In this document: piece by piece, positions 1-40,911 of the stretch
How positions within the stretch are numbered: the first letter of the stretch is position 1
How the letters are laid out: the number at the start of each line of letters is the position of its first letter
Notes under the pieces: generated by a model
Told to the model about the DNA's origin: nothing
The model's database searches: none
Seen by the model: the letters and a program-made list of their open reading frames with translations, nothing else
Made by a program: the position numbers and the translations under genes
Virus record (IMG/VR): IMGVR_UViG_3300048061_000997
Coordinates: 1-40,911 of that record
Reading direction: 5' to 3' (one strand)
Length of the DNA stretch: 40,911 nucleotides
Source: a virus

Positions 1-3000
1 CCGACGCTTCCTGCCGAAATACTAATGAAAGAGTTTGTTACTATGGCGACGCCAGAGGATTCTTTGTTGTGGAAAACAAATCAAAGAAAAAGAATAATAG
101 TAGAAAATGTTGGAGGAGAAAATGCAAACGTTGATTCTTTGTCTTTTTTGGATGGAGATTACTATTTTAGTATATTAGGAAAAACAAGTCTCGGGGAAAC
201 ATATAGACCCACAGCAATTGATGGTTCAGAAGATTTGACTGACACTAATATTGAGTCCATATACCAAGACATAATGGGCACATCAATTGATGCTGATACA
301 AAAACGAAATATTTAAATAATTTTGGGGCAGTGCAGGGTTGGAAAACTGAAAATTTAATTGAATCTATTTTTAATAGCACCGCCTTCTTGCAGCAAGCGC
401 CTGACCAAAGGCTTGTTAATATATTGTATTTGGATCTATTGAATAGAGAAGTTGGGGGATCTGAGGATATAAGCTCTTTACTTGCGCAATCAACGGTATC
501 TGATGTTGTCACTTCAATTCAAGAATCTGGGCAGTATAAAGAAATTTATAATAATGATGTAAAACTATTGCCGCGAAGAATTAGGGGCGCAAATAATATA
601 ATTGTTATTCCGGATCATAAGCTTATAGAATTAGAATTAAATGGAGTTGCGGTTTCGCTTGACAAATATGAGAATGGATTGCAAACGTTTACTAGAATTG
701 ATAATGGTCAACGGTATACTCAATATAGTAACGGAAGTATTCAAAAAGCAAAAACAGATTCATCATCAAATCAAGCTATATCAGATGGATCTTCTGCTAT
801 TATTGCTGCAAATTATTTTGTTATTGATAAATATATAAAAAAGAATGGATCTAATGTTATTGACCCTTTTGAAGAAAGTTATATTGATATAATGTTTGGA
901 AATCCCGACGAATCAATTACAAATAGCTATCTTGCAGATCACGAAGGTAATGAATTATCTTGGAGTAATGTAAAGAATACGGCCATGGGGTCAATTAAGG
1001 TGGCATCAACTGATACTTGGATTTATGGAAATATAAAATTAATTTGGGATACATCCAATGAAATAAAAACAGAAATAAAGACTTGGATTGTTTCGGAACC
1101 ATCTAAGGAGGCTTTGGTTAAATTATATCCTTGGTATGAAGGAGTAAACGATTTATATCAAGATTATTTAACTAAATCTTTAGAATTAATTCCTGCACCA
1201 AGAATAAATTTTCCAGTTCAACTAGGTAAGCCAACAGATATATCTGCAACAATAAATGCTAGCAGCTCAGTTTTTGGCGGGGATTTATCTTATCAAACTC
1301 TTAAGGAGTGCGGGGTTCCTGTATTGGTGAATTATACTATATGGACAACTGAAGCAAATAATATTTCAGATTTAACAGATTTGCAAAGAGGTAATATAGA
1401 AGGTGCTTATGTAGACTGGAGCGAAACTACCAACTATGCAATGCACGACAAAGTTAAATATACTCATTCGGCAGAAGAGCTTCCTAAAAATTATATATCT
1501 TTAACTGATAACAATCAAGGCAATATTCCGCGTTACGATGAAAATTGGGAAGAAGAAGAAATTGATCTTGCGCAAATATCAAAATATGTTGCCGAAGGAT
1601 ATCTTCCTGATTCAATTATTGATCATGATGAAATTTTAAATGAATTGCAGATAAAAGAAATATGGACAGACATTACTAAAAGGTTGCCTAGTCAATCTGA
1701 GTTAGACATATTTAAAGATAGTTCTGGCAATTACGACGGTAATGCCAAATACGTAATTGATCTTGTTGTATATAATCTATATAAAGAAAAAATTTTATAT
1801 AATAACATAACTGAAATTGAACTTGATTTTATTTCCGATTCTGCGAAAAGCGGCGTAAATAAAAATACTCCTGACTTTTTTAAAGGAATGTGGGCATCCT
1901 ATGAAATAAAATTATATTCTACTGAGGACGGAGGAATTCTTTTGCCTAGAGAATTAGCTAATGAAAATGTAAACGAAATTAGCGGATGGAAGAGCGCAGA
2001 GGATTTGATGATTTTGGGGCCAATTTATGATCAAGATCATACAGTTTATGAAATAAGTAATTCAAGCGATGAAAGTTATAGTAAAATTGTCACTCAAAAG
2101 GGAATGTGCAAGCTTTCGGAAGCTATACGAAATGATAATGATGAAATTATTGGCTACAAAGCAAAAGCAAAAATAAGAACTGTCGGAAATTTTTCTCTTA
2201 ATGGACAATATAAAAAGGGTGGCGCAGGAAATTTAGAAATAACAATACATGATTTTGTGGCGAAATATGGTATTGTTAGAATTGGTACGGAAACTACGCA
2301 GGCACCGATTACTATGCAGGGCGCAAAGCAAAAAATTACTGATTTTAGAACTGAAAATGCCACATTAAATGGCTCAAGTAATCAAAGATTATCTTATTTT
2401 GTGAAATTAAGAAATAAAGAACGCAAATTAACTGGAGAAGAAGTAAATTTATTTGAAGATGATCGGGATGAAGGTTTTAAACAATGGGTAGAAGAGAACG
2501 ATCGTCTTATTCAGGTTGGAACAGGCGGCCATTCTGCCGAAAGAATTTGGGCTAATTTAGTTAGATTTGCCACAGGGAAAGATGTTCCTGCCGGAATGCC
2601 AACTTGGACTTTAGAGAAGCCCGGCCTAATTAATTGGGCGTACGGATCTAATGTCAAGAGTGGATATTGGCATATGATGAATAATGCTGAAGCATGGATT
2701 GCCACACAAATTGAAACTGTGGATATTGAATATACTCGAAAAAATCAATTTCCTGATGGCACTCCGAGCCCGTATGTGTTGTCTGATTTTAAGCGGGAGC
2801 CGCTTTATTATACAAATACTCATTATTCCAACAACCCTGTTTATATCAACATCATAAAGAATTGGAAAAACCATCCATCTACTCAATTCGAATATTTAGT
2901 TAAAACTGGAAAAATGGCCGGAGGTTATACTCAATATGAACATTTGCTTAACAATAGCGATTTTAGGGCTTGGTTGGCGATGGTTCTTCCAGATAGGCCG

Positions 3001-5082
3001 TACCCGATTTATAAAAACGGAGCATTATTTAGCTGGACGATAGCGTACGGAACGGGAACGGGCAGTGGCGATTACTGGGATGGTGAAGCTCATAAAGGTG
3101 CGGGTTCAGGAGCTCTCGAATCGTTTATAACGAAACATACCAAAATAAGTCAAGAATGGCTTGATGGAAATTCACCATTAAGACAAGATAATCCATCACT
3201 AACCTCTAGTTCCAACATTAGATTAATCAGAGAAAATCTGTCTAAAGAATCTGAATGGCAAGACTATTTTGATGCTATGGATTTTAATGCTATGGCGGGA
3301 GACGAACACTTATTCTTGGGACTATACGATTTGTATATTCGGTGGGCAACCCGGGAAATTCCAACTCAAGAATCAGAAGTGTTTGATTCATCAAACGATT
3401 TACAATTAGATGTTGCTATGAATATGTGGAGATTAAATGGAACATTTGTTCCTGATGTTCCTGATTTTATTGAATACATGCAAATAAATTTTTCGGATGG
3501 TATACAGCTACCTCCACCATCCGAGTCTCAGGCATATTATGACGGTGGAACATGGCGGGAGGGCGCTCCAAAATGGAACGCATATGTTTCTGAAATGAGA
3601 AGATGGTCAGATGATACTTATGGAGTTGGGCCTTTAAATATTTATAGCGTGGCGTTGAAGATATACGCGGAAATGTACGGAAATTTTGTGCAATCAAGTA
3701 TATTGCAATATCAGCCTTATTGGTATAATGTTGTAGATCAGTCAGGGGAAATTCATTTTGCGGGATATAAAGATATTCAATCTGCAGTGTTTGAGTGGAA
3801 TAGATTAAGGAATGAAAATTTTCAGTATAGACAAGTTGTGGCAGAAAGTATAGACTCAGATCTAGGTATTGCTGAATTTAAAAAATCATGTCATTTTTTA
3901 AGTTGTAATGCGGTATATGATGCGGGCACTTTTAGCTTAGTGTTGGATCAAGATTCTAAGGATAATTTATCAGCTTTAAATGCAGCATATGCTGGACTAC
4001 CTAGAATAGGTTCCACGAACGGATCATGGGATTATTTATACTATGGAGCTATAGCTCAACCATTACCTAGAAAGGTAACAAAAAGCGGATTAAAAATTAA
4101 TTCTTATTTATATGTTGATTTAACCGACGAACAAGAAAGAGAGCTAAATTTAGCTATAGAGCTTGTAGAAAATATTATTTTAGATGATATATGTGTTGAT
4201 ATATTTTTCTCTGAAGGAGCAACAACTAGACTAGGCGGATCTTATAACGAGTCAGAGTATGCTCGAGCAGAATCAAATCCGGATAAAGATTGGTTGCCTG
4301 GGGGATTGTCTAATGGTTTTTCAAGACCATTAAGGGGAGTTGTATCAATTAATCCTAAGTTTTTGTTTGATTTTGATTTCAATAAAGATGTAGATGAATC
4401 TTACGAACCAAATCAATTGTCTGGATTTTATTATACCATGCTTCATGAAATATTGCACATTATGGGAATCGGGCAAATGTGGTTTAAGGATAGCGGATAT
4501 AGTCTTAGAGCATATGCCAATCAGCAAGCGTTCTTAAGTCATGCATCAGATCCTGACAGAAAAATTTATTGGGAATATATAGACTCAGGGAACCCTAGTT
4601 TTTTAAATAAATATGCATTAATTGGTTTAGATTCTATATCTGAAATAAGTGTTTCTACCACTCCTTACTCAACCTTTTATTTAGGTGCAGAAGGAAATGC
4701 GGCTTATCAAGCTCTTTGTTTGCACAAAGGTTTTACCCATCTGCAGCCTGCTACTAGGAATAGTTTTAATAATCCTGGCACAACAGAAACTTATTATTAT
4801 TATACCACCAACATGCCTGTGGGGCCAAGCTATAACACTGTGCCAGGTATAGATGGTTTTCCTGTGAATCATGTAGGAGAAGAGCCTCAAGAATTGACAA
4901 GAAGCGGGAATAGATATTATCTACCTTCTGTTCCGAATGCGTTAATGGCATTATACAATGACGACCCTAGCACTCCTACCATTTTATCTGCAATAACAAT
5001 GGGAATGCTTAAAGATCTGGGCTATACTGTAGATGAAAGTTTAGCAGAATCAAATGATGATATATACTTAAATGTAACATAA
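1..5082 (+). CDS. Giant tail-associated protein with C-terminal zinc metallopeptidase domain (5' end outside window)
   Basis: The first ATG in the window is at 25, but the frame is open to base 1, so the true start is probably upstream; residues here are counted from 25 (1685 aa). Residues about 74-170 resemble DUF4214 modules. Around 462-512 lies a W/Y-rich stretch like the CBM5/12-like modules of the neighbouring tail proteins. Residues about 1370-1685 look like a leishmanolysin-type metallopeptidase: HEILHIMGIG at 1474-1483 supplies two His ligands and the catalytic Glu, a later His (H1616) could be the third ligand, and the end LSAITMGMLKDLGY is the usual C-terminal signature. The next gene is gpL-like, so it occupies the gpM/tail-tip position. 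Role inferred: virion protein that cleaves a host surface protein or matures the tail. The middle 800 residues are unrecognised. Domain call fairly sure, substrate unknown. Confidence 0.75.
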   Translation, partial: PTLPAEILMKEFVTMATPEDSLLWKTNQRKRIIVENVGGENANVDSLSFLDGDYYFSILGKTSLGETYRPTAIDGSEDLTDTNIESIYQDIMGTSIDADTKTKYLNNFGAVQGWKTENLIESIFNSTAFLQQAPDQRLVNILYLDLLNREVGGSEDISSLLAQSTVSDVVTSIQESGQYKEIYNNDVKLLPRRIRGANNIIVIPDHKLIELELNGVAVSLDKYENGLQTFTRIDNGQRYTQYSNGSIQKAKTDSSSNQAISDGSSAIIAANYFVIDKYIKKNGSNVIDPFEESYIDIMFGNPDESITNSYLADHEGNELSWSNVKNTAMGSIKVASTDTWIYGNIKLIWDTSNEIKTEIKTWIVSEPSKEALVKLYPWYEGVNDLYQDYLTKSLELIPAPRINFPVQLGKPTDISATINASSSVFGGDLSYQTLKECGVPVLVNYTIWTTEANNISDLTDLQRGNIEGAYVDWSETTNYAMHDKVKYTHSAEELPKNYISLTDNNQGNIPRYDENWEEEEIDLAQISKYVAEGYLPDSIIDHDEILNELQIKEIWTDITKRLPSQSELDIFKDSSGNYDGNAKYVIDLVVYNLYKEKILYNNITEIELDFISDSAKSGVNKNTPDFFKGMWASYEIKLYSTEDGGILLPRELANENVNEISGWKSAEDLMILGPIYDQDHTVYEISNSSDESYSKIVTQKGMCKLSEAIRNDNDEIIGYKAKAKIRTVGNFSLNGQYKKGGAGNLEITIHDFVAKYGIVRIGTETTQAPITMQGAKQKITDFRTENATLNGSSNQRLSYFVKLRNKERKLTGEEVNLFEDDRDEGFKQWVEENDRLIQVGTGGHSAERIWANLVRFATGKDVPAGMPTWTLEKPGLINWAYGSNVKSGYWHMMNNAEAWIATQIETVDIEYTRKNQFPDGTPSPYVLSDFKREPLYYTNTHYSNNPVYINIIKNWKNHPSTQFEYLVKTGKMAGGYTQYEHLLNNSDFRAWLAMVLPDRPYPIYKNGALFSWTIAYGTGTGSGDYWDGEAHKGAGSGALESFITKHTKISQEWLDGNSPLRQDNPSLTSSSNIRLIRENLSKESEWQDYFDAMDFNAMAGDEHLFLGLYDLYIRWATREIPTQESEVFDSSNDLQLDVAMNMWRLNGTFVPDVPDFIEYMQINFSDGIQLPPPSESQAYYDGGTWREGAPKWNAYVSEMRRWSDDTYGVGPLNIYSVALKIYAEMYGNFVQSSILQYQPYWYNVVDQSGEIHFAGYKDIQSAVFEWNRLRNENFQYRQVVAESIDSDLGIAEFKKSCHFLSCNAVYDAGTFSLVLDQDSKDNLSALNAAYAGLPRIGSTNGSWDYLYYGAIAQPLPRKVTKSGLKINSYLYVDLTDEQERELNLAIELVENIILDDICVDIFFSEGATTRLGGSYNESEYARAESNPDKDWLPGGLSNGFSRPLRGVVSINPKFLFDFDFNKDVDESYEPNQLSGFYYTMLHEILHIMGIGQMWFKDSGYSLRAYANQQAFLSHASDPDRKIYWEYIDSGNPSFLNKYALIGLDSISEISVSTTPYSTFYLGAEGNAAYQALCLHKGFTHLQPATRNSFNNPGTTETYYYYTTNMPVGPSYNTVPGIDGFPVNHVGEEPQELTRSGNRYYLPSVPNALMALYNDDPSTPTILSAITMGMLKDLGYTVDESLAESNDDIYLNVT

Positions 5083-6180
5083 ATGACAAAAGCAACAACA
5101 GATATAAATAAACAAATAATTTCTATTACTCCCGATACGATTATCGAGTTATTTGAAATTGATTTTAGTTCAATACAGTCTAATTTTCAATTGTTTAAAG
5201 AGGAATATGGAATAACTATAGATGCTGATGCTGTTTATCGATTTACGCCAATGATTAATGGAACAAACCCTATTGTTTGGCAAGAAAATTCATATCAACC
5301 TTTACCTGTAAAAATGGAAGGATTTGAGCATAAAAGCGAAGGAGGACTACCAAGGCCAAAATTTGCACTAGCAAATCCTCAAGGTTTGTTTTCGAAAATT
5401 GTATATTCTAACCAAGATTTTTTAAACTGCAAGGTCACCAGAAAAAGAACTTTTGCAAGATTCCTAGATGAAGATAATTTCCAAAACAGAAATTTAAATG
5501 AAAATTTTAAAAACCCATATGGGGAATCTGATCCTCGGGCTAGCTTTCCTGATGATGTATATTTTATAAACAGAAAGACATTGGAGAATAAAGATAGAAT
5601 TGAATTTGAATTGGTGTCAGCTTTAGAGCTTGAGAACGCTTGGGTTCCTGGTCGAACCGTAATGTCTAATCATTGCGGTTGGACATATAGGTGTAAAATA
5701 GGGTGCGGGTATTCAGGCCTTCCTATTGAAACTATAGAAGGAAAAAAATTAACCAAAGGCTTTGCTTCTGATGGTAAAACTGCTTATGGTTTTGTTGAGC
5801 CTGATAGCGAAGAAGGAAATCAAGATGGTAGAAATGATACTGGCATTGCTCGAATAAGCGCATGGAAGAAAGATAATTCATATGCAGTTGGAGACGTTGT
5901 CAAAATAATTCCAGGAAATTCAAATAGCCCATACGCTCAAACTCCGCAAGTTTTTGTTTGCGCAAAAAATCATGATAACGCAATAGATCATCACCCTTAT
6001 TTAGATAAAGAGTATTGGTTAAAAGATGAATGCAGTAAGACCATTGATGCATGCAAGAAAAGATTCTCAAGTGAATTTCCCGAGTTTGAGGGTTATAACG
6101 CAGCGGTAGGAACTAATCTAAATGATACAGGTCTGAAGTTTGGCGGGTTTCCTGGAACGGAACGTTTTGCTATTGAATGA
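5083..6180 (+). CDS. Phage minor tail protein L (tail-tip Fe-S protein) with inserted carbohydrate-binding-like module
   Basis: 365 aa, starting immediately after the previous stop with no Shine-Dalgarno. The C-terminal half has the gpL Cys signature: C198, C204 and C208 (YRCKIGCGYSG), then DECSKTIDACKKRF with C317 and C324, then FGGFPG near the end. Lambda gpL binds a [4Fe-4S] cluster through such cysteines at the tail tip. Between C208 and C317 there is an insertion: residues about 257-313 read as a CBM5/12-like module (W261, SYAVGDVV, FVCAKNH, final YW), the pattern of small chitin-binding domains. Lambda gpL has only a short linker there. The following genes are gpK- and gpI/J-like, in lambda order. 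Family call is strong; sugar binding by the insert is inferred from pattern only. Confidence 0.9.
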   Translation: MTKATTDINKQIISITPDTIIELFEIDFSSIQSNFQLFKEEYGITIDADAVYRFTPMINGTNPIVWQENSYQPLPVKMEGFEHKSEGGLPRPKFALANPQGLFSKIVYSNQDFLNCKVTRKRTFARFLDEDNFQNRNLNENFKNPYGESDPRASFPDDVYFINRKTLENKDRIEFELVSALELENAWVPGRTVMSNHCGWTYRCKIGCGYSGLPIETIEGKKLTKGFASDGKTAYGFVEPDSEEGNQDGRNDTGIARISAWKKDNSYAVGDVVKIIPGNSNSPYAQTPQVFVCAKNHDNAIDHHPYLDKEYWLKDECSKTIDACKKRFSSEFPEFEGYNAAVGTNLNDTGLKFGGFPGTERFAIE

Positions 6181-6496
6181 TATACCGAAAGAGGTGTTGG
6201 GGCAGGTTAAAAATTACGCCGAATCAATTTTTGACGAAGAAAGTTGTGGTTTAATAGTTGGTCAAGAAAAAATAAATTTTATTCCTTGCAGAAATTTAAG
6301 TCGCAATAAAAAAAATAACTTTTATATAAATCCTGCTGATATGATGAGGAAAAATATTATGTACATATTTCATTCTCACGTTGGCTCTTCGTCTCAGCCA
6401 TCCAAAATGGATATCGATAATTGTAAAAATATTATGATTCCGTTTTTAATATATAGTTTAAGAGATAAAGATTTTTATGTTTATAAATGTGTATAA
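6173..6496 (+). CDS. gpK-like tail assembly peptidase, JAB/MPN (JAMM) domain only
   Basis: About 107 aa. No ATG is available; the TTG at 6173 is chosen because it puts the start just ahead of the conserved N-terminus (IPKEVLGQV) with an 8-bp overlap with the L gene. TTG at 6140 or 6167, or GTG at 6194, are alternatives. The JAMM zinc motif is complete: a Glu in ESCGLIVG, then HSH followed by seven residues, Ser and Asp (ending QPSKMD). In lambda, gpK combines this domain with a C-terminal NlpC/P60 peptidase; here the protein stops after the JAMM domain, so the NlpC/P60 half is missing or encoded elsewhere. Its place between L and I/J genes supports a role in tail-tip assembly or peptidoglycan attack. 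Confidence 0.82.
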   Translation: MNDIPKEVLGQVKNYAESIFDEESCGLIVGQEKINFIPCRNLSRNKKNNFYINPADMMRKNIMYIFHSHVGSSSQPSKMDIDNCKNIMIPFLIYSLRDKDFYVYKCV

Positions 6497-6529
6497 TATG
6501 CATAAGGAACACAAGGAATTTTAAAGGAA

Positions 6530-9500
6530 ATGAAAAAGGTATATCTGTACGGAGCATTATCAAGTAAATTTGGGAAAGAATTTACGCTCGATGTATGCTC
6601 GTTGCCAGAAGCTCTAAGGGCGATAGACGCAAATCAAGACGGATTTCTTAATTATCTAATAAATTCTTGCAATAAAGGCGTTGGATATAGCTTTTTTAGT
6701 GAAAATATTAATCCGAAGAACAACGAGGATGATGTAAAAAATAAATTAATTTGCGGATCAAATCCAGATCAATTAGATTTAATAAAAAATGAATTGCATA
6801 TCATGCCCGTTACTCAGGGCGGAGGCTTTGTGGGGACGGCGATAAGTATGGCTATTAATTTTTTTACTAGCGAAGCATTTTTTCAGGCTGTCTTGTTGGC
6901 CGCAGTAAGTTATGGAATCGCAGAGTTAACTAAGCCGCCAGATCCTCCGAAAATTGACGACAAAAGAATAAGCACAAAATCTTACATTTTAAACGGCCCT
7001 CAAAATCGAGAGGCGCAAGGAATTCCTATTCCGGTTGCTTATGGTCAATTAAAAATTGGAACTGTGGGTATTGGCTTAGAAAAACAAATAAAAAGAAGAG
7101 ACAATGCTGATTTCACTCAAGGCGGAAATCAGGATTACATTATAGCTTCTTATAGTAAATTTAGACACCTAGATCTTTTGTGTGAAGGTCCTATAGAGGG
7201 TTTGGTTGATGAAGGAGGAAATTTAATTAATGTTGGCGAAAGTATGATTGGAGAGTTTGTTGATAAAGAAGATCTTGGGAAAGCTTTGTATTTAAATGAC
7301 GTTCCTGTAAAAAGCTCAAACGATCAATTAAATTATATCATGACAGAAGATGCAGAAAATGCCATAGATTATAAAAAGGGGATTGTGGGAGAAACATTTA
7401 ACCTTGATGGAGAAAAGAATTTTGACGATCCATCGATTGGTCCTTGTTTTAGTAGGGGTTACGATATATTGTTGCATGGTACTACACCTCTTGTTGGAGG
7501 AGTAGCTTATGAACTTGCTTTGACTGCAGCGCGACAAAATACTGACGGAGAATATAAAGGAGAAATAGATTTTGCAATAAAGCATGGGGCAAAAGTAGCT
7601 TCTCATATGGTGAATTCAGAACATATAAAAGAAATAGATTTATGTTTTCAAACTGAGCTGGCTTTTAACCGTGTAATCGAGGGAGGTGATCAAGACGGTC
7701 AACAAACAACTATGCAAAATGCATGCAGATTTGTTATTATGGTCCAAAGAAATGGTGTTGATTATAATGTATTGGATAGAGATTCTGGGTGTGCGTTTGA
7801 AATTGATCCAGGTTTCGCTCCAATTAGGTTCAATGATAATGGTACTCCTAGAGGGGGAATTGCGGCTCTGGTAGCCATACCTAAAGCTAAGTTTGGATAT
7901 GATACATGGCAAAATGAAAAAAATACTGATGCCGCTCAGGCTAGAGAGGTGGTTCCTTTGCATGATGAAGATGCACTGAGTGATTGGGTAAAATCTTATA
8001 ACGGTAGTCAGGGTGATCAAGTTTATTATCAAATAATTACTAAATCATTGGAAAATTATGTTGATAAAAATCAAGACATATTTGATGCATATAAAAACTT
8101 AGTAAAAACTGATTACTTTGAAATTGCTGGTATTGCTACTGCTGCCACAGAATTTTCAATAAAAATTAAAATAAATTGGGATTATTTTCAAAGAAATGAT
8201 ATTGATAAAAATAGAGGAATAGTGTTTAAGGTGTTAAAATTAGATCCAGAAATAGATCCCTCTTCTTCAGATACAAAAACTAAAAACGCGAGCGGATTAA
8301 ACAGTAAGCGGAGCTTGAGGTTTTCTTACGTTCAAGAAAAAATAAACGCTAGATTAAGTTATCCTCATACCGCAATAGCTTCTGTTTTAATTGATTCAAG
8401 AAATTTTAGTAGCGTGCCTTCTAGAATGTATCATGGAAAATTTAAAAAAATATTAGTTCCAAGCAATTACAATTCAAAAACAAGAAAATACGATGGCCCT
8501 TGGGATGGAAGGTTTAAGGGGCAGGTTGGTAATCAATCTCTTTATGATATAGATGATTCTCAGCTGGTTTGGTCTGATAATCCGGCTTGGATATTTTTTG
8601 ACTTAATGATTAATCCTAGATTTGGGGTAGCTAAATATGGAGTATCTGATCTTGATATTGACAAGTGGCAACTTTATAAAATAGCGAAATATTGTGACGA
8701 ATTGGTTGATACGGAATATGAAATAGAAAATAAAGAAGGAGTGGCAAGAGCTTTTCGAACTGATAATGTTGTTCATCAAGATAAAAATACTGGAGATGGA
8801 TACATAGAGCTTATGCTTGCTAAATATTTTTGGTATTTAAATGAATCCGGTGAACTTGTGTTAATGGATAAATATTTTAGTGACCCGAACTATGTTCCAA
8901 GCGGAGTTTCAAATAGGCAGTCTAATTTAACTGAACTTAATATTGATATAATTTTTCAAGACATGCTTAATAGAAGCTCAAGTGACGGTGACAAGTCAAG
9001 TTACCTAGCCGTTAACGATCAAGGCGAAAGTATTTTAAAAGTGGGAGATCTTATTGACCACCTTTTATCATCCGGAGAATTTTTGAAACCAGTTTTTTCT
9101 AGAGATGATTTCGTAAATGAATTTGGAGAGGGTAGTGGATTTCAGGGGAAAAAAATAGCTATATTTCTCGCAGATCACAATTACGCTGCCTATTCTGAAG
9201 TTTCCGCCAAAGCGATTCAGAGGAAATCTTGCACTAGGAGCGGCTCTTATCAAATAGAGGAAAGAATTATTATTAGTTCTGACCCCGATCAAAGAAAAGT
9301 TAATATATCTGGGCCTAATTTATTGGAATCTGGTACAGATATAAATGGAATAACTTATGGCGCATGCGCTGCGCAAATTAATCATCCAGTTGTAGAGCCT
9401 AGGTTTACATGTAATGTTTACCTTTCAGACAAATCAAACGCTTTAAGTATAATGAATGCAATGAGTTCTGTTTTCAGGGGGATAATATCTTATTATGGGG

Positions 9501-11839
9501 GAAGAATAAGTCCCGTTCAGGACGGGCCAAAAAAACCTGTGAAGATTTTTAATAATTCTAACGTCTCTAAAGAAGGTTTTATTTATACCGGAGGGGCTAA
9601 AAATAAAAAATATACAAGCTGTGTGGTGAGATTTAATAATAAAGAAAAAAGCTTTAAGCCAGACATAATCTTTCAGGAGGATGTTAGGGGAATACAAAGA
9701 TTAGGGTTTGTTGAAAAAGAAGTTATAGGATTTGGTATTACATCTCCTGCTCAGGCAAGAAGACTGGCTAGGTGGACATTGATGACTCCTCATGTAGAAA
9801 ATGATATCATAAAATTTAATACTGCAATAGAGGGAAACTTGCTTGCGCCGGGATTAATATTTGAAGTCTCAGATGATTTAAGGTCTGGCTCTGCTAAATC
9901 GGGCAGAATAATGTCTATAGATATGCACAGAGAATTTGATGGAATGCAAATCATGGACCCCTCTATATCTTTAGACCACTCTCTTTCAGGATTTCCTATT
10001 TTCTCTAGACTGGAGGTTGCTATTTCTGGGGGAAAACCTTCGCAGAGATATCAAGATATTGACCGAAGAGCTCAAGCTGAAAAAAATGCAACCGAACAAG
10101 ATATCGAAATATCTAATTTATTTTCCCAGCAAATATTTAGATTCGAGTGTTCTGTGGTGCAATTTGAGGATGATCGCGGAGCAAAAAGAGCTAAGCTTGT
10201 TAATTTGATGTTCAAGCAGGACTTTGAAGTTTCCTTAAAAGATAATAAAATAAAGAGTATGTTTCATGGATTAAGTAATGGAGATAAAGTTAGGTTTGTA
10301 ACTGCTGGAGTTTTACCTGGGGGTATAAATAAAAACAGAATTAGGGAAAAGGCTTATACGGTTGTAAATAAAACAGATCATACATTTCAAATATTAGAAT
10401 ATAATTCTGCCGAGCCCGTAAATATATTAGACGAAGGAAGGGACTCTTTGAGAAATATTGGCGGCATGCACTATTTCTGCAAAGAAAACTCTAGGACATT
10501 GTCAGCGCTTTCTTTTCCTCCTATGAGGGAGCAGGTTTCCGATAAAACAATTGAAGCTTTGAATCAATTGTCAGAGGGATCTACTTATTCGATTAGCGGT
10601 TTGATTTCTTTAAAAGAAGATCCTCTTTCTGATATTATATTTAACCAGGATCAGCTTGACAATTTAAAAATTAATAATTCTCTACAATTAAGATCTCGCG
10701 ATTATGCTGAGTCTGATATTTTGGGACTCATTTCAGTTATTAGCGAAAATTGGGTATATGCAGCAGGATTAGGTTGGGTTTATGTGAAAGACGCTGCGGA
10801 TGCAGATTCTAGTAGCGAGGGTATTTGGTTTTTTATTCAAGAAATGGGGTGGATTTTTATTCCAAGAAATGACGATAATTGGTGGTATGTAAAATACCAC
10901 GAAACCTTACCAGTAATGAGTGATTGGATTTTCATAAATAGGAGCAATAATGGCAGTTATGTTGATGACCCAACGGTCAAAGAAATATGGCTCCCAGATT
11001 CAAATGCTCGGTCAGATAAGTTAGGAGAAGGTACTTTCTTGGGAGGCACAAATGATAATCCGCAAGGAAAGGAGGTTAAAATAATTAAGGTTTTAACTGG
11101 GTCTAATCCAGGATATTGGGTTTCTTTGACTGAGAAGACTGTGCAAGGCTCAGATCCTGTCCCGACAAGTAGCCCGGGGTCAATTTCCCAACAAAGCCAA
11201 AATGAAAATCCAGGGCTGCAAGAGTCTCCTATAACAGAATTCCAAAGAATACATGCAATAAATGCTCTGCAGGATAAAAATAGCGTGAGAATACAAGTTG
11301 CGAACATAGATGAAATAAATTTAAGTGAAAATTTTGATATTGAAATTTCTGGAGTTTCTCATGCGACTGACTCAAGTATTGATGCTAAAATGAATAAAAC
11401 CATGAGCGTAGTTTATATAGAAAACGGAGTTTTAGAAATTATTAATTCTGATGCTTTGTATGATGATATAGCTGCGGTAGGTGATGATTTTGCAACAACT
11501 GGAGCTATTTCTTTAATATCTGGGGTTGACTTAGTTAAGAAGCAAAACCAGGGGTCAAAACTGTACAGAACATTGTCTGTAAAAGAGATTAATAATAATG
11601 AATTTGAAATCACTGGTGGAGAGTATAATCCTTCAAAATTTAAAGCAATAGATGAAGTTCAAAATTTAAGAAAACCTTTTATTCCTATTCCTCCACAAGT
11701 AGATATGGATATTCCTAGCGCTCCAATTAATTTAATATTAACTGATTTAACTTATAGAGTTAATTCTTCTTCGGGCTCCGGATCTTCGGGTTATGGTTCT
11801 GGAGCAACTTCTTCTTCATCTTCTTCATCTGGTTATTAA
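6530..11839 (+). CDS. Tail assembly protein I - tip attachment protein J fusion (N-terminal part of J)
   Basis: 1769 aa from ATG 6530, with AAGGA about 12 bases upstream. Residues 1-97 match the small gpI fold (VYLYGALSSKFG, PEALRAI, ending in HIMPVTQGGG). A hydrophobic segment at about 100-137 follows, then the gpJ N-terminal signature QGIPIPVAYGQLKIG (about 164-178) and DLLCEGPIEGLVD (about 213-225). Lambda I and J are separate genes; here they are one reading frame. Additional modules: a DUF4214-like stretch at about 800-853 and a Trp/Gly-rich module at about 1404-1475 (GWVY, GWIF, WWY). The C-terminus is a Ser/Gly tract (about 1742-1769). The remaining J domains are in the next gene, one base downstream. 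Role: distal tail tip, receptor binding and hub assembly. Family call secure; accessory modules inferred by eye. Confidence 0.88.
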   Translation: MKKVYLYGALSSKFGKEFTLDVCSLPEALRAIDANQDGFLNYLINSCNKGVGYSFFSENINPKNNEDDVKNKLICGSNPDQLDLIKNELHIMPVTQGGGFVGTAISMAINFFTSEAFFQAVLLAAVSYGIAELTKPPDPPKIDDKRISTKSYILNGPQNREAQGIPIPVAYGQLKIGTVGIGLEKQIKRRDNADFTQGGNQDYIIASYSKFRHLDLLCEGPIEGLVDEGGNLINVGESMIGEFVDKEDLGKALYLNDVPVKSSNDQLNYIMTEDAENAIDYKKGIVGETFNLDGEKNFDDPSIGPCFSRGYDILLHGTTPLVGGVAYELALTAARQNTDGEYKGEIDFAIKHGAKVASHMVNSEHIKEIDLCFQTELAFNRVIEGGDQDGQQTTMQNACRFVIMVQRNGVDYNVLDRDSGCAFEIDPGFAPIRFNDNGTPRGGIAALVAIPKAKFGYDTWQNEKNTDAAQAREVVPLHDEDALSDWVKSYNGSQGDQVYYQIITKSLENYVDKNQDIFDAYKNLVKTDYFEIAGIATAATEFSIKIKINWDYFQRNDIDKNRGIVFKVLKLDPEIDPSSSDTKTKNASGLNSKRSLRFSYVQEKINARLSYPHTAIASVLIDSRNFSSVPSRMYHGKFKKILVPSNYNSKTRKYDGPWDGRFKGQVGNQSLYDIDDSQLVWSDNPAWIFFDLMINPRFGVAKYGVSDLDIDKWQLYKIAKYCDELVDTEYEIENKEGVARAFRTDNVVHQDKNTGDGYIELMLAKYFWYLNESGELVLMDKYFSDPNYVPSGVSNRQSNLTELNIDIIFQDMLNRSSSDGDKSSYLAVNDQGESILKVGDLIDHLLSSGEFLKPVFSRDDFVNEFGEGSGFQGKKIAIFLADHNYAAYSEVSAKAIQRKSCTRSGSYQIEERIIISSDPDQRKVNISGPNLLESGTDINGITYGACAAQINHPVVEPRFTCNVYLSDKSNALSIMNAMSSVFRGIISYYGGRISPVQDGPKKPVKIFNNSNVSKEGFIYTGGAKNKKYTSCVVRFNNKEKSFKPDIIFQEDVRGIQRLGFVEKEVIGFGITSPAQARRLARWTLMTPHVENDIIKFNTAIEGNLLAPGLIFEVSDDLRSGSAKSGRIMSIDMHREFDGMQIMDPSISLDHSLSGFPIFSRLEVAISGGKPSQRYQDIDRRAQAEKNATEQDIEISNLFSQQIFRFECSVVQFEDDRGAKRAKLVNLMFKQDFEVSLKDNKIKSMFHGLSNGDKVRFVTAGVLPGGINKNRIREKAYTVVNKTDHTFQILEYNSAEPVNILDEGRDSLRNIGGMHYFCKENSRTLSALSFPPMREQVSDKTIEALNQLSEGSTYSISGLISLKEDPLSDIIFNQDQLDNLKINNSLQLRSRDYAESDILGLISVISENWVYAAGLGWVYVKDAADADSSSEGIWFFIQEMGWIFIPRNDDNWWYVKYHETLPVMSDWIFINRSNNGSYVDDPTVKEIWLPDSNARSDKLGEGTFLGGTNDNPQGKEVKIIKVLTGSNPGYWVSLTEKTVQGSDPVPTSSPGSISQQSQNENPGLQESPITEFQRIHAINALQDKNSVRIQVANIDEINLSENFDIEISGVSHATDSSIDAKMNKTMSVVYIENGVLEIINSDALYDDIAAVGDDFATTGAISLISGVDLVKKQNQGSKLYRTLSVKEINNNEFEITGGEYNPSKFKAIDEVQNLRKPFIPIPPQVDMDIPSAPINLILTDLTYRVNSSSGSGSSGYGSGATSSSSSSSGY

Positions 11840-11840
11840 A

Positions 11841-14800
11841 ATGAAAACTACAATACTAGGAGTAGAATTTACGATCACAGATCTGGATGCTAATTATGAG
11901 GTTGTCGGAACTTCCGATAACTATTCTTTTACTCATAAGCTAGGAAAGGGTAGGGAGCTTGTCGATATTGAAGATGGTGATAATAGGGCTGGTTTTGAAA
12001 AAACATACGGCACAAACATTGATCTTTTGGGAAATTATGGATTATTTGATGTTAGGATTTTTGCAGTAAGTGATATTGGCATCAGATCGGAATTTATACA
12101 GTCAAATATACAGATAGACGCGCCAGAGTTTAATGGAACGTTTATGTTTTCAAATATTCAAGTTGTTGAAAAGGGTAAAACTTTAGATGGAGAGATATTA
12201 AAAACTCCCACGGAGTTAGATAATGAATTGATTGCATCTTCTGATTTTAATGGAAGATCAATATCTCTAAAGTGGAGTATTATACCTCCTCCTGGTCATG
12301 CAAAAGAGGGTGAACCTATGTCGGATGGTTTGCTTGCTGATGGTTTTTTTGATAAATTTGAAATAGTGATTAAAAATGGAATTGACCAAATAGATATTTC
12401 TAGGACAATATTAAATTCATCAGAATCAATGCAGCAAAAATTATCTTCTGCAGATGTTTATGGCGCATTAAAAGAGTATAGGAGTTTTTCAATAGATATA
12501 GATACGGGATCTTTTAATGATTTTGATTTAGATAGAAATGTATCTTTTCATATTACATGTTGCGATAAAAAAGGTGGTAAATCTGTGGGCGTAATTAATG
12601 TAGAAAATAAAAAACCTGTATTGTCAAATTTTCTAAAAAGCAATAAGGGACTTCAAACTGCATTTAGTTGGGACTGCAAGGATGCTGACTTTACTAATGT
12701 TATCGTAAACTATGTAGCATTAGCTGGGGGTAATGATTTAAAATATAATTATGATATAATTGAATCTGTTAAGTATTTAAGAAAAATACAAGACGCTCCA
12801 TCTTATGTTTCCGTAAATAATAAACTATATCAAGTTGATGAAATAGTTAAGGATTTCGGTGTCGTATATAAATGCAAGCAACAACATAATGTAAGTTCCT
12901 CAACTTTTGCTCCTAATGTAGATGGTAATGATTTTTGGGAAGTAATAGGCGTAGAATATCCGCATTCACACCAAACCAATGTTAGTAATGGCAATGCTTT
13001 TAACCTTGTTCAGTTGTTTGGTTATAATTATTATTATTCTTTTCAGCCAATGGATGAATATGGAGCTGGAGATGTTTATAATTTAACTGCAAATGGCATT
13101 CAAGCAAAATCAGAAGCAGCCGTTCTTGAGGGATTTGGGTATGATCTTTATGTTGCAAATCCACAGTTTACTGAAAGAAAGGACGATTTAATATTTCAAT
13201 GGGATATTGTTGATCATCAATTTAATAAAGTCGATCTGAATCAATTTAAAGACGCATCTGAGCAACACGGAGTGCCTCTAGTTTTAGGTATTAGGGGGCG
13301 TCTTTTTGATGTAGATACAAATCAAGCTGTTGCTGAAATAAACCAGTCAAAAAACAAAGATATATCTTTAGGCACTCAAGGAGGCGGTGAAGTTGTTGTT
13401 GGTAATTTTCCTGACTATGAAATTTACGATAGATATGAATATACTAGAGAGATCAACAATGATATATATGGAATAGGAGGGTTTCCAGAATCAAGCCCAT
13501 TTTCTCCAGAGCAAATATACAGTCCAGATACAAATTATAATTATGCAACAATTGGCGTTGCTTTATTTAAAAGTAATATTCAAAGCTCAGTAGGAAATTC
13601 AAGCGTTTATATTAGGCCGGGTTATACGGAGTGGGATAGCTCTGCTTCTATTTTCTTGGGGACAAATCAAAATTACGTACCGATTGTTTCATATGCAGGA
13701 AAATTGTATAAAGTCATTAGGGATTTTGGCCCAGAATCTCAAGATGTAAAAGAGTTTTTTAATGAGAACACTTCTTATTTAGCAAATGATATTGTTGTCG
13801 CTCCCGCAGAGATGATTGAAATATTCGATGCATCGTCTTCTTATCAAGCTTCTGACCTTGTTCTGTTTGATGGAAAAGCTTATGTTGCAAAGCAATCTCA
13901 ATCTGTTGGGAATGCTGTTAGCCCTGGTTTGGATTCAGATTTTTGGACAGAAAGATCTATTCGTTCGGCGATAACCTTTGCTTTATTTAAGGCGACGCGG
14001 GATGTTCCTTCTCCTATATCTTTTTCACCATTTGGGGATTTGGACAATTGGGAAATGCTGCTTCCAGATAATGCAACGGATTATTTTGAACTTTATGTGG
14101 ATTCATATAATGGACGTTTTATTATTAATAATAAGCCTTTTAGGGCTGATGTGACAGAATGGGATGCGGACGGAAATTATTCCATGTCTTCATTCGTTGT
14201 TCATAAAAATGATATTTGGTATGGCCGCAATGAAAGTGGTCCTGCATTTAGTATAGGGGCTGTTGAGCCTGGCACGAATGATGATTATTGGAAAAATGAG
14301 CTTTCTGAGGGGGCTGTTCAGTCGGATTTATTTTCAGATCACTCAGCTGGGGATCTCGTATATTACAACGGATATGTTCACAAATGTTTAGCAGATAATC
14401 CGACCGGAGCTCCACTGGTTCCGATTACTTCTTTTAGAACAGAATCGGAAAATAATTACGATGACTGTCAATGGAAGCCTTTTTGGGAATTAGATGATTC
14501 TTATGATTCCATAGTTTTCGGTCACGTGGGCATACCCGAAAGCGGAAAAAGAAATATAGGTTTAGAGGTGGGCATAGTTGGAATAAACGGTAATGTTATA
14601 TCTTCTCAGAAAATTATCGGCACCAACCCGCCTCCCGATATATTGCGCCAAGGATTTACCGCTAGCAGTACAACTAAAGCTTCTAGGGTAAGATTTAATT
14701 TCAATTACAAGGAAGGGTTTGCAGAAAAAACAACAAAAGTAAACTTGTATAGATCAAGTACGCCTGAATTTGATATTACCGGATCAAATAAATTTGCGGC

Positions 14801-17800
14801 TAGTAGTGCAGAAGAATTTCTTGATGCTCCTACAAATTCAATACCCAATCCTGATTATAATGCAAGCTTTGTAAAAACAACTATTGGAGAAGGTGAGCAT
14901 GCGGACTTTGGAGATAATATAACAGAAATATTTGATGACCCACCTTTGTTTGTGGATTCAGACGGAATAGAGCATCCAACTGGATATTATTATAAAATAT
15001 TGCCTTTCGATGATTTTGGTTCTGGGAATCTTTATGGAGTTAAGGATAATATGCATGACTTGGAAAAGGTTATTGTTTATCCTAAAAGTTATCACAGTCC
15101 TGATCCGCACGATCCTATAGGAGAAATTCCAAAGGCAACTCAACCAGGAGTTCCTGCAGGAGATACAACAACTGTAATTCTAGGAGAATCTATTCCTGGG
15201 CCAGTAGCTAATTTTACTGGTGTTACGGCGTTTGAAAATTATTTCTTGAATTGGGATTTACCTAATTCTGAAATTTCGAATGATACAAACAAACTTGTTA
15301 CCGTTCAACCTAATGATATTGATCATTTTGAGGTTTGGGAATCTAATGAAAGTCATTTGAAGGTTGATCAAGGAAACGGTATTGTTGAGATAACTAAAGA
15401 TCAAAATTTACGCGGTTACAGAAGAATACTTGGTGATTTACCCAGTTTTGGAGATGTTCCTGCAGAAGAACTTGATATTGGATATGATATTACAAATGCC
15501 ACGGAGATTATGGAAATTGCTGGAGGCGGATTTTCTTTTGAGGCAATACATCAAGGCGCAACAAATGAAAGAAGATATTTTTGGATTCGAGCTGTAGACG
15601 CAGCAGGAAATAAAAGTCCGTTTACTGGAGCAGCTAATCTTGCTACTGATACAGTAGAAGGTTTAGAATTAACTTTAGGGCAAGCTAAGACTACAGATAT
15701 TGCTGACTTTGAGCAAAATATTAGTCAATCTTTTCCTAATACTATATCTTTAATACCTCAAAATCCTTTTAGTTATGATGCATCTACAAACACAACAAGT
15801 TGGATAAATCACATTTTATATTATGATGGTGTTGGTTATATAGTTGAGGCCGGAACTACAGTTGATCAAAAGTATATTTATTGGAGTTCTTCTAGGGATG
15901 GAGTTAAATATGGGGACGTAAATGATTCTAATAATCTTGAATACTCAAGAAATCAAGCTTTAAAGACTGCCTTAGGGCTAGAAGAACCTGGAGGGGGAGC
16001 TCAAACAAATTCAGATAATTTAAGGAATGTTCAAAAAGCTGGCGTATACAATTCTTCAGATTATCATCCTGCAGGAGCTGGAGATAGTACCGAAGTAAAT
16101 TCTTCAGACCCTAATGCTCCTTATAATAATAATGAAAAACCTAATCTCTTAGAGCCCGAAGGAGATTTTATTATTGCAAGAATAGCTGGAGGCACTGTTA
16201 CTACAATGTGGCACTCTTTTGCTAATGCAACAATTGGAACTGCTCATATAGAAGAAGCTGCAATTACTAGCGCAAAAGTTCATACTTTAACCGCTGACAA
16301 GATTAGAAGTGCAGAAATAAAAGGTCAAGATATTCAGGTTGGCGGAACAGGTCAAATTAGAAGTTTTGATTTTCCTGGGCTGGTTAATCCAATAGCAAGT
16401 CAGTCTAAAGGATTTGCTATTAGTGGTGACGGTTCATTCATTTTTGCCGCAGACGATGGACGCTTGCATTTTGATGATGGCGAGCTTGTATTAGAAGGAA
16501 AACTAAGACAAATTGACGGTAAAGAATATACATTTATAGATTTAGATGCTTCGCCTGATTCTTTCTTTTATAATGAATTATCTGATGGAACATTTACTCC
16601 TGATGATAATACTGATGTATGTAGTATAAGAGCAAGTTTTCAAAATAGTTTTATTCAAGAGGATCAAGTTAGATTTAGAGTCAGTAATCCTAATAATGGA
16701 TATGAATTTATTAAGTATAGCGACGCAGGCTCTAATGGTGAATATAATATCAGTGGATTTAAATATGATCCAGGTAATGACTTTGTAAATGGCGAGCCCA
16801 AGGTTGCTACTGCGGAATTTAATGTAACTGGATTTAATCAAATGATTAATACTGTTGATCCGCAGCTTACAACAATTATTGTTTCTGCGTCAGGATTAAA
16901 TACCTCAACCGAAAGATCAATTCCAATTAATTTTGTAGCCGATGGAGCGGCTGCTGTATACGCGGAATTAAAAGCTCAACAACAAGTATATTCTTATGAT
17001 TATGATGGTAAGTTTAACGATACAAACTTAAATCTTAATTTAGAAGCTACAGCTCATAATACACATGGTAATATTGACTTTCTTTTTGAAACAGGAGTGA
17101 ACCTTGAGGCGTCTTCATTAAAAGAAATACATAAAGAAACAAAGGATACTAATACAACAAATACCGCTAGCTTCGAACTCGTTAATTTTGCAGATAATGC
17201 TTTACAATATTACAACAACACCCCTTTTGTTGCAAAGCTAACAATATCCGATAAGGATGAAAACAATAATTCAAGGGAGCTTGCTTCAGACTTTGTTAGT
17301 ATCTTTGGCACATTGCCAGGTAAAGATTCGTATACTGTTTTTCTAACAAATGAAAATCATACATATCCAGCAAATGAGAATGGGCTTGTTCATCCTGATG
17401 ATCTTGAAGTAGGTAAAACTCAAGTTAGGTTTTTTAGGGGAACTGAAGAATATAGATATGATGAAGCTGGTTCTGCAGATAAAAGTTTTAGTCTTGTTAG
17501 TGTCACTAGCAGCCATCAAAATGTTGTTACTCATTCTGAAGATCCACAAGGGGTTGGTGTTGATAGAAAACTTTTTGTTAAAATGGCCGCCTATCCTGAC
17601 GATAAAAATGAGGGAACTTTTACAATAAAAGTAAAAGACAATCAATACAGCGATGTTACTTTTGAAAAAATATACACCTACTCAAAATCAATAGAAGCTG
17701 CCAAGGGAAGAACTGTTGAGTTGTCTGCCGGTGCACAGGCTATTAAGTATGATACTGCGGGTGATAATCCAACACAAAATCAAACAGTTGAAATAACCGC

Positions 17801-20693
17801 ATTTCCGACTAATTTCATTGCGGCAGCGCAATATGAATTTTTCATAGGAAATACTAAAATTCAGAACAAAGCTAACGATGCCACTGTCGTAATTAACATT
17901 CCTAATACTCATGATGGAACTGCGACAACAAATTCTGCAACTTATAGTTTGCCTGTTACGATAGAATGTAAAGCATATGACACGACAAAAAATGATACTG
18001 GAGATGTAATCGACACTGATCCAAGGGCTACAGACCAAATTACAATATTCGGTCTAAAGGAAGGCTCTAATGCTATCACTGTAATTCAGTCTCAGCAGTT
18101 TGTTAATGTTCCTGTAAAAAATGATAGCTCTGGTGGAGTAACTACTGTAGATGTTTCTAATACAAAAAATATATTAACTGTTTTTGATGGAACGAATGCA
18201 TTGAATGCTAATGTTGGACCTGTAGGAACGTCAACAGATATAGGTTTTTATGTTGAAACAGCTCACCCCTTTACTAATAAATTAACAACTTTAGTTGACT
18301 CAACTAAGCCTTTAGAGTTTTCATCGGAAGTCAATGAGTGGAATATAACAGAGGATTCCGCCGAAATAACTTATACTATCACTATAATTGATAATGATCC
18401 TGTAAGTGCGCAAACAAAAATAGTAACTGCAAAACAAAATTTAGTTAAAACTTTTGATGGAACAATAGCAAGAAAAGTAGATTTAACTGCTGATCAACAA
18501 TCGGTAACTTATGATACCGCAGGATCAAGTATTCTATCTCCTTCTACTAATAATGGAAGAATAAAATTAACTGCTACAGATAAAAATACTGGTAGTACGG
18601 TAAAGTTTAAATTTGCTGAAGAGGGTTCATTTTCTGGACAATTAAAATTAGCGGACGGAACAGCATACGACTCTTCTGAATGGAGTGATGGAAATGAAGT
18701 CTACTATCATCCGCCAAGCTCAAGGTCCTCTTTTAATTCGGATACAATTAAAGTTGAGATAAGTGAGAATGAAAATAATGTGCTCGCTTCAGATGTGTTG
18801 ACTATATATGCTATTCAAGACGGCTCTGATGTTATCACGGCAATATTGAGTAACGAAGCTCATTCTTTAACCAAAAATCTTCAAGGAATTACTTCTACGG
18901 GAAGCGGAACAGATATTAAAGTTTTCCAAGGAACAAAAGAATTAACATTTGTTACAGAAAACGGAACCCCTTCGAACGAGGAGACTTTTACAGTAACGGC
19001 TTCAACTATAACTAGTAATGGCGGAGTTACTAATGGAGATATTGCCGAGAGTGCAGGTACGAACGAGGTGCATTGTGTTGTCTCTGATCATGACTTTAGC
19101 TCTTTTACTGGTCAATCTGCAACGATTACATATACAATAACATTTAAGAACGACGTTGGAGAAACAGGTACAATAACAAAACAACAAACGTTTTCTATAT
19201 CTGCACAGGGCATACAAGGTAATAGAGGCGTAGGTATAACGTTTAGAGGAGTTTATGATGAAACCGAAGAAGAGTATATTGGCGCGGTTGATGGAGGAAA
19301 TAGAGGCGATGTGATTGAATATGATGGCTCTTATTATTTGTGCATACAAGATAATGGGACTAAGGCAGACTTGTCAGTAAAAAACCCTACTGATACTGAC
19401 TACTGGAAACCGTTTGGCTCTCAGTTTTCAAGCGTAGCAACAGATATATTGTTGGCTAAAGACGCTGCAATAACTCATAGTTTAGTTATGGGAACAGCTG
19501 CTTCTATAAATAGCGGAGCACATAATCCAAAAGTTGGCACAAGTACAAGCAATGGTTCTGGAGGAATAATAAGAAGTGCAAATAAAACGGGATTTGGGGA
19601 TAGTAATGCGGGTTTTTTCCTTGGTGATACTGACGCTGTTCGGTTTGAGATAGGTGATTCTGATTCTTTTATTAAATTTAATTCTATAACAAACAGAATA
19701 GAAATTCAAGGAGCGTTAACATTTAATGATATTACTGACGGAAGTATAAATCCAAACGACCCCACTAATTCTAAAAATGCAACTTTTATAGGAGGTGGTT
19801 ATAATAATTCGATTAATGGATTTGCGGGTGGAACTCAGAATGATAATGGGGTGGGTTCCGCTATTGTTGCTGGCGGAGACAATGAAATTGTAGGCAGATT
19901 TTCTTTTATAGGCGCCGGGTTTGATAATGTATTAAAAGACAATTTTTCAGCAATAGTGGCTGGGTTTGGTAATGAAATGCCGTTGTTATCTGAAGATAAT
20001 GAAGGATCAAATTTTATTGGGGCGGGACAGTTTAATAAGATTAATGGAGGCACAGATCAATCTGTTACCGCGGGATCGTTTAATCAAATAGAATATAATC
20101 CCGATCCAATAGATATTCCTGGTTATAATGATAATCCTCAGGAGGTAGTTTTGAGCACTGGCAGAGGCATATTGTCTAGGGTGTTTTTTGGAGATGGTAG
20201 ATATGATGTTGTATATAATGCTGGATTGGGTTGGTATACCTCTACTGGGCCTGTTTGGGGTAATGCAGTTTATAGAACGGCAAATCTACCAGCTGTTGGC
20301 GCAGAATTAGTGCGTGGAGATGATCCTTTGGCGGAAATTAATTATGAAACTAGTGTTTGGTTTTATTCACTTAACTTTCTTGATACAGCCTCGTCAAGGT
20401 GGTTATTTATAAGATTTCAAGATTACTATGTTTCTTATGGAAAAACTTCTACTTTTTGGTTTTATACTGGTAATAGTGATTATGGGTGGTTGTGGATTAA
20501 TCCAAATGAATTAATCGGTGATGACGGATCGTATGTGTATTCAGATGTAAAACAAAATTGGATATTTATATTTAATAGTTCACATGCTGATGCTGGTAGA
20601 TTTTATGATTATGCGATTCAAGATCATTTCGATCAAAATATTTTATTTTCTAGTTCAACAGGCGGCAGCACTGGCGCACCAAATCTTCCTTAA
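11841..20693 (+). CDS. Giant J-continuation / tail fibre protein (FN3-like, CBM-like, Ig-like and beta-roll repeats)
   Basis: 2950 aa. ATG 11841 lies one base after the I-J stop; the frame is open upstream to 11751, but that part overlaps I-J and reads as nonsense. The N-terminus looks like the FN3-type domain that normally continues gpJ. At about 320-890 several CBM5/12-like modules occur (WEV, FWTER, DDYWKN, FWEL endings), and another at about 2480-2528. Around 1467-1510 lies the gpJ central signature (AAITSAKVHTLTADKI, then GTGQIRS). About 1825-2450 holds Ig-like modules repeating VFLTNENHTYP / AILSNEAHSL type strands. About 2648-2760 holds a beta-roll of GGGxNN / GAGxxN repeats like YadA heads. 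A Trp/Gly-rich module follows (about 2775-2930). Role: long receptor-binding fibre at the tail tip. No reverse transcriptase is seen near it. Confidence 0.85.
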   Translation: MKTTILGVEFTITDLDANYEVVGTSDNYSFTHKLGKGRELVDIEDGDNRAGFEKTYGTNIDLLGNYGLFDVRIFAVSDIGIRSEFIQSNIQIDAPEFNGTFMFSNIQVVEKGKTLDGEILKTPTELDNELIASSDFNGRSISLKWSIIPPPGHAKEGEPMSDGLLADGFFDKFEIVIKNGIDQIDISRTILNSSESMQQKLSSADVYGALKEYRSFSIDIDTGSFNDFDLDRNVSFHITCCDKKGGKSVGVINVENKKPVLSNFLKSNKGLQTAFSWDCKDADFTNVIVNYVALAGGNDLKYNYDIIESVKYLRKIQDAPSYVSVNNKLYQVDEIVKDFGVVYKCKQQHNVSSSTFAPNVDGNDFWEVIGVEYPHSHQTNVSNGNAFNLVQLFGYNYYYSFQPMDEYGAGDVYNLTANGIQAKSEAAVLEGFGYDLYVANPQFTERKDDLIFQWDIVDHQFNKVDLNQFKDASEQHGVPLVLGIRGRLFDVDTNQAVAEINQSKNKDISLGTQGGGEVVVGNFPDYEIYDRYEYTREINNDIYGIGGFPESSPFSPEQIYSPDTNYNYATIGVALFKSNIQSSVGNSSVYIRPGYTEWDSSASIFLGTNQNYVPIVSYAGKLYKVIRDFGPESQDVKEFFNENTSYLANDIVVAPAEMIEIFDASSSYQASDLVLFDGKAYVAKQSQSVGNAVSPGLDSDFWTERSIRSAITFALFKATRDVPSPISFSPFGDLDNWEMLLPDNATDYFELYVDSYNGRFIINNKPFRADVTEWDADGNYSMSSFVVHKNDIWYGRNESGPAFSIGAVEPGTNDDYWKNELSEGAVQSDLFSDHSAGDLVYYNGYVHKCLADNPTGAPLVPITSFRTESENNYDDCQWKPFWELDDSYDSIVFGHVGIPESGKRNIGLEVGIVGINGNVISSQKIIGTNPPPDILRQGFTASSTTKASRVRFNFNYKEGFAEKTTKVNLYRSSTPEFDITGSNKFAASSAEEFLDAPTNSIPNPDYNASFVKTTIGEGEHADFGDNITEIFDDPPLFVDSDGIEHPTGYYYKILPFDDFGSGNLYGVKDNMHDLEKVIVYPKSYHSPDPHDPIGEIPKATQPGVPAGDTTTVILGESIPGPVANFTGVTAFENYFLNWDLPNSEISNDTNKLVTVQPNDIDHFEVWESNESHLKVDQGNGIVEITKDQNLRGYRRILGDLPSFGDVPAEELDIGYDITNATEIMEIAGGGFSFEAIHQGATNERRYFWIRAVDAAGNKSPFTGAANLATDTVEGLELTLGQAKTTDIADFEQNISQSFPNTISLIPQNPFSYDASTNTTSWINHILYYDGVGYIVEAGTTVDQKYIYWSSSRDGVKYGDVNDSNNLEYSRNQALKTALGLEEPGGGAQTNSDNLRNVQKAGVYNSSDYHPAGAGDSTEVNSSDPNAPYNNNEKPNLLEPEGDFIIARIAGGTVTTMWHSFANATIGTAHIEEAAITSAKVHTLTADKIRSAEIKGQDIQVGGTGQIRSFDFPGLVNPIASQSKGFAISGDGSFIFAADDGRLHFDDGELVLEGKLRQIDGKEYTFIDLDASPDSFFYNELSDGTFTPDDNTDVCSIRASFQNSFIQEDQVRFRVSNPNNGYEFIKYSDAGSNGEYNISGFKYDPGNDFVNGEPKVATAEFNVTGFNQMINTVDPQLTTIIVSASGLNTSTERSIPINFVADGAAAVYAELKAQQQVYSYDYDGKFNDTNLNLNLEATAHNTHGNIDFLFETGVNLEASSLKEIHKETKDTNTTNTASFELVNFADNALQYYNNTPFVAKLTISDKDENNNSRELASDFVSIFGTLPGKDSYTVFLTNENHTYPANENGLVHPDDLEVGKTQVRFFRGTEEYRYDEAGSADKSFSLVSVTSSHQNVVTHSEDPQGVGVDRKLFVKMAAYPDDKNEGTFTIKVKDNQYSDVTFEKIYTYSKSIEAAKGRTVELSAGAQAIKYDTAGDNPTQNQTVEITAFPTNFIAAAQYEFFIGNTKIQNKANDATVVINIPNTHDGTATTNSATYSLPVTIECKAYDTTKNDTGDVIDTDPRATDQITIFGLKEGSNAITVIQSQQFVNVPVKNDSSGGVTTVDVSNTKNILTVFDGTNALNANVGPVGTSTDIGFYVETAHPFTNKLTTLVDSTKPLEFSSEVNEWNITEDSAEITYTITIIDNDPVSAQTKIVTAKQNLVKTFDGTIARKVDLTADQQSVTYDTAGSSILSPSTNNGRIKLTATDKNTGSTVKFKFAEEGSFSGQLKLADGTAYDSSEWSDGNEVYYHPPSSRSSFNSDTIKVEISENENNVLASDVLTIYAIQDGSDVITAILSNEAHSLTKNLQGITSTGSGTDIKVFQGTKELTFVTENGTPSNEETFTVTASTITSNGGVTNGDIAESAGTNEVHCVVSDHDFSSFTGQSATITYTITFKNDVGETGTITKQQTFSISAQGIQGNRGVGITFRGVYDETEEEYIGAVDGGNRGDVIEYDGSYYLCIQDNGTKADLSVKNPTDTDYWKPFGSQFSSVATDILLAKDAAITHSLVMGTAASINSGAHNPKVGTSTSNGSGGIIRSANKTGFGDSNAGFFLGDTDAVRFEIGDSDSFIKFNSITNRIEIQGALTFNDITDGSINPNDPTNSKNATFIGGGYNNSINGFAGGTQNDNGVGSAIVAGGDNEIVGRFSFIGAGFDNVLKDNFSAIVAGFGNEMPLLSEDNEGSNFIGAGQFNKINGGTDQSVTAGSFNQIEYNPDPIDIPGYNDNPQEVVLSTGRGILSRVFFGDGRYDVVYNAGLGWYTSTGPVWGNAVYRTANLPAVGAELVRGDDPLAEINYETSVWFYSLNFLDTASSRWLFIRFQDYYVSYGKTSTFWFYTGNSDYGWLWINPNELIGDDGSYVYSDVKQNWIFIFNSSHADAGRFYDYAIQDHFDQNILFSSSTGGSTGAPNLP

Positions 20694-20695
20694 TT

Positions 20696-21547
20696 ATGAG
20701 TTCATTTTCTACAAATTTACCAAATTTTACTGTACCAAATACATTAACCGAACTTGAGTTTCCTCCAGAAGTAACTCAAGGTGTAAAAGGTTATTCAGCT
20801 AGCAACTCTATTCTCGGCGGGAGAAATAATAAAATTGAAGACTCTAGGAATTGCTCTGTGCTTAATGGTATTTCCAACTTAATAAGCGGAAGATATAATA
20901 CACATGTAATCGGTAATTTTGTGGTCCCAGAAGAAGATAATTCTTTGGTTGTTGGGTGTTTAAATGGAATGAAAGTTCATGGAGATATACAATCTACTTA
21001 TAATATAATTTCAAGTGGCCGTATGATTTGTAATTCAAATTTAGAGATTGGTCCAGGTCACGTAAACTTTGCATATATCGACTTAAAGAATAATGTAAGT
21101 GAAGATGCTGATATACGTATAGCTCAAGGAGTTGGTAGTAGTCAGTCGGAATACGATTTATATATAGGACCAGCACCTAATTCTCCTCAAGCTTGTAATC
21201 TTCATGTTGAGGGAGATGTTGTTTCTTATTACGCATCTGACAAGAGATTAAAAGATGATATAACTTTAATAGACGAACCTTTATCTAAAGTTATGTCTTT
21301 AGATGCAATAGAATTCAATTGGAACGATAACCAGTCAACATATACTGGACACGATGTTGGTCTGATTGCTCAGCAAGTTGAAGAAGTCGCTCCAGAAATA
21401 GTGGAAACTAGAAAAGACGGATACAAGGCAATTAAATACGAAAAAGTAAACGCTCTTCTTGTTGGCGCGATTCAAGAACAGCAAAAGAGAATAGAGTTTT
21501 TAGAAAAAAGACTAGAAAGCCTCGAAAGAAGATCTAGTCGTTCATAA
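20696..21547 (+). CDS. Fibre end protein with peptidase S74 intramolecular chaperone domain
   Basis: 283 aa, starting two bases after the preceding fibre gene. Residues about 36-75 continue the beta-roll style of that fibre (ILGGRNNKI, VLNGISNLI). From residue 180 the C-terminal S74 domain is complete: S181-D-K-R-L-K186 matches the Ser/Lys dyad spacing used for self-cleavage in endosialidase-type chaperones, followed by DVGLIAQQVEEVAPEIV, a YEKVNALLVGAI helix and a C-terminal coiled coil (about 258-281). Known role of the family: trimerise and fold the fibre, then cut itself off before the Ser. Here the chaperone sits in its own gene rather than at the end of the main fibre. Its last 14 bases overlap the convergent gene on the other strand. 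Confidence 0.88.
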   Translation: MSSFSTNLPNFTVPNTLTELEFPPEVTQGVKGYSASNSILGGRNNKIEDSRNCSVLNGISNLISGRYNTHVIGNFVVPEEDNSLVVGCLNGMKVHGDIQSTYNIISSGRMICNSNLEIGPGHVNFAYIDLKNNVSEDADIRIAQGVGSSQSEYDLYIGPAPNSPQACNLHVEGDVVSYYASDKRLKDDITLIDEPLSKVMSLDAIEFNWNDNQSTYTGHDVGLIAQQVEEVAPEIVETRKDGYKAIKYEKVNALLVGAIQEQQKRIEFLEKRLESLERRSSRS

Positions 21548-22370
21548 CCTTCATTAATACTCTTGATTGGGTAGCGGGAATATCCGAGAAGTCATTCCAT
21601 TCTTTTACGGAATCATTTTTGTATTTTCCATCTTTCCACCAATCTCTAAGATAAACTTTAAACTCTTCAAAGTTTGCGCAATTTAATTTTTCTTTTGCTA
21701 AATTTTCTATCATAGTTGATGGAGTGAGTGTTGGAGAAATATTATTTTGAACCGCAGAAGTTTTATTGTTAGACTTGTCGATTTCATCATCACCAACAAT
21801 ATGAACATTAAGGAAATTTCTTACACAACGAACAAAAGCTCTGTTGCAAGCAATAGTTTCTAAAAACTTTGTTGCAAAACTACTTGTATTTTCTAATGTG
21901 GCATTAGCCATATCTTGGAAAATTACAGGCTCTCCATTTGTTTCGTAGTTGGGAAGAAAGACAATTGAGCAGCTTACTGCTACATGATCCATTTCACATT
22001 TAACAATGTCGTACCTTACGTCTTTGAATCCTCTTAGTCTAGCAAGTTCTTTGATGCCGCTTAGTTTAATTAAAAGCTGATAATCTTGCAAGCCTTTAAC
22101 TGATCTAGGCATATCTTTTTTTCTCATAGAGAACCAGCCTTTATTGGGAAATAAGTGTTCATCTTCAATCATGGATCTCCAGTTCACTGATCCATCTTCG
22201 TTAAAATGATAATCTACATTATCAAGTAATCCAAATGAATTTCTTTTAAATTTGCCAGGCCCATCCTTATAGTTTTTTGCGTATTCAATTGGCTTGGTTG
22301 TTATTTCTGTGGATTCTAATACCGAGTCGAAAGTTACTGAGTTGTCTGCTGTTGTTTTTGTTTTTGCCAT
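21534..22370 (-). CDS. Possible single-strand annealing (Rad52/ERF/RecT-like) recombination protein
   Basis: 278 aa; not firmly recognised. Residues about 105-195 have the layout of phage annealing proteins: ikLSGIKELARLRGF, then strands with a conserved G near a polar loop, then a helix IACNRAFVRCVRNFL resembling the AxTRAxxRAxR helix of ERF/RecT/Rad52-like families, followed by VGDDEI. The N-terminal 30 residues and 196-225 are polar and probably disordered; the C-terminal 60 residues form a small helical domain (NFEEFKVYLRDWW). It is the last gene of the minus unit that begins with a probable ssDNA-binding protein, which fits recombination, although two glycosyltransferase genes lie between. 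Start is ATG two bases after the upstream stop. Could equally be an unrelated phage protein. Confidence 0.45.
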   Translation of the reverse strand: MAKTKTTADNSVTFDSVLESTEITTKPIEYAKNYKDGPGKFKRNSFGLLDNVDYHFNEDGSVNWRSMIEDEHLFPNKGWFSMRKKDMPRSVKGLQDYQLLIKLSGIKELARLRGFKDVRYDIVKCEMDHVAVSCSIVFLPNYETNGEPVIFQDMANATLENTSSFATKFLETIACNRAFVRCVRNFLNVHIVGDDEIDKSNNKTSAVQNNISPTLTPSTMIENLAKEKLNCANFEEFKVYLRDWWKDGKYKNDSVKEWNDFSDIPATQSRVLMKVMND

Positions 22371-22372
22371 AA

Positions 22373-23530
22373 TTATTCTTGGTTATAAATTCTAAGCATA
22401 TCAAGGTCTTCCCAAAACTCTTCGCAATCAATTACTTGATCGTGATCTCCTGGCTGATTGAATTTCCATGCAGCTTTGCTGTTGAAAACTTGACCTCCTG
22501 ATACTATCTTTGTTGAACATTTATAACGAGAATTATCGCATATTTTCTCTGGATTGTCAAGATCTTTTTTAGTTTTTGTTTCAATTAGTCTAACATTCCA
22601 ATCAAAAAACTTTAATCTTATATTATTAATGTTTTGCTTATCTTTACTTAATAAATTAAATTTTATACCTAACTTTTGTAATGATTCAAAGTATTTAGTT
22701 TCATCATCTTCTGATACATAATAATTTATATAATGAATATTATCTTTAATAACTTGTAGGTATTTTAGTTCCATCGGTTTATCAAGAAAGATGTTGCACT
22801 TTCTGCTGTATGCCCATTTAGCTATATTCTGTTCGTCAAAGCATTCGTGACCCCAAATATTGACTGGCTGACCTTTGGCGAAAGACTTGGGCATAATATG
22901 ATTGGGCACAACAGATATATTTTCTTTTTGATATTGACTGCCTATGTGAATTGTTTCTATTTTATCAGCATCATGCTTTATGTTTAATAAATCTAGAACA
23001 CCGCAAGCAATTTCTTCAGGATCTATAAAGTTTACTGTTTTTGGAGACTCTTTATTAGAGAAAGATGGTTTTTGTCCACCTCTATCTGATTCAAGTAAAA
23101 CGTGGTCTTTTTCATCGCCCCAATATGGACCGCAACATTCTTTATATAAAATACTGTACAAACAAACAATTTTTTTGTTAAAACCAGATGCAACATGTGC
23201 GCTAAATGAGTCGTTGCCTAAATGAAGCATCGCATTTTCAATAAGATATGCTGATTGCCTAATTGAAGTTGAGCCGTTGTAATGAATGCAGTTGCGAAGC
23301 TTAGCGTCTTCTTTAGCTCCAATTTGTATAATACTGATATTATTTTTTTCTAAATAAGGATTTATGATTTCAATTACATCGCTGAAATAATCGTAGTTCT
23401 TAGATTCCATGCCGCTACTTGCATGCAAGGTAATATACTTTTCACATTCAACTGGGAAGAAAAGAGTTTCAATTGAAGGCTTATCAATTTTTACCCCGCA
23501 AGATAAAGCATACTGTTCTATTAAGTGCAT
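22373..23530 (-). CDS. GT9 (heptosyltransferase-type) C-terminal half with unknown C-terminal extension
   Basis: 385 aa. The first residues (MHLIEQYALSCGV) correspond to the linker between the two Rossmann domains of GT9 enzymes, and residues about 30-185 form only the second, nucleotide-sugar-binding domain, with the family motif NDSFSAHVASGFNKKIVCLYS at 106-126 (N/D-S-xxxH-xA-xxx-K-x-V). The first GT9 domain is at the end of the upstream gene. The ATG overlaps the upstream stop by 10 bases and lies in the -1 frame relative to it, so the two halves are made as separate chains by coupled translation, unless a frameshift joins them. Residues about 195-385 are unrecognised; they contain GGQVFNSKAAWKF and a Trp/acidic end. 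Probably acts with its upstream partner on a cytoplasmic sugar-transfer step. Confidence 0.75.
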   Translation of the reverse strand: MHLIEQYALSCGVKIDKPSIETLFFPVECEKYITLHASSGMESKNYDYFSDVIEIINPYLEKNNISIIQIGAKEDAKLRNCIHYNGSTSIRQSAYLIENAMLHLGNDSFSAHVASGFNKKIVCLYSILYKECCGPYWGDEKDHVLLESDRGGQKPSFSNKESPKTVNFIDPEEIACGVLDLLNIKHDADKIETIHIGSQYQKENISVVPNHIMPKSFAKGQPVNIWGHECFDEQNIAKWAYSRKCNIFLDKPMELKYLQVIKDNIHYINYYVSEDDETKYFESLQKLGIKFNLLSKDKQNINNIRLKFFDWNVRLIETKTKKDLDNPEKICDNSRYKCSTKIVSGGQVFNSKAAWKFNQPGDHDQVIDCEEFWEDLDMLRIYNQE

Positions 23531-25425
23531 ATATCAAATTGTATTTTATCTTTTCCGTTGTGCATATAATTTAACATTCTCTGAGTTCCTATAAAAGGCA
23601 AGAATGCAATTTCGAAAAAACCTTTATGGTTAGCCTGCCCTTCCATTGCTGTTAAATTGTCTAAATTTTTATTATAAGGAATAACTTTATGTAAGTATGG
23701 GTTGCCATCAAGTATGTCAAAATATTCTGGTTTTGTTGCAAAATAAATATTATATTCTGGATATAATTCTTTCATGTTTTTTAATAAAGATGTGCAAAGA
23801 TATATATCTCCTATGCTTTGAGGCATGGATATCAAAATTCTTTTTCCTTCATCATCTTTATCAAGAAGTTCTGCGAAATCTACTTTTTTATTTTTATCAT
23901 TTTCTTTTGTGGCAACTTGTTTAAAGTATTTTAGAACATCTTCTCTAGACATGTCATCATTTAGTCTTTTTAACCAATGTTTGTGTCCTTCATCTGAATC
24001 TATAATTTCCATATCAAGTATATTTTTATATATATCTTTGATCCATACGGAGTCACTTTCGATTTCTGGAGGATTATAATCTGGATTCTTTGGGTTAGAT
24101 GCAAAATCAAAATCCCAATCTGGCTCAGGCATGTCATCAATAATTTTTTCTAATTGAGCGCCCACCGCTTCTATGCTATAATTTTTAATAACAAATTCTC
24201 GTGCTTGTTTACCCATTTCAGAACGCTTCTCTTTTTTCATTCTGAAAACTTTTTTGAGCTGACTAGCTATGCTATCTGGGTTTGTGCTGGCTTTGATAAA
24301 TTGAGTTCCAGGCTCTCTGTATTCGTTCCAACTTAACCCGAAGCCAGCTGCTTCATCTGTACAGCAATCTTCTCCACAGCTATAATTTGTTACTAAAGTT
24401 ATTAACTCTGTGAGTTTTGCTTCTTGAATGGGAATCTCTTGTCCGCCACTAGTGAATGGGTGGCAGTATACATCCATATTATTATAAATTTGGTTAAGCT
24501 GAGTTTCGCTAACACCAAGTTTAGTGCTGGTTGTTTTTTGTGATTTTTTAGCTCCGCAAAATGGGCAGTCTTCTTTTTCTGTAGTAAATTTTTTAATTTC
24601 AAAACTCTTGCACTTCTCGCATACATATGTTGTTAAAACTCTATTGGGGTCAATGCCTTTTTCTTTGATCAATCTTGGTATGTCCCAGCCCTCACTCCAA
24701 CTAGTATGTAGTAATAACTTTGCGGAGCATTTTGGATTTTGGTTACAAAAAATTTTGAAACCTTCGAGTAAATTGGGCACGCTTTTTCTTAATTGGTTCC
24801 TGAAAACAAATCCTATTATAAAGTCATCTTGAGTTTTAAAATAAGTCCTCATCCTCAACCTTTCTTCGTCGCTTAACCTTTTAAAATTTTTAGTATCTAA
24901 AGCGCCATGCAAGGTTTTTACGTGTTCGTGCCCTATTTTATTTAAAGATTTTTGTGCAAAAGAAGCCCAGGTATAGTAATGTTTAATCTTATTGGCAGAC
25001 TTTTCTGCTTCTGGTAATATTGGAAGACTATCTAATGTGGTCCATATCATGCAATTTATTTTGTTCCACCACTTTTTGTCTGTATATCCAGAAAAGGCCC
25101 AGATGTCTTCTATTCCGATATATAAATCTGGCTTTTCTCGTTCTATAATTTTATCAATACTATAAGCTCCATAGCTTGCGCTTCTCGCTAAGCTTGGGTC
25201 TTCGTTTAGTTTCTTAAGAAGAGATGGACTATTTGGTAATGAGCCCTCGCATTTCCATGGTAAATTTTGTAAAGATGGGTCTCCCCATCTTATGCCATTA
25301 GAAAACTCTACTAAATCATACTTGCCTGTTTTTTGTAAATATAATAATATATTTTTTGTGTGCTTTCCAAAACCCGTATAAGCCTTGCAGTGATTACTGT
25401 GGATTAATACTTTTTTCTTTTTCAT
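23521..25425 (-). CDS. GT4 glycosyltransferase with zinc ribbon, DUF4214-like module and GT9 N-terminal half
   Basis: 634 aa from ATG 25425, which overlaps the upstream stop (TGATG); a TTG one codon earlier is less likely. Domains: GT4-type GT-B glycosyltransferase at 1-430 (donor-site region near 320-335, PFTSGGQEIPIQEA, E330/E335 area); inside it a zinc ribbon at 269-290 (C269-xx-C272, C287-xx-C290); a DUF4214-like helical module at about 457-505 (VWIKDIYKNIL, HWLKRLNDDMSRE); then the N-terminal Rossmann domain of a GT9 heptosyltransferase from about 528 (KRILISMPQSIGDIYLCTSL) to the end. The GT9 fold is cut exactly at its inter-domain linker and continues in the next gene. Expected role: sequential sugar transfers to a glycan. 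Acceptor and sugar cannot be read. Confidence 0.8.
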   Translation of the reverse strand: MKKKKVLIHSNHCKAYTGFGKHTKNILLYLQKTGKYDLVEFSNGIRWGDPSLQNLPWKCEGSLPNSPSLLKKLNEDPSLARSASYGAYSIDKIIEREKPDLYIGIEDIWAFSGYTDKKWWNKINCMIWTTLDSLPILPEAEKSANKIKHYYTWASFAQKSLNKIGHEHVKTLHGALDTKNFKRLSDEERLRMRTYFKTQDDFIIGFVFRNQLRKSVPNLLEGFKIFCNQNPKCSAKLLLHTSWSEGWDIPRLIKEKGIDPNRVLTTYVCEKCKSFEIKKFTTEKEDCPFCGAKKSQKTTSTKLGVSETQLNQIYNNMDVYCHPFTSGGQEIPIQEAKLTELITLVTNYSCGEDCCTDEAAGFGLSWNEYREPGTQFIKASTNPDSIASQLKKVFRMKKEKRSEMGKQAREFVIKNYSIEAVGAQLEKIIDDMPEPDWDFDFASNPKNPDYNPPEIESDSVWIKDIYKNILDMEIIDSDEGHKHWLKRLNDDMSREDVLKYFKQVATKENDKNKKVDFAELLDKDDEGKRILISMPQSIGDIYLCTSLLKNMKELYPEYNIYFATKPEYFDILDGNPYLHKVIPYNKNLDNLTAMEGQANHKGFFEIAFLPFIGTQRMLNYMHNGKDKIQFDICT

Positions 25426-26090
25426 CAAAAAGGAGCGTCATCAGATATGTGATTTGCTGCCTCTTCTTTTACTGCGTTTGGTTGTGAGCCTTCTTGTGAC
25501 ACGAGATCAAAAACGTTTTGCAGAATTCCAACGCTGCCCGGAAGGTACGACGCTCCCCTGTCTGTAGTTTTTGATTTATAGTCTTGTAATTTTTTATGCT
25601 CTTCAAGTCTTCTGTGGTCGTATAAGTTGCTTAAGTAGTGTTTAAAGAATTCTTTTAGATTTTCAACTTCGCCCGGTTCTATTGGAATCCTGAAGGTTTG
25701 ATTTCCATTTCTCGTAAAAGTAACACCAAACGCTGGGAGTGTTATATACTTCTCTTGATCTCCTGTTTTTATTTTGGTTTTCTTATCCCATGGAGCGAAT
25801 TTGATTGATGTCTTGTTATCTTCGAAAGAGTGAAAAGATGAGTATTCGTTTCGATTATTAAAAGAACTTATAATTGCACCTATTTCAAATTCAGTAAATT
25901 TTAAACTAATCTTTTTATCTGGATCGCTTGCATTATTCGAAAAGCTTCCGCTTCGATTCTTTTCGTCCCAACTGTACTGTTGGATTGCGTTAACGTAAAC
26001 TACGGGCTCTTTGTTTTTATTTTGTCCTATAGAGAAATTAAAAGCGCACCCTGTGTTCTTACTGTTTGGTTTATATAGAGATATTGACAT
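25425..26090 (-). CDS. Probable ssDNA-binding protein with SSB-like acidic C-terminal tip
   Basis: 221 aa, first gene of its unit. The N-terminal about 140 residues are beta-rich with a central basic patch (SIKFAPWDKKTKIK), a pattern that suggests a PC4/Whirly-like ssDNA-binding fold; phage T5 is known to encode a PC4 homologue. The strongest clue is the end: a polar linker (about 190-213) then DDAPF at 217-221, the acidic-aromatic tip through which bacterial SSBs recruit partner proteins. A second protein in this window, the OB-fold SSB at 36911, ends in the same style. A sigma-70-like promoter lies 26 bases upstream. The fold assignment is inference; ssDNA binding is likely but unproven. 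Confidence 0.55.
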   Translation of the reverse strand: MSISLYKPNSKNTGCAFNFSIGQNKNKEPVVYVNAIQQYSWDEKNRSGSFSNNASDPDKKISLKFTEFEIGAIISSFNNRNEYSSFHSFEDNKTSIKFAPWDKKTKIKTGDQEKYITLPAFGVTFTRNGNQTFRIPIEPGEVENLKEFFKHYLSNLYDHRRLEEHKKLQDYKSKTTDRGASYLPGSVGILQNVFDLVSQEGSQPNAVKEEAANHISDDAPF

Positions 26091-26115
26091 ATTGACTTTC
26101 TTTGTTTTACTCTAG

Positions 26116-26143
26116 ATTATAGAGCTGAAGTAAGAAAAATCAA
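26116..26143 (-). promoter_or_regulatory. Sigma-70-like promoter for the ssDNA-binding/GT unit
   Basis: On the minus strand, -35 TTGATT (26143-26138), 16-base spacer, perfect -10 TATAAT (26121-26116). It starts seven bases after the stop of the protease gene and predicts a transcript start near 26109, giving a leader of about 19 bases with a weak purine-rich stretch (AAAGAAAG) before the ATG at 26090. It would separate the last four minus-strand genes from the glycan gene run. Confidence 0.6.
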
Positions 26144-26149
26144 TATAAA

Positions 26150-27076
26150 TTATTGCCCTGACTTTTTGATTAAAAAAGGTAGTTTATTGATTCCTAACGA
26201 ATCATTTTTTTCTGGAGAGGATTTTTCATAAGCTTCCTGGAGGGAATCTTCTTTTGGGGAGTTTTCTACAGGCATGCTTGTTATCTCTTTTAGCGTGGGA
26301 GATTTAACTGATGGATCCAAGGCCCACATTATATCATGTTTCTCCGCCCAACGAACCATCCTTCTTACTGGAACCATTAAATTAAAACCTTCTCCAGCTC
26401 CTCTAACTATCATCCCAACGTACCTTCCGTCTTGAAGATATACTCCGCCTCCTGATGACCCTGGGAAGGCCGTAACTGTTGTTTGGTCGTATTCTATTTT
26501 ATTTCGCATTCTTCCTACTTGAGAAACAATTCCGCTTGTCATACTGTTTGATCCAAATTGACCTAGTAGCGAGCCAACATGGAATAAGGGTGTCCCTATA
26601 GATATGATAGGCTCTTTCTGATTTAAGTAAAATTTGGCGCTAGCTTTTCCGTAATCTTTTGCTCTTACCATTAATAGGGCTAAATCCTCTCCGTTGTCTG
26701 CGTCGCTATATTTAATTACCACCGCCGACATTTTCATTTCACCAACTCTTCTTCCGTCTTCAACCAATTCTTTAACAATCTGGACATCTCCAAATTCTAC
26801 TGTTTTCTTTGGCGTCCCATCTTTAATTTTTGTTCTGATACTTCTGACATTGTCAATTACGTGGCCGCAGGTCCAGACGAAGGTTATCTTCTCTCCCTCA
26901 ATTTCCCTTGTTATTAAAACTCCGGAACCTTCTGATTTGCTGTAGCGAGCCTCAGACTTAATTGTTACTGATATATCTTGAAGAAAGTCCGAAACGCCTT
27001 TCCTGTCTTTTGGTGATATTGATAGTAGGGTTGACGAGATAAAGGTCAATATTATTAGGTTTATAATTATTTTCAT
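26150..27076 (-). CDS. Secreted trypsin-like serine protease (S1 family)
   Basis: 308 aa. An N-terminal signal peptide is visible (lysine at 2, hydrophobic 3-19, LLSIS), so the product should leave the cytoplasm. The chymotrypsin-fold triad is complete: H72 in TCGH, D131 in EDLALL, S208 in GSSGGG (206-211). The fold ends around residue 240; the last 65 residues are polar and probably disordered. No PDZ domain follows, unlike HtrA/Deg proteins. It is the last gene of the glycan run, 12 bases after the WavE-like gene, and no Shine-Dalgarno is present. Function inferred: periplasmic or extracellular cleavage of host proteins, or processing of virion or surface proteins. No target can be named. 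Confidence 0.88.
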   Translation of the reverse strand: MKIIINLIILTFISSTLLSISPKDRKGVSDFLQDISVTIKSEARYSKSEGSGVLITREIEGEKITFVWTCGHVIDNVRSIRTKIKDGTPKKTVEFGDVQIVKELVEDGRRVGEMKMSAVVIKYSDADNGEDLALLMVRAKDYGKASAKFYLNQKEPIISIGTPLFHVGSLLGQFGSNSMTSGIVSQVGRMRNKIEYDQTTVTAFPGSSGGGVYLQDGRYVGMIVRGAGEGFNLMVPVRRMVRWAEKHDIMWALDPSVKSPTLKEITSMPVENSPKEDSLQEAYEKSSPEKNDSLGINKLPFLIKKSGQ

Positions 27077-27088
27077 TTTTATTATTTG

Positions 27089-27958
27089 TTAGATTTCTTT
27101 TATATTATTACACCAACCTTCCTCATTGTAGAGGGGGTCATACTTTCTGTAACTAGAGGTCCATATATGATTGGGTAAATCGCGTATTCTTATTATATCA
27201 AAATGTTTTTTCATTAATTTTTTAGACTCTTTTTCGTTTAGAAAATCATTTTGTTTTTTGATTGGGTCGTGATAAGTTTCGATAACCGCCCTGCAAATAA
27301 GTTGCTCGGGGAACCTGGCCACGCCTTTTTGTTGGCATAATTGTAAGCCTCTGGTAAATATATCTTGCATTCTATTTTTTTGTCCAGCAATTATATGATC
27401 TGATGGGTGAAACTTATTTTCTCTGTCAAATCTAAAATATATATTGGATGTAACTATTTTAAAGTATTGATATAGGCCAGTTTCTTCGTCTTTTTTATCT
27501 CTATTACGTTTTAATGTATTGATTAATGGGTCTAATACTGGATAACTTTCGTCTGATCTAACTTTAATGCAAAAATATCCCGAACAAACTTTTATTGCAT
27601 TCAATGTAGTGAAATGTTGATATATCCATGGAGCCTGTCTTCCGCCCTTCCTTGGGGTGTTAGGCACATCGGAGTATTTATTTACAACTATTTTTATTTT
27701 ATCCTTGTACGGGTTTAATAGGTTGAGATTATCAGAGTCCCAGCAGCTAACTACAACTTCACCGTATCTTAAATAATTTGGTATAGTTTTGATTGACCTA
27801 TTATTGAGTGGTCCTTGTATTATAATTGAAATCTTATTTTCAAAATCAAGTGTTCTCTTGAGAAGGCATTTATTAAATTTATATAAAAGCCTATGATAGG
27901 AACTTACATGTAAATCGTGATCTAAGTAATTTAGAAACAGGCGATCTGTTTCATTCAT
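27089..27958 (-). CDS. WavE-type lipopolysaccharide synthesis glycosyltransferase
   Basis: 289 aa from ATG 27958, chosen because it forms a 4-base ATGA overlap with the preceding stop; an ATG ten codons earlier would overlap by 34 bases. The WavE family pattern is clear: ISIIIQGPLNNRSI (strand and QGPL loop), VVVSCWDSDN (WavE proteins have I-x-S-T-W), VVNKYSDVP, and KVRSDE, equivalent to the K-x-RTD metal-binding motif. WavE was first described in Vibrio cholerae core-oligosaccharide synthesis. The protein has no membrane segment, so it should act on the cytoplasmic side. It follows the GDPD-like gene in the same unit. Confidence 0.8.
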   Translation of the reverse strand: MNETDRLFLNYLDHDLHVSSYHRLLYKFNKCLLKRTLDFENKISIIIQGPLNNRSIKTIPNYLRYGEVVVSCWDSDNLNLLNPYKDKIKIVVNKYSDVPNTPRKGGRQAPWIYQHFTTLNAIKVCSGYFCIKVRSDESYPVLDPLINTLKRNRDKKDEETGLYQYFKIVTSNIYFRFDRENKFHPSDHIIAGQKNRMQDIFTRGLQLCQQKGVARFPEQLICRAVIETYHDPIKKQNDFLNEKESKKLMKKHFDIIRIRDLPNHIWTSSYRKYDPLYNEEGWCNNIKEI

Positions 27959-28377
27959 ACCAAATAATCTGAGCAGAGACCAAAGCATGCTTGACCTGAA
28001 TATTTTCGGGCGTCATCCACAACAAGAACGCTTTTATTGCAAACTCTTTTTCCTGGATAAGTCCATACGAAATTTTTTGAGGTTAATGTAAAATCATCAT
28101 TTTGATGCCAGAAGAAGTTAAATAAGCTAAACTCAGACAATATATCTATAGCTTCAAGGTTTTTACAATGAATCCATAACTTATTAAAATGTTTTGTTAG
28201 AAATTTGACATCAACTTGATATTGGGGTTCATCGTGTCCGAGCCAAAGTTTTTTATCTGCCCAGATATCAATTTCTACATCATAACCTTTTGCTATTGCA
28301 TCTAAAATATAGTCTTGCGTATTTTCTTTTTCTGGGCGAGAACCATTTGTATTACCTCTATGAGCTATAAATATCAT
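27955..28377 (-). CDS. Short GDPD/PI-PLC-like phosphodiesterase
   Basis: 140 aa, much shorter than typical glycerophosphodiester phosphodiesterases (about 240-260). The N-terminal catalytic signature is present: AHRGN with H6 and R7, ENT at 18-20, EIDIW with E35 and D37, and LGHDEP with H48. These supply the two catalytic histidines and the acidic metal ligands of the TIM-barrel family, but the last strands of a full barrel appear missing or reduced. Short versions of this type occur beside polysaccharide genes in bacteria. The start overlaps the preceding gene by 20 bases. Likely substrate: a phosphodiester in a glycan or glycerol-phosphate decoration (inference). Confidence 0.72.
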   Translation of the reverse strand: MIFIAHRGNTNGSRPEKENTQDYILDAIAKGYDVEIDIWADKKLWLGHDEPQYQVDVKFLTKHFNKLWIHCKNLEAIDILSEFSLFNFFWHQNDDFTLTSKNFVWTYPGKRVCNKSVLVVDDARKYSGQACFGLCSDYLV

Positions 28378-29731
28378 GCTTTAGAAAAGTATCTAAATCT
28401 TCCGGTGTTCCTAGTCCCCACATTTTTTCTATATGAAATGTTTTTATTTTAGCATGTTTTAAAATAGCTTCGTTATAAACTGGACAAACGTAAAATTCAT
28501 TATTAACTCTAATATTTTTTTCTATCATAGATTCTGCGCACTCGACATAGTCTTTTCCTTTTTTCCAGAAGTAAATTCCTACAGTAGCATTTTCACTAAT
28601 GGGTTTTTTTTCAGCAACCTCGGTAACAAAATTTTGATCATTGGTTTTTGCGTAACTCCATTTTGGGTGCTTGGAATTAAAGGTGAGTATAGATCCATCA
28701 ATATCATCTGTCATACAAGAATACATATATTGGCTACTATCCCAGTCTACATATTGATCTGAATTAGCTAGAACAAGTGGATCATCGTTGTTAATATATT
28801 CTTTAGCAAGAAGTGTGGTGCATGCCGCACCTTCTGTTACTCCGTCTACTTGAACAATTTTACAACCTGGAGATATTAGGTTTAGGGTGTGTTGTAGGGA
28901 ATATTTTTCGTAATGAGATTTTTGAACTATAAAAATGTGTGTTGCGTCAATATTGATGTTTTCTACAACTCTTTGAATCATGGGCTTACCATTAACGTCT
29001 ATTAATGGTTTAGGGAAGGTGTATCCCGCTTGTTCGAATCTGGACCCTGCTCCAGCCATAGGAATTAAAACGTTCATTTTATCTGAGCTCCATTTGGGTT
29101 TTTTGGTGTTTTTATGTGCATTTGAAATTGTTTTTTTAATTTTATTATAAGATAGATCTTCTGGATTTTCTACAGCGCACAATACACCGCCACTTCTTAT
29201 GGCTCCTTTTCGACCTATGTGAGAGTCTTCTATGATAACTGTTTCGTCAGGGCTAACTCCAGCCTTAATCATGCACCTCATGTATATCTCGGCATTTGGT
29301 TTTGGATTGTTTACGTCTTGATTTGAATATAAAAAATCTATATATTCCATGAAGCCTTTTCTGATAAGTTGAAGTTTTGCTGTTTCTCTAATAGAGTTTG
29401 TTGCGCAAGCAATAGTAAATCCTTCTGATTTTAATTGTTTGAATATATTTTGTATTCTTTTGTCAATTGTGAAATCATCTATTATTTTTAACGTAATTTT
29501 TTGTTTAGCCTTCCACGTGTTATCTATTTCATCTCTTGGAAAATCTTTTGTTTCGCATAGCATTTTCAATTTTTTATTGGTTGATAAACCATCGTATGAA
29601 GTTAGGTGATCTTGATAGCTAATCCTGTATTCTTCGCCAACCAAAGATAAAGCTTTATCTAGGGCATCAAAGTGAAGTTTTTTTGAGTCAACTAAAACTC
29701 CGTCTAAATCAAATATAATTAATTTAATCAT
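28358..29731 (-). CDS. HAD phosphatase - sugar nucleotidyltransferase fusion
   Basis: 457 aa with two catalytic domains. Residues 1-200 are a HAD hydrolase of the beta-phosphoglucomutase type: FDLDGVLVDS (D8 nucleophile, D10), ATNS (110-113), K144 in NPKP, EDSHIG (168-173). Residues 219-457 are a nucleotidyltransferase of the RmlA/GlmU type: MNVLIPMAGAGSRF, FPKPL with K241, NSDQ with D325. A hydrophilic linker of about 18 residues joins them. The pair could dephosphorylate or isomerise a sugar phosphate and load it onto a nucleotide, giving a donor for the neighbouring glycosyltransferases. It overlaps its upstream neighbour by 8 bases. Domain calls are secure; the sugar is unknown. Confidence 0.88.
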   Translation of the reverse strand: MIKLIIFDLDGVLVDSKKLHFDALDKALSLVGEEYRISYQDHLTSYDGLSTNKKLKMLCETKDFPRDEIDNTWKAKQKITLKIIDDFTIDKRIQNIFKQLKSEGFTIACATNSIRETAKLQLIRKGFMEYIDFLYSNQDVNNPKPNAEIYMRCMIKAGVSPDETVIIEDSHIGRKGAIRSGGVLCAVENPEDLSYNKIKKTISNAHKNTKKPKWSSDKMNVLIPMAGAGSRFEQAGYTFPKPLIDVNGKPMIQRVVENINIDATHIFIVQKSHYEKYSLQHTLNLISPGCKIVQVDGVTEGAACTTLLAKEYINNDDPLVLANSDQYVDWDSSQYMYSCMTDDIDGSILTFNSKHPKWSYAKTNDQNFVTEVAEKKPISENATVGIYFWKKGKDYVECAESMIEKNIRVNNEFYVCPVYNEAILKHAKIKTFHIEKMWGLGTPEDLDTFLKHDIYSS

Positions 29732-30347
29732 GTTGAATATCTGAAACCGAAGTTAATCCTAAATACTTTTTTTCGTAACCTCCTGTCTCTTTGTTGCCAT
29801 AAAATTGATATTCAAAGTTTAAGTTATAAGGTTCTAGGCTTAAGTTGTGTTTGCACGCATTTTCATGTTTTGATTTTAAATGTTGGTTCGGAAGATTAAA
29901 GCTCGTAACTATTAACCATTTTGTTTTACTTTTTTTGAGTAAGTGGAAAAATTTTAATATATCGTCGTGATCTAAGTGGATTAATACATCTCTGCATATA
30001 AATAAATCAGAACGGGGTATGTTATCGTGGCATATATCTAATTGTTGAAATGTTATGTTGGTTGATTTTATAGAATTAGGTATAATATTTAGGCAAAATT
30101 TACATACATCTACCCCTAAATAACGCCCTTTATATTTTTCTAAAAATTTATGTTGCCATGCAAAATCTCCACAGACATCAACTATGGATTTTATTTTTTT
30201 GTCTGAGATTATTTTTGATATAAATTTAGAGTCATTATTAGTAAATGCATTACTAGAACCTCTTCCTGATAATGTATTTCCATGTCGACCCCACGCTCTT
30301 CTATTATAAATATTTTCGAAATGACTGCTTATTTGATTCTTATCCAT
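29724..30347 (-). CDS. SAM-dependent methyltransferase (class I)
   Basis: 207 aa. A Rossmann-type motif I is seen at 55-65 (IVDVCGDFAWQ), an acidic residue for the SAM ribose at D80 (LGVDVC), QLDI at 102-105 and a motif-IV-like segment DLFICRDVLIHL at 114-125. The unusual motif I (C-G-D-F instead of GCGxG) resembles a small set of sugar or small-molecule methyltransferases but makes the exact family unclear. It begins one base after the stop of the gene upstream. Role inferred from context: methylation of a sugar in the glycan made by the surrounding enzymes. Confidence 0.75.
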   Translation of the reverse strand: MDKNQISSHFENIYNRRAWGRHGNTLSGRGSSNAFTNNDSKFISKIISDKKIKSIVDVCGDFAWQHKFLEKYKGRYLGVDVCKFCLNIIPNSIKSTNITFQQLDICHDNIPRSDLFICRDVLIHLDHDDILKFFHLLKKSKTKWLIVTSFNLPNQHLKSKHENACKHNLSLEPYNLNFEYQFYGNKETGGYEKKYLGLTSVSDIQHD

Positions 30348-30348
30348 T

Positions 30349-31029
30349 TTACATTTCGATCCAGTTATTATCTAAGTATATGTAGTCTTCTGTTTCAGGG
30401 AAAAGTTCTATGTGCTCTTTAGTTTTTCCGACTGGTATGTAACCAGGATGAGGTTCTGAATGTATCAGAATTTTTTTAGTGTATTTAAGCATTTTGGGTA
30501 CGAAGTAGTTAGTTAAGAAGAACTCGTCTGCCCCATATATAGTTTTATCATCTTTATATTCGCTTATTAAGTTGCGTGTTGAGAATGGGGTTTTCTTTGA
30601 GGATATACAGCCGGCCATGTAATACCTGGGTTCTTTTTTCTTATACAAGGCTAGCCTGTCATGAGCGAACCATATGAATTCTAGCATATGATCTTTTTTT
30701 AGCCAATCTTTGATACAAAAAATGTCGTTCTCTTGTATTGGAAAATCTAAATCCCTGCAGACTGTTATATCTGCGTTATCAAAAGCTAAAAAGCGCCAAA
30801 AGCAACCTTCCCTACCTTTAGACCTTGGCATTTTTATAAGTTCAGTGTTTTTAATTGAATTTAATCTACTAATAATGCCTTCAGGAACCGTGTCATCGTG
30901 GTATACTCTGAATTTCCAATCGGGCATAAAGTCTCTAACAAATTTAGCATTCCTTATTGATCCTATGGAATATTTATTAAAAGATGTAAATCTATTAAAA
31001 AAAAGAGATGTCGATATAATCTTCTTGAT
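30349..31029 (-). CDS. GT-A-like glycosyltransferase; start codon apparently ATC (or damaged ATG)
   Basis: The first ATG is at 30927 (192 aa), but in-frame translation upstream back to a stop at 31044-31042 is clearly coding: IKKIISTSLFFNRF, then KYSIGSIRNAKFVRDF directly before MPDW. This is the expected N-terminal strand and YxxGxxxNA element of phage-type GT-A glycosyltransferases. The natural start position, where homologues have M-K-K-I, is ATC at 31029, one base away from ATG; no ATG, GTG or TTG exists between the in-frame stop and 30927. The full product would be 226 aa. Other motifs: CFWRFLAFD and the metal-binding RDLDF (D-x-D), GADEFFLTN. Either ATC initiation, a mutated start leaving a truncated protein, or a sequencing error. 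Confidence 0.7.
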   Translation of the reverse strand: MKKIISTSLFFNRFTSFNKYSIGSIRNAKFVRDFMPDWKFRVYHDDTVPEGIISRLNSIKNTELIKMPRSKGREGCFWRFLAFDNADITVCRDLDFPIQENDIFCIKDWLKKDHMLEFIWFAHDRLALYKKKEPRYYMAGCISSKKTPFSTRNLISEYKDDKTIYGADEFFLTNYFVPKMLKYTKKILIHSEPHPGYIPVGKTKEHIELFPETEDYIYLDNNWIEM

Positions 31030-31069
31030 TGTTATAAAGGGTTAAAGTTAAATTTAAAATATTTTTATA

Positions 31070-31675
31070 TTAATCTATTGTTTTATCTGTGCAAATTATT
31101 AATTGAGTGCTCTGAGATCTGTTGGTTATTTTATGATCTATCACTTTTAGGTGGCTTGAAATATATTGGTTAAATTCAGGAGAGTTCCATTCTCTAATGT
31201 GAGTTTTATTTCCTGGAGGGCCATTATACCCGGGGTTATTAGGGTGATAATGTAAGTCTCTATCTGGGGTGGATATGAATGCAAATTTAAATTTAAAAGT
31301 TTTTATATATTCCATTAACATGTCTGGATTTATTAAGTGCTCTATTACATCCGCACAGATTACTATATCTGTTTTAAGGTTTTGGGGGTTGTTAAAATCT
31401 GATTTAAGCCATTGATGGGAGGGGTATTTTGAGTTTAAGAAGTCAAGGTTACATTCAACTTCTAGTCCTGTGGTATTGTATTCCTTAAAATATTTAACAA
31501 GTTTGTATCCGGAGCCACACCCAATATCAATTACTTTATTAAGATCATATTTTTGCATGAAACTCCTAGCTTCAAGATAAACTTCTTTTTGCCAACCGTC
31601 CGTATTCTTGGTGTCATCATAATGTAGGAAATTTTTCCTAGAGGTATAATTGTTTTTTATAAAGAAATTTTTCAT
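31070..31675 (-). CDS. SAM-dependent methyltransferase (UbiG-like class I)
   Basis: 201 aa. Motif I VIDIGCGSG (48-56), acidic ribose ligand E72 (GLEVE), D93 in KSDF, and motif IV region CADVIEHL (107-114) are all present. The later segment THIREWNSPEF (158-168) is common in methyltransferases of polysaccharide clusters. It follows the galactosyltransferase-like gene after five bases, with no Shine-Dalgarno. Role inferred from context: methylation of a sugar residue of the glycan, for example a non-reducing-end cap that stops chain growth. Family assignment is secure; substrate unknown. Confidence 0.85.
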   Translation of the reverse strand: MKNFFIKNNYTSRKNFLHYDDTKNTDGWQKEVYLEARSFMQKYDLNKVIDIGCGSGYKLVKYFKEYNTTGLEVECNLDFLNSKYPSHQWLKSDFNNPQNLKTDIVICADVIEHLINPDMLMEYIKTFKFKFAFISTPDRDLHYHPNNPGYNGPPGNKTHIREWNSPEFNQYISSHLKVIDHKITNRSQSTQLIICTDKTID

Positions 31676-31680
31676 AAATA

Positions 31681-32355
31681 TTAAAGCTTTACTGATATTA
31701 ATTTTGTGTGTTTGTTTAATTTTTGGGAAGATATTATCTCATAATTAATGTTATTTAAGCCACTTTTTTTAAAGTGAGATAGTTGAATTTCTTTATTTTC
31801 AGTATTAAATATAAGATCCTCTAAGTCTGATATCTTTTTCTTTTCGCCAGAATAGATTTCATTATTTGGTTTATGGGGTAAATTTTTTAACATATTGAGT
31901 GTTGTTTTTTTAAGGTAGTCTGACATATTATTTTTGTTGATAGTATATCTATAGAAAAGAGCTCTATCTTCTATTCCCCATCCCCATATATTATTAGGAA
32001 AACCATTAGCTTCCTGAAAGCTACAGCTAGAGAGTTTGCATATACCCCCTAGAGACTTTTCGTGCGCAGTAAAGATGCGTAATGCATCGTATGAGTTGAT
32101 AGTGTAAAATTCTTTAATTAATTTTTCTGAAGGAATAATATCTACATCATGGGTAATAACAAAATCTATATCAGAACTTTCCAGGAAGCCTATATTTAAT
32201 AGTTTTCCCCTATTAAATTTTTTATTGTCAGCTTGCTCTATTATTAATATTTCGAGTTGATTGAAATATTTAACGAAAGCTTCTAGGGTATTTTTTATGA
32301 AAATATTAAGATGTTCGTGTCTGTCCCTGAATGGAATAATTATTGACGATTTCAT
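31681..32355 (-). CDS. GT7-type (beta-1,4-galactosyltransferase-like) glycosyltransferase
   Basis: 224 aa. The order of motifs is that of animal beta-1,4-galactosyltransferases: IIPFRDRHEHL (6-16), FNRGKLLNIGF (47-57), THDVDIIP (68-75; D-V-D metal site), GG at 103-104, and NGFPNNIWGWGIED (117-130), where animal enzymes have W-G-W-G-G-E-D-D-D. E129 and D130 keep the catalytic acidic pair; the second Gly and third Asp are replaced (I128, R131). Animal enzymes are membrane-anchored Golgi proteins; here there is no anchor, so it should be cytoplasmic. Starts with a 4-base overlap with the gene before it. Sugar specificity cannot be read: Tyr/Ile changes in this fold switch Gal and GalNAc donors. 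Confidence 0.85.
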   Translation of the reverse strand: MKSSIIIPFRDRHEHLNIFIKNTLEAFVKYFNQLEILIIEQADNKKFNRGKLLNIGFLESSDIDFVITHDVDIIPSEKLIKEFYTINSYDALRIFTAHEKSLGGICKLSSCSFQEANGFPNNIWGWGIEDRALFYRYTINKNNMSDYLKKTTLNMLKNLPHKPNNEIYSGEKKKISDLEDLIFNTENKEIQLSHFKKSGLNNINYEIISSQKLNKHTKLISVKL

Positions 32356-33254
32356 TTTAAATATTTGTTTTTCATGTGAGCTTTGATTTCTTTAAATACA
32401 TCCTCGTTCCAGATAAAGTTGTTTTGAAATTTTTTGTAAACTTCTTGATTTAACCAACTGTCAAGTTTGAAATTTTCAGGGTTGCTATGCTCTCCTATTT
32501 CTCCTATGTAGTTGAAGTTATTAGTGAACGTAGATACTTTAATGAAACCCCTGGCCGCAAAGGCTGCTGAGGTGCATGAGTCTTGACTTGAGACGATTTT
32601 TCTTGGATCAGCTCCAATGGAAGACATTAATTTTAAAATTTCTCCATGAGGTCTGAATCTATATTCTTGCGGCAATAACTTCCAGTATGACTCTAGTATG
32701 TCATATATTGATTCGTAAGAAGATCTTCTTATCGCATAAGCCCAGAGATGGTCCATTAAAATTAGTTTATCCTTATTGTCTTCTTGAATATCTATAGAAA
32801 GTCTGTCGTCTCTATCATGTGAATAATTTATATATGAATAACGGTGAGTTTTTTTTGATCGATGATGCTCTCCGAAGCAATTAATCATTGCTATTCTGTC
32901 GTCGTTTTTGAATTTATCAATGAGAAAATCTAACTGCTGTATGTAATGGGGTTGTAATACGGAATCGTCTTCAATGATTATAGCAAATTCATGGTCTTTG
33001 AGCGCTAATTCTCTTGCGTATTTCATTATCCTAGCAACACCTTGGTTTGATTTTGATATCACTGTTTCGCAGTGAGGAATGAATTGGTTGGCCAGTTTAA
33101 ATGAATCTTCAATTAAGGGAATATCTTCCTTGGATCTAGGTCCATCGACAACACAATAAACCTTCCTGTCCCAACATTGCGGAGATAATGAATCTAAGAC
33201 TTGCTCAAAGTAATTAGGTCTATTATGGGCTGTTAGTACTATTGGAGCTTTCAT
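32352..33254 (-). CDS. GT2/GNT-I-like glycosyltransferase
   Basis: 300 aa from ATG 33254. An ATG 15 codons earlier (33299) would overlap the upstream gene by 77 bases and adds a non-conserved N-terminus, so the later one, directly before APIVLTAHNRP, is preferred. Features of a GT-A enzyme: PIVLTAHNRPNYFEQVL (4-20), VVDGP (35-39), NQGVA (70-74), and IIIEDDSVL (92-100) with the E-D-D metal site. The arrangement resembles GT2 and the GT13 (GNT-I) group. The middle includes DHLWAYAIRRSSY, a typical acceptor-side helix region. Part of the glycan run; no membrane segment is visible. Confidence 0.78.
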   Translation of the reverse strand: MKAPIVLTAHNRPNYFEQVLDSLSPQCWDRKVYCVVDGPRSKEDIPLIEDSFKLANQFIPHCETVISKSNQGVARIMKYARELALKDHEFAIIIEDDSVLQPHYIQQLDFLIDKFKNDDRIAMINCFGEHHRSKKTHRYSYINYSHDRDDRLSIDIQEDNKDKLILMDHLWAYAIRRSSYESIYDILESYWKLLPQEYRFRPHGEILKLMSSIGADPRKIVSSQDSCTSAAFAARGFIKVSTFTNNFNYIGEIGEHSNPENFKLDSWLNQEVYKKFQNNFIWNEDVFKEIKAHMKNKYLK

Positions 33255-34041
33255 TGTAGATTGTAGAGTTGTGCCCTTGATTTCTCCACTTTTTTCCATC
33301 TTTGCATAAAATAGTTTTTATGTTGCCAAAGGAATTGGTACCAGTTAATTGCTTGTATTTGCAATTTTGTAAATTAAGGCACATGGTTATGACTGATTCA
33401 GGAACCTTAATCATATATTCTGGGTATCCATCTTCCCACATGATTTTTATTGCTTGTCTTAGAAACGATAGCGAATTAAAATATTTATCCATTTGATCTG
33501 GGTGTCCGATGGCAAATTGATCATTGATTTGATTTGGTAGAGATTGTTTTTCGTAAACAAAGCTGAAGCTGAATTCTTTTTTTAATTCTTCTTCGTGATT
33601 GTAAATATTTTCACTTTCGAATAAGGGCAGTCTAATTAATTTATTTTTTATGCAATCATTTTTTTCATGAATTTTAATTGGTTCGAGAACTTGTACGTCT
33701 GGGCGTAATCTAATTACTAAATCATAATCTAGTTTTTTAAGTAGTTTGTGATTGTGATATAATGTATGGCAGGCTTTTAGTCCTGCTAACATAGGTATTA
33801 GCCCTGGATTTGGCTCGCGATCGAGTTTGTCGATAGAGCCAATTACTTTCATTACTTGATTGAAGTTTAAGATATTTCTTTTGACGGGGTTGTAATATTT
33901 GCAAAAATCGTAAGACGGTTGATCATCCCAAGTTGTAACGAAAATGTCTGGCCTTAAGGGCCAGATAATATTCTCCATAATTGACATTGATGAGTCCTCC
34001 CAATCCCCTAGTTTTCCGCTAAAAAGTAACGCCGTCTTCAT
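33223..34041 (-). CDS. Putative glycosyltransferase (LRPD motif family)
   Basis: 272 aa. Begins with a strand MKTALLFSGKLGDW, then DIFVTTWDD (32-40), then YDLVIRLRPDVQV (106-118), where the D before the second strand is likely a metal or nucleotide ligand, and INDQFAIGHP (172-181). These four elements in this order are typical of an uncharacterised glycosyltransferase-like family seen in polysaccharide loci and phages. Starts with ATGA overlap with the GT9-like gene. The last 20 residues are a polar, Ser/Asn-rich tail overlapping the next gene. Function as a sugar transferase is an inference from family pattern and neighbours. Confidence 0.65.
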   Translation of the reverse strand: MKTALLFSGKLGDWEDSSMSIMENIIWPLRPDIFVTTWDDQPSYDFCKYYNPVKRNILNFNQVMKVIGSIDKLDREPNPGLIPMLAGLKACHTLYHNHKLLKKLDYDLVIRLRPDVQVLEPIKIHEKNDCIKNKLIRLPLFESENIYNHEEELKKEFSFSFVYEKQSLPNQINDQFAIGHPDQMDKYFNSLSFLRQAIKIMWEDGYPEYMIKVPESVITMCLNLQNCKYKQLTGTNSFGNIKTILCKDGKKWRNQGHNSTIYNESSNSTNSP

Positions 34042-34997
34042 TCTGTAATGTATTCAGTAATATCTCTTTGTGCAACCAGTTTTTCAATGTTATCTAAAAG
34101 ATGCGGGTATAATCTGTAGGCCGGATTTCTTAAACAGTTTTTTAACATGGTTGAGGCTCCGCTTATATCATAATGTAGTGGTAGCACATATCTATCGTTG
34201 AGTAGCCACCTGATTAGGTATGAATATTGTACAACTCCATATTGGGTGCAGTATTTAGAGAATGTAAAAACTGGCTTTCCATAGTGATATGGAATATATC
34301 TGATTCCTGAATCAATAGCAAGCATTGCGGTGCATCTTGATGAAATATCAAAAATAGACTCAACGGACTCGCTCATAAAGTGGAGTTTATCGTTATCTTC
34401 TGACATTAATTTTTTATATTTATGTTCTGATTCCTTATTGTACAAGATGATCATATCGAACTCTTGGGTGATATTTTTTACCAATTTGGAAATATACCAA
34501 TCTTCCATGTTTGAATCCGCGCCATCTCTCGCATAAAGATGGGCTAAAATAAATTTATCTGGAAACTGAGCGGTAGGATGAAACATTCTACCTTTCTTTT
34601 CTGGAGTGGGGAAGATTTGAAAATGCTTAAACCAATCAAAATCATAATTCATCCACTCAAGAGAATCAATATGAAGATCATAGAATTTATCGTAAGCGCC
34701 CTCCATTAGTTTAAGGTCTGTCGGTTTTACGTTTTTGATTGACCCTCGGTAATCTTCTTCTGGAAAATTAGAAGATTTAATTTTAAGGCTTTTGTACCTT
34801 TTTTCTTCCAAAACAAAAATATCATTAAAGTGAGATGGCCACATCTTTTTAAGGGTATCTGATTGGAATTTATTTCCCTCTGTGTCAGACCACAAATCAA
34901 TCCTGCAGCCAGGCCACTGCTCTTTAATTGCAGGAATAAATCTATTGGCCAACAGGTGGTCACCTAAGCCACCTTCCATTCTTACTGATATTTTCAT
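34038..34997 (-). CDS. GT9-like (heptosyltransferase-type GT-B) glycosyltransferase
   Basis: 319 aa. The N-terminal Rossmann strand and glycine loop RMEGGLGDHLLANRFIPAI (6-24) match GT9 enzymes, as does the spacing to the second half with FILAHLYARDG and the donor-site segment AMLAIDSGIRYIPYHYGKPVFTF (about 225-247). Unlike the split GT9 pair at 22373-23700, both halves are in one protein here. It follows the winged-helix gene with a 4-base overlap and is the first enzyme of the glycan run. Probable cytoplasmic sugar transfer to an acceptor lipid or oligosaccharide; donor unknown. Confidence 0.72.
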   Translation of the reverse strand: MKISVRMEGGLGDHLLANRFIPAIKEQWPGCRIDLWSDTEGNKFQSDTLKKMWPSHFNDIFVLEEKRYKSLKIKSSNFPEEDYRGSIKNVKPTDLKLMEGAYDKFYDLHIDSLEWMNYDFDWFKHFQIFPTPEKKGRMFHPTAQFPDKFILAHLYARDGADSNMEDWYISKLVKNITQEFDMIILYNKESEHKYKKLMSEDNDKLHFMSESVESIFDISSRCTAMLAIDSGIRYIPYHYGKPVFTFSKYCTQYGVVQYSYLIRWLLNDRYVLPLHYDISGASTMLKNCLRNPAYRLYPHLLDNIEKLVAQRDITEYITE

Positions 34998-35308
34998 TGC
35001 TTACAGCCTTTTACTAACATTGTGTTATGATCAAGGACTAAGGTTTTTAATTGAGTCAGTGTTTTGTTGCAAGTTTTTTTTCTAACAATATGCTGAGCAC
35101 TGGACAGTCTTCCTAGGCTGGCGGATATTTTACCATAGGACATACCGCCTAAATCCTTTCCTATTCTATCGTTGGAAAAATATATAGGCTTTCCATGTGA
35201 AGCTTTTGATACAAGATAATTATAAACCACAAGATCATTTCCAATAAGCTTGCCGTTGATTATGTCTTGCTGAACCGCAAGAGGAATCTGTGTGAATTTT
35301 TTCATCAT
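34994..35308 (-). CDS. Winged-helix DNA-binding protein, candidate regulator
   Basis: 104 aa from ATG 35308. An ATG five codons upstream (35323) lies between the -35 and -10 of the promoter described below, so it would not be transcribed from it; starts at 35308 or 35305 (ATGATG) fit. The centre (IYFSNDRIGKDLGGMSYGKISASLGRLSSAQHIVRKK) reads as a helix-turn-helix followed by a wing, like the HTH_36 group in replication-initiator N-termini and phage regulators. The predicted transcript start coincides with the ATG, implying a leaderless mRNA. It heads the minus glycan run and faces the divergent plus-strand genes, so autoregulation at the operator-like repeats nearby is plausible but unproven. 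Confidence 0.65.
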   Translation of the reverse strand: MMKKFTQIPLAVQQDIINGKLIGNDLVVYNYLVSKASHGKPIYFSNDRIGKDLGGMSYGKISASLGRLSSAQHIVRKKTCNKTLTQLKTLVLDHNTMLVKGCKQ

Positions 35309-35313
35309 CAACG

Positions 35314-35342
35314 ATAATATCATTTACTCAACAAATAGTCAA
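35314..35342 (-). promoter_or_regulatory. Sigma-70-like promoter for the minus glycan run
   Basis: Minus strand -35 TTGACT (35342-35337, 5 of 6 consensus), 17-base spacer, -10 TATTAT (35319-35314, 5 of 6). The predicted start falls at about 35308-35307, the first base or two of the chosen ATG, so the transcript would be leaderless or nearly so. Confidence 0.6.
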
Positions 35343-35350
35343 GCAGAATT

Positions 35351-35385
35351 CAAAAAATTGTATCAGCGACATACAAAAAATTGTA
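35351..35385. promoter_or_regulatory. Operator-like direct repeat between divergent promoters
   Basis: CAAAAAATTGTA occurs twice, at 35351-35362 and 35374-35385, with a 23-base period (about two helical turns). The second copy extends to an imperfect palindrome TACAA-AAAA-TTGTA (35372-35385). A related site, ACAAATTGT (35448-35456), overlaps the edge of the plus promoter's -35 box. The arrangement suggests cooperative binding of a dimeric regulator; the adjacent winged-helix protein is the obvious candidate. AT-rich sequence makes chance similarity possible. Confidence 0.45.
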
Positions 35386-35444
35386 CGATGTTAATAATAT
35401 AGATATACATTGAATATTTTTTTAATAATTTATAAATATAAGAA

Positions 35445-35473
35445 TTGACAAATTGTAAAGAAGGTGTTATACT
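35445..35473 (+). promoter_or_regulatory. Strong sigma-70-like promoter for the plus early run
   Basis: Perfect -35 TTGACA (35445-35450), 17-base spacer, -10 TATACT (35468-35473) with an extended -10 TG at 35465-35466. The predicted start is about 35480, the A of the first ATG of the next gene. This is the best promoter in the window. Confidence 0.75.
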
Positions 35474-35479
35474 TTATGC

Positions 35480-35776
35480 ATGAAATTTATAGATTTAACC
35501 AAAGGAAAGCATTACATGATAAGATGCTCTGACTGGTCAGTAATAATTGAGGCTGAATCAGAAGAGGAGGCTTGCACCGAGACACTAACCCGAATGCTGC
35601 AAGAGAACGGAAGAGACTTAAAACTATCTTCAGTCATGATATCTCATGAGCTAAGGCCAGATGTAATGGAGGATGAATACGATGAATTGATATCATATCA
35701 CTCCGTCTCAAGAATGCTAGCTAACGCAGGGCATCATGAATTGTCCAGTAATGTTAAAACTGTTTTTGGAGCATAA
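35480..35776 (+). CDS. Small conserved-looking phage protein, function unknown
   Basis: 98 aa from ATG 35480. Not recognised. Two starts compete. ATG 35480 coincides with the predicted transcript start, so it would be translated leaderless. ATG 35516 (86 aa) has a good Shine-Dalgarno AAGGAA at 35502-35507, nine bases upstream, and begins directly at MIRCSDWSVIIEA, which looks like the first strand of a small alpha/beta fold (EEACTETLTRM helix follows). The later start suits the promoter plus a 36-base leader. Acidic protein with no membrane segment. First gene of the plus run and joined to the dNMP kinase gene by TAATG overlap, so probably made early. Confidence 0.6.
   Translation: MKFIDLTKGKHYMIRCSDWSVIIEAESEEEACTETLTRMLQENGRDLKLSSVMISHELRPDVMEDEYDELISYHSVSRMLANAGHHELSSNVKTVFGA
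35502..35507 (+). promoter_or_regulatory. Shine-Dalgarno sequence supporting the internal ATG at 35516
   Basis: AAGGAA with nine bases to ATG 35516. Recognisable Shine-Dalgarno sequences are rare in this window, which is why it bears on the start choice of this gene. Confidence 0.5.
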
Positions 35777-36324
35777 TGAAAGTAGTTGGCATATCAGGGT
35801 TAGCTAGAAGCGGTAAAGACAGTTTCTATTTTTTCGCTCGAGACAAGCTTAGGGAAAAAGGAGTAAATTCATGTAGAATGGCTTTTGCCGACGAACTAAA
35901 GAACGAGTGCGACGATTTCCTTAAAGATAACTTAGGAATATCCTCTTTTACAGAAAATAATTCTGAAAAAGAATTAATCAGGCCATTCTTGGTTACTTAC
36001 GGCACACACTTAAGAAGAAAAATTGACCCAAACTGCTGGATTAATAAACTTAATAGTAAAATCCAAGACAAGAAAAAAGAAAAAAAAGTTGTGTTTATAA
36101 CCGATGTTAGATTTGAAAATGAAATAGACTGGGTTCACTCTTTGGGTGGAAAAGCTGTTCATGTAACTCGAGACGGAATCGTCGCTCCTAATAAAGAAGA
36201 ATTAGATAATGACCCTGTTCTTAAAAGTAAATCAGACTTTTTTATAGAGTGGCTGGACTTTGCGCCCGAAAACGAAAATGAAATATCGAATATTGTAGAT
36301 GAAGCACTACAATCTATTTTATGA
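35776..36324 (+). CDS. Deoxynucleoside monophosphate kinase
   Basis: 182 aa. P-loop GLARSGKD at 8-15, near the N-terminal strand MKVVGIS; a middle helix with RRKIDPNCWI; and the Walker-B-like segment VVFITDVRFENEID. This order is typical of phage dNMP kinases (T4 gene 1 type) and related adenylate-kinase-fold proteins. The enzyme phosphorylates dNMPs released from host DNA or made by phage enzymes to dNDPs for replication. The start overlaps the previous stop by one base (TAATG) and has GGAG a few bases upstream, one of the few clear ribosome-binding sites here. Cytoplasmic. Confidence 0.85.
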   Translation: MKVVGISGLARSGKDSFYFFARDKLREKGVNSCRMAFADELKNECDDFLKDNLGISSFTENNSEKELIRPFLVTYGTHLRRKIDPNCWINKLNSKIQDKKKEKKVVFITDVRFENEIDWVHSLGGKAVHVTRDGIVAPNKEELDNDPVLKSKSDFFIEWLDFAPENENEISNIVDEALQSIL

Positions 36325-36914
36325 ATCAAGATGTAAATGATTTAACGCTTGTAGAAAACATACAAAATAATGTTGATGTCGAAGATAGCTTGAAACTATT
36401 AATTGATAGGCACAGTGGAATATATATTGAAATGGTAAACTCGTACGCAAGCCCAAATAGCCCCTTTATAGATTATGATGACTTAATTAACGATAAGGAA
36501 TATAAAATTTATGATGCCGCAAAGAAATTCGATAAAGATAGGGGTGCTAAATTTAGCACTTATCTCGGCAATGAAACCAAATGGATGTGCTTAAACACAT
36601 ACAATAGAAACAAAAGGCGCCCTGCATGGCATAGCGATTTTCTAGAAAACCTACCAACGGAAGAAGAAGAATGTGATACTATTTCAGAAAGCATTAAGCA
36701 GGATTTATTTAACAAGGTTATTGAGGTAATAAAGGATCACCCTGATAAAAGAGTAGAAAAAATATTTGAAATGAGATATGTGCAAGGAACAAAGAATAAA
36801 TTAATGTCATGGAAAAAAATTGGCAACGAAATGAATCTCAGCATTCAGGGTTGCATTAATATACATAACTCCGCAGTTAAAAACTTCCAAGAACAACTAT
36901 CCAAAGATATATGA
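36321..36914 (+). CDS. Phage-encoded RNA polymerase sigma factor (sigma-70 family)
   Basis: 197 aa. Region 2 is seen at about 51-100: DYDDLINDKEYKIYDAAKKF then KFSTYLGNETKWM and a basic stretch NRNKRR, matching the core-binding and -10 recognition helices of small sigma factors. Region 4 is at about 128-192 (KIFEMRYVQGTK, MSWKKIGNEMNLSIQGCINI), a helix-turn-helix for -35 contact. An acidic linker of about 25 residues separates them; regions 1 and 3 are missing, as in phage and ECF-type factors. It overlaps the dNMP kinase stop by four bases. Likely role: direct host RNA polymerase to phage middle or late promoters, comparable to T4 gp55. No anti-sigma gene is seen beside it. Confidence 0.8.
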   Translation: MNQDVNDLTLVENIQNNVDVEDSLKLLIDRHSGIYIEMVNSYASPNSPFIDYDDLINDKEYKIYDAAKKFDKDRGAKFSTYLGNETKWMCLNTYNRNKRRPAWHSDFLENLPTEEEECDTISESIKQDLFNKVIEVIKDHPDKRVEKIFEMRYVQGTKNKLMSWKKIGNEMNLSIQGCINIHNSAVKNFQEQLSKDI

Positions 36915-37294
36915 ATAAATTTATAGGACTGGGCAACTTAACCAAAGATCCCATTTTAAAAAAAATACCCAATGGCAATAATGTATGCAGTTTCAGTATT
37001 GCAATAAATAATAAAATTAATAATTCGGTTTTTTATATAGATGTTGAAACATGGAATAGTGTTGCGGAAAATTGCAACAGGTTCTTAACTAAAGGAAGAA
37101 AAGTTTTAATCGAAGGAAAATTAATATTAAATAACTGGACCTCAAAAACCGGAGAGAATAGAACTAAGATATTTTGCAGGGCAGACTTTGTAAATTTCCT
37201 AGATAAAAACGAAGAATTAGACCAAGATAAAGTCGCAGAGCAAAAAGCCAGTGAAATACTAGAAGACGACGAATTCGCTGACATACCATTTTAA
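36911..37294 (+). CDS. ssb: Single-stranded DNA-binding protein (OB fold)
   Basis: 127 aa. The N-terminal OB fold has the bacterial SSB pattern: MNKFIGLGNLTKDP, FSIAINN, FYIDVETWNSVAENC, FLTKGRKVLIEGKLILNNW. After residue 98 a short acidic linker leads to the canonical tip DDEFADIPF, which recruits repair and replication proteins in bacteria. It overlaps the sigma gene by four bases (ATGA). Coats ssDNA in replication and recombination. It is shorter than E. coli SSB (178 aa) because the linker is short. Confidence 0.95.
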   Translation: MNKFIGLGNLTKDPILKKIPNGNNVCSFSIAINNKINNSVFYIDVETWNSVAENCNRFLTKGRKVLIEGKLILNNWTSKTGENRTKIFCRADFVNFLDKNEELDQDKVAEQKASEILEDDEFADIPF

Positions 37295-37295
37295 T

Positions 37296-38351
37296 ATGAA
37301 AAATTTAATATACAAAGGCCCATTAAATTCTCTTTCTTTTGGAAATGTCTCATTTAACCTTTTAAAAGAAATGTATAATCAAGACATGAACGTAGCTATA
37401 TTCCCGCATGGAAATGTTGATGTCAGCTCTTTTGGGTCTATCGATAAAGATCTTAAAGATTGGGTTGAAAAAGGAGTCAACGATAGATACTCAATGCTTG
37501 ATCAAGATACAACAACTCTTCAAATGTGGCACCTCAATGGATCTGAAAACAGAATATCTAAAAAACAAATACTATATACATTTTACGAATTAGATAGCCC
37601 AACAAAAGAAGAAAAAAAACTATGCGAGTTTCAGGATAAAACCTTTTTTAGCTCTTCAACAGCTTCCGCTTTATTTTCAAATTCCAGTTTTGCCCCTTTG
37701 GGTTTTGATGATACGTTTTATAACACAAACAAGACTTACATGCAAAACAAAATACATTTCGGAATTATGGGCAAGTTTGAAAAAAGAAAACATACAGAAA
37801 AAATAATCAAAACCTGGATTAAAAAATATGGTAATAATTATGATTACCAATTAACATGCTGTATTACCAATCCATTCTTCAAAAAGGAACAGATGGAGGG
37901 AATTATAAATAACATACTTGAAGGCAAAAGAGTTGGTAATGTTAATTTTTTACCATTTCTTCCTAAAAATTCTCAAGTAAATGATTATCTTAATTCAATT
38001 GATATTGATCTAGGAGGTATGAGCGGTGCAGAAGGATGGAATCTGCCTTCATTTAATGCAACCTGCTTAGGAAAGTGGAGTATAGTTCTCAACTGTAGCG
38101 CTCACAAAGATTGGGCTAACAATAAAAATTGCATCTTAATAGATCCTGCAGGAAAAGAACCTGTCTATGATAACATCTTTTTTAAAGAAGGTGCGGAATT
38201 TAATCAAGGCAATATTTATACATTTGACGAAGATGAATTTATAGAGTCAATGAAATTAGCAGAAACAAAGTGTAAAAACTTAAATACTGAAGGTCAAAAG
38301 TTAAAAGAAAAATTTACTTATAAAAAAACATTAAAGACAATATTATCTTAA
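37296..38351 (+). CDS. GT4-like GT-B glycosyltransferase
   Basis: 351 aa. N-terminal part has YKGPLNSLSFGNVS (acceptor-side loop), ILYTFYELDSPT and PLGFDDTFY, then a second Rossmann domain with IHFGIMGKFEKRKHTEKII and the donor-site pattern DLGGMSGAEGWNLPSFNATCLG (Glu in AEGWNLP), all in the order of GT4 enzymes. No membrane segment or signal peptide. It lies among replication and expression genes rather than in the glycan run on the opposite strand. Two bases after the SSB stop, no Shine-Dalgarno. Possible targets: host wall or LPS, phage DNA base modification, or virion glycosylation. None can be singled out. Confidence 0.8.
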   Translation: MKNLIYKGPLNSLSFGNVSFNLLKEMYNQDMNVAIFPHGNVDVSSFGSIDKDLKDWVEKGVNDRYSMLDQDTTTLQMWHLNGSENRISKKQILYTFYELDSPTKEEKKLCEFQDKTFFSSSTASALFSNSSFAPLGFDDTFYNTNKTYMQNKIHFGIMGKFEKRKHTEKIIKTWIKKYGNNYDYQLTCCITNPFFKKEQMEGIINNILEGKRVGNVNFLPFLPKNSQVNDYLNSIDIDLGGMSGAEGWNLPSFNATCLGKWSIVLNCSAHKDWANNKNCILIDPAGKEPVYDNIFFKEGAEFNQGNIYTFDEDEFIESMKLAETKCKNLNTEGQKLKEKFTYKKTLKTILS

Positions 38352-38352
38352 T

Positions 38353-38697
38353 ATGCCATTATATACATACGAACATCCTATTACATCAGAAGAAATAGAT
38401 ATCATTCAAGGAATGAATGATCAACACGAATATACAGACGAAGATGGAGTAAAATGGAAAAGAGTTTTTTACAGCCCAGAAGCAAGTATTGATTCGGCCA
38501 TAGATCCCTTTAGTACTCAATCTTTTAGAGAAAAAACGGATAGCACTAAAGGAACAATGGGAGATATAATGGATAAAAGCAAAGAATTAAGTCAACAACG
38601 CAAAGATAAGCTTGGTTACGACCCTATTCAACAAAAATATTTCAAAGATTATAGCAAGAAAAGAAGAGGGTTGAAACACCCCCAGGATAAGAGTTAA
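38353..38697 (+). CDS. Small FmdB-like protein lacking zinc-binding cysteines
   Basis: 114 aa. The beginning MPLYTYEHP..., with a following IIQGMNDQHEY segment and GVKWKRVFYSP, resembles the N-terminal region of FmdB-type zinc-ribbon regulators (MPxYxYxCxxC), but there are no Cys residues at all, so no zinc could be bound that way. The C-terminal 60 residues are polar and charged, ending in a lysine-rich tail. One base after the GT4 stop. Phage proteins of this kind often precede structural genes; function unknown. Confidence 0.5.
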   Translation: MPLYTYEHPITSEEIDIIQGMNDQHEYTDEDGVKWKRVFYSPEASIDSAIDPFSTQSFREKTDSTKGTMGDIMDKSKELSQQRKDKLGYDPIQQKYFKDYSKKRRGLKHPQDKS

Positions 38698-38721
38698 AAA
38701 TTAAGTGTAATAATCTCCTGT

Positions 38722-40185
38722 ATGGCCAATGGAGATTATAAAAATAATCCGTTATATTCGGATATTACGCAGTTAGACCACTTATCTCCTGCGCCTGTAT
38801 TTCAATACTTCTGGAATAAAGAGTCTGGGAGGTGGGAGCCTCAAGGAAAAATAGAATTAAATGTTGAAAATTTAGACCTAGAAATAGATCTAACTTCAAC
38901 AAATACTATCTTAAACGGAATAGCTGATGATGTATCAAATCTAAGCGGCTATCTTTCTGGCATAAATTTTAATGTATCTGTAGATAGTGACACCACTGCA
39001 CACGGATTACTTTCTGGAATTTCTGGAGCTTTGTCAAATCTTGACTCTAATAATTCAGACCTAGAAACTCATAGATTACTTTCAGGTATATCTTCTGGTC
39101 TATCAGATATACATGTTGACGTAGAGATAGACAGTGACCTAGAAACCCACAGATTACTATCCGGAGTTTCAGGAGAATTATCCAGATTAAAAATTGACGA
39201 TACAGAAACTCACAGATTACTATCTGGGGTTTCAGGAGAACTTTCCAATATCAATATTGACGATACAGAAACTCACAGATTACTATCTGGGGTTTCAGGA
39301 GAACTTTCCAATATCAATATTGACGATACAGAAACTCACAGATTACTATCTGGGGTTTCAGGAGAACTTTCCAATATCAATATCGATGATACCGAAACTC
39401 ATAGATTACTCTCGGGTATCTCTGGAGAACTTTCTAATATACATGTTGACGTAGAATTAGATTCCGACACAAAAACTCACGAACTTCTTTCTGGAGTCAT
39501 ATCTAAATTAAGTAATATTGGTTTTTCCGGCGAAGGAGTAACTATAAAACGAAGTGACGCTCAGCCTTATAAAAAAAGAACAAAAACTGTTAACCAAAAA
39601 ATAGAAGAAGATTTCATATTAATGGAAGATATACCAGAGAATTTAAGGTATGGCACTGACTCTGGAAGTTGTTACGGAACAAATAAAAATTTAATGGATG
39701 ATGTTTTTGGCACTTATTTTGAAAATGGAAGAATGAATAAAAGCGAACTAGAAATAGCTCACCCAGCACATTTTTTACATTCAGAATGCACTCCTCAAGA
39801 TAGATGCGTTGACTCATTTAGCACATTTCATACAGACACACAATTTTCACTTCGCCAAGAAAACGTTTCAGCGAGTTTAATAAATTCCTACGAACTAGAG
39901 GATTATAACAACTTATATGAAAGAGGCTTAATGGATCACATTGTAATTTTCAATGAATCATCATACCCAATACAATTCCATACTGCAGACAGAAGGTTAA
40001 ATAAAAATGAACCAGTCTCACCCAAAAATGAAGATTTAATATTTATTGACTCAGATATGGGGGTAAAGATAGATAATGATGAAGCAGGGAGGGTTTTTAT
40101 TAAAAGACCTCACACTATTTCTGGATATACAGTTAAATACTCTATAGTATATAAAGTAACAGGCGATAACGATGTAATTAAATAA
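38722..40185 (+). CDS. Repeat-rich virion/fibre-like protein (ETHRLLSGVSGELSN repeats)
   Basis: 487 aa. Residues about 1-50 form a short folded N-terminus (FQYFWNKESGRWEPQG). About 50-270 is a helical repeat region: units of 21 residues of the type DDTETHRLLSGVSGELSNINI, three of them identical or nearly identical in DNA and others diverged, so coiled-coil or triple-helical stalk is likely. About 275-487 is a globular end with Cys residues (CTPQDRC) and a closing strand set (RPHTISGYTVKYSIVY). The layout (N-terminal attachment, repeat stalk, C-terminal head) suits a virion fibre or head/tail decoration. The gene has no Shine-Dalgarno. Function inferred; not recognised by name. Confidence 0.6.
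   Translation: MANGDYKNNPLYSDITQLDHLSPAPVFQYFWNKESGRWEPQGKIELNVENLDLEIDLTSTNTILNGIADDVSNLSGYLSGINFNVSVDSDTTAHGLLSGISGALSNLDSNNSDLETHRLLSGISSGLSDIHVDVEIDSDLETHRLLSGVSGELSRLKIDDTETHRLLSGVSGELSNINIDDTETHRLLSGVSGELSNINIDDTETHRLLSGVSGELSNINIDDTETHRLLSGISGELSNIHVDVELDSDTKTHELLSGVISKLSNIGFSGEGVTIKRSDAQPYKKRTKTVNQKIEEDFILMEDIPENLRYGTDSGSCYGTNKNLMDDVFGTYFENGRMNKSELEIAHPAHFLHSECTPQDRCVDSFSTFHTDTQFSLRQENVSASLINSYELEDYNNLYERGLMDHIVIFNESSYPIQFHTADRRLNKNEPVSPKNEDLIFIDSDMGVKIDNDEAGRVFIKRPHTISGYTVKYSIVYKVTGDNDVIK
39196..39447 (+). repeat. 63-bp in-frame tandem repeat, four units
   Basis: Units begin at 39196, 39259, 39322 and 39385. Units one to three are identical except for the last base of unit three; unit four is diverged at third codon positions and its end. 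Further diverged copies lie upstream to about 38990. Because 63 is a multiple of three, unit gain or loss keeps the frame and changes stalk length by 21 residues. Confidence 0.95.
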
Positions 40186-40187
40186 AC

Positions 40188-40911
40188 ATGGAATTCTTTG
40201 AAATAAAGAATCCATTAAGAAGAATTGGTCTTGATAAATACATCATAGGCCAACAACCGCTCGATCCTCTTGTATTAATTGAAGGTAAAAAACTTTCTAC
40301 CCACCAGATTGATGTAGAGGTATTAAATTTTACATCTGGATTTTTCTCAAATTTATCTGGAGAAAATGTAGAAGTAATTAGCGGATATACTCAATCTGCC
40401 TATATAGACAACTTAGTCCTTCAGACAGGAACGTTCATAGATTTATCTGGAGAAAATTTAGAGGTTGTTAGTGGGCACACTGAAAACTCCACTATAGACA
40501 ACTTAGTTCTTCAGGCAGGAACGTTCATAGATTTATCTGGAGAAAATTTAGAGGTTGTTAGTGGGCAAACTGAAAACTCCACTATAGACAACTTAGTTCT
40601 TCAGACAGGAACGTTCATAGATTTATCTGGAGAAAATTTAGAGGTTATTAGCGGACGAACCGAATTTTCAATTATCGGAGACTTAACACTTCAGACAGGC
40701 AGGTCTAATACTTTTTATATTAGCGGGATAAATATTCTTAAGTTCTTGCAGAATTTAAGTGGAAACCTTGAAGCCACAGGCCTACATCTTCACGAACACA
40801 TTGACGCATTAAGTGGAAACCTTGAAGCCACAGGCCTACATCTTCACGAACACATTGACGCATTAAGTGGAAACCTTGAAGCCACAGGCCTACATCTTCA
40901 CGAACACATTG
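40188..40911 (+). CDS. Repeat-rich fibre-like protein, 3' end outside window
   Basis: 241 codons visible from ATG 40188, two bases after the previous stop; no stop before the window end. A 45-residue N-terminus (MEFFEIKNPLRRIGLDKYI) is followed by 30-residue units of the type NLVLQTGTFIDLSGENLEVVSG (90-bp repeats) and, after residue about 189, by 18-residue units LSGNLEATGLHLHEHIDA (54-bp repeats). The shared LSG motif also marks the repeats of the gene before, so both belong to one family of stalk proteins, probably elongated virion fibres. Full length and C-terminal domain unknown. Confidence 0.65.
   Translation, partial: MEFFEIKNPLRRIGLDKYIIGQQPLDPLVLIEGKKLSTHQIDVEVLNFTSGFFSNLSGENVEVISGYTQSAYIDNLVLQTGTFIDLSGENLEVVSGHTENSTIDNLVLQAGTFIDLSGENLEVVSGQTENSTIDNLVLQTGTFIDLSGENLEVISGRTEFSIIGDLTLQTGRSNTFYISGINILKFLQNLSGNLEATGLHLHEHIDALSGNLEATGLHLHEHIDALSGNLEATGLHLHEHI
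40411..40680 (+). repeat. 90-bp in-frame tandem repeat, three full units
   Basis: Units start at 40411, 40501 and 40591. The first two differ at three of 90 bases; the third matches well in its first half and is diverged in its second. Diverged partial copies flank the array (about 40335-40410 and 40681-40700). Confidence 0.95.
40755..40911 (+). repeat. 54-bp perfect tandem repeat running off the window end
   Basis: Units start at 40755, 40809 and 40863; all visible bases are identical, and the third is cut at base 49 by the window end. Each encodes 18 residues (LSGNLEATGLHLHEHIDA). Copy number cannot be known from the window. Confidence 0.97.

Follow-up and report, generated by a model that had tools for sequence, protein, structure and literature searches.

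A conserved phage gene pair encoding the two halves of a putative split GT9-family glycosyltransferase

Introduction

In bacteria, a GT9 enzyme is normally one protein. In the phage DNA studied here, two GT9 domains are instead encoded by two adjacent and overlapping genes, gene N and gene C, which raises the question of whether a single gene has been broken or whether the enzyme is made as two chains. The window, by which we mean the whole stretch of DNA analysed, is the IMG/VR record IMGVR_UViG_3300048061_000997, a linear fragment of 40,911 b (Table 1).

Two overlapping genes carry opposite halves of a GT9 enzyme

We found that the product of gene N (P0001) comprises 634 aa when read from the ATG at 25425, the start that is also used by relatives, with a TTG at 25428 as the alternative start; the ATG and the stop of the upstream gene overlap by 1 nt. 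The reading frame of chain C is offset by -1 from that of chain N. At the junction, chain N ends in ...FDICT directly before its stop codon and chain C begins with MHLIEQYALSCGVKI..., the cut site lying directly N-terminal to the GT9 interdomain helix, which is formed by chain C residues 2-10. A preliminary description of the locus had the 634-residue protein consist of a GT4 with only the first GT9 domain at its end, and its stop overlap the next start in the -1 frame, both of which agree with the ORFs and, for the domains, with the profile and Foldseek matches. It also had the second ORF start at the linker, as it does, and hold only the second GT9 domain, to which an alpha/beta domain of ~190 aa has to be added. 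This domain, the DUF4214-like segment and the CxxC...CxxC insertion of the GT4 were absent from that description.

Table 1. Coordinates and supporting evidence for the gene pair, its domains and key residues in the window, and genes found between the halves in relatives.
Feature	Position or locus	Strand	Description and evidence
Gene N	23521..25428	(-)	GT4, DUF4214-like segment, GT9 N-terminal (acceptor/catalytic-base) domain; ORF, PF00534, phrog_2170
GT4 domain, chain N residues 5-432	24133..25416	(-)	phrog_2170 (E=3e-20); PF00534 above cut-off
CxxC...CxxC zinc-ribbon-like insertion in GT4, residues 270-291	24556..24621	(-)	Cys conservation; weak zinc-ribbon matches
DUF4214-like helical segment, residues 458-504	23917..24057	(-)	PF13946 (E=1.7e-4); AlphaFold2 helices
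GT9 N-terminal Rossmann domain (GT9-N), residues 524-635	23524..23859	(-)	HMM to 3tov; Foldseek
Asp541 (GD motif), chain N	23806..23808	(-)	HepI/WaaC D13 catalytic-base equivalent; invariant, 73/73
Gene N stop / gene C start overlap	23521..23530	(-)	10 nt, ATGCACTTAA
Gene C	22373..23530	(-)	385 aa; GT9 donor-binding domain and extra C-terminal alpha/beta domain; ORF, AlphaFold2 pLDDT 93.5
GT9 C-terminal donor domain and interdomain helix, chain C residues 1-190	22961..23530	(-)	PF01075; 1psw; Foldseek
Lys44, chain C	23399..23401	(-)	Likely HepI K192 equivalent; K or R in 73/73
Asp107, chain C	23210..23212	(-)	HepI D261 equivalent; D in 72/73; aligned to 1psw NDSGLMH
Extra alpha/beta domain, chain C residues 191-385 (~190 aa)	22376..22960	(-)	AlphaFold2 secondary structure
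DUF6165 gene between halves	L023, L026, L072, L075, L083, L100		
HTH-HNH gene between halves	L025		
Anp1-like glycosyltransferase genes between halves	L073, L079		
69-aa ORF between halves	L171		

The GT4 domain of chain N scores 28.2 bits against PF00534 (cut-off 26.4), and the family is matched in 17/17 relatives. In its EX7E motif the second Glu is kept and the first is replaced by Gly (G328), E331 and E336 being invariant, and the Cys residues of the insertion are kept in 16-17/17 relatives. Between the GT4 and the GT9-N domain sits the DUF4214-like segment, helical in the AlphaFold2 model, for which PF13946 remains under the Pfam cut-off on P0001 and is matched at E<0.01 in 15/17 relatives. 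For the GT9-N domain, a Pfam search gives no match; a profile built from relatives matches the N-terminal domain of the 3tov GT9 (E=0.011), and for its AlphaFold2 model (pLDDT 79) 9/10 top Foldseek matches are GT9 chains (prob 1.00), with 3tov, 1psw and WaaC dominating the top matches.

Chain C (P0002) matches PF01075 with 25.3 bits against a cut-off of 22, over profile positions 106-227, and 15/18 of its relatives match the family at E<0.01. Additionally, it has a sequence match to 1psw, heptosyltransferase II (E=2e-5), and the 21 best Foldseek matches of its AlphaFold2 model are GT9 enzymes. Against the heptosyltransferase equivalogs TIGR02193/02195/02201 and the TibC-type TIGR04414, chain C remains below all cut-offs (best 21.3 bits vs 134.6), so that heptose as the sugar is not implied. 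The extra domain matched no Pfam or PHROG family, and we observe that it is faster evolving.

As a control, we used single-chain bacterial GT9 ORFs (L277, L274, L278), in which the GT9-N profile matches within the initial ~100 residues, and the GT9-C profile within the second half of the same ORF; in L277, for instance, the two profiles fall at residues 27-97 (E=1e-7) and 210-332 (E=1.5e-13), respectively. Each phage chain thus corresponds to a different end of an ordinary single-chain GT9, in sequence as well as in predicted fold, and the usual GT9 layout, with both Rossmann domains on one polypeptide, is not found in the pair.

The split recurs across relatives

Seven IMG/VR scans were performed, several with queries lacking the start of chain C in order to keep fused forms detectable. 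A search for related phages with the same split, as proposed in the preliminary description, returned 216 distinct junction sequences, and no fused ORF with both halves was found among all loci from these scans. At 103 of the junctions the genes overlap (-1, -4, -10, -13 and -14), whereas at 82 they are spaced by 0-14 nt, at 9 by 15-100 nt and at 22 by more than that, with the 10-nt overlap of the window occurring in 45/216. Furthermore, in 182/186 loci chain C starts from an ATG of its own at the equivalent residue.

One explanation would be a single gene broken by sequencing or assembly error or by a recent frameshift mutation, which would suit the way in which the halves meet at the domain linker, offset by -1 in frame. 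However, the junction is shared by a contig of 98% identity and by dozens more from other metagenomes, overlaps, gaps and inserted genes occur among the 216 distinct junctions without any fused form, and dN/dS is well below 1 in both halves, rendering this explanation vanishingly improbable. A second explanation is programmed -1 frameshifting, which would yield a GT4-GT9 fusion protein in addition to the short product, and for which the -1 offset of the window, shown also by the most frequent overlap class, would speak. However, the sole window for such a shift, from the last stop in the chain C frame to the chain N stop, is TGATATATGCACTTAA and contains no X XXY YYZ slippery heptamer, and the geometry is variable. 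An overlap of -14, a gap anywhere from +1 to +62 or an inserted gene cannot be bridged in this way, and in many relatives the halves are indeed separated by a gap or a complete gene, leaving no route by which a frameshift could produce one chain. Given also the conserved ATG of chain C, we regard frameshifting as extremely unlikely. Of the two modes of expression proposed earlier, it is coupled translation that would be likely, with 185/216 junctions being within -14..+14 nt, while the -1 frameshift does not hold. Overall, the comparison of these sequences indicates that the split is an old, conserved two-part design, and neither a sequencing error nor a broken gene.

Among the longer gaps examined, we also observe that the junction has repeatedly acquired whole genes (Table 1). 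Directly downstream of the pair, a homologue of the window gene at 21534-22370 is present in nearly all relatives. In bacterial genomes, the split pair was found once, in a Halobacteriovorax MAG (L187, PBIO01000024.1), with the matches being otherwise generic GT9s; the L187 contig may be a phage of this predatory bacterium, or it may be mis-binned. Among the 50,697 phage records of INPHARED there was no chain C homologue, and distant chain C queries against cultured phages yielded nothing but generic heptosyltransferase II, from records that were bacterial or lacked annotation.

Catalytic residues, selection and covariation

In HepI, the proposed base is D13, which lies in the N-terminal domain, K192 and D261 matter for the chemistry, and the donor is bound by the C-terminal domain (PMC5713226). 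The D13 equivalent is in chain N and the K192 and D261 equivalents are in chain C, so that the base and the donor site are on separate chains. Across relatives down to ~33% identity, both halves retain their catalytic residues, in line with the intact motifs that had been reported for the window. Median dN/dS was lowest in GT9N (0.054), the slowest-evolving domain, followed by GT4 (0.064), GT9C (0.10), the DUF4214 region (0.13) and the extra domain (0.14), and both genes are under purifying selection. Together, the recurring junctions and dN/dS far below 1 favour the earlier suggestion of a working split enzyme over decay. It could also be proposed that the pair is catalytically dead and forms a structural or lectin-like complex, given that the GT4 is without the first Glu of EX7E and that no activity is known, but the retention of the catalytic residues in both halves at such divergence makes a dead complex very unlikely.

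Inter-chain covariation was calculated from 172 non-redundant N/C pairs, the controls being 64-65 same-size chain N blocks and 500 entropy-matched column sets. The mean z for GT9N x GT9C was 0.18, and 0.12 without a divergent clade, whereas the maximum for same-size blocks from the rest of chain N was -0.08 and -0.001, respectively; the GT9N x GT9C value also exceeded the 500 entropy-matched column sets. Without the divergent clade, the stronger pairs clustered around the catalytic loop, whose positions 539 and 543 joined with chain C positions 44, 93, 113 and 116, and around the linker helix, with GT9N positions 619-623, at the end of that domain, joining chain C positions 6, 11 and 40. The single pairs 539-C3, 623-C11 and 620-C6, which came from a first run with 102 pairs, were dropped; at 172 pairs the strongest single pairs were driven by the divergent clade, and we thus rely only on the domain-level mean with its matched controls. 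This covariation fits a GT9 cleft shared across the chains and is suggestive, as common descent and the proximity of GT9N to gene C may contribute to it.

Chain C without a detected chain N

Six informative contigs contain chain C with no chain N detected (L256, L302, L303, L369, L441, L445). The chain-C-only contigs, among them records of 136 kb and 83 kb, are not known to be complete, and, as a check on the absence of chain N, the A2 and A5 profiles match in control records. Together with shorter fragments, these contigs form one derived group nested among the paired phages, in which the linker-helix change Y7F is found in 8/10 sequences vs 2/172. In L303 and L445, the genes directly upstream of chain C are, in place of chain N, one for a small membrane protein (DUF1360-like in L303) and a deaminase-like one. 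A weak second GT9 match in a chain-C-only phage (G135:90806) was attributed to chance, as it lies inside an aldo/keto-reductase-like ORF.

This group is most simply read as having lost or relocated chain N at a later stage, but chain C may be able to act without it. Chain C might work alone or with another partner, either as a donor-binding subunit or as a GT-B made of its own two alpha/beta domains, with GT9-N being a separate accessory domain. The derived group, in which the donor residues of chain C are intact, and the second alpha/beta domain of the chain would both agree with this. However, the GT9-N domain retains its catalytic Asp throughout and evolves most slowly, 216 paired junctions stand against the six informative exceptions, and these exceptions nest in the paired tree and show linker-helix changes, as expected after a later loss of the partner. 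We therefore consider an independent chain C to be unlikely.

Genomic neighbourhood and putative function

The pair is located near tail genes, including a lambda-J-like gene (6530-11836) and a tail fibre end (20696-21544). Between these two lies an ORF of 2966 aa (11793-20693, (+)), which probably encodes a giant protein of the tail fibre or tail tip. A glycan cassette adjoins the pair, with genes for a weakly WavE-like protein, a HAD-nucleotidyltransferase fusion, methyltransferase-like proteins, a GT2 and a second GT4. The fusion (28358-29731, (-)) joins a beta-phosphoglucomutase-like HAD to a sugar-1-phosphate nucleotidyltransferase and is a possible source of activated sugar; a protease-like gene (phrog_9683; 26150-27076, (-)) also adjoins the glycosyltransferase genes. 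From this setting we infer that the pair may add sugars to a phage-made glycan, on the virion or on the host surface.

Proposed mechanism and comparison with known systems

Overall, the pair is probably a naturally split GT9-family GT-B enzyme, consisting of a GT4-tethered acceptor half and a donor half whose chains most likely meet in trans. Chain N would contribute the GT9 acceptor domain with the catalytic Asp, tethered via the DUF4214-like segment to a complete-looking GT4, and chain C would contribute the GT9 donor-binding domain and the extra alpha/beta domain. The two genes would be translated in succession, usually by stop-start coupling, and the chains would then come together to form the GT9 cleft, with each half alone presumably being unable to transfer sugar. 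The likely product would be a GT4+GT9 complex that adds two sugars, one after the other, to a glycan whose genes lie in the adjoining cassette. We lean, with less assurance, towards the broader proposal that this is an obligate two-chain GT9 with a GT4-tethered acceptor half, forming a bifunctional heteromeric glycosyltransferase across hundreds of uncultivated aquatic phages, the junction of which tolerates repeated insertions. For annotation, we caution that gene C resembles a truncated GT9 and that gene N hides a half-domain unseen by Pfam.

The phage enzyme resembles WaaC/HepI, WaaF/HepII (2h1h, 1psw) and 3tov in its two shared domains, its catalytic Asp, its donor-site Lys and Asp and its sequence and fold matches, but these enzymes are single-chain whereas the phage enzyme has two chains. 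A joined GT4 and GT9 is also found in a related phage, in the 193.7 kb record G144, from the same phage as the locus L248, in which L496:1408-3000 (-) encodes one chain that contains both a GT4 and an intact TibC-like GT9 (TIGR04414 E=1e-95). This TibC/Aah autotransporter O-heptosyltransferase type has its GT9 joined to a GT4 as in chain N, but it is unsplit, belongs to another GT9 subfamily, has no DUF4214 match and is carried beside the split pair; it follows that the coupling of GT4 and GT9 is not unique, whereas the split is.

Alg13/Alg14 and the bacterial EpsE/EpsF are GT-B enzymes cut between the two Rossmann domains, with the acceptor and donor domains on separate chains (PMC8993221). 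The phage GT-B enzyme is likewise split between its Rossmann domains; however, Alg13/Alg14 and EpsE/EpsF are GT1/GT28-related, whereas the phage pair is GT9, its acceptor half is joined to a GT4 and its donor half carries an extra domain, and the Alg14 and GT28-C domains gave no Pfam match in the pair at E<=1. A literature search, covering few subscription journals, found no published split GT9. To our knowledge, one lineage of split GT-B enzymes has been described (Alg13/14, EpsE/F), and the GT9 pair, conserved over a broad phage group, would constitute a second, independent case and a testable natural system for a GT-B cleft that works across two chains.
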